DNA from: Sclerodactyla briareus
Taxonomy: Eukaryota > Echinodermata > Holothuroidea > Dendrochirotida > Sclerodactylidae
Direction: 5' to 3'
Length of the DNA stretch: 64,000 nucleotides
NCBI GenBank assembly: GCA_026419785.1
Contig: JAODTK010003555.1
Location: 1,240,001 to 1,304,000 of the forward strand
A program made the translations under genes and the position numbers. Under the pieces are notes generated by a model. The model did not search any database. It was not told the origin of the DNA and worked only from the letters and a program-made list of their open reading frames with translations. Shown piece after piece: positions 1 to 64,000 of the stretch; within the stretch, counting starts at the first letter, position 1, and every line of letters begins with the position of its first letter.

Positions 1-2050
1 GACCCGGGGACGTTGGTCCGATTGGAAGATTGTAGTCAATTTTCATTAATTCGATTCGTGATTTTTCATACAGTTTGCGAATTCAATGCGAGGACGAAAG
101 CTTTCAATAAGGTGTTGAAGAGTCATAAATACCAACTTATTCTCGCAATTAGCACTGACAATTCAGTAAAACAAAGGCTTATTTTGGGGGTTGGGTAAGG
201 TGTGACGACTTTGAATTGCCGGATATCTGGGATTGTAGGTATGGGTGATTCGAGTGAGAAATTACGAATAGTCACATGTCAAAAAACATTTAAGTCTTCC
301 CATGCAACTGGCGAGTTAACCAATTAACCAAAATCTTGTTGGAATTTGCCTTTGGATTCAAATTTGTATATTCAGAAGGGATTTCTCGAATATTTGAGGT
401 TGGAATGGCTGAGACGTTTCAGAATTAACTTAATGTTATAATAAAAGTTGGGGTAAAAATTGCTATTTACTCAAAGTTTGGTTTTGGTCGTTTGGGTTGC
501 TCAAAGTGCGTGAAGCGAATTGCTTTACGCCTATAGGGGAAATCTGAAACAAAAATCTGATTTTTTTTTTTTTTTGGCGAATGGAAGATCTCTCATGGGG
601 ACATTGGTGTTGTACCTCTTCTGTCGATTCCGGGTGAACAACAAAATCCCCGGGTGACATTAAAAAACCCCCAAAAGCAAAAATTGATAAAAGTCAGGAA
701 ATTATTTTGAATCATTAATTGTGGATAGCGTCCCAGGTACAGGTCGTGTTTGACATATATACACACTGTATACAGTCACTACAGCTAGTGTATATGTATT
801 ATGGTGTTCGTGGACGGAATATACAGTAAAGTGGTATAGAAAAGTCAATAATTACAGAGTTGCCTCAGCCATTTTTCGACATTTTCTTTCGCACACGAGT
901 GATGGCAGCATGGAAATTATGAAATAAACATAATATTTGAAGACAGAAGGGTTTGTTCTCATTTGCCCTCATTTGCACGTCTGTGCAGGGGTTTGCTTTT
1001 TTTTGAGAACAGAGAGTCTTCTAGAGGTCTGCCTCAAAGTGTGACGAAGTGAATTACCCGCGGCAAGTTATATCAACAGGTACGGTAGGCCATTAAGGAC
1101 AACCGGATGTCATTATTTCATTTTTCATGACCATACAGGGTTCCACACCACCGAAATGCCAAAGGTATTAGACCTGCGTACAAATGCGGTGACCTAATGA
1201 TGTTATAGTAACCAGAGATTTCTAATTATATAGGAGTGGAAATTAATCACCTCTTTGCAAAGATCAATTCTACATAAAAAATTTTTTGGTGTGAATTATG
1301 AAGAAAAAAAAACACTACCATTTTTTAACCACACAAATATGAAAAAGGAGAACAAAACTGATGCCATAAAAGCAATGGAAATCTCTGTAATTTATTATTT
1401 TTCAAGAATTTTTCTGATATAATTTCTGTAAACTATACACATACATTATGAATGTGTTGTAGCAGTGGGTAGGAGGATCCTCCATTTCAATATTTACGAT
1501 TCATGCAATAGGTGAAAATCTCGAACACTGTTATATATCCAACAAGGGTGTGTGACGTCTATGAAAACAATTATTGAGCCCGTACCCCGGCATCAGCTAG
1601 CTGTTGCGACAACCAACAATTTTCGACCTCCGGCGAACACGGCCGGCCTAATGATGTTAATAGGATTTGGGCGGTCGCCCACGAGCGAAGTACGGTACCG
1701 ACAATGTCGATATCCGGACAATTTAGCCGCAGGAAATTCCCGATACACGCCGAGTGGACGCCGAGCCGATGTGCCACATTCTTTTGAAGAGGGTTTCGTG
1801 CCCACTGCCGATATATATCTACGGACTCATATAGGCGATATGCCGATATCTATCGCAGACTCATATAGGCGTCAGTGGGACACCGGCTCCTCAACACTAA
1901 TGGAGGGGGGCTGCAACTCCTGAGGAAGAAAATGAAATCACCATCATTCAACTACGAAAGCAGAAGAAAGTTTCGGAAATGTGCTACAAACGGCATTGAG
2001 TGGTTCAGACTTTGTCCAGCTGCCGGGAGCGCAGCTCTACAAGTCGTCCA
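1..2050. other. No recognisable gene
   Basis: AT-rich sequence with short accidental reading frames only. The longest (1,552-1,923, + strand, 123 codons) resembles no family I know and lacks convincing splice borders. Within it the 14-mer gactcatataggcg occurs twice about 37 bp apart (near 1,823 and 1,860), so it is probably local repeat sequence. Confidence 0.5.
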
Positions 2051-2054
2051 TGTC

Positions 2055-2145
2055 TCCCGTCCGTCCGTCCGTCCGTCGTTCGTTCGTGTTAGGTCGTTCG
2101 TTCGTTCGTTAGTTAGTCGTTAGTTAGTCCGTTCTGTTCGTCAGT
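2055..2145. repeat. Compound tetranucleotide microsatellite
   Basis: A run of CCGT units passes into CGTT units and then into AGTT/AGTC units. This looks like stepwise drift of one tetranucleotide tract. It is followed by a short unique-looking tail (cataacttctcaaccagg) that may belong to the same dispersed repeat. Confidence 0.85.
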
Positions 2146-2149
2146 TCAT

Positions 2150-4030
2150 CATAACTTCTCAACCAGGAATGCGATCAGGTTGAAACGTGCTAGGTGGATG
2201 AAGCTGCGGCTACTGGCTGGCTGAGTTACCGTATGTTTGCATAGTTGATTAGATTTTAATTGAGCTAATTTAATACACGAATTCCAATGGCAGTTGAGAC
2301 TCTCTGTGACAGTGTGAGAGATGTTTGTTTTTTTACATTACACCATCCTATGCCAGAGCAGTGTTTACCTTATGGTCAGCAAGTCATGGTATGCAGCCGA
2401 TGTGGAAATATTAAAACGATTGTCCAGGGGAAATGATTGTCTATCAACACATCTCGCTCTAGAATGTTGGCTGGGACCCAGGAAGAGAGTTGTGTCAAAT
2501 GTTGGGTTTTGTTTGGTATATGTAGCTTGATATACCGGCCTAGGAATGATTAAGTTGGGTACTTTGTGCTGGGCACTGACAGAAACTATAGGCCAATGTG
2601 GTCGACATGTTCCAAGCCATTTGAAGGTTATGGCGGATGTCAGTAAAGGTCAATTAAATATGAAAAAAACAAAACAAAAAGGGATTGGTGAAGAAAATGC
2701 AGTGTATCGACAGGAATCTTGCCGTCCGCAGATATCAAGACGTTTCGACTTGCGCTTGTTGTGATAATTCATAGACATACATGTCTGTAAGCAGAAGAAG
2801 AAAAAATGAAACGCGTCAGGAAATCTTCCCCCTTTGATGAAAAGGACAGTTTTCTTTTATCTAAACTTCCCAGGTTTGTACCCCCTTGACCATAAAATGA
2901 TTCAAAATAGGAGGGGTAGTCGTAAATCAGGGCATTTTTTCCTGAATAGACCCTATATGTAGCGTGTTAATGGTTAGATGGTTTTTCAATATCAGTAAAC
3001 AGGATGAAAAGAAAAGGTTTTCCTTGACGTGAGGATGGATTATATAAAGTACGGCTTTTTAGAGGCAAAAGTTCGGCATTTTAACTCTATATTTGTCAAA
3101 GTACATTTGGAAATTGAAATACTAGTTTCACATACTGGCCGAGGGATCTTGAATTTCGAAGAGTTTTACCATTTTCGGGCTCATCTCTCGAAGATTTCAA
3201 TTTGCCCAAATGTGTCCAAATTTAATGAAAATTAAAGTCCATGATAAACAAAAAGTAAACGGATATTTCAAAACAGGATCAACCTATGGTTCTTCTAATA
3301 CAATCCTGCCGGGGATGCTAACTCAGGTTTTTTCTTCCAACGAGGGGGGGGGGGTTTACATCCCCGTTCATGTGGTGGTACCAACCACGCAACATGCAGT
3401 ATGGTCCCCATTCTTAAGAGGCTTATGACCAGTTCGTAGCTTCTAGTGCGCAAATGCTCACCACAGAACAGTTTCATGGGAATATACGGAGATTCGGTCA
3501 GATACCACCCCCGCCGGCCCTCTTCCCAAGCATTATCGTTAACGGAAAAGAAAAAGTTAACGGCTTATTTTTTAAAAACAGTGCACCAACGTATTTGAAA
3601 GACTGTCCACCAATTCATCCGCATGTTTTTCAGATGTTATTGTTGATAAGTATGGGGAAATCTGAAAAAGTTTTGTGATGGCAGGATCGTAATTTTCGGC
3701 AGGGGAGTTTCGAAAGATCGTTCTGCACGATGTACAATCAACGTCAAACAGCCAGTGCATCCCTATGACCTTTGACCCAAACCGACAATATCATTTCAAT
3801 CAGTCATTAAATGTAAAAACTCCGAACGGGCTTAGTAAATTGTCTTCCAGCCCACGTGCGGGCGAAAAACGCGGCGAGCGACGTTTGCATGACGTCACGA
3901 CGAGAAACCGCCCAAAAATGTAGTTCACAACGGCTAATTATGAGATTACATACCCCGTTGTCTTCATCACTATGAATACCGTCAATACACAACATAAAAT
4001 CGTAGACCGTCGGACGGTTTTTGGTCGTGA
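2150..4030. other. No recognisable gene
   Basis: Only short open frames on both strands. A run of G lies near 3,346-3,355. Around 3,845-3,930 (minus strand) is one copy of a small dispersed repeat centred on TGACGTCA, related to sequences near 11.43, 19.08 and 24.21 kb. Confidence 0.5.
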
Positions 4031-7000
4031 CTTCCTTGCAACAGCACCGTCCATTTTTTTTATTCCTTGGAAGCGAAGGTCCCCATGAATGTATGCAGTC
4101 ACGCGTGGCGAGTGTAAATGTGGTGTATGTGTGTAAGTGGTAATGTTAAACGCCTACCTTGTAATCAGCTAGTCCAACATGCCTGGCTGTATCAAGTCAT
4201 CAACCGTCCATTTTTTTATCCTTGGACGGGAAGGCTGAGATCTTGCAGTCACGCGTGGCGCGTGTGTGTGGTCCTGTAACGAACGCCGACCTGTAATCAG
4301 GCTAAGTCCGACATGCCTGGTTGGATCACGTTCAAACAAACTTGGATGGGGTGTGCTTTCCCTGAGAATAACATGACGCATTATTGTTGTATGAGTAGGG
4401 GGGTCAATTTTTTGCAAAAAATGGAAACGTGTGAAATTATGGGTATTTTGGTCAACTTTTACCTGTAATCATGTATGTCAAACATCCTGGTGGGATCAAG
4501 TTTAAACTTGTGGGTGTGTTTCCATGATAGTACATGACCGCTATTTAATTGTTGTATGGGTAGTGGATCAATTTTGGGCAAAAGTGGTAACCTTTTAAAT
4601 TTCTGTATTTTGGGCACTTTTACCTGGTAATCAGAAAGTCCAACATGCCTATGGGATCAATTTCCAATTTGGTGCGTGTGCTCCTAGGTACATGAACGCT
4701 TATTATATTGTTGTATGAGTTGGGTCGAATTTTTGGTCAATATGGAAACTTTTGAAGTTCTGGTATTTTGGTCACTTTTACCTTGTAATCAGGCTATGTC
4801 AAAACCTTCCTGGTGGGATCAAGTTTAACTTGGGTGGGTGTTTTTCCCATGATAGTACAGACTCTATTTATTGTTGTATGGGTTAGGGGTCATATATTGG
4901 GCAAAAAGTGGAACTTGTAAAATTCTGGTATTTTGGGCACTTTTACCTGTAATCAGGCAAAGTCCAACAGCCTAGTGGGATCAAGTTCAAACTTGGTGGG
5001 TGTCTTCCATGATGAGTACATGACCGCTATTTATTGTTATGAGTTGGGGTCAATTTTGGGCAAAAGTGGTAACTTGTAAAGTTCTGGTATTATTGTCCAC
5101 TTTTACCTTTATCAGCTATTTCAACATGCCTGGTGGATCAATTTAAACTTGGTGGGTGTGTTTCCATGATGATCTACAGACCTCTTATTTATGTTGTATG
5201 GGTAGTGGTCAATATGGGCAAAAAGCGGAAACTTGTAAAATTCTGGTATTTTGGGCACTTTTAATTAACCTTGTAATCAGGCAAAGTCCAACAGCCCTAG
5301 TGGGAATAAGTTCAAACTTGGTGGTTGTGCGTCCCATGATGAGTAATGAACCTATTTATTGTTTATGATTTGTGTCAATTTTGGGTCAATAAGTGGAATT
5401 GTTAAATTCTTTGGTATTTTGGGCACTTTTTCCCTTGTTTCAGGTATGTCAAACATGCCTGTGGGTTTAAGTTCAACTAGTGGGTGGTGCTTCCCATGTG
5501 ATTACATGAAACCTATTATATTGTTGAATGGGTAGGGGTCAATTTAGGAAAGAAGTGGAAACCTGTAAAAGTTCTGGTGTGTTGGGCAATTTTACCTTTT
5601 TGTTTTTTTTTTTACCTTGTAATTCAGCAACGTCCAACATGCCTTTTGGTTCAAGTTCCAACGCAGTGGGTGTGCTTCCCCTGGTGAGTACATGAACGCT
5701 ATTATCGTGTGGTGGTAGGGGTCGATTTGGTGCAAAAAATTGAAACCTGAAATTCTGGTATTTTGGGCAATTTTACCATTGAATCAGGCAACGTCCACCA
5801 TGCCTGGTGGTATCAAGTTCAACGTAGTGGGTGTGCTTCCATGTTGAGTACTGCACGCTATTTATTGTTGTATGGGTGGGTGGGGTCGCTGTGTGTGGGG
5901 CACAAGGTGAAACTGGGTCTGTGTGTAAGTCTGGATTTTGGGCACATTTTCCCTTGTACTCATGCCAAAGTCCAACCTGCCTTGGGGGATCGAAGTTCAA
6001 ACTGGTGGGTGTGCTTCCCATTATGAGGACCTGAACGCTATTTATCTGTTTGTAATGAGTGGGGGGTCATTGGGGCAAAAAGTGGAAACGTTGTAAATGC
6101 TGGTATTTTGGGCAATTTTACGCTTGTAATCAGCAACGTCCAACATGCCTTGTGGTCAAGTTCAAAACGTAGTGGTGTGTCCCATGGTGATACATGAACC
6201 TAGTTATTGTTGATGGGTAGGGGTCAATTTGGGGCAAAAAGTGGAAATTTGTCCAAATTCTGGTATTTTGGGCACTTTTACCTTGTAATCAGCAAGAATC
6301 CAACATTCCTGGTGGGACTAAGTTCAAACTTGGTGGATCTGCTTCCCATGATGAGGACATGACGCTATTTATTGTTGTATGAGAGGGTCAATTTGGGGCA
6401 AAAATTGGAACTTGTAAAATTCTTGTATTTTGGGCACTTTTACCTTGTAATCAGGCAAAGGTCCAACATGCCTGGTGGTATTAAGTTCACAACGTATGGG
6501 TGTGCCTTTCCCCTGGTTATACATGAACGCTATTTATTGTTTGTTGGTTAGGAGTCAATTTTGGGCAAAAATAACTTGTATTCTGGTATTTTGGTCAATT
6601 TTAACCTTGTAAGTCAGGTGTCCAACATGCCTGGCTGTATCAGTCGACACCGTCCATTTTTTATCCGTGACGGGATTCCCGAGGATCTATGCAGTCACGC
6701 GTGGCGTGTGTAATGTGTGTCTGTGACCGCCGACCTTGTAATCAGCTTAGTCCGACATGCCTGTCTGGATCAGTTCAAACTCGAACTCGGTGGTGTAATA
6801 TTCCCCATGATTGAGTACAATACATGATTAATCCTATGTAGTACTCAGGGCTAAATCCAACCTGCCTGGCCTGGATCACGTTAAAAATTTGGTAGGTGTG
6901 CTTCCCATGATGAGTCATGAACGCTATTCATTGTTTGTATGAGTTGAGGTCACTTTTGGGCAAAAGTGGAAACCCTTTGGGCACTTTTTACCTTGTAATC

Positions 7001-7180
7001 AGCCAAGGTCCAACATGCCTGCTCTACAAGTTCAAACTTCAGTGGGTGTGGTGCTCCCATGATGCAGCAACATGATGCTTATTTATTTTTTTGTTTAGGG
7101 TCAAATTTTGGGGAAAGTGGGAATTCTGGTATTTTTGGCAGACCTACTTTTTTATACCTTGTAATCAGGCATTTCAACCT
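4030..7180 (+). repeat. Degenerate ~165-bp tandem array, about 19-20 copies
   Basis: Each unit carries the same ordered words: a 'cacttttaccttgtaatcag' start, 'gtccaacatgcctgg', 'gatcaagttcaaacttgg', 'cttcccatgatgagtacatg', 'ctatttattgttgtatg', 'ggtcaattttgggcaaaa', then 'ttctggtattttgg'. Units begin roughly every 160-170 bp from about 4,150 to 7,160. A second module, 'gcagtcacgcgtggcg' preceded by 'ccgtccatttttt', occurs near 4,040-4,110, 4,200-4,260 and 6,645-6,705, hinting at higher-order structure. Copies differ mostly by one- or two-base gaps rather than substitutions. No long reading frame is maintained, so this is a non-coding minisatellite or intronic array. Confidence 0.9.
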
Positions 7181-8530
7181 ACCTGCTGGTCATAAACATG
7201 CCTATTAAACATTATTGGTTGTGGATCTCAGTTTAAGCATAGACTCTGGTGTTTAGGGAAATTATAACTGAACACACACCATGCCGTTGTTTCAAGGAAT
7301 CACTAGCTTTTGGCTTCTTCTGGTTCTCAGTATCAGAGACGACATACATTGGTATGACTCGACAGGAATTGCTTTTAAAGCACACTCAGAGTCTGAATCT
7401 TAGATAGAATCTTACCCTCGGGTTATATGGCACTGGGGCCCTCCTTAGTTAGGACTAACTACAATCGCCTTTTGGACCAACTGTAAACCGTTGCTATTAT
7501 GACAGGCAGATGGATGGATACCGTAATAAATTGGGGGCGAGCTGCGCGTCTGTATCACTGGTTGGCATCCGAATGTAAAAATTGGCGTGATCTCCGCTAT
7601 TATCTTCTGTTGCGAGGTCTTATGTGCTATTTGTCTGTACTCTACACGCATCGCCGCACATTAGGAAACCACCTTTTAGAATTCCGGTGGTTCCCCTCCC
7701 CTAGTCCACATGCGATAAATTATCGGTCAGCAAACAGCGAGTCGCTTTGATCACCTCTCAATGTTAACAATTTCAGAATAACAAATACGGGAAGAATCGA
7801 AAACAGGTAACGCCGAACGTCGATGCTTGGTCGGGACTGCGGCGTGACTTTTCATTCACAGTAAACCTGCTCCAAAGTATACAAACTAACTTTGAATGAA
7901 CAAAGTTCAAGCCTTTCGGGCCTAATCGGGTTTTCGCTAAAATCTCCCCCTGTCCCAATCGTAAGAGGGTCCGGGGCGGGGAGAGACACGGGGCGTCATG
8001 TACGACCCCCCCCCCTCCTCCCTTGCGGGGAACGTCCATTGACTACCCAGTACTTTTTTATGGATCAATACCACCCCTACCCCACCCCCCCACCCCACCT
8101 TACTTTTTTTCACATAAGTGTCTGCGGTTGAGTGGCCTAAGGGGAGTCTTGATCGAAGCACCTACTACAATGAAGCAACACATCTTCCTTTGTGGCCGCC
8201 ACGGATACTGGCCACCACTCCCCCACTGAGTGTTGGCAGTAATCCATTCATGGTTGTGGTCAAGGAAGAATTCGAAGACACTATTGGACAGGCATATGCG
8301 TTAGATTATGTCTAGCTACTGTTACTTTACAAGCATTTCATCTCAAACCTGCTCCACTATGGAATTAAAAGTTCCACAGCCCTGTCGATGTAGTGGAGTG
8401 GTCATTACGTCCCACTCCGGGGACATTTGATGTTGGTGTCGTCCACGCTTTTCCTTGGTTTCTTTCACTTTGAACTCTCTAACACTCTTCCCATGGACCT
8501 TTCAGCTTCACAGATATTACCAATATTCAT
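7180..8530. other. No recognisable gene
   Basis: An 83-codon frame at 7,499-7,750 (+) has no family resemblance I can name. Poly-C-rich stretches lie at about 8,006-8,030 and 8,080-8,100. No splice-bounded coding block is evident. Confidence 0.45.
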
Positions 8531-8534
8531 CGGA

Positions 8535-8760
8535 ACAAGTCACGCACTCCAACAATCCCGCGGGAGTATAGGGCAGCAGCTATCAGCATGTTGTATTCAG
8601 GAACCTCACATGTACCCTTCGCACCTGGGTGGAGTGAGGTAATTGATGTAAAAGTAAATCTGTCTAAGGCACACCGTTGTGGGCTCGACCCCACGATCTT
8701 TGGATTACTAGTCTGAGTCCTGAGTGAAGTAAAGCTACAGGTGTCCTGACAAAAGTGACG
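8535..8760 (-). mobile_element. Decayed tRNA-derived SINE relic
   Basis: The segment shares order and wording with 48,165-48,400: an 'acaatcccg-gagtata' block, a 'cacctgggtggagtgagg' block, then a tRNA-like head read on the minus strand. The head's B-box-like GGGTCGAGCCC corresponds to + strand gggctcgacccc near 8,680. Both copies are old and gapped. The family name is unknown to me. Confidence 0.5.
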
Positions 8761-8764
8761 CCCT

Positions 8765-11541
8765 TTCAGGTCTCCGAAGCCAAATGTGCACATTCCGCCT
8801 GATTTTCTAGATATGGTAACAAACTAAACTTGGTGGATGTGGATTTTAGTTGGAACCTTTCATCATTGAACAAATGTAATTTCACCCTCCACCCGTTAAA
8901 CGTTAGCAGTTTACTACCCGCCAGCCGATATCAGTTTAAGCATTCCGGTGCGAATATAAAATGAGGGAAGAGGAACGACGCTGTTTCTTCTGATGACGCC
9001 TCACTGAACAAAACGTTCCAAGATCACGTATCCTGGAATTGTTCTTCTTATGACTATATAAATAAGTGACGATGTACTGTAATCTACGTACGCTTTCTGC
9101 AAGTCGTAGCCATGTACACGTCAGCCAGGCTAACTTGCTTTCCGACCGTTGCTGACAGAGGGTATTACCTCTCTAACACGTGACGTTAATTGCAGTGGCG
9201 TGCCCAGGGGGTGGGGTCGAAACCCCCCCCCCGCCCATGATCTTGCAACTATCAAGACGTTTTTTTTTCAATTATAAAAGATCGAACACTCTGCACCGTA
9301 CGTACAGGTATTCGGTCAGCTTTTGCTAGGGAGGCAGCATCTAAACTTTTGAAACAATGTTTCAGTGATTTGCTTTTGGAAGTGGGGGGGCTTTTAGTTA
9401 AATTCAACATAAAACCAAATAGGATTTCTGAATGGGTGGATTGACCGAAAATATCTCGAAAATTCCATGACGGAAAGCCCCCCGCCTTCGGCGATCCCCG
9501 GTTTCGCTGATATACCAACAAACGAAAACGTGCAATCTCGCCTCAACAGACCAGCAATGAATTTATGGGGGATTTTTCTTTTCGTGCAGCTGCAAGCGAG
9601 ATGAACTATAACCGTAATCGTTTAAATGGGCCTCCGCTGCCTAAGCTGTGAAGTAAAGCAATCAAGGCCAATCCTTAGGCTATGAGTAATCCATGATCCT
9701 ACCACATGTCTACTGTTCGACCTTGGTTTGCCAGCTTTCGCTCGTCCAAGGTGGGGTTGGACATTCTACAACAGACCAACCATAGCGATGTGATCTAGCC
9801 CTCGTAGCCTTGACACGGCGATGACTGTTGGAGTGCACGATCCAGCTAAATTATCGAAATTCAACCTCTAGACTAAAACCTTTCGCCCAGATGCTGTTAT
9901 TCGGTGATCGGGTTAACACATACGGTAAACCCCGAGGCGAGAGCTTGAACGACGGCAGTTTTAGCACCGATTCTCAGTTAGCAGAAGCGGGATCATTTAG
10001 AGAGCTAGGCCTAACACCATGATGGAGATGGGAGCACGTCCGACAGAGGAAAGGGTGCCGTCCGAGGTGGAGAATAGGCGATACAACAGTAGGGAGATTG
10101 ATTCAATGTTTTTCGCTATAGCTACTTTTTGAAGTCAGTGATACGTGGACGATTGTCTTAGAATGTGATGTAATGGTTACTTTCTTAAACATAACACTGA
10201 AACTTGAAGATGAGAATGTTGTTTTGCTGAGGCTTTCAAAGACGCTACATCGTCTCGCAACTCCCGGCGAGTACTGGACGGTTCCATTTATATGACGACA
10301 CGACAGACCGTTCCACAGTATTCCGGAAATAATTATGCCTTACATGTCATTGTAACATTAACGCATAACGGAACTATGTCAAAGGCCAACGTACTTTTTG
10401 AGGTCAATGGGGCTCCTACAGTTAACACAAATTTCCGCTAACGGTAAACAAACTCCGGATATAGACCTTTTAGGTTTGTATTGGGATCAAAATACGTCGG
10501 GATAATGATAACTACCTAAAATCATATTACAAGCTATAATCCCCCATAATAATCACATGTCTCGTCCATTAGACTGGCCATTATAATTTGACAACGTTCC
10601 GGGTATTTTTGAAAACTAGGCTCGCTTGCCTCGCGCAGGTCAATTTGACTTGCCAAAATTATATGCCTCTCTATTTCAAGTTAACTTGTATTGTGGAATT
10701 TAATTCGGTAATTCGGCTGACCCTAACTATACAAACATGCACCCAATCGAAATGTTTAGGCGGTAACATTAAACATTATATAGTGATGAACATGTCTAAT
10801 AACTACTGTACTATCAATATGTGCTGCGCTGAGCGCCGAATGAATATTACAAATATCGGTTAGCAACCCCATGCCATGGGACGCCGTGGGAACACATTCT
10901 CTGAGTGCGCTTTTTCTATTCGATTTTCTGTTTGGCCCTAAAAACTGCCGTCTGTTCCCATTGTCCAATCATAATAAGTTTTACATAGGCAGCTAGACCA
11001 CAAGGGCTCTCTATAGAACAGTTTTTTAAACTGGATCAATAGACTACGGAGTTTTCCAATGATCGCAATTCTTGTACACCGACACTGCCTGAAATTTGTG
11101 AAATTTTACCGATTCTCTATTGAGAATTCATTCGAAATAATTTTTTCAGTCGAAAAACGCCGTCGGTTCCTGAAGAAATATCGCTTCGAATTGGACATGA
11201 TGTGAAAGAGTGGAATATCCTCTTTCAGTATGAATAAACTGGAGTGATAGCTTACAGCGTTACAGAGTTATTGTAATTCTAACGAAAAATTTGTGTCCGT
11301 AAAAAATGTATGGAAGGACACATGAACATACATGTTTGGTTTGTAGCCTAACAGCAAAAGGCGCGGTTAGTTCCGTTATGTTTTAGGCCGAATTGCATTC
11401 GGATTGCCGACGAGGATATTTTCCATCGTGACGTCATGCAGGAGTCTCTGTCGCTTTTTCGCCAGTTGCTAATAGAGACATTTCTTCTTTAAATTAGTCA
11501 ACTTCGAAAAATGTCTACCCTCGTCTGCTCATTGACGCGTT
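8765..11541. other. No gene; transposon-end fragments
   Basis: A typical hAT-style left end, cagtggcgtgcccagggg, starts near 9,193, but I cannot pair it with a right end. The TGACGTCA-centred dispersed repeat has a copy at about 11,421-11,470. Otherwise only short frames are present, such as 10,588-10,863 (91 codons), with no recognisable product. Confidence 0.45.
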
Positions 11542-11932
11542 AGGCTGGGATTCCATAGATGCGTATGCGTGTCCGGGATGGATGTGCAAATCACCATTTA
11601 CGAAGAAGAACGTTTGTTTCAGAAAGAAAACACTATACGTATATGCGAAAAGACTATAAAAAGACAGCAGCCTATGCATATTGCCGTTGCGTGGCTTTTT
11701 TTTTTTTTTTTTTACCGGAGATATTCCATAGAATTCATTCGCGGTGATACGCATCCGCGTACGCATTGGTACATGTGCTCATTTCGCCTATTCAGCGTTG
11801 GTTCGCTTCATTTATGAATTTTGGGCTTCTGTGGAACCAATATCTGTCTTTGCAAACTATATAGAACATATTCAAACACTATCCCCCGCTCAGTTCACGT
11901 AAATTGGCGATTTTTCTATGGAATCCTAGCCT
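11542..11932 (+). mobile_element. 391-bp TIR element (MITE), copy 1
   Basis: Begins with ggctgggattccatagatgc and ends with the inverted form, ctatggaatcctagcc. TTA lies on both sides, which would fit a PIF/Harbinger-type target duplication, but the other copies do not confirm it. Internal landmarks shared with copies 2 and 3 are 'gtttcagaaagaaaacact', 'atacgcat..gtacgcattg', 'atttcgcctattcag' and 'tctgtggaaccaatatc'. No transposase is encoded; a T-run lies near 11,696-11,713. Confidence 0.85.
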
Positions 11933-11980
11933 TAATATATGTTTCAGGAGAGAAAAGATACTTTGCCTTAATTTATAAAT

Positions 11981-12371
11981 GATATTCCATAGATGCGTAT
12001 GCGTGTCCGGTACGCAAGTGAAAAAATCGCCAATTTACTGAGCGAGGGGAAATGTCTGAATATGTCATATACAGTTTGCGAAGATTGATATTGGTTCCAC
12101 AGAGGCAAGTTTCTTAAATTAAGGCAACCAACACTGAATAGGCGAAATGAGCACCTGTAACAATGCGTATATGGATGCGTATCCTGTAAAGGGAATTCTA
12201 TGGATCTCTTCCGATAAAGCCAAACACGACAGTATGCACGGGCTGCTGCATTTTCATAGTCTTTTCATAACTTACAGTGTTTTCTCTCCTGAAACAGACG
12301 TTCGTTATCGTAAATATTTAATTTCCACATCCAGCCCGGATACGCATCCGCATTTATGGAATCCCGGCCTT
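11981..12371 (-). mobile_element. TIR element (MITE), copy 2, inverted relative to copy 1
   Basis: The reverse complement follows copy 1 along nearly its whole length, from 'ccataaatgcggatgcgtat' to 'acgcatctatggaatatc'. Only about 48 bp separate the two copies, and that spacer contains 'tttcaggagagaaaag', a piece of the element's interior. The pair therefore forms a large imperfect inverted repeat (about 830 bp in all). It could be two insertions or one rearranged insertion. Confidence 0.85.
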
Positions 12372-12622
12372 GCGATGAAACGATGCGGAAATATATGACA
12401 TGTACTTATGTGGAACGCGAATTGGGCAATCATCATGCTTAGTCCAGGCAAGGTATTATTTATATATATTCTTTACCACTGGGGGAGGGAGGTTAGCCAC
12501 ACCATAAATGACAATCATTGCTTCGAACCCCCCCCCCTCAACTTGTTTTGACCCCTCTCGCCAACACGCGGTTACGCCCTTGACCTCCACGCTTATCGTT
12601 GCCGCATTCTTACTTGGCGCAG
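12372..12622. other. Spacer with hAT-like end fragment
   Basis: Contains an accgggagg-like G run, a C run at 12,529-12,537 and a 'ggttacgcccttga' stretch resembling the right end of hAT-style elements. It closes with a pyrimidine-rich tract leading into the acceptor-like cag at 12,620-12,622. Confidence 0.4.
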
Positions 12623-12746
12623 ATCTTGATGTTGAGTTCAAGAGAAAGGAGAGAAGGAGATCCTGTATGACCAACTGCCTCATCATCCTCTCAGCGGCTC
12701 TGGTCAGCGTGGTCATCGTTGTCACCATCTCACTCAACGTTCACAG
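12623..12746 (+). CDS. Candidate internal exon encoding a transmembrane segment
   Basis: A 124-nt block lies between an acceptor-like 'ttcttacttggcgcag' and a donor-like 'ttcacag|gtgcaa'. The translation starts with a charged stretch (DLDVEFKRKERRRS) and continues into about 20 hydrophobic residues (CLIILSAALVSVVIVVTISL). Basic residues followed by a single hydrophobic helix are typical of the cytoplasmic side of a type II membrane protein. Base composition is less AT-rich than the flanks. I cannot name the family, and no partner exon is recognised nearby. The surrounding open frame runs on into a (GT)n tract, giving a spurious Cys-Val tail, so the exon borders rather than the frame define the call. 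Confidence 0.4.
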
Positions 12747-12822
12747 GTGCAAAGTAGCTAGTCGCTATGTTCCACAGATATTTGCAGTAGGCAAGGGGAA
12801 TGTATGCAGTCATTCAGGCGTA

Positions 12823-12836
12823 GGTGTGTGTGTGTG

Positions 12837-12888
<52 letters not shown>

Positions 12889-12893
12889 TGTTG
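12823..12893. repeat. (GT)n microsatellite
   Basis: About 70 bp of almost uninterrupted GT dinucleotides with a few C or A interruptions. Cys-Val-rich reading frames across it are artefacts. Confidence 0.97.
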
Positions 12894-13490
12894 GTGCGTA
12901 ACGCTGTTTGTGAGCACGGTATCTACAGAACGCAAAAGTTTACGAATTCCAAATTGGGGATGTACGTTGTATATACGGAGGGAATGAATTTTATTTTCAG
13001 CATCACATCAAGGTTATTTGAGTTCAGAATAGGCAAAAGCCGATATGCTGATGACCGAGGTGTCAGGAGATTGCGAGCTTCAATCAACTTCAATTTCCAA
13101 AGTAGGCATGCAATTCGCAAATATGAGAAGAAAGAGCCATATTGATTTTGGTACCAGTTCAAAGTCATTCAAAGTCAGAAGCAAGCAGTGGGGTAGGAAG
13201 GTATTTTCAGTGAGGGGGCTGAACTTTGTTGACGAATGTGGGGAGGTGAGCACCTCTTAGTCATATATGCATTCTAGAGCTTCGATGTATATTGGTGCGA
13301 CATAGCAAACCTAAACACCCTCTCGTTCTGGAAACTTTCACCTGGCCTTGGATGAACTTCTGTGCGCCATTTTTTTTCTGCCAAAATGTGTCGTGAGCAG
13401 GGGACAGTTAGTTCCCTTATTTGAGGGTTTTCTCGAATCCCGTCTTGTTTTCTGTGTTGATATGGGACTATGAATAAAGGTAGTCATAGT
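12894..13490. other. No recognisable gene
   Basis: AT-rich sequence with three overlapping short frames and no family resemblance. It may be the decayed upstream part of the neighbouring retrotransposon, but I see no endonuclease motif in it. Confidence 0.4.
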
Positions 13491-13499
13491 CACCTATCT

Positions 13500-15306
13500 G
13501 GACTCACTAAAAGAGTCACTCTTGATTTTCCATAATCGCCTGAATAATCTGATAAAAAGCTAAACAAAACTACTTCCGTGAGAAAATGAAAGTAACGTTG
13601 GTGGAATTAAGAAAATGGGGCAGTGGTGAATACAGTACTCAAAAGAAAAACGTCTGCAATCATTAATGTATCATGATAGATGCAGGAAATACAAATGATT
13701 CTAGATTGATCTCAGACGCGTTCAATAATTACTTCGTTAATGTTGGACCATCGCTGGCATCGAAAATAAACAATACTACTGATGTTAGTTTTCAGATTTT
13801 CTTAATGCTTACAATAATCCACTATCTATGTATTTAGCACCTGCTGATTGAAATGAAGTTATAAAAGTAATCAGGGCCCCTAACCAACGGAAAGCCCTGG
13901 TCATGACCTGATTCCAACAGATATTTCTGAAGGCAAGTGTTTACTCGATCTCACCAGCAGTCACTCATCTATTTAATCTCTCCATAGATACTGGTATTTT
14001 TCCACGAGCACTTTAAGTTGCTAAGGTGATTCCAGTCTCAAATCAAATGACCCAAGCTTAGTTTCAGCAATTATAGGCCTATTTCAGTTCTTCCTGCACT
14101 ATCAAAAGTCCTGGAGAGATTAATGCATGAAAGGATTACTAGTTTTCTACTCGATTACAATATTCTTTCGGAAAATCTATATGGCTTTCGAAAGAACCAT
14201 TCGCTACTTGGCTTCAGCCGATGTTGTAGATGACGTTACACTCGCATTTGAAGAACGAAAGTATGCTATTGGCATTTTCCTTGATCTGTCCATGGCTTTT
14301 GATACGTGATCATACTATCTTGTTCCATAAACTAAACATTTATGGTCTCAGAGGTAAGGTATACGATTGGATTTCTAACCATATGAAGTATCCGCTCACA
14401 ATATGTTAGTGTTAATTCAATTAATTCTGAATTACAACACGTTATCTGTGGGGTCCCACTAGGTTCTATTTTAGGCCCGTTACTTTTTTATGTTAATGAT
14501 ATCAATGCGTCGTCAAAAATATTGGAATTTATAATGTTTGCAGATTGACACTATTCTGTATAAACACAACAATTCAATTGAAGGAGCATCACTGGTTAAT
14601 ACTGAACTAAATAACGTTCATAATTGGCTGTATAGTAATAAATTGTCACTGAAAGCATTAAAAACAGAGTTTATCACTTCCATACTACAGGAGAGAGTAA
14701 TGGATATAAAACTCAAATAATAATCATTGATAAAGAAGGGTAACGAACACAATTTTGGGGGAATTACCATCCATGAAACCCAAAGTGGACACATCACATC
14801 AATAAGTTTGCAGCGGGCAGCAATGTCTATTCGTGTCATAAGAGGCTTAGTAATTTCTTCTCTACTAAGATCCTACCTATGCTATAAAATGCCCATTTTA
14901 ACATATTTCTTACGCCAATATTGTATGGGTCTTGGCAATACTACTGCGATTGCAAATATCCATATTTTTCAAAAGAGGGCTGTTCGCCTTGTTAGTAAGG
15001 TGGGTTTTAGAGATTCATACATCCCCGTTATTTGACAAGCTTAATATAATGCCAATTCATAACATTCACAATCTGCAATTAGGAGTTTTCATGTACCGTC
15101 TCATGAATGATCTTCTGCCCAAACCGGTGAAGTATCCAATCATGTATAATTATAATGTTCATGATCATTATACACGGGGTGCTAATCATCTCCGTAATAT
15201 GAAATTAGGAACAGAGTCACAGAGATTCGTAAAAGATCAATCCAGTATATATAGAGGTGTACGCTTATGGAACTCTCTGCCATTAGATAATAAAACCGTG
15301 TACTAA
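13500..15306 (+). pseudogene. Decayed non-LTR retrotransposon reverse transcriptase (CR1/jockey-like)
   Basis: Conceptual translation across frames gives the ordered signature of a LINE-type reverse transcriptase. In order these are a linker with 'RLNNLIKKAKQNYFREKM' (about 13,530-13,590), 'KPGHDLIPTDI', 'NLYGFRKNHS' near 14,170, 'IFLDLSMAFDT' at about 14,274-14,309, and 'GVPLGSILGPLLFYV' from 14,450. The catalytic FADD box starts at 14,537, and a one-base insertion separates its two aspartates. The C-terminal 'KRAVRLV' and 'RLWNSLP' blocks follow (14,970-15,290). The apurinic endonuclease expected at the N-terminus is absent, so the copy is 5'-truncated. Several frameshifts and stops make it non-functional. 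The product would have copied element RNA into DNA at a nicked target. Confidence 0.9.
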
Positions 15307-15619
15307 AGAAAATATCAAGCGCCATTTAAACATGAGTGTAGATTTTTAACATCTCTTCCATCCCCCGCCCCCTTGTGTTTTTCTTACCTCTATGTGTTGT
15401 TGATGTTTTTTTTTTTTCTTCTTTTTCTCTCTAGGGTTGGTGCCCAGACCTAGTATAAGTTATTTATAACTTTTTTTCTGGTCTCCATTCATTTCATTGT
15501 ATACTTCCAACTAGCTCGATTATTATCAAGCTTATATTTGTTTGTTTAATTCTGATATATTCACATTATATTATGAATATTTATATCTATGTCCACTGAA
15601 ATGAATGAATGAATGAATG
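15307..15619 (+). mobile_element. 3' untranslated region and (GAAT)n tail of the retrotransposon
   Basis: An AT-rich stretch follows the RWNSLP-type C-terminus and closes with tandem GAAT/TGAA units at about 15,597-15,619. Short simple-repeat tails of this kind are typical of CR1/L2-type LINEs. More units of the same motif (gaatgaatgaatgaatg) appear at 16,983-17,000 on the far side of an inserted element. Confidence 0.75.
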
Positions 15620-16980
15620 CAGGCGCGATCCAGGGGGGCGCACCCGGCGCGCCCCCCCCCCTAAAAAATCTCGAGAGATTTTTTTTTTTTTTTTTTGGCG
15701 GCATGAGCCGTTGAGTTAAAGTTGACACAAGCCCCATCTGCCATCTCCCAGTCAGAAGAAGCACCACGATGCAGATGGGTTGTATTTCATGTATTCTAGG
15801 CTCCTCAAAAGCTTATCGCGTATCGAGCACGCAAATGTATATTAGTTACGGACCGAGTGCCCTGTCCAGGGCTATATTGATTTGCGACGACATTGCGGTG
15901 ATTTCCCCACCTTACGGCAACGCGCTTTGAATGTTTTGCGGCGAAAACAAACATCTCTTTGATGATGAAGAAACATTTCCGGTCGGCAGATATGTAGCCA
16001 TGGGCGTCAACAGGTGGGGGACGGGGGGACATGTCCCCCACTTTCAAAGTGGGGGGGCATGTCTATCATTCGTTTGTTTCCCTCCCCCCCACCCCTTTTC
16101 CGGACCGTAATAAAAAATGATAGGCACATGCCTGATTTTGTATCACTCTAACTGATTCATTTGGTCTAACCCAACAAAAAAATCGCGTTGGAAATTGTCT
16201 TAAGTCCAATAATTCCGGGCGGAAAAACCCCAGGTGAAGATCTGGACTCGACTAGGGCCGAATTCGAAGGATTACCACGTTTCATACCGAATCTCGAATT
16301 TTAATCGAATATCCAAAAGTGCCTAATTTTTTTGAGCGCAACTGTCGGTTTTTCCGGGCCGGTGTAGGGCTAATATGCGATGTACGGCTTCGAATCCATT
16401 TCAGGAGCCTTGGGGAAGACTGCATCACCCCACCCCCCCCCCCTCCCCATTTTTATGAGATGAAAAATTGTGGGAAAATCTGGGAAGAAAACAAAAGCAA
16501 GTGAGAAAAATGCGTGTTCAATTTTTTGCAGACTTTTTCGATAAAATGCCCGGAAAAATGCAAAATTTCTCGCGCGCCTTGCGCGGCCGCTGTGGCAGTT
16601 CCAGTTTCCCGATGACGACTGTCAATTCGGGTTACAAATTTTTTGCTTCCGAATTGGGACGAAGGTCCCCGTACGCTATGGATGTTCCTTCGATCCCACC
16701 GGGACAGGTCGGTAGGACCCCTGGATCCACGAACCACAAAGCCAGAGTAAGAAAAAGGATAATAAAAAAATACCATGGTGATATTCGGTTAAATCATCTT
16801 AGTATGAACAATGACAACTTTTGGTGTGTATTTCACTCGAATCACAATGTAGCTGGGTGTATGAGCCTGACAAAGTGACATTTCCGTGATCGGATGCATG
16901 AGAAGCTGGAAATTGTTATGGCTACGAGTCGCGCAAACAGGGGTGGCGCTCTACCCGAAAAAAATCCTGGACCGCCCCTG
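15620..16980. mobile_element. 1.36-kb hAT-like non-autonomous element inserted in the GAAT tail
   Basis: The left end is CAGGCGCGATCCAGG (15,620). The right end is the inverted CCTGGACCGCCCCTG (ending 16,980). A CAG...CTG border with a 15-bp imperfect TIR is the hAT pattern. Both flanks are GAAT repeats, which obscures an 8-bp target duplication. The interior has C-rich and T-rich runs and short frames (a 136-codon frame at 16,468-16,878), with no transposase motif seen. Confidence 0.75.
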
Positions 16981-18448
16981 GAGAATGAATGAATGAATGA
17001 TATGATGGGTCCACTATAACAGTGGTTGTGAAATATTGTATATGGTGCACTGTACAGGATTGGATTAGGTTCCATGGTTAAACGATAAATCTGTATTGGA
17101 CTGTAAACTGTTGTACCGGGAAATAAATGTGTGTGAAAGTACAGCAAAAATGAAAATATACCCCCACATGTTCAATCTCTTGTCCTGGATTTCACAAACT
17201 TGATAATTTTACTATACTTTGCTGAAAGGTGTCTTTGTGACGAGGCATCCGGAAAAATGATCGGGCACACGCGAACACACACACATACCAAAGACAGACC
17301 GCGCACACACATACACCAGCGGACACTTTTTGCTGACTACTAGCATCGATGTGCCCCACTATAGCATTACCCTCAACGGAAGCGCCCTACCCACTATAGT
17401 ATTGTTACCGTAGCATTCGTTACAACAAACACGGGCAATGGCAAAATGACTATAATATCATCTACCCCCCCCCCCCCCCCCCCCCCTCAGACCGATGAAA
17501 AAAAACGACTCCTGAAAGCGATATGTGAGGGACGGCGACCCTCCAATCAACTTCAAATCGGACAAGAGGACTGAAGATCTCACGAGTGAGGTCCACCTAG
17601 AGGAAGACGCCCAACGAATGACCCAATTCTATGAAAACAAGTCAATACTGTTCTTGGAAGCTTTCAAACCCCCACGACAAAAAACAACTTGTGGGAGGCT
17701 TCTCCACTAATTGATAACTGTTTGTGGAAAAAATTTCCGAATGTCCGAGTTTTCTGCGAAGCCTAAGTTATGCACATGACTCATAATAGTGTAACTCTGA
17801 GAAACTAATACAGTTCATCGAAAGAAAGACTATCTAATCCATGAACTATTCTCAAAACCCAGAATAAAAGTCACCTCGATTTGTCTCAGCCCATGAGGTC
17901 AGACTGAAACGCCTCAATTTCGTTATCAAACAGGTTGGAATGACGTTTAATAAGCCCATCCGGCCGGCTTACTATTTCAAATGTGATTTTTTTTTTTGTT
18001 CATGATATGGTGTCAAAGGTCATTAGAATATCCTGCCAATTCGACGTTGCACGAACAGTTTTCAGGGGGATCTTTCGGAACTTACCTGACGAAAATTACA
18101 CGTCACACCATCACAAAAGCCTCACATATGTCCCCGATACTTATCAACCATAACCCCCGAAAAATATGAGATTTGAGATTTGCTGGCGTTTGGTGACAAT
18201 TTAAAAATAGGCAGTACACATTGCCAATGGCGACACGTATACCCTCGATAGATGTGTTTCTAACAATTCGATCGAGGCAGACAAAATGTGTCCTAAAAAT
18301 TCCGCTCTATTGATTGACGGCTGAATGTAAAAATGTATAATTCCATATGTTGCAGCGCAGGTGTAAAGACACGTGGATTAACATCAATTCGGAATTTCGC
18401 TAACAAAAATCTATCATTGTATACACCAATAGCCTGACGAACGAGCGT
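16981..18448. other. No gene; simple repeats
   Basis: The first 20 bp are GAAT repeats, the continuation of the interrupted LINE tail. A CA-rich tract lies at about 17,272-17,320 and a run of about 22 C at 17,465-17,486. No recognisable coding block follows. Confidence 0.55.
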
Positions 18449-18474
18449 TTATATTATTATTATTATTATTATTA

Positions 18475-18521
<47 letters not shown>

Positions 18522-18533
18522 TATTATTATTAT
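18449..18533. repeat. (ATT)n microsatellite
   Basis: About 85 bp of ATT triplets, interrupted twice by loss of one T. Confidence 0.95.
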
Positions 18534-21424
18534 GGGGTCCCCACCCATGGTACCCTCAGTGGATACTTCCCAACTACTATTATTGCTACAGCAACCGTTG
18601 TTATGACAACCGGCAGAGAGAGGTATAGGTTGAAATGCTGACTGCAATATCTCATTCGGCCCTTTCGGTCCGAAGGAGGGAGACTTATGAAGATCCATCA
18701 TTTGATAATACAATCTATATAGCACATTGATTTAGTGCCATCAAAATCTGACCATTAGAGAGGCATTATCGTCCCACAACCCCCAGCGAGTAATGGACTG
18801 TGCCGTTTGCGCATTGGGAGTTTTAACTCACGCACGGTGGTACAGGCAATTTCTTTGAAGCTTCCATAACTTGAAAAAAAAAAAATAAAACTCACATTTA
18901 GAGTTTGGACGGCTCCGTTTTTGCATGAATTACATCACAAATATCGCCCACGGGATTTGCATGGAATGACAGAAATCAACGAATATCGTATCGCCCCACG
19001 GTATAGTAAGTACAATCGGAACGTTTCATAGACAATATCATAGTAGACGATATACCAATATCTGAACGGTTTACAACGTGCCGTCATGCAAAACGACGCC
19101 GTCGCTTCCTCGCCAGTTTGAATACGGTCTATGGCTCGGATGCGTTGACACTGTAAATGAGGCTAATGGGTCATTGGCCTACTGTGCTGCTCGTACTCTG
19201 GTAAGTCATATATGGACCCCTGGTGCCATAATAATCTACTATGTAGCCTTATTTTCACTCTGTATTGAAGTAGCCTTTAACCATGGATTCTATCGACTAC
19301 TGGTACATTCTGCTCAACTCTTGACATAGAGTCTGTGGGACCTAATCCTGCGATAGAATAGTCCACAACCATTGCAATCTATGAGGCCCTGGTTCAATAA
19401 TGACAACACAGTCTGTGTGGATCTTTTTCTGCATTCCCTGTAAGCCATGACCAGACGTTTATGGTTCATATGTCCACAGAGTCCATGGTTGGCTGGTCTT
19501 CTTACGCCCTCATTTTCTATCATATCGTCTATGAGCACGGTTCTATTGGTTCTCTCGGTAGAATATACCACTCTATATTACCATCTAGTTACCCTTGGGT
19601 CTTTGTTCTCTAACCCTCGACCACAATAGTCATATGGGTCCACTTTGTTCTATTTGCGCCATTCCTTTATCTTAACCAACAGCCTTATTACTGACCCCTA
19701 GTGACTGGTCTCCGTTTCTACGATGCTCCGACTCATTACCATATATTTTCTGGTATCCGTTCCATGGCATTTCAACCATGACCATAGGCATAATAGAACT
19801 GTTTCAATGGTACTCTAACAACGCAATACCCGTTAGCCGGTTAGGATCTGCTCGGCGAATAGCAATACACTACTTTGAATGCCTGGTATTCTATAGCTGC
19901 TTTGGCCGGTGGCTTGCCTTGAGACCGACGATCAGAAGGCGAACGCTTAGGAACGTTTGAAGTTTGCTGAGTAAACTTATCACGGAGAACCCCTTATTGG
20001 CCCGAGGACCCTTTACAAGGCTAGGGGAATCCTTGCTCTTACATGCTCAATCTGATTCCGTTCCATTTTTCTTTCTTTTTTCAGAAAGATAATCGCAACA
20101 TTTGGTCAATAACAATATCAGGTCCACACAGTACATGATTACAAGAAGGCTTTGAATTCCATACTGGAAAGTAATCTATACACAGGATTGGATTCCGTTT
20201 ACTAAGATGAACAATCGCCCAGGAAGTAACTTGCTGGTCTATAGCCTATGTGCCCTGTTTCAAACCACACAAAAGTGGTACAAACCGACACACAGACCGC
20301 CAGTTTTATAAATCGTCTGTCTCACAGAAAGTAGTGCGATCAAATCTTATCGATCGAGAACGCCACTTTCAAAATTAGTGCAACTTGCTGTCATATAGGC
20401 CTGCACATTGTACCGAACACTTAGTGCACATGTCCCTCATAATATCATTCCTGGTTTCCAGGTCTTTTGATCAGTACGCCAGTTACTAGTTACCGTTTTT
20501 GAGGAGGCGGGGCCGCTGTCCGCTACTTTGGAAACGTGTTAACACGCTGTGACGTCCCCCAAAAGTACAGTGTTCCATTGCTAAACTAGTGTTTAAATTT
20601 TTCTACACATGCAAAAACTTCTTTTATGGTGTACTTGCCGAGCAGAGAATCGTTCGTTTATTTGTGTGATAATATGTGCCTTTGTGCAACAGCACAGCAC
20701 AGACTTGATACATCTAGCGAAGCGGATGTCTTATATCTTTGGCCACCATAAGGACAATCATTTTGAAGCACGCTACTAATCTAACAACAGCGGGTATCGT
20801 GATATCAAAATATTGCCAGGTTGATTCGGCAGTTCGGTGCTTCTTGGTTAACATTGCTGGTCCCTTTGCGTCCACAGCAGCGGTGTCGGAATTATCTCTA
20901 GTTGGCACTAGGCTGGTATCCCGTGCCTTTGGGTGAGCTAAGCAGTACAAAGGTCACGGAAAATTTCGTTAAAATTATCGACTGTGTCTGTACGTTACAT
21001 CATGTATCCACCAGAAAAATCAATTTGATTTATGGTGTGTACTGTGGTTTATTGGCCAAAGTAGTTTTCAAATAATGCATTGGCCAAACACCGCACACGA
21101 AATATTCTAGAAAGGAAACGGCATCGATGGGCAAGCAGCGCGTTTCTTACATTCCATGCCCTCTGTACTAGTGAAAAGAAAATCCCATTTTTTACTGACT
21201 TTGAAGTCAGTTTTCGACAATTTAAATGACCATTTGTATTTTTGATAACATTCCCAACAAAAACACGAAAAGTTGATTTTCGTGACTATTGTACTTTAAC
21301 GATTGGACGCACAATGTTCAGCAGTAGGCAGGCCTGCGTTTAGGAAGTCGATACCGGTCCGCTCGTAAAGTCCAGCCTATACTCACTCGAAATGCGATTA
21401 CTTTTCACATCACACAACTAATAA
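18534..21424. other. No recognisable gene; scattered repeat fragments
   Basis: Short frames only. The TGACGTCA-type repeat has a degenerate copy at about 19,074-19,125. At 20,620-20,660 'tggtgtacttgccgagcagag' matches, in inverse orientation, the 3' end of the SINE family found at 43.5 and 57-58 kb, so it is a SINE 3' fragment. Confidence 0.5.
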
Positions 21425-22093
21425 ATCCTCGCTCGTTTCACTCCCCCTCGTGCTAAAGAAAAGGAGAAGGGAAAACCGGATAAGGTCCCTAGTACTCATA
21501 ATCACGGCGACCCCGCTCAAGCTCAAAAGCCAAAGAACCAGGAGAGGACAAAAGATGAGACGCAGAACAAGGAGAAACCAGATAAGGTCCCTAGTATTCC
21601 TAAACACGGCGACACCGCTCAAGCTCAAAAGCCGAAGAACCGGGAGAGGACGAAGGATGAGACGCAGAACAAGGAGAAACCAGATAAGGTCCCTAGTATT
21701 CCTAAACACGGCGACACCGCTCAAGCTCAAAAGCCAAAGAACCAGGAGAGGACAAAAGATGAGACGCAGAACAAGGGGAAACAAGATAAGGTCCCTAGTA
21801 TTCCTAAACACGGCGACACCGCTCAAGCTCAAAAGCCGAAGAACCGGGAGAGGACGAAGGATGAGACGCAGAACAAGGGGAGACCGGATAAGGTCCCTAG
21901 TATTCCTAAACACGGCGACACTGTGACCGCACAAGCTCAAAAGCCGAAGAACCGGGAGAGGACAAAAGATGAGAAGCAGAACAAGAAAGACCGAGAGCAG
22001 ACTGGAGAGGAGAAACAAAACAAAGATGGCAAGAGAAACGGACACGAGAAGGCGCCTGGAAAGTCAGGACGGAAGGGGAACGGTTCTCGGTAG
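21425..22093 (+). CDS. Reading frame with five 34-residue charged repeats (possible terminal exon)
   Basis: The frame is open for 222 codons from the stop at 21,422 to TAG at 22,091-22,093. Its core is a 102-nt repeat: 'taaggtccc' recurs at 21,481, 21,583, 21,685, 21,787 and 21,889, exactly 102 nt each time. The encoded unit is about PDKVPSIPKHGDTAQAQKPK followed by an Arg/Glu/Thr/Asp/Gln-rich half. The protein would be hydrophilic, rich in Lys, Glu, Gln and Pro, and probably disordered. There is no in-frame ATG, so it would be entered by splicing, perhaps near the pyrimidine-rich tract at 21,438-21,456. Because the unit is a multiple of three, other frames are open too, including a minus-strand leucine-rich frame (21,410-22,045) that begins with ATG. 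I prefer the + frame for its composition and natural stop. Function unknown. Confidence 0.4.
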   Translation: MLARFTPPRAKEKEKGKPDKVPSTHNHGDPAQAQKPKNQERTKDETQNKEKPDKVPSIPKHGDTAQAQKPKNRERTKDETQNKEKPDKVPSIPKHGDTAQAQKPKNQERTKDETQNKGKQDKVPSIPKHGDTAQAQKPKNRERTKDETQNKGRPDKVPSIPKHGDTVTAQAQKPKNRERTKDEKQNKKDREQTGEEKQNKDGKRNGHEKAPGKSGRKGNGSR

Positions 22094-22778
22094 TCCACCA
22101 GGGCAGAGGGCATGACGCAAGAACAATAGCTTGACCTGTAGGTCCACCGTATAACATGGCGTTCGGCAAAAAATAAACGCTAGAGTGTTATGATAACGTC
22201 GTGTTTAACGCCGCTTGATGAAACCTGATTTTCATTGTAATACAGCAGTGTTAAGATATTTGATATCACCGGTATTCCCCATGATGACTTTAGAAGCACC
22301 TCCATTTTATTCTCCACTATATTTACTATATCATATCCTATGTGGTAAAATGTAAATACAAAACATGACCATCGAGAATCAGGGGTAATTGTCGAAATCA
22401 AAGTACTTATTTAGAATATTTTGTAGTCGAAATAGGCCTATATTCCTGTCCGACGAGTATTAAAAATAATATTTCTCGTATAGTGTCCAGAGTTATTGGA
22501 GGCAGCGAGAGGAGATCCCTGCTCCCAGGACCTCCATTTTTACAACACTCACTATTCTACATGATGTGATACAGCGTTGGAAAGTTGTTAAACAAAGCTG
22601 ATTTGAAACTAGAAACCTCGAGTGTGCTAGTCGGTCATTCTTTTCTAACGTTACGCCACTCCCTTACTCCCAAGAATGTAGCAAGGGAACCGAGAAGTCC
22701 GTATCCCCTGTAGTTGGATTTGTACAGAATATTAATACGTTAGATCAAGCCGCACCTAACGAAAATAAGTGTTCCCTA
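22094..22778. other. No recognisable gene
   Basis: AT-rich sequence downstream of the repeat-bearing frame. It could include a 3' UTR (aataaa-like 'aaaaaataaac' at about 22,170), but no coding block is seen. Confidence 0.4.
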
Positions 22779-23832
22779 CAGGCAAGGGCGGATACAGGGG
22801 TAAACTAGGGTAGTTGCCACCCTTCACGATTTTGACGGTGGATTTGCGCCCACCCTATCCAGGAGAATGCACCCCTTAGCTTGCCCCTCTTACTCGGAAG
22901 TTTGAATTTTGTACTTTGTACAAGAGTTGTATATGTTTGCAGAACGATGCACTGAGTGCAGTTGATGTTAGGTTTGTTGGGGGAGTGATTCCAATGACTG
23001 TGGTTTCCGCCACTGCCATGGTTTATTTCGAACACGAAGGAATTGGGTTAGTTAGGTATGCAGGTGGAGGGCAAAACAAGGAAAGTATTTGCTCCGGGGA
23101 TGTCAGAGTCTTGAAAATCGTCCAACGAAAGGGCGAAAAACCGGACTAGTTGTATAGGAGAAAGCCCGGGAATTGCCGGAATTGTGCCCAATACCTATTT
23201 CAACTACTCAGCAGTTTGATTTTTGTTGCGCGCGACGCGCGCAGTCGCTCCCCTATTTCGCATAAATTGTGTGCAAAGCTCCAAGATGGGGGAATAGGCT
23301 GGGAAGTATGCGACTATAAAGTATAAAACATGAACATTGCCCTAGCGCAACTAACTTCAACAGTCGTAGACGGCCAAGAGGGCAGTTCTTCCCCTATGTG
23401 GGGGGGTATTAAACATATATGGCGTATCCCAACATGGTCATAACCGGGAACATACCTCTTCGGGCGGGCAAGAATTGAGGGGAAATTATGTGATAGCTTT
23501 TCTCGGAATGAAAAATTCAGAGCATAATAACTGATATGGAACAACCTCAAATGGCTCAGAAAGTGCCATTTTCTGCTATCTAGGGGTCTTTCAGACTCGT
23601 AATTTTCTTCGACGCTCCGCGCCAACCTATGGTGGCCCTCCACTTAGATAGTTGGTCGCAGCCCCTCCACAAAACTAGTACGCCCCCAATGCAAACATTA
23701 TGGTTACGCCACTGTGCGTTCTAACTATTTTTTAAATCCATTCGGCTATTGGTTAAATGGAGCCCACCCGGCCACTTCCCCTCCCCCTCCCCCTTTCCAC
23801 CTTCAGTACCGGTCTAGATCCGCCCTTGCCTG
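22779..23832. mobile_element. 1.05-kb hAT-like non-autonomous element
   Basis: It is bounded by CAGGCAAGGGCGGAT at 22,779 and the inverted gatccgcccttgcctg ending at 23,832, a near-perfect 15-16-bp TIR. The interior (about 22,880-23,650) is related to the interior of the larger element at 38,510-41,153, although the terminal repeats differ. A second internal end-like motif, 'ggttacgccactg', sits at about 23,702. No transposase is seen. Confidence 0.7.
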
Positions 23833-25143
23833 CAGGGCCTACACACTCATGTTACATGTATTCCTCGTATTCTATCACATTTCAACCTAATTACCGTTTA
23901 CAAAAATCTACGGTTTTGTGAATACTGCATGGCAACGGATGCAGAGAAATAATGACTTCTTGAGGTGCTTTAGTAAAATCTATCTCTCATCGCATTGAAG
24001 GTTGTGTTTAGCATGTGACCAATGCATACGTTAAAACTGGTTGCCATATTGTTCTTTATACGAAGCATCCGGCGAATCAATAGACGGTGCTGTATACATG
24101 CGGCAAGTCTGAAAAATCGCCTCACGGTGTATCGGAACACATTTTGCATTGACAAATCACCATACCGAAATACTGTTTCGATATACTGGTGTACCGGGGC
24201 TTTTCTCATCGTGACGTGACTGGCACTATAAAAACGTCGCCGTCGCTCCCTCTCCAGTTGCTTGTCAGGACATCATTGCATCTTGATCACTATTACCCTA
24301 CCCCCCCCCCCTCTTGTTCCTCGTGTGATGCGCCTAATAAAACAGACTGACTCTCGTGCAAATGTCCCACTCGCACTCCATATATAATGTGAGAATTGGG
24401 AATGTTCTTCATAAGAAACCTTGAACCTCACATATCATACCCACGGACATTTCAGGTGTGGTTCAATTACTTGAGGGGTTTCTAATACAATTTTAACAAC
24501 TAATTGATGAGGGCACATTAACAACGGTACCGAGGTATAAAAACATTTCGTGCGAAAAATAATTTCGAAAACCTGGCACTGTGTCCGATGATCCCACACC
24601 CCATTGATCTGAACATTTCAATTCATCTTAAATCTAGAGCGAGCAAAACCAAGACTTGACCTTTTCGTTGACACCTGTATCTCGAATGACCTGACAACGG
24701 AGTATCACCACCACCCATTACCGCACCCCCATGTGTACCCCTTGTAAAAGAGTCAGTTTTGCACATCCCCTTGTGGTGAAGACCCTTCAAGAAAAATGAT
24801 CTTACAGTATTCGATTATTTTGGGTAGAAATGGGTAGCGATGGTGTAATACCTCGAATATCGAGAGTAGAAAACAACTTGTGCAGTACTCTGACTTTTGT
24901 TTTCCTCATTGCCTGCTTGACTGCCCTATAATTCCCTTCATTTTATATAACCATATTCAAATGGATTGAAAATTAGTTGATGTTTAATCGCTGTAATACA
25001 CAGAGAAAGTAGCAAGCTATTAAACTGGTGTACTATAACGGAAAACTCTGCGTGTTTTTTTATTTGTTATTCCTCGTTATGGGTTACCAACCATATACCT
25101 ACCGACGCACAACCGCTGTGTTGAATGCATTGGATGGGGGGGG
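23833..25143. other. No recognisable gene
   Basis: Contains a degenerate copy of the TGACGTCA-type repeat at about 24,205-24,262 and a C run near 24,300-24,310. The remainder is AT-rich with short frames. Confidence 0.5.
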
Positions 25144-25395
25144 CAGTGGCGTAACCAGAGATTTTTTAGTAGGGGTCCATGGGGTGCCGGGTCTGTGCTT
25201 GGGGGGGGGGGCACAGCGAATGCAAATGGCCATCTAGGCGGAGCGCCACCCACGGGGTAGCGCGGAGCGTACAAGAATTTTTTTTTGATTTGAGAAACCT
25301 CCCGATGGGCCGGAACGTGCATTTCTCGTGTATTTTTGTGAGGAACCACAACCAAAAATTCTGAACTTATTTGTTTCATTTTGGATTCTGGATAA
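25144..25395 (+). mobile_element. hAT-type MITE, 3'-truncated copy
   Basis: Starts with CAGTGGCGTAACCAGAGATT and follows the elements at 32,091 and 34,571 through 'gtgccgggtctgt', 'cggagcgccacc', 'ggtagcgcggag', 'gatgggccggaacg' and 'ttctcgtgtatttttg'. The inverted right end present in the 34.9-kb copy (GCTACGCCACTG) is missing here. Confidence 0.75.
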
Positions 25396-26154
25396 ACTCC
25401 TGATGTCCATTAAGGCTATGCTTCCTGTGTTGAACCCACTTTAAAACGTCGTGCTTAAGTGACAGTTTTGCAGTATGCTCTGAAATATTTTATTTTGTGT
25501 AACGTTAATGCCTGGACAAAGATGTTCCCCGGCGCGTATAGAATTCGATTCGACCCTTTTCATACATAACCCGCAATTGTTCAGATAGCATTATTCTACA
25601 CCAAAAATCTCATACTTAATACATTGCATGATGATTAAAATGAACATTTTTTGGATAATTTGAAGGTCAGCTGAGATCGACTACAGGGCCGACCACTTGG
25701 CACACAACGGTGCAGCATCTTGCCCAGATCAAGGCTAGATTGAGTGTGCAGAGCTTTCTTTGGAGGGGGTACCATGTAATATTTCTTTTTGGTGTGCGTA
25801 AATCTGGGGTCTTTTGAGGAATAGAAGAATTGTGAAAAACTATTTCTCGCCAACATCGGATTAGCCAAGAGCTTGTCTAGAAATGCCTGGATTAAGCTGA
25901 AATGTTTCCTACTGCGTGGACCAGGATACTGTGATGTAGAATGGTGCAATTTTCAGGGAAATTATGAGCAAGGTTATATTTATTGTTGTCGATTTTGGTT
26001 TAAATAGATAACACGACACAACCTACCACCATGCCATGTACGGTTGTGGCCTGATCATTAAAACGTGCTTGTGTTGTGGCACCTTATAGCACATGCACAA
26101 TACTTTGGAGGCGTGGATACACATTTTTCCGAAGGGGGCGGCAAATTCCATGTT
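25396..26154. other. No recognisable gene
   Basis: Short frames only; no splice-bounded coding block or repeat relationship seen. Confidence 0.4.
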
Positions 26155-26660
26155 CGAATCGATAATCGATTACAGCAGACCAATCCCTATGTGGCGCGCA
26201 GCGTAACTCTAGCGCGTAGCGCAAATCCTCTCGGCGTAAGGTCCAGGCCCCGCTTCAGGGCCATGGAAGCGTCGGATCTAGATCTCTCTACTACACCTGA
26301 GGCTCATTTGAGACAACTCATAAATTCTGTGCATCATACAGACGTCCTTGGAATATATTAATGCACCTAGGTCATGTCATGTCACCCTTATGATTAACGA
26401 GGGCTACGTCTGTTTAAACAACCACAGAACAATAACCCAATGGTATGCGTAGCACACATCATGAGGCGCGCAGCGCAAGTACTTCCGGCATGGGTCCAGG
26501 TCCGCCTTAGGGCGAGAATCGAGTACAGACGGGCCAGTCCCTATGTGCACAGCGTACCTCAGGGCGCGAAGTCCTCTCGGCGTGGGTTCCAGGGCCCGCC
26601 TTAGGGCCCTGAAGCTGTAGGATCTAGAGTCTCTCCACGGCAGTCTGAGGCTCATTTGGG
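26155..26660 (+). repeat. Two direct copies of a ~200-bp GC-rich repeat
   Basis: Copy 1 (about 26,155-26,361) and copy 2 (about 26,450-26,660) share 'ccctatgtg', 'cgcagcgta', 'cctctcggcgt', 'gtccag..ccgc', 'cagggcc' and 'ctgaggctcatttg' in the same order. About 90 bp separate them. Copy 2 has an extra internal partial repetition ('ggtccaggtccgccttaggg'). Confidence 0.7.
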
Positions 26661-27344
26661 AACATTTTTATTGTGATTTTCGGTTGACAAGATTCTAGAA
26701 CACTATCGAGAAGACTCACTATAATTCCGTGCATCATGAATAAACGTCTGTGGAATTGACATCAGCACCGCTTGTACCTCCCCCGTCCGTCGTATTGCAA
26801 AGAATCCGAAAGAATAATTCTAAACAGTTGAAAAGTATAAGTAGATCAAGTCGACCGATATTCACCGGATCCGCCCCTGTTGACCTCACTTGGATTGATG
26901 TAAACCTCTAATTTATACTTGTTTCCCATGAATTAAACATAATCCTATTGCTATGGTGGTCATCTCAGGTCAACCAGAGGCCAAAGTCATGTGGACACGA
27001 TAAGCTCCTAATGGTCCATCTGATGAACTTTGGTGTGTCGTTTCTACTTCTTATCGGGAGTACAAGAACCTATTATTCTTAATTTTTTCAATGTAGACCT
27101 TGGTTCATTTTTTGTGAAAAAAGAAAAATATTTTGAACAGTGGATACCCATGTCACTTTCAGCTTGTGACAAAGATTGTACCCCACGTGGAATGACTGTG
27201 TCTTTCTCATAATTGAGTCCATGATCCCATTGTTTTGGGATCAAAGCAAAAACTTGTTTACGATAAGTCCCTAGAATGCAGTTTTTGCAGTCAAATTGAT
27301 TAAGCCTTTTGGCATTCCGATTGAGGTGAACCAACTGGTCGAAT
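26661..27344. other. No recognisable gene
   Basis: AT-rich sequence, short frames only, ending at the T-rich tail of the minus-strand retrotransposon. Confidence 0.45.
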
Positions 27345-30300
27345 TTTTTTATTTTTTTTTATTTTTTTTTTTAACAAAGTGACATGAGGAAGGGGGAACC
27401 CATAATAGCCTAAACCAAAAGGCAACCCCCAAGCCACAAATGAACTCACAGAAAGAGGATGAGATCCAGCTTGTTGATTCTACTCTTGAACCGCTGGAGT
27501 CAAAACAGGAGGAAATACATTCCCGTGTAAGCCTATTCCAGGCACGCGAAGTGCGAGGAAAAAAGTAGCGGGCATATTTTTCGGTGCGAATGACGTTGAC
27601 CCGATGCAAACCGAAACGGGTGGCTGGAAGAAGCTAGCGAGTAATGGCGATAACCTCGGTAAAGGAGGACAGCAGCCCCAAGCCAGAGACATTGACCATA
27701 CGTACGGTACAGGAAGGCAGAAGAGATGATACGATCGCGATGGGATAGAGTTCAAGTTGAGGAAGGTAAGATGAATCATCGTTGAGAGTCGGATGGCCTT
27801 TCTCTGATACATCAGGACCTGAGAGAGTATGGGCGAGCCCCACCCCAAATATTGCAACCATTATTCCATTAGTGAGCGAATTTGGGCTTTGTAAACAAAG
27901 TAGTAGCTGTTTGTGGGGTGAATTTATTTTCCTTGTGCAGGAATAAGAAGCCCAACTTTCTCGAGAAGAATTAGTAGCGATAGACTTGCTATGGATTTTC
28001 AGGAAGGTTGTTGGCTGATTTCCATACCAAGGATATTAAGAGAATATACTAGGGCAGGATCTGGTCGGCCATGAAAATAGCTGGTGCATCAGAAACACGC
28101 CGACCAGAATCAGCAAGTTCTGGTTTTAGATTGGTTGAAGTTAACCAGATTATCATGCCCATTCAAAAATATAATGAAGATCCTTATTCAGCTGATTGGC
28201 AACTCTGGAACGGTGTGTTTAGATAAATCTTTTCGCGTTCCGGGGGCGGGAAATCCAGAGAAGTGGTGAAGGGTAGAATCATCAGCCAATGAGTGAATAC
28301 TAAGGAGGTAGAGCTAAGAAGAATCATTGATAAGAATGAGAAAGATTGAGGAGAGAAAACACAACCTTGAAGAACACCAGCATTGGATACGGAATGTTCT
28401 CGGAGCGAGCACCATCAACCCTACAGCGGATAGAGCGCCGGTAAGAAACTGGCATCCAATAGGTTTAGAAGGGGCTGAAACAAAATAAGTTAATATTGCC
28501 AGGAGTCCGGCGTGCCAAACACGGTTCTTAGAGATATCAAGTCACTGCCTACTTTCACACCGAAAAACCTCAATGGCTTGAGCCTTATTGGGTGACAAGA
28601 TAGTAAGTCCCGCAGTAGATCGGCCATGCCGGAAACCATACTGTTGGTCCCGATGATAGAGTGAACTCAAAGAAAGTTTCAACATGCCTTGTTTACTAAG
28701 TTCCATAACTTTGGAGAGGACCGGGGTGATGCACTCGTCCTGTAATTGGAGGGGTTGATTTGTCACCCTTTTTCGGTACTGCAGACATGAGCATGTTTCC
28801 ACACAGAAGGTTAGCATCCCATAGAATAACAAAGGCGGTTAAGCTTGCTAAGGATAAGGCGCAAGTCGTGGGCCCACTTCAGGAGACTATAGTAGAATGC
28901 CATCAGGACCAGATTCTTTATTAATGTCTAAACATTGAGTGTTGGCGGACCATGCGATTAGTGAAAACAACATCCAAGATCGTTTCACAAAGCTGGCAAG
29001 AGATGGAGGAGGATGAGCATCTGTGTTCATAGTGGAATTAGAAGAATACTCCAAAAGATAGCTTTTAGATGTGGCATCACTAGCCAAAGAGCCATCAGGC
29101 TTGACCAGCGAGGAATTGGAAGTACAGAAGTTCTGGGACCCCCTCCCAACAGATTGGCAGCGTCCAAAATGAACGACTACCAGATGGGCAGGGTGAAAGT
29201 TTATTAGCCATACCGTACTGAAAGATTTTTTGCCTCATCGATAGTCTCAGACACCACATTACGAGCAGTAAACATAGGCCTTGAGGGAATCGTGAGGAGG
29301 AAGATAGCCAGCTCGCTAAAGTTCGGTTCTCTCCTGGACGGGCATTAGTACATTGATGGTTGAACAATGAAGGTGATGAAGAGGAGCCTGATCTTAAAGT
29401 GTACGGAATAAAGCGTTCATTCCTAAAAGAATATTTTCCGAAATAGCAAAGCAGAGGTATAAGGGGTCCATCTGAGATGTGTTTCATCCAAGGGAAGACG
29501 AACAACCCCGAAGACCAAACCAGTGAGCTTTGGAGTAGTTCCATAGTTTCTGCCTTTGGTGGGGAGCTTGCATATAGGAGTTTGATTGATGAGACAGGGT
29601 AATGAGGCAATGGTCCGAGGAGCCAATAGGGGCAGAGACTGTTGCTGGACTGTAAATAAGGTGCTGAGTAGTGAGAAAGAGATCTAACAAGTTAGCAGAG
29701 TCCCGAGGCCCGACTGGGATACGGGTGGGAGAATTGATGAGCGGGTGAGACCATTGGAATAGCAACAGACCGCCTTTCGAACCAGCTCTATCAGAGGCGA
29801 TAGAGTGTATGAGCCATTCTTCGTTATGCACTTTGAAATCACCCAGTATAGCAATTTCACATTCATCGTATCGTTGAATTAGTATTCCAACAGCAGATGT
29901 GAGATATGCGAGAATAGAGCCTCATGATTATTACATTGGGAACGTAAACACCACCGAACCCTTATCCAAGGCGAGGAAGAGAGACCTTGAGCCAGAGCAG
30001 TTGCAAGTCTCACAGACCGATATCAAATTCAGAAAGGCGGGCTGACAGGGATGCTGGAGTGGACAGGCGCAACTCGCAGCCCTTACAAGGAAAACAATCA
30101 TGAAGGATATAGTTGGGACACTGGAGGATTGTAAATCAATAGGTGATGTTAATCTGTGTTCAGTAAAAAAAAGTAATTAGGATGGCTGATCCATGATGCG
30201 TTGGTGGACAGGTTTGAGATTGCGGTGAGACCCGTATATTCCGCGAAAGAGAAAGAAAAGAGCGAACCAGATGTCACGTGAGGGGCTGCAGTAGTGTCGT

Positions 30301-30480
30301 ATGAGAACCTGAAATAACCATGATAAGGTAATGGAGAAAGGAGGACAAAGGTAGGGCAAGTGGAAACCAACGGCACCGACAAGACACCAACAATGACTAA
30401 TTCGGAGAGCACGGACCTCGAGTGGCACCCCGAAACACCGACCTAGGGTGACACCTATTCGCGAACTTCGCATAGGAGGG
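27345..30480 (-). mobile_element. Decayed non-LTR retrotransposon with endonuclease and reverse transcriptase
   Basis: Read on the minus strand. An exonuclease-endonuclease-phosphatase-type endonuclease lies upstream: 'GDFKVHNEEWL' at about 29,853-29,812 and the catalytic-end 'SSDHC' at 29,622-29,608. Reverse-transcriptase blocks follow: 'VLSKVMELSKQG', then 'DQQYGFRHGRST' at about 28,652-28,614, then 'NLVNFNQSKTRTC' near 28,140. The C-terminal 'FFPRTSRAWNRL' block lies near 27,560. The element closes in an A/T-rich tail (T runs at 27,345-27,373 on the + strand). Frames shift repeatedly, so no intact protein remains. The 5' boundary is uncertain. An additional minus-strand frame at 30,493-30,714 may belong to the 5' part. 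Confidence 0.85.
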
Positions 30481-31020
30481 TTCTCGGGATTTTTACGCCA
30501 GATGAAAAGGCGCCTCCCCAGGCGCTACCCCACCACCCCGGGGTTTTTCGGGCCTCTCACTATCTGACGCATGCCTCAGCGCACCGACTCCACCTGTATC
30601 CGCATGCCCAGAAACAAGACCCATGGTATCAAGGCGACCCGTGTAACCCAGGACCTTCAGGTTCCTCATAGAACCGGCCAACCCCGAGGCTGGAATGATC
30701 AATGTTCCAGGCAAAGAGGGCCTGAAACGCTAAGCATCACTAAAGGCACCCAAAGGTCAGCGGTGGTACCTTCCCCCGTGCGGCAAAACACGAGTTGCCT
30801 ACACCATACATAATGGTCAAGGTTTGGTCAAGGTTTGTATGAAAAGCATGTGGAACATTAAATGTATATAGCCTACTACAACTGCGTGTGTGTCCGTTTA
30901 AATACTGAGAAATGATCCCGCTTGAAGTGCGAGAAATTTTTGATAATTTCTAAGACATTTGTAAAAGTAATTCACTTAATGACAATTTGTTCAATTGTTG
31001 GGTTTTGAAACAGAGGTAGC
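30481..31020. other. Possible 5' part of the minus-strand retrotransposon, then spacer
   Basis: GC-richer than its surroundings up to about 30,800. The minus-strand frame 30,493-30,714 ends in a Gly/Pro/Arg-rich stretch of no recognised family. A direct repeat 'ggtcaaggtttg' occurs twice at 30,814-30,838. The rest is AT-rich. Confidence 0.35.
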
Positions 31021-31039
31021 ACGGTTCACGGAAGTTCTT

Positions 31040-32090
31040 TTCCCAATCTCCAGGGGGGGGCCAATGGGGGGGGGCCGAGCGATTTCATGGGGCCTCGGCC
31101 CTCCTCCCCCGCCCCCCCCCCCGTAGCTAGCCACGGGGGGGGGGTTAGGCAGTAAGAGCAACTCTTATCTTGTTGGGGGGTGTAATCCGTGTTTCCCAGG
31201 GACCTTTTCCAGGTGACCTTCAGCCGTTTGACACTACCCCAAGTGCCCCGAATCACCACTGGTACGGCTCAGATCTCATACTTTCTCTAGTCTCCACCTT
31301 CTCTCCTCTATTTCATCCCCTTTTCACAGGGACATAACTGGAGATAAGCGTGTGATAGAGTCCAGTGTAATTGGTTTGTTGCAACCACGAGTCCCTGGTC
31401 GTTACAGAAGGTCACAAGATCATTAGGTCAAATGAGGACAAAGGGTCAAATGAGTCGCAGTAATCACCTTGAACTGGCACTAAAACTAGGGTTCATCTTC
31501 TCCATGTGAGCAACCCACTGCCTAATTTGAACTTGATAACTGTTTGCGTTCGCTACTATAGTGCTGACAAGGGGTGTCACATCCAACACACGCTGGTCCT
31601 CGCGCGCCGGGGGGACAACTGTCACACACAACAGAGACATGCACCACACAGCCGCACAGACAATGACTGGCAATAATTCATTTTGCGAGCTTTCGGCACG
31701 GAATAAAAAAAGGTACGACACCTAACACGTGCGTCCAGTTGCAAGAGACCGCCATCCCATCCTTCTATATCATATCGATACACCACAGGCCCCAGGGACC
31801 TAGTAAACATTTCCCAGGGACCCCTAGGACCTGAAGTCGTTCAAGCATAAAATCTTAACATCCCAATACACTGGACTGACTCGAGGGTTAATAGACGGCG
31901 GCGGTTTATAAGAGTCCCGCCATACACATGAAAATAGTCAGTAAGGGACGAACTGAAGTCTCTTAGGTAGGTAAAAACTCCTTGGCATCTTGAGAACGAT
32001 GGTTCCTCATAACAAAGCAAGCATACCGTTAGCAGAGGCAAGCATTTGGGTTCATATTTATTCAAAAAATATTGTTTGATATAGTGGGGG
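31040..32090 (+). repeat. Tandem unit copy 0, with internal deletions
   Basis: Begins inside the MITE ('ccaatgggggg..gccgagcgattt') and jumps from 'gcagtaagagcaac' straight to 'gtgtaatccgtgtttcccagg', skipping about 500 bp present in copies I and II. It then skips from 'tttcatcccc' to 'ttttcacag..acataactgg', missing another ~700 bp. The remaining part, from 'gtccagtgtaattgg' to 'gtttgatatagtggggg', follows the other copies. No gene is seen in it. Confidence 0.8.
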
Positions 32091-32447
32091 CAGTGGCGTA
32101 GCCAGATTTTTTAGTAGGGGGGCCATGGGGGTGCCGGGTCTGTTAGTGGGGGGGGGGGGGGGGGGCCCAAAGGCCATGAGATTCAATATTTCGCATCTAA
32201 CGGAGCGCCACCACGGGTTAGCGCGGAGGTAACAAAGAAATTTTTTGATTTTTGAGCGACCTCCCAGATGGCCGGAACGGCCTTTCTCGTGTATTTTGTT
32301 GAGGAAACACACCAAACAATTCTGAAATGATTGTTTTCATTTTTGGATTCCTTGGAGAACTCCAGTGGGGGGGGCCAATGGGGAGCCGAGCGATTTCAAT
32401 GGGGGGCCTCGCCCCCCCCCCCCCCCCGTAACTACGGACGCGCGCTG
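32091..32447 (+). mobile_element. hAT-type MITE inside tandem unit I
   Basis: Left end CAGTGGCGTAGCCAG. The right end is degraded (gtaactacggacgcgcgctg) compared with the copy at 34.9 kb. Interior words match the 25.1-kb copy. Flanking G-runs conceal any target duplication. Confidence 0.75.
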
Positions 32448-34570
32448 GGGGGGGGGGGGGGGTTAAGAAGGCAGTAAGAGCAAACTGTGTGTGCATGCAT
32501 GGTGCGAAGGCATGTGTGGCGGTAGCCCTTATAAAAATTGGTGCCAAGACCAGTTTTTGTTGCGCCCTGTTGTTCCACTTCCTTGGGGAGCTGCGTGATT
32601 GCCCCTAGATAGGATTAGCCCAGTCGGTGGGATCCACCTGAAGTGGATTGTAGATCGAACGGATTTGATTTCGAAATCCAGAGACGATCACTTTCCCGGT
32701 GTTGTCCTTGGGGCGAAACCACTATATCTCCAATTTTCCCACTCCACCCAGGCGATAATTGGTGGACCTATGAGAAATCTGAGTACCCCTTCGCCCTAAT
32801 GACAGCACTAAACTCACTCCCCGGGATGTCGGAGATGTACCGGACCATGATCGGGTATTTTTTATTTTTAGAAATGTCCTTTTTCATCAAGAAAAAAAAA
32901 AAAAAAAGTATTGTCTGCTCAAAGCCCTACCCGGAGTATATGCGCATTGTCAGTGGTGCTTATCTTTGTGTGGGGTGTAAATCCGTTTTCCCAGGGCCTT
33001 TTCCAGGTGACCTCTAGCTTGTTTGACACTACCCCAAGTGCCCCGAATCACCACTGGTACGGCTCAGATCTCATATCTTCTCTAATCCCAACCTTCTCCT
33101 TTCTCTTCTCAAATATATGGTGTCATTTGGTACAGCCACCGAATGTTATGTTTTGTTCACGGTTCCACTACACCCGTCTGGTCGTCATGTGTCTTTTCCT
33201 GGTTTGGTTCGTAGCTCAAAGGCTGGAGAGGTTTTTGGCCGTCTCGTTTTTCCCTTCCTCCGTCGGCTTTCAAGCTGTGAGCAGGGTGCACATACCAAAC
33301 TATGCGTAGTGATTCCTTTGTCACCTATACCAACCTCTGTAAACAAATCGACTTTGCAGAAGATCCACCTAACATCTGAATGTTTTAATCGTCCGGATGT
33401 GCTGTCAAGTTTTAGTATCAAGTAACACCATCCTTTGGTCATCGACTACATGCAAATAATACCATTTGCCTATAATCTTCCCGAAATGGTAGGGGTTCTA
33501 TCTTCTTAGCTGGTATGAACAATCACAATACAGGTTGGATATTATATTGGTATTATTCAAAAGCTTGGTTTAAGGTCAGGATTTAAAACACTTAATTGAC
33601 TTGATAAGTTATATAAGATTTTAACACTATAAAGTTTACTGACTACCAATTTCCCATACCCAGCCATATATTGAGTGAGTACATGAAATGTTTTTGGTCC
33701 CGTGGTATCCAAATAGACGAACAGAACTCTCCCTTCCCGCTATTCTTGAATGTTTCATTACCGAAAGGTCAATTGTCTACATGGACTTTGCAGTGTTTCA
33801 TCAAAGCTTTTCCTAACCTTTTACAGAGAGCACATAAACTGAGCTCGCGTGGATAGAAACGTCAGTGTAATTGGGTTTGTTGCAACACGACAGTCCTGGT
33901 CGTTACGGAGTCACAAGATCCATTAGTCAATGAGGTCAAAGGGTAATGAGGTCGAAGTAGATCACCTTGAACTGGCAACTGGGAAAACATGGGTTCACTT
34001 TCTCCATGTGAGCACCCCACTTGTCTAATTGAACTTGATCCTGTTTGCGTTCGCTACATATGTGCTGACAAGAGTGCTGACAAGGGGTGTCCACTACCAA
34101 CAAACACACGACGCGGTGCATATCGAGACACAACATACGCACCAGACATGACTGCAATAGATTCATTTGCTTTCGGCAGGAATAAAAAAAGGTACGACAA
34201 ACCTACCACGGCGTCTAGCTTCAAGAGACCGCCATCCCATCCTGTCTATATCATATCGATAACAACCCACAGGCCCAGGGACCTAGGAAACATGTCCCAG
34301 GGACCTAGGACCTGAAGTGCGTTCAGCAGAATCTAGCATCCCCATACACTGGACTGCTCGAGGGTATTAAAGACGCGGCGGTAGAAGAAGTCCCGCATAC
34401 ACATGAAGAATATGTCAAGTAAGGGACGAAATGAAGTCTTTTAGATAGGACAACTCCGCTGGCATCTTGAGAACGATGGTTCCTCATAACCAAATCAAGC
34501 ATACCTTAGCTAGCGCAATTTTTTGTTCATAATGACATGCCCAAAAAAATATTATTTGATATAGTGGGGG
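32091..34570 (+). repeat. Tandem unit copy I, ~2.48 kb
   Basis: A complete unit. It starts with the MITE at 32,091, passes through 'agctgcgtgattgcccc', 'ggattagcccagtcggtgg', 'caccactggtacggctcag', 'ggttccactacac', 'gagtgagtacatgaaatg' and 'acataaactg', and closes with 'tatttgatatagtggggg'. The next copy begins immediately. It differs from copy II mainly by one- to three-base gaps. Longest frames are about 130 codons with no recognisable product. Confidence 0.85.
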
Positions 34571-34927
34571 CAGTTGGCGTAGCCAGAGAATTTTTTAGTA
34601 GGGGGGGCCTGGGGGTCTTGGGGTCTGTTAGTGAGGGTGCCAAGGGCCAATAGATGCAACATGTTCATCACATAATCGGAAGCGCCACCACGGGTTAAGC
34701 GCGGAGGCTTTACAAAAAATTTTGATTGAGAGACCTCCCAGAATGTCCGGAAACGGCATTTCTTCGTGTCTTTTTGTTGAGGGAAAACAACCAAAAATTC
34801 TGAAATGATTGTTTTCATCATTTTGGATTCTGAAAACTCCCTGGGGGGGGAGGGGGTCCAAATGGGGGCCAGCGATTCCGTGGGCCTCTCCCCCCCCCCC
34901 CTCCCCCCTCCCCTAGCTACGCCACTG
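34571..34927 (+). mobile_element. 357-bp hAT-type MITE inside tandem unit II
   Basis: The best-preserved copy. Left end CAGTTGGCGTAGCCAG and right end ctagctacgccactg are inverted repeats (one extra T on the left). The CAG...CTG termini and length fit a non-autonomous hAT element. It is flanked by G runs on both sides. Confidence 0.85.
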
Positions 34928-37006
34928 GGGGGGGGGTTAAGTCCGTACGAGCAACTGTGTGTGCGTCTGCCATGTGCGCAGGCAGTGTGTGCGGTAGCCC
35001 TTATAAAAGTTTGGTGCAAGACCATTGTTGCGCCACTGTTGTTACCACTCCTTGGTGGAGCTGCGTGATTGCCCAGAGATAGGATTAGCCCAGTCGGTGG
35101 ATCCCCTGAGTTGGTGTAATCGAACGGATTTGAATTTCCGATCCCAGAGACCGATCACTTCCCGGTGTGTCCTTGGGCGAAACACTATATCTCCAATGTG
35201 GTCCCTCCACCCAGGCGATAATTGTGGGACCTATGAGAATCGGAGTACCCCTTCGCCCATACTGACAGCACCTCACTCTCCGGATTGGTCGGAGATTGTA
35301 CCGTACCAATTATCGAGGTATTTTTTTTTTAGAATGTCCATTTCATTCATCAAGTCTTGTCTGCTCAAAGCCCTACCCGGAGTATATGCGCATTGTCCAC
35401 GATTGGTGCCTATCTTTTGTTGGGGGTGTAATCCGTGTTTCCCCCCAGGAGACCTTTTCCAGGTGACCTTCTAAGCTTGTTTGACACGAACCCCCCCCAG
35501 TGCCCCGAATCACCACTGGTACGGCTCAGATCTCATAAACTTCTCGAAATCCACCTTTCCTCTCTTTCTCAATAATGGGTGGTGTCATTTGGTAGTCGGC
35601 CCCACGACTGTATGTTTTGTTCACGGTTCCACTACACCAGGTCTGGTCGTCATGTGCTTTTACCCTGGTTTGTTCGATCTCGAGGCTTAGAGGTTTGGGC
35701 CGTCTCGTTGATTCCCTCCTCGGCTTCAAGCAAGAGCTGTGGGACCAGGGTCACAAATACCAAACTATGCGTAGTGATTCTTTTTTCAACATCCATACCT
35801 CTTACAAAAGGATACTTTCAAGATCACCTAAACTCTGATTTAATCGTCCGGATTTGTGCGCAATTTGAGTATCAACGTAACAAACCCCTTTGTTCACTAA
35901 CCACATGCAAATAATTCTTTGTGCCTATAATCCCCAATTTCCCGAAATGGTAGTGGTTTCTATCTGCTTAGGTTGGTAATGAGCAATCACACTACCTTTG
36001 AATATTATATGTATTTATTCCAAAAGCTTGGTTCACATCCATTGATTTTAAAAACAATATTACTTGAATAAAGTTAATATAAGATATTGAACACTGATAA
36101 GTTACTGACTGCATTTCCAATACCAATCCATATAATGAGTGAGTACATGAAATTTGGGTCCAGTGGTAGCCATAGTACGAACAGACTCCCTTCCAGATAT
36201 TCTTGATGTTTCATTGCCTAGAAGTCAATGTCGTCCATGGAATTATGTCCGTTTTTTCAAAGCTATTTCCAAATTATTTCACCCTTTTACAGAGCACATA
36301 ACTGGAGATAGCGTGTTATAGAAGTCCAGTGTAATTGGTTCTTGTCAACACGACGAGTCTGGTCTTCACGGAAAGGTCCAAATATTAGGAGTCCAAATGA
36401 GTCAAAGGTAAAATGAGGTCGAAGTCGGACACCTCGAACTGGCACTAAACACATAGGGTTTCCTCTTCTTCCATGGGTTGAGCACCCCACTGCCTAATTT
36501 GAACTTGATACCTGTTTGCGTTCGCATACATATAATTGTCCTGACAAGGGGTGTCACATACAACACAGCCACAGAGCCACCCACATACGCCAACATTACT
36601 GCATGATTTCATTTTGCTTTCGGCACTGATAAAAAAGGTACGCACACCTAACACACGGCGTACGGTGCAAGAGACCGCCATCCCATCCTTCTATATTCAT
36701 ATCGGTAACAACCCACAGCCCCAGGGACCTATGAACCATGCCCCAGGGACAAGACCTGATTCGTTCAAAGCATAATCTAGCATCCCAATACACTGGCCGA
36801 CTAGAAGTATTATAATAGACCGCGGCGGTATAAGAGTCCCGCATACACATGAAGAATATCAAGTAAGGGACGAAAGAGTCTCTTACATAGGACACCTCCT
36901 TGGCATCTTAGACGATTGTTCCTCATAATAAAAGCAAGCATACTTGCGCATAGGCAGCAATTTGGTTCATATGAATCATTCAAAATAAAAAATTGTTGAT
37001 ATAGTA
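34571..37006 (+). repeat. Tandem unit copy II, ~2.44 kb
   Basis: The same ordered landmarks as copy I, ending with 'ttgttgatatagt' at about 37,005, where similarity stops and unique sequence resumes. The gap-rich divergence from copy I shows no bias to multiples of three, which argues against coding constraint. Confidence 0.85.
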
Positions 37007-38124
37007 CCCCAAGTAAGGATGGCTCTTTGTCTCCTGCAGAAGGAGTCCCCGTATCCTCGCTAATAGCCAGCATAGCTGCGGGTGCTTACTTCTCTAGTCA
37101 TGGGTGAGTGAGTCTAATAACGAACCACTTTTAGCAGTGAAGCACATCTTCCACTTTTTTTGCCAGCTTACACCCGGATGTAAGTATCACGAATAACGTT
37201 GTTGTGTAATGCTGAGATCACTGTCACTCATCAATTTCCCAATCAAAGAAACATTCATGGCAAATATCCATAACAGCTGCTGTAAGTGGTGTCATAAAGT
37301 ACCGGTGAAGGCCCGGTCCCCTTCGAATCACTTCGAGTTCATCATCAGCCCAAATTGCGCTCAGAGCTGGAGAAAGTTTACAGTTGGGGTTTTGTCAGAA
37401 TACTATTACACCAGTACAATCGTGAGTCGATCCCTAAGGGACATATTAACAAAAGCAAAGAAAAACAAATCGCGAAATGAACGAAACTTACAAGAAGTAT
37501 TCCCTCATTCGTCGTCTTCCTCATGATAACATTTCGTCTCAATGGAATAAATCATCAGAGGAAAAAAGAGGTTCAAAAATCGATGCAGAACTCAACAAAG
37601 CATCAGCTTTCCGATCGCGAGTCGATCACCGCAGAAATTATCCTCACATGTCAGCAAAACATTTCGAACTCTGTTACTGACAATTCACAACTAGAAAAAC
37701 ATTCTTGTCAAATATCCATGGGAATGGAACATGAAAAACAATTTCTTGTTCTTTTCGGCGAATTCTGGCAGGGTGATTCAGACACTTATAAAAACACCAA
37801 AATCCCTCCAAGGGTATAAATTGGTCTCCCGAAATAGGAACAATGGAAATATAGAATGATTAATTGTTTCGATGCGTCTAAATTAGAATCATACTATCGC
37901 GCGTGTTTTTGAATCAGGGTGATATTCACACGCAGTACATAGCGTGCGTATTGCACTACAAAAAAGGACGCGCTGATCGAGTCACGATCGTGATCGACTC
38001 ACGATCGTGATCGACTCCGATCGGTCACTATAATGTTTGGGTTATGTATCATGTATCAGCCTCTCATGAAGAGCAAAATCAAAATACACAATTGAAAAAA
38101 AAAATCATAATTACCGGGGTCACC
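37007..38124. other. No confident gene; short palindromic repeat near 38.0 kb
   Basis: Three overlapping frames exist on the + strand: 37,209-37,526 (105 codons), 37,477-37,680 and 37,523-37,819 (98 codons). None resembles a family I know. A 20-nt block, aacattc-tg-caaatatccat, occurs near 37,250 and 37,699. Dyad sequence lies at 37,974-38,024. Confidence 0.4.
37974..38024. repeat. Tandem palindromic GATC-rich motif
   Basis: The 18-mer cacgatcgtgatcgactc occurs twice in a row, each containing the perfect 10-bp palindrome cacgatcgtg, preceded by gatcgagt and followed by a partial repeat. It could form a small hairpin or be an ordered binding-site cluster. No function is evident from the sequence. 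Confidence 0.7.
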
Positions 38125-38509
38125 CAGGCTAGGGTTCCATTGTGCGGTATGGTACCGGTACGCATGTGAAATTCAAGTGATTGATGGGATGGTCTTAATA
38201 TGTCCTATTCCAGTATACAAAATATAGAAATTGGTTCCACAGAGCCAAACAAGTTCTAAATGAAAGCGAACCACCAGTGAATAGGCAAAATAAGCACTTA
38301 CCAATGCGTATACGATGCGTATCACCGCGAATAATTCTACGGAATATCTTCTAAAAAAAAAGCCAATCAACAAAATTATGATGGATGTGTGGCTGCTTGC
38401 TCGTCTTGTTTCCGCATAAACGTATAGAGGGCTCTCTTTCCTGAAACAAACGTTGTTTGTGTGAATATGTGATTTGCACATCATTTTCGGGACACGCATA
38501 TGAAACAAT
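38125..38509 (-). mobile_element. TIR element (MITE), copy 3, interrupted
   Basis: Matches the reverse complement of copy 1 at 11.5 kb. Landmarks are 'aggctagggttcca', 'attggttccacagag', 'gaataggcaaaataagc', 'aatgcgtatac', 'cctgaaacaaacg' and 'cgggacacgcatatg'. Its right terminus (ggaatcccagcc) is displaced to 41,161-41,172, because a 2.64-kb element sits between the two parts. Confidence 0.85.
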
Positions 38510-41153
38510 CAGTGGCGTCGTACGGGAGAGGACGTGGGGGCGCGCGCCCTCCCAGGAATCTGCCCCCCCCCTCCCCCCCCCCCTCAATGAGAATTTGAGT
38601 GTCTGTTTTTTCATATGAGAGAAACATATTAAAAAAAAAAATTCAAATCACGATCCTCTTACAATACGAGTCATGTTGTTCATGTGAAACAGAGGGCAAT
38701 TTGTGAAGACAGTCAGTATTCGGTTCGAATAAAGTATCTGTTTCTGTCCGAGGTGGGGTCCTATAAAGTCATAACTGCGCTTAAAGATGGAACTGCCTAA
38801 TTTTTGGGTATCAATATAACCCGGGATCGTGCAGATTCCAACTTGGGCAGATTGTATATGTTTGTAAATACAGTGCACTGCTCTGTGCGTTGGGGTTGGT
38901 TGTGCGGGAGTGTTCCAGTGACCTTGTGGTCAAATGAGACCGCCACTCCATGGTTTATTATACTGACATCAAGGAATTGGGTTGTAATGTATAGGTAGGC
39001 AGAGAGTTATGGTTCTGTGAAAATGGGGACCTCACAATTCGAGCAAAATATCGCCAACGAATGTGGAAAAACTGGACTAGTTGAATAGGGAAAAGACCGG
39101 CAGTTGTGCCCGAAAACCTGAATTTGACACTCAAGCGGCCTGACTTTCCACGCGCTCCTCGCCAGGCTGTCGCTTATTCTGGGGTAGGCCTAGCATCTCA
39201 ACTGCCGTCAAAGCTCCTAATTCGAGAGTTATGGACTGGTCCCATTTGGTTATGTGTATACATATGACCATGTCTCCACGCAACTAAACTTCAACGTGTT
39301 GAAGAAGAACAAAGTTCTTCCCCATACGTGGCGTATCCAGCGAGGCACATGAAATGCACATAAAATACGTAACGCACAGGTCAATATGTGGGTCCGCTTC
39401 ATGGTATTACAAAATGTTAGATTAAGATTATGTAACGGGTGCGCCAGTTGTGGGAGGGGATGGAAAAGGTGGGCCAATACCCACCCCCGTCTGGAAAGCC
39501 TGCTCCCCCCCCCCCCCTTCTTCGGGGAATTTTTCCCCATCTCGTCGGGGATCCCGAGTGGTAAGCTACAATTTACACACCCGGCCCGACTGAGGGTCTA
39601 GTTCCCCACAGTATTTTTTTCCAAAATTCTTTATAGCGAAAATTCGAAATTCAGAATTCCTCTTTAAGCTGAAAATTTTCGGCGCGCTTCGCGCGCCTCA
39701 TATAGTTTATTGCCAGGTTCCTGCGCTCAGTTTAAGATCAAGCGTATCCTTATGCTATCTTCCTAAACGAGATACAAACCGTCGCATCTATTTATAGGAG
39801 TACCCAAGCCTTGGGAATATATTCGAAATGTCTCTGCAATTAGATATTGACGTTCATAATTCTGTTGGGGAGGATGGATCTTTTATGCCTTCTACCACCT
39901 GGTTTGCCGTTGTGTTAAGTGGTCGGCGGTCCACACACAAACTCATATTGACGCACAATAAATAACAAAACTCGATAGGACGACCGAGAGTAGAGCTCTA
40001 TAGGGTTTTTGCTAGGAGAAACATGCAATCGCGCCCCGTTTCTTAAATTATTACACGTGTCTACGTAATAATAGGAGTAGCGTATGCGGCGCGACTAGGC
40101 TACAGTACATGTTAAAATCACATGAAAAAGGACGTCTCGAATATTCTCGGAACCGGCTACGGAAAGGATGTGATAATCACGAATGTGAGGAAGGGGAAAA
40201 GGGAAAGCCTTAGAAGCCCGGAACGGAAAGCCTGGAAGAGGTAAAAAAACACTTACCGCCTCCAGAATCCGTTGACAAAGTGACTTCGCAAATTTGACTG
40301 AGGAGCGGGATAGTGATTAATAAGCCCCGTAACCCCACAGACAGCACATGGTCTTCCTTTTGCGCAAGGTCCCCAGTTTCAGTGTTCTACTTTCCTTTGC
40401 ACAAAATTTGAGCAACGATCACGCGAAAGTGCCGGAATTTCGGAGTTAATATAAGATCAGTAGGTGAAACGCAAAACAATTCCGAGCGGGACTGGTGTTT
40501 AGGTGTGCTATTGCATCAAATTGCATCAGCGACGCCTACAAAATGCCAAACAGCAAACATTTCATAGGAATTAATGGCTTATTACTCGACTAGGAAACAC
40601 AGATAATTTTCGGAACGGAAATAGAGGTTTCGGTAAATAGGTAAAAATTTGCATTTAACAGCTGCTGGAAATGGAAAATTGTTCCAAACGATGACTATGA
40701 GATAATATTGAGTTGAGCTCGGACAAAGTAAAAGTGAAAGAACTACCTCAAATATTTAGCTATCTGAGGGCCACATTATTTTCAGGTCTTACGCACGATT
40801 TTACGCCACAGATCTACGCAGCTCTGCGACGCAGTAGTTATAGTATCGTCTTTGCGTGGGCCCCACTGAACGTGATTGCAAGGAGAGAAATTTACTCTGG
40901 GATCTTTTTTAGATTGGGGCAATTTGATGTCCAATAGTGTAGTGACGAAAAACTGTGGCCACTGCATAAGCTCCTTGACAATGAGGTCAGAAGTGCCATT
41001 TCCTGCCATATGGTAGGTCTAATTGTGATATTTTCGGGTACGCATCCGCGCCAACCAATGGTGGCGCTCCGCTTACCATGGTGACATGTCGCCCCTAGTG
41101 AAATGACAAAGTCACCAGCGCCCCCTGCTGGAAAAAGCATGGCTACGACACTG
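38510..41153. mobile_element. 2.64-kb hAT-like element inserted in MITE copy 3
   Basis: The left border CAGTGGCGTCGTACGGG and right border catggctacgacactg form an imperfect inverted repeat of the CAG...CTG type. Flanks aaacaat and caacagt may be a degraded target duplication. The interior around 38,790-39,330 is related to 22,890-23,430, and 40,960-41,150 is related to 23,540-23,715. The remainder contains C runs and short frames. No transposase motif is recognised, so it is probably non-autonomous. Confidence 0.75.
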
Positions 41154-41172
41154 CAACAGTGGAATCCCAGCC
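41154..41172 (-). mobile_element. Right terminus of MITE copy 3
   Basis: The sequence ggaatcccagcc (41,161-41,172) is the terminal repeat expected after the MITE's 'acacgcatat' block at 38,491-38,501. It resumes directly after the inserted hAT-like element. Confidence 0.75.
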
Positions 41173-42090
41173 GGTCTGGATTTTTTCATAGCGAAGCCAC
41201 AGCATAAGAGGTTAGATTGTTAATATAGCTCCATGCGTTTGGCAACACGCGGAAGGAACGATAAGTGCAGCCCGAACACTCCAAACTCCAAGATAGTAAA
41301 CATCTGATAGGAGTGCAGCCAATTCTTCGACCAGTATTCCTAACTCTTCATTCTAGAGTGGAGTCACTGGTATTATCCGGTAATTCGTGAATCAAATAAT
41401 TCTATCAGCGATTTCGATCACCCTACATTGTGGTTCAGAAGCTTATCAATCAACACTTGTACCAGTTGCGCTACTATTTTCCCCGTGCAAGTTGCACTAC
41501 CACTTGTACCAGTTGCACTACGTATCATAAGGCACGTGCGAAACTCATTTCATTGGGGCACTTTGTGCTAGCAGTCAATGGAGGCAAACCAGAAAAATCA
41601 CGATACTTTACGCATTTGTTGGTGTTATGTTATCGCCCACCAAATCCTGATGGGTGTTATTGTTATTCTACGTCACATGAAAATTGCAGAAATTATGATT
41701 GAATCTTCCAACCAAGAAGCAATTATTTTGGTTGTGGCCCAATCTGCGTTCCATGGAGGGCCCAGCCGTCACTGTTCATCATGGTAGCGCCTGCTTACAG
41801 AGACAAGAAAAACGGCACCATTTGAGCAAAATCGAAGTTCAATCAGAATTTCTGCCATTTTTATGTGAGTAGAATACAAGAAACAAAAATATTTCTATTC
41901 CGCCCGCCCTGGCATGGAAACGCTGCTTAAGTTGGCCCAAATTGTCGCTAACTCACGACGGAGTATGTTCAGTTTCCTACACATATGTGTGTGTAGGCGT
42001 GACCAGACTGCACAGTCGCGAGTCAGCGACTAGCCAAATTGGCATTGAGAAGATGAGGGTGTTGCGAGGTGCGGAAGCCTGCTTTCTGTT
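41173..42090. other. No recognisable gene
   Basis: A short direct repeat, 'cttgtaccagttgc', occurs at about 41,457 and 41,502. Frames at 41,430-41,702 and 41,578-41,787 have no recognised product. Confidence 0.4.
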
Positions 42091-43010
42091 TCCTGGACGA
42101 AAGTCAAGGGATCTATGCAGTAATTGACAGTTGTGTGTGTGGGGTGTGTGTGTGTGTGATGCCTTAGCCTTTGTTAACCCAATTACTCAACCATGCTTGG
42201 CTGGAACTTCATACTTTATATATGGGTCCCCATAAGAGTACATAATTCACTATTGTTTTGGGGTCAGGTCAAAGGCATCCTAGGTCAAGATAGTCAAAGT
42301 CTGGAAAATTTGAGTGATAACACGAATAAGTCAAGAATGCCTGGTCCGATCGGGTTGAAACTCGGTATGATCTTTCTTATGAGTGGATGAACCCTAATGT
42401 TTATGGTGTAATTCGGGGGGAAATTGTTGAAAAACTGAATTTGGCCAAATTTGACGCTGTTAACAACGATAACTCGACCCAACTTGGATGGATCAAGTTT
42501 AGTTATACGTGGTTATGTGTGTTCCCCATGATGTGTACATGAGCCCTATTAGTTTTGGGCCGGTCAGGTCTGAGGTCACAGAGGTTCAAAGTGTGAAAAC
42601 CTTGTAAAACAGGAATAGTTCAGTCGGTCTGATAGGTTGTGCAAAGTTGGTGTGTAGCTTTATATGAGTACAGGAACCATAGTGTTTTTGGTTAGTTCGG
42701 GGTGCATTTTGTCCAAAATTGAAAATTGTGAATAGTCGCTATTTCGCCCATTCGCTTGTAAACATTGATATCTCAACTTTCACTGGCTTGATGAGGCCCA
42801 TACAATGGTATGTGTGTTCCCTACAATGAGTACATGAGCCCTATTGGTTTGGGGTAGGTCAGAGGTCATCTGAGGTCACCATAGGTCAAAGTCTGAAAAT
42901 CTTCAAACTCAGTGTGTAGCTTTCTTATCAAGAGTATAGGAACCCTATTTGGTTGGTTGGGATAAATAGGAAATTTGTCAGAATTTATATTGCCCATAAT
43001 GAGCTGTTGC
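42090..43010 (+). repeat. Diverged tandem repeat related to the 4-7 kb array
   Basis: Four to five loose units carry 'catgc.tggctgga', 'gttccccatgatg.gtacatg', 'ccctat.gttttgggg', 'aggtca..gaggtca' and 'gtctgaaaat'. The head, 'ggatctatgcagt' followed by gt-rich sequence and 'ttactcaaccatgc', parallels the 'atgcagtcacgcgtgg' module near 6.7 kb. An old relative of that family; no coding potential. Confidence 0.6.
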
Positions 43011-43505
43011 TTGCAATCTCCCATTTTGTCCTATGTTGTCTAGCATAGGTTGTCAGAAAGAGTCAAGGAATTCACTAAGCCTTTTGGCGTTCTGGTTTTG
43101 AAACCCACACAGAGATAAGAAAATACAGTCACCTTAGCCCCCCTCCACGTTCAGCTCATTACTTCCGTGAGCCGAGGTGAGGAAACGCCGTGGAGAAATG
43201 CCCCCTCTGATACGAGAAAAGCTTCTATCGCCTGCTTAGCAACCAATATCCAATTTTGTTCCAGTTTGTCTTTATGAACAGTGGGAAGTGGGCAAAATGG
43301 CTTGGCCAATGATGTCATGGTAGGCCTATATTATCGCATCAGTAATAATCCTGAGGGGTTTTTTCATTCCGGTAGGTATTTCTAAGTTTTGCCAATAGGC
43401 AAAGGAATCAGTAGCAGTTCAGCTGTTGTACGAGTATACAATTGAGATACGTCCATCTACATTCTTGGTAAATACATGGTTTCACCAAATCGTCATAACC
43501 TGTGC
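43011..43505. other. No recognisable gene
   Basis: Unique-looking AT-rich sequence between the diverged array and a SINE. No coding block seen. Confidence 0.45.
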
Positions 43506-43866
43506 ACCGAGTGGTTGGCAACAATTGATAGCGCGAGGTTGCGCTTACACCATGGAGACCGGGTTCGATTCCCGGTAGGTTCATACCAAAGACTTTAAAA
43601 ATGGAATCTGCTACCTTCTCGCTGGACGCTCAGTATGAGGGATTGGAGCAGGGACAAATGAGGGGTAGGCAATTGCATGTCGCCATCTGTGTGTGATTAC
43701 CCCCACCCCACATTAAGGTAAAGCCAAAGAGGCATTGCCTCATTCCGTGTACTGGTGAAGATTAGAGACAATTTGGTGCAGTATCCAGGTCTGCACCCTT
43801 GCTGGGCCTTGAATAGAATTGATCCTCTGCTCAGCAAGTATACCATAAAAAAATATTTTTAAAAAC
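43506..43866 (+). mobile_element. tRNA-derived SINE, full-length copy
   Basis: The head contains a Pol III B-box-like ggttcgattcc near 43,563. It is followed by the family body: 'aggttcataccaaagac', 'aatggaatctgctacc', 'tctcgctgga', 'gccatctgtgtgtgattacc', 'cctcattccgtgtactggtg', 'ctctgctcagcaagtatacc'. It ends in an A-rich tail. Related copies lie at 57.15-57.49 kb (inverted), 57.77-58.08 kb and 58.33-58.5 kb. It has no protein product and would rely on LINE machinery for mobility. Confidence 0.88.
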
Positions 43867-44029
43867 AATATGCCTTAAGCTATATGCCTAAAATCCTCTG
43901 TACCCCAACCCCTTCTCCCTTGCAGCTGCCAGGGCCCCCGTTGGAACATTGGGCAATTTTTCCACTTCTGCTATTTTTTGGTCACTTATTTTGGCCCATT
44001 TGAGTCAAGTTGATTTGCTTGAATTAGGG

Positions 44030-44350
44030 GGTATGTATGATCCTTTTGTTCTAATATGATATGAAGCATTTTGGTTGATTATGAATTACGACCCGTGTCT
44101 CTATTATCATGTCCGAACCCTCTGTCCTATTATGATTGATAAACTTTTTTGCGACATTAGGAATAACCAACCCTTTGCTCTATTAGGATATCAAAGGTTT
44201 CCTTTTTTGCCCATTATGAATAACAAACCTCCATGAACAATGGAGGGCTTTTTCTCATTAAGAATAGTGAAACCTTATTAAGCAGTGAACCTTATGATGT
44301 TGAACCTTTTGAACAATTAACCCTATGAATGTAGAACTTTATTAATATCG
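44030..44350 (+). repeat. Quasi-periodic AT-rich degenerate repeat
   Basis: Words of the type 'cctttt..ctattatgaat' followed by 'aacc' recur every 40-60 bp ('gttctaatatgatatgaa', 'cctattatgattgat', 'gctctattaggatatc', 'cccattatgaataac'). Decay is strong. It looks like an old minisatellite. Confidence 0.5.
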
Positions 44351-46085
44351 GGCTGTTACCCCTACATCAAAAGAGCTCTACCGCTCACTCATTGTTTTTT
44401 AATGTTGTCATGGAGACCTTACTTCCCACATTTTATGAAAGAAAAAAACACATTTGTTATGTTATCAGTTTTGGGGCGCCGCAAAATTTGATGGGCCTCA
44501 CAAAAGCTATTTCCCAAGTTGGTAACTAGTGGGAAGGTGGGAGTTATATACACTTTGTGGAACAACTTGTATTTTTAACAGAAAATGAGCAAAAACATTT
44601 ACAGTTTTGAAGAATGTTCCAGTTCCAATCAATGAATTTTTCGCATACGTTTTATATAAAAATCTTGATCTTGATTTTAATAGCGATGTGGCGACCTGAG
44701 GTTCGAATTGTTTTCAATTAAAATTTCCTTTTTCCGAAAGTTTCCTCCTTTTACCTTCAAATTGTTGTATTCGGGGGTATGAAGTAGCAATATACTACTA
44801 TGTGGTAACATAATTTGTGATTTGCATTTCTTAACAGTTTTTGCTGGAGTTGCAGATCCTAACTGCTATCACTGGAAAACCAGGTGACAGAGATAAGGAG
44901 CAAAGAACTTGTTGATTTGATGTTGTCTCGTAATGTAGCGCAGGAATTTGAAATTTATTGGAAGGATTGGTGTTAGAAATCAATCCTATTATCACATTAT
45001 AGCTTCTCCACTTGTGATGTGCAAGGCCCTCCAAGTTACAGTTGATGTTTTACAAGATGAAGTTGAATGCATTATTGTTTTTTGTCTCACCTGAACTTTG
45101 TTAAAGAGAAGATACAGAGACATAGTGGGCACTGGTTGTGGTGTGTGTGGGTGTGGTCGTTGCTGTTGTATGTGCGGTCGATATCTCTTGAACCGTGGAA
45201 GCTGTCATGCCGAAACCTCTTTGTGGAGGTGTGCGGTGAAGAGTTGTCGATGTGCATCCACTTTCCGTCCCTAATTACTATACTCATTAGCATGAATTTG
45301 CATCTTTATGGAAATTGCACAGAAGCTTGTGTACAAGATATCTCTTGATCGGTAGATGTTATGGTGATTCGTTCAGCCTTATAACACTATGAAGTGGATA
45401 TTAACTGATCAGAGTTTTCCAACATTATATTTGCTAATTGAGTAGTCTAATTTGCCTATTTATGGCAATGTTTTAAAATCTGTTGATTTTTCATGACACT
45501 CTCGTTGGAGATGGTTTATTTATAGTACCGATAAATTTAACAGTAGAGACGAGGTCAACAGAGGTCATTTAATGAGACTATTTGCATTTAAGTAATCCCT
45601 TTGCATAATTTAGGCAGATTTTAAAGTTGGTTGAATTTCCATGAAACTTGGTGGAGATGTTCACTTTCAATCCTGATCAATTTGACAACATGTGCAAGGT
45701 ACTGGGGAGGTCATTTTACGTGACCTCCTTTGTCTAAATTATGCAATTTTTCCATTCAAAAGGACAATAACAATTGAAATGAGTGCAGTTAGGGTGTTCA
45801 TAGAAATTTGTCATTGTAGTTTCTGGATTCCATGGATCAAACAACATCTAATGACGAGGTTGACAGGTCAAAGAAATAAAAAATTAATTTTCAGATATGT
45901 GATAGAACTCTGTGCTACCTAGACGACACCAACTCCTCTTCGATCGATTACACCTGGTCTTCAAGTTACAAGGGGTCAAAGATTGGTTTTGATACCTTTT
46001 GAGCGATAGCATAGGGTGTGTATATCTGATTACATTATGCTTTTGGGGCTTGGCGCATCACATCGTGGAAAGCATTTTTCATGAA
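44351..46085. other. No recognisable gene
   Basis: AT-rich, with recurrent 'gaggtca'/'aggtcatt' words typical of dispersed non-coding repeats in the region. Short frames only. Confidence 0.5.
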
Positions 46086-46089
46086 AACC

Positions 46090-46400
46090 GTCTTGCCATC
46101 AAAGGTCATTCAAGGTCAACAAACTGCTAAATATTAACATTTTCTGCAACAACTTCTAGTGACGGTGTGCAATATGGCTGAAATCTTGGGACATTCTGCC
46201 TTTATAAGGAGTAACAAGTTCCATAACAACTGTTTGTCATCAATGTCATTCAAGGTCACTTATGGACCAAAACTGCCAAATAATAACATTTCCTGCAACA
46301 GCCTCTGAAGACTGTATGCAATATGGCTAATTTTTTTAGACATGGTACTTATATGCAATGGGAATATTTTTTAAAACTGTTATGTTTATCAAAGGTCATT
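46090..46400 (+). repeat. ~149-bp direct tandem duplication, about 2.1 copies
   Basis: 'atcaaaggtcattcaaggtca', 'actgctaaatattaacat', 'tttctgcaac' and 'gcaatatggct' recur in order. The anchor ctgc(t/c)aaat lies at 46,124 and 46,273. A third copy starts at about 46,387 and stops early. Confidence 0.75.
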
Positions 46401-47532
46401 CAATTATCAAAATCCTAATTGTGAGAAGAATTGACATGAGTAAAATATCCCCTACAAAACTCCATACCATTTTGCACCTCCTTGCAAGAACATGTTGATT
46501 CTCTAGCCAGTTACCCATTTCAGATGGGTCAGTCCTTTGGGATCCCCTACCTCAGCAGCACTATTAATAGCATGCTATTCATACAAGATGTTGTAGAACC
46601 TATCTATTGTGAAGTTTTACTCCTTTCAATTTTAAACCCCTCATGTATGTTAATTTTCATTCATTTTAACTAGTATTCCTATCTGTAACAGACAGAGGTT
46701 CCATTCATTGTCTTATTCATATCACTTTATTGGCATATGTGTTGGAAAAATGTAGAGGAACATGGTTGCTTTTGCCACAATTTCCAGTTTCATTGATATC
46801 CCTATATCACCTATATAGCCCCTATATAGCCTCAGGTCACCCAGTATATGTATACTGCAGAATCAATGTAGGGAGAGTTGCACCCTATGGTGCCAACAGA
46901 GGGTGTCAGTTACCCTGGCAAGAGAGGCGCCTAATTAGATGGCTTATTCCACTCCAGACAGGGGATGCTACAGGTAACTGTGAGATGGAGGGAGTGCAAG
47001 AGATGACTTGCATAATGCTGGGGCATAATCTTTTAGGTGATGTTGGGGATATATAGGACAAACTTTATTAGATTTCCGACCAGTACTCCACTATGACCTT
47101 GGTGGGACTAGGGTCCTGTTTATTATTTAGTTAACAAATACTTCCAGAATGGTTCTTGTAAGTTGAAGATATGTCCCTCATTTGCATATTTAGTCACATT
47201 TCCAATCAAATCTTATACTCCTTTGGTAGACATGGCAATCATCATTATTTATGAATTTGAAAATTGTCCACTAATGGTAAGCTAGCTGTTTCTTCTAAAT
47301 GCTAATACCCAAATATTTAAGCGACACATGGAATGAACTACAGTTGGTTTGCCATGGTGAACTGATGGAAAAAAACCACGATGCGCAACCAGGCGAGACA
47401 CTGGGGGTGATCGCCTTGTGTAATTGATTTAACAATTCAATCACATCCCATCTGGTTCCTTTCGTGGTTATGTCCTGTAAGGTTCACAATGGGCTGAAGC
47501 TGCAGCTTTTTTCTAGTGGGGGGTCCGCAGTA
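46401..47532. other. No gene identified upstream of the epoxide hydrolase
   Basis: This is where a first exon encoding the membrane anchor of an EPHX1-like protein would be expected. No convincing signal-anchor exon is recognised. A 108-codon frame at 46,730-47,056 has no family resemblance. Confidence 0.4.
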
Positions 47533-47813
47533 GTCCTTGGGACTTTATCTTGACTGGTGCCTCTCCCCCGAGCCCGGCCCGTCTCTGGACCCCGGAGAGG
47601 GCTGGTGGGCCAGAGAAGAGAAGGGTACCATTGAGGTTAATACGTCCATCAGACCCTTCCAAGGTTGAATTCCCCAGGGAAGCCCAGGGGGACTTGAAGA
47701 GACGTCTGCAGAACTCTCGTTACTTTGAGAGCCTTGAAGGGACCAACTGGGATAATGGCACAAGGGCAGATGTTAACGCGGAACGTTGTTGACTACTGGT
47801 TGAATAATTATAG
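47533..47813 (+). CDS. Epoxide hydrolase exon A (N-terminal domain)
   Basis: The donor is 'tatag|gtgagc' at 47,813/47,814. The acceptor is probably the ag at 47,531-47,532, since the frame reaches a TAG just upstream. Recognisable blocks are EGWWA, TIEVNTSIRPF, KVEFPREAQGDLKRRLQNSR, YFESLEGTNWDNGTRAD and RNVVDYWLNNY. The frame breaks twice: one extra base at about 47,658-47,661, between RPF and KVEF, and a net two-base loss near 47,770, before RNVVDYW. The residues on both sides are conserved, so the breaks are recent or artefactual. Confidence 0.85.
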
Positions 47814-50800
47814 GTGAGCAACTGTCATACTGGTGAAATTTCATGGTCATGGGACAAATTTGTCATCAACTGGCAGAGGTGGAGGAAAATCCCCACACTC
47901 CCATATGGGATGGTATAGCCTAGCCCTAGCCCAGCCTAACCTAACCACCCCAGCACAATCTGTCTCAATTCTAAATGATTCTTTACATACTTCAACACAT
48001 CATTCTTGAATTAGTGGTATATTGGGGTTTCTTGTTCTGCTTAGCCTTGGCTTCGTTGTCTATGTATAAATGTATATAATAATAACAATAATCCCGCATG
48101 CCTACAGTATACATTGCTTTCCAATGTCATAGACCTTCTCAAAGTGCTTTAACAGATATCACCCTGATCACAGGTACGTTACGCTCTCCGACAATCCCGG
48201 CGAGTATAAGTTGCTGCCACTGTAGGCGCAGATTGTACTCAAATTCCTCACCGGTGCCCATTATCGCCTGGGTGGGTGTGAGGCAAATGGAAACAAAGTA
48301 CCTTGCCCAAGGGTATACCGCAAAAGTTGATCGGTCTCCGGGATTCAAACTCGCAACCTTTTGATCACCAGTCCAAAGCTTTACCAACCAAGGCTAATCC
48401 AATCTCCATCAAGCTCACCTATTAAACTGATATTTGAACTGACTTCTTTGCTCAGATCATTTGATTTGTTATCACGCTATGTGCCTGCTCGCAATTGAGA
48501 TCCATGCCTTGACATTACTACCCATAACGGCCTTCCATATTCCTATGTCAACTATGTAATTGGGGGAGCGCCACTCAACATGACAATCGCCGCAACAAGA
48601 GCCTGGAACGCACCTAACCTGACTATCATAACTCGCTCCATCTATCAACACCTTTAAGAGTCAACTCAAAAAAACGTACTTATTACTTGAGTGGCTCATC
48701 TTCTTGCTTTACTGTATTTGCGATTCTTGTTTAAATACTCCCTCCAACTTTGGTCCATTCTTGTAACCCCCGCTGTGACTGTGTACTTTTCCCTTGGTAG
48801 ATGGCATTCTAAAAACTGCCTTTTGTAATATTTTTCATTTTTCATAGACTTTACAAATTAAATAGTTCCAACTCGCATCATGATATAGCAAAAGTTGGGA
48901 GTAATTTGCCCAAACGAGGTTATTAGATTTCTTCTCTCCTACCATGTGTTTTTTTTTTTTCAGATAATTGAGGATGGGTAGATGTTTGAATAGATTTCAA
49001 ATATAAACTCTCTCTCCTCATACCTGGACTGAATCGTTCACTACTCACATTGAACTAGTAACAAATTTAAGCATTTCGTCTGATAGTCTGCCTCTAGTAA
49101 TGCCCTCAATCAGGACTACCGCACACTAGCTTTGTAAGTTCGATTGTCCTATGTGTATTTTTTTGGCATCTCGGACTACTGTCTATATGTAAATTTTTTA
49201 TGCCTTGACTATGAAAAGCTTACTAATAGACCCTGACACTAATCTGAACTGCGTGTCCAAGCAAAAATTGGGGGAAACCACTTGCCATAGCACTTCCCAG
49301 AGGAGCATTATGTACTTGCCATTTGTTTTCAATTTGAAGGCTATTTCACTACGATTTTTCCTGCTTTTCCTCTTCATTTGGGAGAAACAGGAGATGGTAT
49401 TCAACCCCAATACAACCACTTCAAGACCAACATCGAGGGCATTGATGTACACTTTGTACATTGTCAAGCCAAAGGTCAAGGAGGTCAAAAGGTCAAAACC
49501 ATACTGATGGTCCATGGGTGGCCAGGTCATCTATGACTTCTACCAGGTATATTTGATATAGTATCACTGCATGTGAACTTTTCCCCTTCTAATGTTTGTA
49601 ATTTTACCAATAATCTTGTAAATTTCACTTCTTCTAGAAGGGTGGTGTGTGTAAGTGTTCAGTCATTCTGGAGGACAACGGTAATCATGGATTCGAGAGG
49701 TTACATGGTCCGCGAACCCCAAAACATCAACTATGTTCCTAATAGAGTCATTAGTCTTCATGTTTGGGTTTATTAGGGCAAGGAAATAGGGAGAATCCCT
49801 ATTGTACAATATTTATTGCTTGATGTCACAGTTGAACACACGTTAATTATGTTATGTTTTTCAGTGTTTCATTTTGTTTGAATGAATCAAACAACACTGA
49901 CCTGCTTGGTGCTATTTTGGAGGACATTCCTCCCATCCCTGGTAGTTTTAGTCACTCAACAATTAGCGATCATGCTGAATCTCCACACAGAAAAAAACCC
50001 AAATACATTAACCCTCAACATGTACAGTAACTATAACTCAAGATTACCATGCCCAATTGCTAGCTTCTGCCGTTGGGGGGGGGGGGGGGGGAAAGGAATA
50101 AAAGGGGAGGACAGCAGGGATAAAGCTCATATACACTCCATACAAGAGTGGTGACAATTCCTTTCTCCACGTCCAAGTAATAAATCACAATTCAACTGGA
50201 TCTATTTTCCACTACTCAACTTACCACCCCATATTCCACTTTGGCACCCCACCCCACAGCCATTGAACATCTGCAATCTTTTACAGTAGTCCGGCTGGCA
50301 ACCCTATCTTCCTTCTTATTTTGCCAGTTGAACGTTTAGTTCATGAGCAGCTTGGCCTAAGAATTTCATCAATTTTTCCTCGCCGAAAATCACCCAATCG
50401 CTTTCAATGGCTTTTGTCAGAATCTTTCTAGGAAGTCATTATCTCCGATGTCGTCTATCAGGAGATAAGGTTATCTTGCGGTTTGCGTGATTTTGGGTTT
50501 GGATTTTTTCTCCTCCCGCTCGATCCCCGTTTTGCGTAAGTCCATATTTAGCCTAGGCTGTTCCTAGCACCATAGGGTTGGTTCATGGCTTCTCCTCCCC
50601 CGTAGCCTAACCACGCCTGGTGTGTGGGCTCCGTCTTGTGTTGGTTCAAGTAGGGGCTGGCCTGTTGTCCCGGGTGGCTTTCCCCTAGCTGGCCCCCCCC
50701 CCCTCCCTCCCTCCCTTCTTGGGTTTTTTTTCCACCCTTGCTCCCTTCCCTGTCCTTTTCTCCCGGGGTGTCTCTCTCCGCACGCAGGCGCTAGGGAAGT

Positions 50801-53800
50801 TTTACGCAAGACGGGTGAGAGCGTGGGAATGGGGATACTTTGTGTCGTTAACTTGGCTTGGACTGTTCTAAGTTACCTCGTCTTTTTTTTTCTACGCAAG
50901 TTCGTTACCCCGGCTGATATTTTGGTATTTTGTATAATCCTTCTACTGCAATACAACACTTGTACTATGACATATCGCATAGCATGTAGAAAGTGATTCC
51001 TATTGTGATATTGTTATTGTATATCATTCGGGAGGCGGTATACTCCTGATGGATTTTTTCCGTAGCGGGAGTTCCTTCAATACGTGTGAAAGTGTTGTGT
51101 CGGCTACCGCCTTCCTGCCATTCGCTACCTGGACCGAGGAACGCTGGGAGGCGCCGCCATGTCTACGAAGACTACCTACCGACAGCAGGAAAGGCCCAGT
51201 GATAGGGTGGCGGCGCTCGAAGAATAGGGACGTCCCAGGGGGGACTATACCCCTGGACTTCGAGCTTGGCCCTTCGGGGGCCCGTGGGCAGATGCTCGTT
51301 AGCTCTGTGAGTCCCACAGGCTCTGGGTCAGCCTGAACCCTAAAGCCGCTGGACACACACAGCCCCTGGTTGTCCTCGCACGTCGAGAGGCCGGCTCTGC
51401 CGGCCATCTCCTCGGCGCCGGGCCCGAAACGGGGTGTCGTTACCCCTCGGACGCCGCGGAGGTCTTGGTCGCCAGCCGACTTTGAAGTCGGGGCCGGTCC
51501 GAACGGGGTGTCGTTACACCTCGGGACGGTCCAGAGGGTCCCGACAAGCAAGGTCGGGGCCGGCCCATCCGGGTCCTAATGGGGGGTTGTTCAACTCGGG
51601 ACGGCCGAGGTCCCGACAATCCAAGCAAGGTCGGGGCCGGCCCTAGCCCAGGTCCGTTGGGGTGTGGTTCCACCTCGGGACGGCCCAGAGGTCCGCCAAG
51701 TAGGGTCGTGACCGGTCGCCGCGGCCGCGATCTGGCTGCACCGGTACGGCTCAGGCATCAGGCCAGCGCCAGGGATTCGATCCAGCCCACAGGCACAGCA
51801 TATATCGGTGCGAGGCAGTCCGTCCGAACAGGCGTAGCGCCGGGAGTCTCCTTCGTCAGGCATTGCGACTCCCAAGTGGAGCAGGCGAAGCTATTACCCT
51901 GCCGTAGAGTCCTCCGGGGTCGGATGGACAGCATCCTTGTTAGCGTGCCGTTGATCCCCGATCAAACTAGAAGCGAGACTTAACGCTGGCGGTGTTGTTT
52001 CGGCGAGGGGACTTCGTTTACCAGGTCCATGCATCGCCAGAGACTGTTCTCGGTCCTCTGGGCTCCGACATAGTTTACGACTTTCGGGACAGACTTGGCT
52101 ACGCCGTCGCTATATGAGTAACTCTATCGCGTTCGTGGGTCCTGGTGGCCCTCCTCATTCTTGGCCAGCCTGTCAGACTTCCAGCACGGGTGACTTAAGG
52201 CTGCACGGACATCGCACGGGGCCTAGTGGCCAGCCCCGTTTCGGTAGATTCCAGCCATCCTCGCGGGCCGGGGCCCTCCTCGCGGGATATTCCGAAAAAA
52301 CATGGGCTAGCGGGACTGTACAAAATTAAGTCCCCCGGGAGGAGCCCGACTTGAAAGGAGTCTTCCACCGCAGGTCTACGTCAGGACCGTCTATATCCTC
52401 CTCACCTAGACTAGGGAGCCGCTCTGGTCAGCGGCGGCGGGGTTTGCTGCGGCCGCCCATGAGCGCCGTCCCTGCCAGATTCAGATATCTTCAAAGAAAA
52501 ATCAGCGGGCCTCACGGAGGCCACTGTTGCTGGAGGACTACTCGTGTTCGCAGGCTAATGGACTCCTATCAGCCTGCCCCCCCCACCCTGGCGGAGGGCC
52601 ATCGGGGTGGAGTGCGGCTCTAACTACCCTACTACAGTACACAGCCGTTGCCAGTCGGGGACCGGGCCGTATTTCCGGTAGGGTCGGGCTTCCCCGCGTA
52701 CTGCTACCGGGGGAGAGACTAGCAGTTGGGGCTACCTGCCCCCTCGGATTCTTACCAGGCGTCCCCTTCCCTCTCGCTCACCTCCGTAGCCGAGACACTA
52801 CGGGCTCAGCCTACATAGTCAGCTTCCTGAGAGGCGGGGGGACTCACAACAGGACGGCCGAAATAGGGCTGCTGGAATTTCTCTGGCGGACTACGGCCTA
52901 GCCTTGTTGGCCTTCTAGGACCTAGTAGAGCCAGCCCTGGCCGACGTCCCCGTCTTCTGCCGAGTCAGGTCTCACCCGCTCCTCTGCCGTCTACTATGTG
53001 GACCCCCCATCCTTACTTGGCACAGTCCATCCCTTCATTTGACCGCTTTTCCCCCGCAAGCCAGTAACGTCGCTCGATCGACCCAGCCCTTTTCACTGAG
53101 AGACAGAACCGTACGGCCCATTTACGGAGCCGGCTCACTCCCGAGATAAACCGTTCTCTCTGCAGGCGTCGACTCGTGGACCCCATGGCTTACTTGACGC
53201 AGTCATCACCCTTCACGTCGGACGTGCTTTCCCCGAAGCCACAGGTTCGCTCGAGTCGCGCCCTCCGTTCGCTGAGCGACAGAACCAATCGCCGGGCCCA
53301 ATTACGGAGCACCCGGCTCGCCCGAGGTAGCCGTGCTCTCTCAGCCGGCCCTATTACAGGACCGGGCAATGCCGGCCTCCACTGACAGCGGGTGCCCGGT
53401 GGGTGGGGTGTTCCTTTTCCCCCCAGCCTGGACTTGTCTCCCCCCTAGAGCCTTCACCAGAGACTCCAGAGCCGTGAACCCGTCTCCTCCGTCCTTCCCC
53501 ACCGGGTCTCTGGCCCTCCAGAGCCGTGAATCGTCTCTTCCGGCCATCCCTATCCCAGCCTTGGTCGACCTCTCCCGATTCTCCGGAGCTGTTGGTTGAC
53601 TTCTTCGCCCCTCCTGATTTAGATGGCTCTCCGAGCCAAGGGTCTGTCCTCCCGGTTCTCCAGATCTGGTCTGACTCTATCCGCCACCTGGCTAGACGTG
53701 GCTTTTCCCGGGCCGATGGTTGAGCTCTCCCGGAACTCCTTCCCCTCCGGAGCCTTATCCGACTTCTCTGAACTCTCCTGAGCTGATTGACCCCCTGAGC

Positions 53801-56800
53801 CTCGGTTCGACCTTCCGTCTCTCTGGAGCCGCGACCGACTCTCACGCCAATCCGAAGCCAGCTCGTGCTTGCAATACCCGGATCCCGACTCTTCCTGCCC
53901 TCCTGTGTGAGGCTCGGACCTGCCGACTCACAAGAGCAGGTGGTCAGACTCTTCCTGCGGCTCCATGTTAATCGGCTCTACCAAGCCGAGGATCGAGCCT
54001 GCCGACTCCCTAGAGCATTGTCCGACTCGTCCTGTGCCGTCTCCCCTGACATCGATCCCCTGGGATCGGTGTTTCATCCCGAGCTTCTTAGCCGTAGTCA
54101 ACTCTTCCCTGGCCCTCCAGTGGTGCGGGTCGGCCCTATCGAGCCTAGGATCGGGCCTGCCGCTCTCCAGAGCGTGGTCCGACTCTTTTCTCTTCGCCCT
54201 CCTAGCCAGTTCGACTCCCCGAGCCGGGGGTGGGCTCACCCGTGTTCCGACTCTATATGCCGTCCTGGGCAGATCGGTACTCCCAACCTACCTAGCTCTT
54301 TTCGACATCCAAGCCACAGGTCACCTTTTTTTCGAAACGGTGGGTCTACCCCACTGCGGCCAGCATCCGTGTGTCCGACACTCCAGGCCAGCTCGGCTCT
54401 CTCGAGCCAGCGGCCGACTCCCGGTCAGCTCTTTGAAGCGTGGGTCGAACCGAACCAGGACCGCCTATGTCAGTCCACAAGCCGGATCGGCTCTCCGGGT
54501 CCGTGGGTCAGGTCCCACACGTTGAAGACTTACCTCTTCACCCGTCGGAATTCTATCCGCGGTTGGAGGGGCCTAACGCGGTGTCCGGTGGGCGGGCACG
54601 GCGCTGGTACTGGGGGCACGAAGTTCTTTCGTCAACGCATTCAACTGTTGCTTCCTGTGTATTCAGCTTTTCTCTCCGGGATCGAAGGCTTTCTCATTCC
54701 GTGAGATAGAGAGCCTCGCAAGTCGCATATCTCTGAGTCAGGGTTCCGCTCGGGTTCCTATGGGCTCTACTTCCGTTGCACACGAGCCTGGAGAGTCGCC
54801 CTCCTCGTTCCCCCCTCCCCCCCCGCCAACCTTTCTTCGCGAGACGTATACGAGCTCTATAGAGTTGACCCACACGAATGTCGTTTTCATGCTGCGTCTC
54901 CAACATTCTCGGGCCTAGCCGGCCACGAACACGCTTCTTTCGCGCGATGGTATGCGTGCGTCTGTAGGGTTGACCACACGACGTTCATTTCATGCTGTTT
55001 CTCCAGCACAGTCTCTCGGCCTAGCTGTTCGAGCTACGCTTCTCCCCACGAGATGGTTGCCGAGCGTCGGTAGGTTGGCCACACGGCGTTCGTTTCATGC
55101 TGCTTCTCCAACTGAGTCTCGGCCTAGCCAGCTCGAGGTACGCTTCTCCGCGAGACAATTTATGCGAGTGTCTGTAGGTTTGACCACACAACGTTCGTTT
55201 CATGCTGCTTCTCCAACTCAGTCTCGGCCTAGCCAACACGAGGGCTGCTCTACATCTACTAGCAACCAACAACCAACCCCTGATCGTGACTGCACGGACC
55301 CGCCTCCGGTGGCCCTGTGCTAGTCTGGTGCAAAGTGCAATATGGGGTAAGTTAAGTTAGTGAAATATATTTCACAAAACTTACTGGTTTGTGATCTGTG
55401 AACTACGAATACTTACCCCATATTGGATGTACCCACCCTACCCTCCCCACTTCCGGGCCATCACGGGGCGTCCTCCTTCGTCGGATCGTGGGCCTTCGCC
55501 CCTCATCCCTTGGACGCCTCTTCCTATCACAATAGAAAGGACGCTAGGGTTGCCAGCCCGGTCTACTGTAAAAGATTGCCAGATGTTCAATGGCACGGGG
55601 TGGGGTGCAAAGTGCAATATGGGTTTAGTATTCGTAGTTCCAGATTCACAAACCCTTAAGTTTTGTGTTCTATTCCAAGTCGCAAGTCAATTTGAGGAGT
55701 GCAAGTCCATGTCACAGGTCAGGCATTCTTGGTACAAGTCCAAGTCAAGTCTCAAGCCCCCTTAAGAAAGTCACAGGTCAGTAGGACCCTGAGGAGCACA
55801 GTATGGCATTACACCGTACTACTATGACATTGTGTGCCGGGAGGAAACAGTTTGGACTAGGCACAACTGTGTTACATCTGTAATCTGTGGAGCAGTGATG
55901 ATGGTATTCACGGGCCTCAATAGAAGATTGTAAGTAGACTGATATGGAAAGATGGGGTTCCAGAGCAAATTGGGGGGTTCTAAAGTTCCATTCAGCCTTT
56001 GGAATATTCAAGAAAATAAGCATCAATGATATTGAAAATGAATGCCATCATTCGATACCTCAGCTACAGGAAGAACTTCAGTCAAAATTATAGCTGGAAC
56101 ATATTCTACGAAATTACAAATTTTCACCTGATACTATCGTTCCAACAGATTTTGTAGTTTTTATATCAGTCAATACAATAGATAACTACAGTATGGGTAG
56201 CCGCATGGCTGGAATGGAGGATGTGAAATAAAGGCTGAATGAAATTTTAATATATAATTAAGCCCGCCCTTCAGCACGCTGTCAAAACACTCATGGTGAA
56301 AATATGTATGGAGGCCCACATTAAAGTTGGGGGTCATGTCACCCCTACCCCCCCCCCCCAGTGGCTGCACTCTCGCTGTGTTAGCCCTAGCCAACCCCCA
56401 GTGCATAGTACATCTTACTGTAGTTGTCCAACTGACCATGGGTCTAGGTTGATAATAATTTCTGTTGTTACTGCTCTTTCAGATCATACCGATGCTAACT
56501 GACCCAGCCAGTCATGGTGGTACTGAAACGATGTGTTTGAAGTTATCTGTCCATCACTTCCTGGGTATGGTTTCTCTGAAGCATCACATAGACCAGGTAT
56601 TTTATGTGTCTCTGTCTGTCCGTCTACCCATCAGTTTATATGTCTGTTAACTGACCCAACCAATTGTCTGGTTCTGAAGGCAATTTATTTGAATTTTGAA
56701 GTCATCTGTCTGTCTTTTCTTTGATGCCCTTTTTTAGAAGCAGTACACAGACCAGTTAGGTTATGTGTCACTGTCTGTCTGTCCATATACCGGTCTGTCT

Positions 56801-59480
56801 ATTTGTCTGTTAACTGACCCAGCCAGTCATGGTGGTACTGTGGGCAATTTATTGTCCATCTCTTACTGGACATGTTTCTCTGAGCAGAATATGCTGCTAC
56901 ATACATTGCTTTTTTTTCTCTTTGAAGCACCAATCATGTCACACTGAGACTGCTAGTGCACACAGTTGGTGTTCAATAAATTAAATCTCTCATTGCCTTT
57001 ATTTTTGTGTTGTAATACTGCTTTGATTGGTGCTTGTACTCATACACTAAATGATGATGCTTATGCTCTTTAAAAAACCTGCTCACAGGACTAACTACAC
57101 AAGACGCTTTGTTGGAAACAGATCATGGATTAGCTATTAAAAATGTCCTATGGTGTACTTGCCGAGCAGAGGATCGATCCTATTCAAGGCCCAGCAAGGG
57201 TGCAGACCTGGAAACTGCACCTTATTGTCAGCTGCGAATCCTTCACCAGGATCACGGAATAAGGCAATGCCTCTTTGGCAATACCTTAACTGTGGGCTGG
57301 GGTAATCAAACCAGACGTCAAATTGGCCTACCCTCGTTTGTCCCTGCTCCAATCCCTTGAGCTGAGGGTCCAGCGAGAAGGCAACTGGTTCCATTTTTAA
57401 GGTCTTTGGTATGACCCACCGGGAATCGAACGCTGGTCTCCCAGGTAGAAGGCCGACGCTCTACCAATTGTGCCAACCACTCGGTTACAAAAATAATGGT
57501 AGTGCAGTGAGAAAGCATGAGCTGAATGGATAGCCGTTTATGAACAACCAAAGCTTCCGGAACAGGACTAGTTTGTTTATTCCTGACCTCAGCAAGCTGT
57601 AACATTACCAAATGAAGGTCACCAAAACCTTTAAAAATGCAGCAAGCCCACACACTTTCAAAACACAAGTACAACTCTTCAACCATTCAAATCAAAGATT
57701 TGATAGATATATATCCTAAAAAAATGAATAATTAGCCTTCAATCTATCTGGTAGATTCTAGGACTAAGTGATTGGTGACTGAGTGATTAGTAGAGCATCG
57801 GCCTCCTACCCGGGAGACGGAGGTTTGATTCCCAGTCGGGTCATACCAAAGACCTTCAAAATGGAACCTGCTGCCTTCTCACTGGGATCTCAGCCCAGTG
57901 ATTGGAGCATGTCCAACGAGGGGTTGGCAATTTGCAAGTTGCCATCTGTGTGTGATTACCCCCCCCCCACATTGAGGGACTGGCAAAGGCATTACCTTAT
58001 TCTGTGTACTTGGTGAAGAAATCGCAGCTGGTTTAATCCACTGCTCGGCGAGTATGCCCTAAAAAAAAAAAAAAAGGCCAACTAGTTGGTACATTATGCA
58101 ATACACTCAGATCATTCCGTATGTATCACAGGGCTATCACCGCACTGCATAACAAATTTTCCTCACTTTTCACTAGGACTCAATGTAATGCAAATGGCCA
58201 GAATGTTCAACACTCTGATGAACAAACGCCTCGGATTTGAGACCTACTACGTACAAGGTGGCGATTTTGGAGCTACAGTGGTAGAAGCAATGGCTCTTTT
58301 CTTCCCAGAGTGAGTTTAAATATATCCCTTGGTAGAGCTTCAGCCGAACCCCGTAGATCGGGGTTCAAATCCCCATCGGGTCATACCAAAGACACTACAA
58401 AATGGTACCTTCTCGCTGGGTGCTTAACACAAGAGATTGGGGCAGGGAAGGAAAATGATGATCAAGCAGCACTGGCCCCGACTTCAGCAGGTGGGCTCGA
58501 GCCAAGGTGTCCTTCCTATCTGCAACACAAGTGGTGTCTGGAAATATTATGATTTCAGGTGTGTAGCCCCTGCCCTTGTCTCTGCTGCCATCAGAAACTT
58601 AATGCGCTTGCAAGATCTCTTCAATACTTCATCCTATTGACCCAAAACACGGTACATATGTTTGCCCATACAGAAATCTTGGAAAGGTTCAAAGGTGGAT
58701 GTTCCCACTTGACTGGGGCCCTCTAATTTGCATAATTTGTTTCAAGTTTGTCTGATTTATACGGAAGTTAATGGATGTAGACTCCATTTGGTCTTGACAG
58801 TAGTGGAGGTCATGCTAAGGGCATCAGAGGTCAAATTTGCATACTTTATGCGATAAAGTAAGTTAGATGTCACCAGGGGTCCTTTGATTGCAGAGATATA
58901 GTGTTTGCGCTGCAATCCCTAGTTATCTCATCGGTCCCGAAGGGCCGGATGAGATTTTGCTTTGTAAAGTGTCACTGATACTGGTGTAGAAAGACCAAGT
59001 AGCTCATGGTTGGCGCAGCTTGGTTGGCACAGCTCGTGATTTTACTCAGGGAGTTGGGGGATGGGTTTCTCCCAGACCCGGCCACTTATCTGAAGAAGGC
59101 TACGTGCAGAGCAGCGATAGGGGGGTTCCAGGAGGGGAACATGTGCCACTATTAAGCCTTCCCCCCCCCCCCTGTTGGGGACCGATTTGAGGAACTGAAT
59201 CGAATGGTACAAACGTGAAACAGAAATGGTGCATAATCTGTCCTACTTGTTTGCTTCTGTCTGTCCTCATGCAGATTCGTCCGAGGTCACCACACTAACT
59301 TCCTGGCGGTCACCCCCCCTCTGTTACCCCTACGGCTGCTCATCGGACATCTTTTCCCCGAGTGGTCCTACCCCAGGATCGAGGACCGGAGGCTGTTTTC
59401 CCCCGTCACTGAGATGCTGAGTTCATTGATGAAGGAGACCGGATATACTCACATACAAGCAACAAAACCAGACACAATCG
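47533..59480 (+). CDS. Microsomal / juvenile-hormone epoxide hydrolase, EPHX1-like, 3'-incomplete
   Basis: Five exons (A 47,533-47,813; B ~49,385-49,546; C 56,483-56,596; D 58,177-58,309; E 59,275-59,480) encode an alpha/beta-hydrolase-fold epoxide hydrolase. Members of this family sit on the endoplasmic reticulum membrane and open epoxides to trans-diols through an ester intermediate on Asp. In order the sequence shows the EGWW and TSIRPF N-terminal motifs, the YFESLEGTNW cap region, YNHFKTNIEG, the oxyanion-hole HGWPG, the nucleophile loop GGDFG, and the conserved TGYTHIQATKPDTI. The membrane-anchor exon is not recognised upstream. The exons with the catalytic acid and histidine are missing downstream. 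Exons A, B and C need 1-2-nt frame corrections; D and E are clean. It may be a real gene in error-prone sequence or a young pseudogene. Repeats fill its introns. Confidence 0.88.
47814..49384. other. Intron A-B
   Basis: About 1.57 kb containing a decayed SINE (48,165-48,400). Otherwise AT-rich sequence without coding signal. Confidence 0.6.
48165..48400 (-). mobile_element. tRNA-derived SINE (second family) in intron A-B
   Basis: On the minus strand a tRNA-like head carries a B-box-like gagtttgaatcc near 48,344-48,355. It is preceded by 'ggttggtaaagctttggactgg'-like sequence. The body contains 'cttgcccaaggg', 'ctgggtgggtgtgaggca' and 'acaatcccggcgagtata'. Related to the relic at 8.54-8.76 kb and distinct from the 43.5-kb family. 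Confidence 0.65.
49385..49546 (+). CDS. Epoxide hydrolase exon B (oxyanion hole)
   Basis: Encodes KQEMVFN, then QYNHFKTNIEGIDVHFVHCQ, a Gly/Lys-rich linker, KTILMVHGWPG and IYDFYQ, ending at 'taccag|gtatat'. HGWPG (49,513-49,527) supplies the oxyanion-hole backbone in this family. Two frame breaks occur: one base short in the C run at about 49,404-49,407, and a two-base loss at about 49,527, directly after HGWPG. The acceptor is uncertain: the only nearby AG is in 'ttgggag', but conservation (a Trp-Glu before KQE) suggests the exon starts a few bases earlier. Confidence 0.85.
49547..50200. other. Intron B-C, 5' part
   Basis: AT-rich, with a G run at 50,076-50,091. No coding signal. The large TIR-bounded block follows. 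Confidence 0.5.
50227..50314 (+). repeat. Left terminal inverted repeat of the 5.4-kb element
   Basis: Aligns to the reverse complement of 55,535-55,623 with about ten differences, mostly single-base gaps. The upstream 'tattttccactactcaactta' (about 50,203-50,225) also resembles, inverted, the palindromic module at 55,347-55,384, so the terminal region may be longer than 88 bp. Confidence 0.8.
51380..51722 (+). repeat. ~66-77-bp GC-rich tandem array, four copies
   Basis: The anchor gtcggggccggcc recurs at about 51,487, 51,553, 51,630 and 51,705 (last copy degenerate). Each is linked to 'ggggtgtcgttacacctcggg' and 'acggcccagaggtcc'-type words. Both strands stay open over part of it, so the reading frames there are by-products of composition. 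Confidence 0.75.
52960..53355 (+). repeat. ~190-bp tandem duplication in the 5.4-kb element
   Basis: Two copies share 'gtggaccccccat..cttacttg', 'gcacagtccatc', 'gagcgacagaacc', 'ggcccaatttacggagc', 'ccggctc' and 'cgttctctc' in the same order. The second copy is slightly shorter. Confidence 0.65.
53400..54540 (+). repeat. Degenerate pyrimidine-rich short-period repeats
   Basis: Words such as 'gactcttcc', 'ctctccagagc', 'gatcgggcctgcc' and 'cgactccc.gagcc' recur every 60-100 bp. The 279-codon + frame (53,865-54,704) and its antisense frames run through this array. Their Ser/Pro/Arg-rich translations look compositional, not like a protein family. Confidence 0.5.
54858..55245 (+). repeat. 105-bp tandem array, four copies, in frame
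   Basis: 'catgctg' recurs at 54,888, 54,991, 55,096 and 55,201 (steps 103, 105, 105). Each unit contains 'gttgaccacacgacgttc', 'tttcatgctgcttctccaac', 'ctcggcctagcc', 'gctacgcttctcc' and 'gcgag'. The 105-nt period equals 35 codons, so a + strand frame (54,952-55,323) encodes three repeats with the core TTRRSFHAASPTQSRPSQ. Whether it is translated is unknown. Confidence 0.8.
55327..55425. repeat. Palindromic terminal module
   Basis: The perfect 16-bp palindrome gtgaaatatatttcac at 55,360-55,375 is flanked by gtaagtta... and ...aacttac, giving a potential hairpin of about 38 nt. 'ggtgcaaagtgcaatatggg' lies just upstream, and its relative 'tacttaccccatattg' lies inverted just downstream (to 55,424). 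Confidence 0.75.
55535..55623 (-). repeat. Right terminal inverted repeat of the 5.4-kb element
   Basis: The reverse complement matches 50,227-50,314. Just outside, 'tagtattcgtagttccag' and '..cacaaac' (to about 55,653) again mirror the inverted motif at 55,388-55,424. Confidence 0.8.
55654..56482. other. Intron B-C, 3' part
   Basis: Starts with caagtc-rich direct repeats (55,675-55,770). It then becomes AT-rich with a C run at 56,349-56,359, and ends in the pyrimidine-rich tract and cag acceptor of exon C. Confidence 0.55.
56483..56596 (+). CDS. Epoxide hydrolase exon C
   Basis: Acceptor 'tgctctttcag' and donor 'gaccag|gtattt'. Encodes IIPMLTDPASHGGT and then, after a one-base frame break at about 56,527-56,530 (probably a lost A in 'gaaac'), DVFEVICPSLPGYGFSEA followed by SHRPG across the splice. 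These are the two most conserved segments after the oxyanion hole in EPHX1-type enzymes. The donor phase fits exon D exactly. Confidence 0.88.
56640..56900 (+). pseudogene. Two decayed tandem copies of exon C
   Basis: Downstream of the real exon the same sequence recurs. 'ctgaccca' anchors lie at 56,499 (exon), 56,651 and 56,814. Copy 2 retains 'tttgaagtcatctgtctgtc', 'gatgccc', 'agaagca' and 'cacagaccag'. Copy 3 retains 'ctgacccagccagtcatggtggtact' (in two parts) and 'catgtttctctgagca'. The repeat unit (152 and 163 bp) includes the start of the intron ('ttatgtgtcactgtctgtctg'). Both copies have internal stops and lost splice signals, so they are dead exon duplications within the intron. Confidence 0.8.
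56901..57145. other. Intron C-D spacer
   Basis: AT-rich; no coding signal. Confidence 0.5.
57147..57486 (-). mobile_element. tRNA-derived SINE, inverted copy in intron C-D
   Basis: The reverse complement matches the 43.5-kb SINE from its tRNA-like head (B-box-like ggttcgattcccgg read from about 57,432 downward) to 'cggcaagtacaccatagg' at its 3' end. It contains the same 'accaaagacctt', 'aatggaaccagttgcc' and 'ttgctgggccttgaatagg' words. Confidence 0.88.
57770..58078 (+). mobile_element. tRNA-derived SINE, direct copy in intron C-D
   Basis: The tRNA-like head has B-box-like ggtttgattcc near 57,822. The body follows the family consensus (tcataccaaagaccttcaaa, gccatctgtgtgtgattacc, tctgtgtacttggtgaag) and ends in 'cggcgagtatgcccta' plus a 15-A tail. 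Confidence 0.88.
58177..58309 (+). CDS. Epoxide hydrolase exon D (catalytic nucleophile)
   Basis: Acceptor 'cttttcactag' and donor 'ccaga|gtgagt'. The uninterrupted translation is GLNVMQMARMFNTLMNKR, then LGFETYYVQGGDFGATVVEA, then MALFFP. The Asp codon at 58,263-58,265 corresponds to the nucleophile that forms the covalent ester intermediate. The usual family motif is GGDWG; here Phe replaces Trp. Phases match exons C and E without correction, which supports a functional origin. Confidence 0.92.
58325..58550 (+). mobile_element. SINE fragment adjacent to exon D donor
   Basis: 'ttggtagagcttcagccgaa' begins about 16 bp after the exon D splice donor and leads into the tRNA-like B-box ggttcaaatcccc and the family words 'gggtcataccaaagac' and 'aatggtaccttctcgctggg'. 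It then diverges, and the 3' part and A-tail of the family are missing. Confidence 0.75.
58551..59274. other. Intron D-E
   Basis: AT-rich, then a C run at 59,161-59,172. It ends in the 'tctgtctgtcctcatgcag' acceptor. No coding signal. Confidence 0.6.
59275..59480 (+). CDS. Epoxide hydrolase exon E
   Basis: Acceptor 'cctcatgcag' and donor 'acaatcg|gtcagt'. One clean frame reads FVRGHHTNFLAVTP, then a leucine-rich helix (LLPLRLLIGHLFPEW), then IEDRRLFSPVTEMLSSLMKE, then TGYTHIQATKPDTI. The last block is a strong family hallmark. The next exon would carry the SPVGLAAY-type segment, which I cannot find between 59,481 and 64,000. Confidence 0.9.
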
Positions 59481-62310
59481 GTCAGTGTTTTTGGACACTG
59501 CATGGGTATGATACAGTGTGTCGAGCATGGTGGCTGAGACTCCTTGCTGGCACATGTCATTCTATACACACTATTTATCAATCCAGTTCAACATTAATTA
59601 GCTCTTTGGCTCCTCGATTTTCCTGTTTTGGTGAATGTCCACCAATCTTGGACAACAACGTCATAAGGGCTGTCAATTACCATTTAGTCTGTTCAATGTT
59701 TAAACGGTAGTATTAAACGTTCATTCAGCGTTTAAATGGCTGGAACGTCAGCATAACAGATTTGCATATTGCCTAGGTGTTCATGACTGTCATAATCAGA
59801 TCCTAGACTATAAACAACTAAGTACTTTTTACCCATGCCCTCTTTCCTATGTCATAGAATTCAGAAATGATCACTTCTTTCATGTTTGCAAAAATCCAAT
59901 TCTATCGCAGATTTTATCAAGATAATTCCCACCCAGACAATTCCACTGGACAATGCCCTCAAGGGAATGTTTTTTTGTGCGTCATTGAATTAGGGTTAGG
60001 GTCTAAAGTTAGGGTCAAGTTTGGGTGGGAATTGTTTGGGTGGGAGTTGTCCGGGAACCGCTAGATATTGCCCAATTGCTGCAGAAGAGCTTCTCCTGAT
60101 GAATGCTCGCAAACTCAACTCAACTTTTCACTCTGGAAGTTCATTTTGAATGGGCCTCAGATTAGTTAAGCCGTTTCAAGTATCCCACGGTCAAGGGTGC
60201 AAAACTCCAATATTCACTCAGACAGCAGCCCTGGTCAGTGCTTCCCTGAGTTTCCCATTCACAACCAAAAGAAGAGAAAGTCGGGCCGGGGGGTGATGGC
60301 CTACGAGCATTGTTGAAATGTGACTGTGCGCGTAGGCCGATGTGTGTTCAACCATTAAATCGATGTCAACGAAAGAAGTCTGTAGCCCCCGATTTTCAAT
60401 TGTCTACTCTGCAGCGCCGCCCGGTGTTGTCAGAATATATCAGTATATGGTCAACAATTGTCGGTTGCAAGATTTATTCAAAGATTCTACTAGCAACCTG
60501 AATAAACTAAAATTGCTCCCATATACCACACCAGCATGATCAAGCCACCCAACCTAATTACCGCGCAGGTGCTGTAAATACCTCTAACTATGTGATGATA
60601 TTATGTAGTGTAATGCACAAAGGAAAGTCAGGCTTTAGTGCAGTCTGGTGTAGCTTGCACGCATTTGCCTGGCAGTAGGACCACGTGGGCAGACCTGGTT
60701 TTGTGTATAGAACATGTGCTTGACTTGCATGTATAGAGCATGTGGGTAATCAACAGCATAGCCAATTTGCATATTAGATTGCTGAAACAGTGAAATGTAT
60801 ATAGCTTCCTATTGCTCTAGGACTTTTGTTTTCTGAATGGAGAATGCCCATTCAACATATTATACGGTTGAAGTGTTGATTAGATTGTGTAAACCAACTG
60901 AATGAAGGGTAATGGCCTGTCATTATCACAAAAACCAAGGGCTCCACGGCTACCAATGCATACCTGCTTAGGAAAACATTAGGAAGATGACCTGTTTCCT
61001 TGATAGTTGAGTGGGGAGGAGATTATTGGAAGCGGGAAGTCGACTAACAACCATGACAGTGGAAAGTGGGGGGGACGGGGGCAGCCTGGAATGGAGGGCT
61101 GCAGCAGGTTCAAGAGAAGAAGGGGGAGATGGGCACCAGCCAAAGCGGGGGGCAGTCATATTAGTGGAACACGAGTGAAAAAGAGGCACAGATCGCCCGC
61201 AAAATGTGACCAGGCACACAACACGCAACCCCCCCCCCCCTCATGACACAGGCAAGACGACGGCGCAGAGAAAGCAGAAAAAAAGGAACAGAACGGCCAG
61301 GTAGGGGGTGGCAGCAAAGATAAATAGTAGACAAAAAGCAAGCAGTCAGGAAAAGCACACCAAAAAATGTCAGCGAACAAAAGTGAATTTGCTCTGGAAT
61401 AAATAAGAGACACACGTGATTGAAGCTCATTCAAAGAGAACAGAGGAAATCATCTAAATGTGTAGACGTGACAGCCCTAATGATTATTGAAGGCACGTTC
61501 CTCCTCGACCACTTGAAAGTCGGAGTCAAAGGCCAACGAGGGGCATTTGAGCCATTATGTAAAAAAATAGCAGAATATATTCTCTCCTACAAATTCAATT
61601 GGATTGGACATAGTTTGTCAGTAGTATCATCGACTAGTGGTCCTTATTGGGGTGTTCATGAATTTTGTTCAAAGGTCATTTAGGCATCATGTTTTGTACT
61701 TGTGACAGTTAAAGTCAAACTAGTTTCTCAGAAAATTGGAAATGTGTTGTAAAGTCAAAGTGACTTTCGAAACTGCAAGAATGGTGGCCAAGGCGCTGTG
61801 CTGGATATCTGCTATTGGGGAAAGCAAGGAATTTCCTAACACACTATGTCTTAGACACTATGGTCGTTGCCAATATTATCCACAGTGTTTCTCCTCACAC
61901 ATTTGAGTAGATAGCCATATTGGTTTGTTAGAGGCCAATAGTCATGTGAATAGGAATTTACCAGATGACCCAATTCAAGCCAATTCGAGTGTAACGATCA
62001 GGCACCAATAAGCTATATTGCAAATTGCCTTGTGACATCACAAAAATACAGGATCCCCATGATACAACAGGCAATGTGAAACATGCACTTTTAAGAATCG
62101 TGTGCCAAACAAACTGTACAAAGTATAGATGGAATCTGAATAAAAACCTACAAAATTCTTGACAAGATATCAAAGAATAATCTCACTAATTTCTGAGTAA
62201 ATACTTTTTTACGTTTCCCGGAATTACTCAGAAGCAAATTTAAATATCCCGTAGGGGCAATGTGCCAGAATCAGAATATAGATATAGTTGAACCAGCACA
62301 ATTGTTGTAA
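59481..62310. other. Downstream intron or 3' region, no coding block recognised
   Basis: Contains a short foldback (59,922-60,053), a G-rich patch (61,065-61,085) and a C run at 61,230-61,239. Frames such as 61,420-61,683 (87 codons) have no recognised product. It probably belongs to a long intron of the epoxide hydrolase, if the gene continues past the window. Confidence 0.45.
59922..60053. repeat. Short foldback element
   Basis: Left arm 'aattcccacccagacaattcc' (about 59,924-59,944) pairs with right arm 'gggaattgtttgggtggga' and its partial duplicate (about 60,022-60,050), with a ~75-bp loop. It may be a small MITE relic. The loop contains two TTAGGG-like words that are not telomeric in length. 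Confidence 0.6.
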
Positions 62311-62319
62311 ATTTCAAAG

Positions 62320-63458
62320 CCTTATTATCTTCTTGGACTTACAGAAAACCTTTGACAAAGTTCCCCATAAACGCCTGTTGCTCAAATTGTAGAGTTTTGG
62401 TATTGACGGGAATGTCCTCAGGTGGATTCAAGGGTGGCTCCATGACAGGAAACACGGGTTTTTATAACGTTTGTGCTCCACTTGGCAGAAGGCCACTAGT
62501 GGCGTTCCACAGGGATCGGTTCTTGGACCCTTACTGTTTCTGACTTACATTAACAATCTTGATAATTCAGTGCAATCCAGAGTGAAAAAGTTTGCAGACG
62601 ACACAAAAGTTTTTAAAGCCCGAATAGGTGTTTTTGCGTCAGACGATGCTTTTTTATAATTGGTTCAACAATGATCTTGACCTGATTTCCAAGTGGTCTT
62701 CTGATTGGCAGATGTTTTCCAACGCTGGCAAGTGTAAAGTAATGCATTTGGTTTCCCAAAATAGTAATGCCTCATTCAGTTTGACTGGTCGGGATATTCA
62801 GGTGGTGGACCGGAAAAAAAAGATATGGTGTGTGATTCGAGGCCTCGTTGAAACCTTTAAGCAGTGTGCTGAAGCTGCAAGGAAAGGAAATTGGATTCTT
62901 GGTCTGATAAAGCAGCATTTCACTTCCTTGGATGAGGATATAGTTCTCAGACTATTCAAGCAACTAGTGAGACCTCACCTCGAGTATTCAGTCCGAGTGT
63001 GGAACCCTCATTTCGTGAAAAATAAGCAGGAGATTTCCCATACAAGGAAAGACTCAGGCGTCTTGGGCTAAATTCAATGGAGCTGAGGCGGGTTCGGGGT
63101 GATTTGATCCAGGTCTTCGAAATTGTCCATAGACTTGATGGTTTGGCATGCGATAACTTTTTGAGTTTCCAATGTGACTACTACTCGTGGGCACCACCTC
63201 AAGCTTCGAGGTACCGCTGTAGATAGGATCTTCGGAAACACTTCTTTTCACAGAGAGTCATCAATGAGTGTGAATAGCCTTCCGGAAAATGTTGTTATGT
63301 CTAGTAGTGTGAATGCCTTCAAGACTCCCTTGATTTATTCTTCAAAAATTGTGGGCGAATTATGTATCTTCTGGGTCATTTGCATTTTTGGGATTGTGGT
63401 TTCAGGGTCGCTCATGAGGACTATATCCTTCCTGACCCTTCTCACTAAACTGAACTAA
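62320..63458 (+). pseudogene. 5'-truncated non-LTR retrotransposon reverse transcriptase
   Basis: Starts inside the reverse-transcriptase domain with LDLQKTFDKVPHKRLLLKL (62,333-62,388), then GIDGNVLRWIQGWLHDRKHG, GVPQGSVLGPLLF (62,501-62,539) and the intact catalytic FADDTKVF (from 62,591). The thumb and C-terminal blocks follow: WSSDWQMFSNAGKCKVMHL, CAEAARKGNWILGLIKQHF, LRLFKQLVRPHLEYSVRVWN, RVRGDLIQVFEIV-type sequence, and SLPENVVMSSSVNAFKTPL. Several frameshifts and a stop interrupt the frame. Domain order matches the CR1/jockey class. It differs clearly from the 13.5-kb and 27-30 kb elements, so it is a third family. Confidence 0.88.
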
Positions 63459-64000
63459 TGCAAACCATGCCTTCACAATCCTTCCCACCACTGTACAGGT
63501 TTAGGCTACTTCACCATTGCTGCTCTAGTTTCAAACTATATCGTGCAAACATAGCAGCCCTGTTTCTACTGTGACATTTGTAGGTGGAATTTTTGTTCAG
63601 TCTAATTCAGAGAATGATGGGGCCAGTCACATTACAACAACATTGTGTTGTGCATTGGTCTGATGGTTTAGGCTGAATAAAAAACTATACTTTTTATCGT
63701 ATGGTTGATTGCAATCCGACACATTGATAAGGAGCTCGATTTGCTCTTTGCCAAATCATCCCGATGTTGACTGGCCCTTTCCTAAGTTATCACGTATTTT
63801 CTACTTAACATTGAGCTAAACCATTTATTGTACAATTGTTTTTTCTTTCCGATATGACATCACCCAATTTTGAGAAAGTAATGGGATGGTAGTCTAGTAA
63901 GTATGATATCATGGGCCCCCTTCTTTCTTGTTCAACCTGAAAAGATAGAACGATCGCAGAAAGACATAAAATCGTTATAGGATAACCAACTCTTAACTTT
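63459..64000. other. No recognisable gene
   Basis: AT-rich sequence after the retrotransposon, possibly including its 3' untranslated region. No clear tail repeat or coding block to the window edge. Confidence 0.45.

Follow-up and report, generated by a model that had tools for sequence, protein, structure and literature searches.

A GC-rich block of about 5.5 kb with degenerate tandem repeats lies in an intron, 49547–56482, of an apparent animal epoxide hydrolase gene of Sclerodactyla briareus (assembly GCA_026419785.1, contig JAODTK010003555.1, positions 1,240,001–1,304,000 of the forward strand; this 64-kb stretch is the window throughout). The best explanation, which we favour tentatively, is that positions 50179–55674 are a non-autonomous DNA transposon inserted as one unit, probably a composite of a large element, A, and a small one, B. 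With inverted repeats and a short direct repeat at its borders, no recognised coding and an interior full of degenerate tandem repeats, the GC-rich unit is probably a foldback-like DNA transposon of the passenger type. A sequence-only reading had suggested a non-autonomous TIR or foldback-like element here, at 50227–55623. The EHN domain match of the exon upstream of the unit, the inverted ends, the candidate 6–7-bp target-site duplication (TSD) and the lack of recognised coding fit that proposal, but its simple one-element form is doubtful because of an inner pair of ends and a 311-bp foldback at the right end, both of which it had missed. Its inverted termini stand, its boundaries are better set at 50179–55674, and its idea that the element gathers or expands GC-rich satellites is conjecture. 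The features are as follows.

50172–50178, forward: candidate left TSD copy, TCCAAGT, 6–7 bp, an exact match to 55674–55680 that adjoins the alignment edge
50179–50332, forward: left end E1, comprising outer part X (50179–50227), core Y (50228–50323) and a weak inner extension, in gapped alignment with 55674–55521
50333–51060, no strand: left interior, G+C 0.48, CpG observed/expected (o/e) 0.74, no tandem array found
51061–55320, no strand: GC-rich interior, G+C 0.61, CpG o/e 0.88, no recognised coding
51412–51755, no strand: array 1, period about 77 bp (TRF and gapped self-comparison)
52927–53386, no strand: array 2, period about 176 bp, fewer than 3 copies, 65–72% alike (gapped self-comparison)
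53513–54284, no strand: array 3, degenerate, with lags of about 154 bp and others, 62–74% alike (gapped self-comparison)
54814–55250, no strand: array 4, about 4 copies with a period of about 104 bp (TRF and gapped self-comparison)
55327–55397, reverse: inner end E3, right-facing, which may close A on the right
55364–55443, forward: inner end E4, left-facing, where B probably begins; 55364–55397 is common to E3
55364–55674, no strand: proposed element B, 311 bp, foldback and MITE-like, with arms at 55373–55425 and 55615–55667 (83%)
55521–55674, reverse: right end E2, comprising core Y (55528–55623) and outer part X; it closes both B and the whole unit on the right
55674–55680, forward: candidate right TSD copy, or 55675–55680 if 6 bp, 55674 then being part of the element

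The cores of the outer ends, 50228–50323 and 55623–55528, are identical in 85 of 98 columns (E = 2e-20, 50000–56000 searched against the window), bearing out the two matching inverted termini of the earlier reading. By these cores the unit has the terminal inverted repeats of a non-autonomous TIR transposon, the outer ~50 bp being weak. Gapped alignment carries the E1–E2 match out to 50179 and 55674; its score of 147 takes in the core, and the best of 300 shuffles reached 39. The outermost ~50 bp alone are not significantly alike (120 of 500 shuffles as good), so the 154-bp end length depends on the core and a weak extension of it. The aligned ends begin AATA. A pattern of the core occurs exactly twice in the window (mean of 0 in 100 shuffles), and a search with the ends at E < 0.1 yields no hit in the window beyond the unit, the sole extra matches being the inner copies at 55327–55425. 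The window also has other inverted repeats separated by kilobases, such as 43506–43899 and 57102–57485, which clearly do not bound an element.

CCAAGT (or TCCAAGT) adjoins both edges of the unit and, judged from the sequence, is plausibly a TSD. Six identical base pairs outside both edges were found in 5 of 20,000 random position pairs from the window at fixed positions, and in 115 and 233 of 20,000 with slack of ±2 and ±3 bp, figures that concern one locus only. When the real, CAAGTC-rich right end was kept and left positions were random, the counts were 6, 118 and 230 of 20,000 (fixed, ±2 and ±3 bp). Two cautions apply: the repeat has no more than 6–7 bp, and CAAGTC occurs five times within ~70 bp of the right flank.

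Both G+C and CpG shift near where the inverted ends give way to the interior. The G+C contrast described earlier holds at 0.612 (51061–55320) versus 0.396 (44001–50172) and 0.434 (55681–64000), for the bulk of the block; the ~730 bp next to the left end are only moderately G+C-rich, at 0.48. CpG o/e is 0.88 in the block versus 0.42 and 0.46 in its surroundings (500-bp windows, 28 surrounding versus 8 block, Mann–Whitney p = 2.6e-7), with 0.74 in the 728 bp that follow the left end; for the short ends, only 1 and 4 CpGs underlie the ratios. Over positions 1–44000 of the window CpG o/e is 0.80, so by the window's own standard the block does not stand out.

These data bear on the possibility, to which we give a modest chance, that a GC-rich minisatellite island grew in place and merely happens to lie between two oppositely oriented copies of an ordinary dispersed MITE, no 5.5-kb element having moved. 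The resemblance of the block's CpG ratio to that of the first 44 kb agrees with such an origin, as do the presence of other inverted dispersed repeats in the window, the MITE-like character of B alone and the 13% difference between the cores of the outer ends, which would also make a very recent insertion less likely, unless the two ends differed beforehand. It is opposed by the composition shifts near the inner edges, by the 6–7-bp direct repeat adjoining both outer edges and by the left end (50150–50350), which at E < 0.1 matches only E2 and E3 in the window.

A second pair of ends lies outer-to-outer directly inside the right end (55327–55443), so that the alignments show four end copies (E1–E4) rather than the two first reported. 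The outer part of E2 aligns with E4 at a score of 65 (best of 500 shuffles, 32), and by alignment the right outer end clearly belongs with this left-facing inner end. Folded alone as DNA, B gives −72.9 kcal/mol (z = −9.9; 0 of 100 shuffles), and at 311 bp it is both short and self-complementary, as MITEs are. No second copy of B was found in the 64-kb window, and by eye no matching direct repeat lies beside its inner edge. E3 matches 50203–50248 at 81% over 47 columns; its outer part scores 32 against E1 (best of 500 shuffles, 31) and 28 against E2 (best of 500, 27), and at full length both comparisons score 62, so that over that length E3 matches both outer ends equally. The pairing of E3 with E1, which would assign E3 to A, is accordingly put forward as weak, less clear than that of E2 with E4. 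Neither inner end has the core's inner part, which each proposed element thus carries at one end only. Two further similarities were rejected: that between the inner sides of E3 and E4, part of the E3–E4 alignment, was lost when they were compared alone (302 of 1,000 shuffles as good), and the interior of B matched the GC-rich block no better than 17 of 200 shuffles in the same orientation and 101 of 200 reversed.

The inner pair could alternatively have arisen by duplication inside a single TIR element with 154-bp ends, or be an extra end that such an element acquired, as in plant multiple-TIR MULEs. We give this a modest chance too. The likeness of the outer cores (85 of 98) together with the absence of the core's inner part from the inner ends, the common outer boundaries with their direct repeat, and the equal match of E3 to both outer ends all favour one element, and MULEs with extra internal TIRs have been described (PMC3310237). 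On the other side, the outer ends show no significant likeness in their outer parts while E2 and E4 show a strong one, and B folds as a complete unit.

Within the block, TRF reports two arrays, of periods 77 and 105. Gapped self-comparison places 33 of 85 overlapping 120-bp windows above the 99.5% null, 32 of them in the four array regions and one outside (54413–54532), in line with the at least four arrays originally noticed. The arrays found sit between the TIRs, unlike the tandem repeats within long TIRs that mark foldback elements.

No Pfam family was matched at E ≤ 1 in six frames of 50350–55330 with stops kept as X, a search in which HMMER filters discard most matches above about 0.1 despite that cut-off; the claim of no recognised transposase is thus upheld. 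A protein-coding block was rejected: the longest stop-free frame (301 codons) is within shuffle range, 11 of 200 shuffles being as long, and the 3 of 15 block windows with 3-base periodicity above 2 (window 95th percentile 2.17, known exon 2.2) are those on arrays 1, 3 and 4, to whose overlap we tentatively attribute the periodicity. Rfam gave no match up to E = 5 in 50000–56000, and over the 64-kb window nothing reached an Rfam gathering score and no tRNA was found; on these searches an RNA gene or an rDNA spacer with rRNA edges was also rejected. Blastn of 50200–55700 in phages and plasmids found no match, the core pattern occurred 0 times in viral_contigs and in genome_contigs, two further patterns 0 times in viral_contigs, and none of 91 pattern-matching stretches for the longest stop-free frame in genome_contigs was confirmed by tblastn. 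Because animal nuclear DNA is not expected in any of these collections, such misses say little on host copy number. A literature text search gave no match to the element's repeat string and, among the matches listed, no published element with this combination of features, although one may still be in print.

That a GC-rich contaminant, virus or rDNA spacer was joined into the intron, as foreign or misassembled DNA, is very improbable. The composition change is abrupt, and the assembly may be noisy because homopolymer runs in the exons, inspected by eye, seem to carry short deletions. Set against this are the inverted ends on both sides with their direct repeat, the lack of recognised coding, Rfam RNA and phage or plasmid matches in the searches above, and the lack of a confirmed relative of the longest stop-free frame in genome_contigs.

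MULE TSDs are 8–11 bp, mostly 9 bp. The abutting repeat here is at most 7 bp, which falls outside that range provided the edges are right, and neither a MULE transposase nor a captured gene fragment of the Pack-MULE kind was found (Pfam, six frames), a result compatible with non-coding capture. Polinton/Maverick elements have 6-bp TSDs, long TIRs with AG termini, and polymerase, integrase and capsid genes. They were rejected here, since the ends start AATA and Pfam gave no match; the length of the candidate TSD alone fits. Dada elements have 6–7-bp TSDs and insert in small RNA genes, their U6 and U1 families lacking TIRs (PMC3706591); the inverted ends of the unit, and a window devoid of tRNAs and of Rfam matches at gathering score, led us to reject them.

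Nearer likenesses come from other families. In plant multiple-TIR MULEs there are extra end copies, mostly in tandem where those of the unit are outer-to-outer, and rice and maize Pack-MULEs share GC-rich cargo, there preferred (PMC3310237). The Tm1 Mutator/Foldback family of Meloidogyne likewise has composite TIRs and both MITE-like and longer members, but differs in TSDs most often of 9 bp, TIRs with ~14-bp repeats and a member with a putative transposase (PMC3169594). Galileo, of the P superfamily in Drosophila, resembles the unit in its 7-bp TSDs (candidate of 6 or 7 bp here), variable TIRs, tandem repeats and chimeric copies whose two TIRs come from different subfamilies (PMC3573991). P itself has 8-bp TSDs. 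Unlike the unit, Galileo's F group carries its repeats in the TIR and its chimeric copies have non-matching flanking 7-mers, whereas the unit's flanks match, and no transposase was found in this copy (Pfam, six frames). In the Drosophila virilis group, the foldback element Tetris and DAIBAM, a MITE related to it, share with the unit a lack of coding capacity (of recognised coding in the unit), inverted ends, tandem repeats and a MITE with the ends of the long element (PMC4079207). Tetris has ~220-bp repeats within long TIRs (up to 1735 bp) and TSDs of 8–10 bp, compared with four unrelated GC-rich arrays between shorter TIRs and a candidate TSD of 6–7 bp here, and the unit's proposed MITE adjoins its long element, unlike in Tetris/DAIBAM (PMC4079207).

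For the favoured composite transposon we infer that a transposase encoded elsewhere would act in trans on the two outer ends and move 50179–55674 as one unit, leaving a 6–7-bp TSD. A (50179 to ~55397, no recognised coding) and the small foldback MITE B (55364–55674), once separate, would be members of one family with a short palindromic tip in common, fused tail-to-tail, and the arrays would have grown by ordinary tandem duplication. A fuller version is a long shot: that two divergent members of one family form a gene-less tail-to-tail composite whose outer ends carry and spread a CpG-intact, GC-rich mosaic of unrelated minisatellites within CpG-depleted surroundings, seeding GC-rich satellite islands in introns. 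One copy is known here, so this is a lead on the unit rather than a family-level finding. If true, the fusion of a long element with a MITE would show how long TIR units with heterogeneous ends originate. In gene regions depleted of CpG, a CpG contrast like this one could serve to recognise insertions. Should the unit move, it would be a vehicle carrying GC-rich minisatellite DNA into introns, a link between transposons and the birth of satellites as described for Tetris.

The inverted termini proposed in the sequence-only reading are present: 50228–50323 aligned with the reverse complement of 55528–55623 at 85 of 98 columns (E = 2e-20), with two transitions, seven transversions and four single-base gaps, and gapped local alignment carried this core match to 50179 and 55674, or 154 bp per side. 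Both claimed termini stand, but end copies number four, as two more lie just inside the right end:

50179–50332, left outer end (E1)
55521–55674, minus strand, right outer end (E2)
55327–55397, minus strand, inner end (E3)
55364–55443, plus strand, inner end (E4)
51061–55320, GC-rich block
51412–51755, 52927–53386, 53513–54284 and 54814–55250, tandem arrays 1–4

Apart from each other, the outer ends matched only the inner copies within the window at E < 0.1. CCAAGT occurs in both flanks exactly at the edges 50179/55674 (TCCAAGT when the right arm's final T is included). Among 20,000 random pairs of window positions, a 6-bp flank match arose 5 times at fixed positions, 115 times with ±2 bp and 233 times with ±3 bp of slack; keeping the real right end and randomizing the left (n = 20,000) gave 6, 118 and 230. 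Because an 8-bp match to the left flank motif also occurs at 55738–55745, and CAAGTC recurs five times within about 70 bp of the right flank, this candidate target-site duplication of the unit 50179–55674 is plausible rather than proven.

The location in an epoxide hydrolase gene is consistent with the data: the upstream exon encodes part of the EHN domain (epoxide hydrolase N-terminus, E = 4.5e-10), and its best solved relative is 4qla, a juvenile hormone epoxide hydrolase (E = 9e-9). By eye, this exon ends at 49546 and the next starts at 56483, placing the unit within an intron of about 6.9 kb in a plus-strand gene. From this gene, the introns it contains and a LINE fragment elsewhere in the window, the source is probably an animal. 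Also by eye, exons 49381–49546 and 56483–56596 carry apparent short homopolymer-run deletions that break the frame, reflecting either a noisy assembly or decay of this copy of the gene; later exons near 58170–58312 and 59275–59482 have an open frame. Single-base gaps in the sequence may thus be assembly errors, which weakens dating by core divergence and arguments from broken frames. The exon at 56483 with its 3′ flank (56479–56689) has two more diverged matching stretches just downstream (56631–56853 and 56808–56883).

To relate the four ends, we scored full-length alignments against the best of 300 shuffles, and the outer parts alone (in E1 and E2, about 50 bp outside the core) against 500 shuffles per pair. 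E1–E2 scored 147 at full length (best shuffle 39) and 18 in the outer parts, where 120 of 500 shuffles did as well; E2–E4 scored 93 (47) and 65 (32). E3–E4 gave 65 (40) and 38 (34), the latter partly a palindrome in DNA common to both; E1–E3 gave 62 (35) and 32 (31), and E2–E3 62 (41) and 28 (27). E1–E4 was not significant at full length (41 versus 53), and 29 of 500 shuffles equalled its outer-part score of 24. On these scores E4 belongs with E2; E3 leans, not sharply, towards E1. Right-facing E3 aligns with 50203–50248 in E1 (47 columns, 81%), and left-facing E4, from 55364, aligns with E2 (53 bp, 83%). E3 repeats roughly the outermost 20 bp of the core, and E4 roughly 9 bp; the core's inner part was found in neither (four comparisons, 426 to 774 of 1,000 shuffles as good). 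As single-stranded DNA, 55364–55674 folds on itself at −72.9 kcal/mol (shuffle mean −34.3, z = −9.9, 0 of 100 shuffles as low), as a foldback MITE would.

These data fit a large element (50179 to about 55397) whose right tip is joined to a small, oppositely oriented relative (55364–55674), with the full core at the outer end of each. The outer boundary that they share, with its direct repeat, points to joint insertion of the fused pair. Close behind as an alternative comes a single element with an internally duplicated end. Another is that two dispersed repeats flank a GC-rich island grown in place. This last reading gains from other inverted dispersed repeats lying kilobases apart in the window (43506–43899 with 57102–57485); against it, G+C and CpG shift near the interior-facing borders of the two inverted arms. 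We consider the transposon-like insertion real, its general kind known and its build unusual.

The interior is GC-rich as claimed (61% G+C in 51061–55320), and the expected minimum of four tandem arrays was recovered, all four exceeding shuffles that keep local composition. Of 85 overlapping 120-bp windows, 33 passed the 99.5% null, and 32 of these lie inside the arrays. TRF by itself detected two of the four; within arrays 2 and 3, similarity between copies is just 62–74%, approximately. In agreement with the absence of a recognized transposase, a six-frame Pfam search, with stops written as X, gave no family at E ≤ 1. The longest stop-free frame was unremarkable (11 of 200 shuffles equally long), and the interior does not look coding. 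Three-base periodicity exceeded 2 in 3 of 15 interior windows, with values of 2.44, 2.60 and 2.94 compared with 2.20 in the known exon and 2.17 at the 95th percentile of the 64-kb window; all three overlap tandem arrays, which we take as the putative cause. Rfam gave no match up to E = 5 in 50000–56000, no tRNA was found in the 64-kb window, and searches of phages and plasmids gave no match.

Taken one by one, the features of the unit occur in excerpted accounts of Tetris/DAIBAM (PMC4079207), Galileo (PMC3573991), multi-TIR MULEs (PMC3310237) and Tm1 (PMC3169594): a MITE partnering a long non-coding element, tandem repeats, and extra or chimeric ends. None of these elements, as there described, agrees jointly with the unit in target-site duplication length, array placement and outer-to-outer ends. 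As a single copy, the unit is not assignable to a named superfamily.

The window holds other repeats. An 829-bp self-complementary stretch at 11542–12370 (72% to its own reverse complement; diverged partial copies at 38135–38509) is perhaps another foldback-like element. A diverged (78%) direct duplication of about 3.2 kb, offset by about 2.5 kb, spans 31311–34565/33809–37005 and contains poly-C/G runs; satellite-like repeats of roughly 160-bp period (324 bp is likewise reported) occupy 4045–7190. A 102-bp repeat occurs about five times at 21462–21996 (92% matches), within an open frame of 222 codons that reads as lysine-rich repeats and has no Pfam match. A dispersed family in both orientations (43506–43899, 57102–57485, 57767–58019 and 58348–58448) includes a large imperfect palindrome at 57229–58030. 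An endonuclease-reverse transcriptase fragment at 29487–29921 on the minus strand (PF14529, E = 2.9e-5, under the curated cut-off) is probably from a LINE.

For the fused pair, a transposase encoded elsewhere would bind the ends and cut at the AATA tips, with insertion following at a 6–7-bp stagger. Slippage together with unequal exchange most likely enlarged the arrays. In the surroundings, CpG observed/expected was 0.42 (44001–50172) and 0.46 (55681–64000). It was higher in the interior, at 0.88 for the block, 0.74 for the 728 bp that follow the left end and 0.95 for the 77 bp separating E4 from E2 (8 CpGs); the outer ends gave 0.19 and 0.54, from just 1 and 4 CpGs. Positions 1–44000 of the window stand at 0.80, so the block stands out only against its surroundings. 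Retention of CpG amid CpG-poor DNA would imply either late arrival of the block or its protection from methylation. Gene-body methylation is known in many invertebrates, and would fit as an explanation for the CpG depletion of the surroundings.
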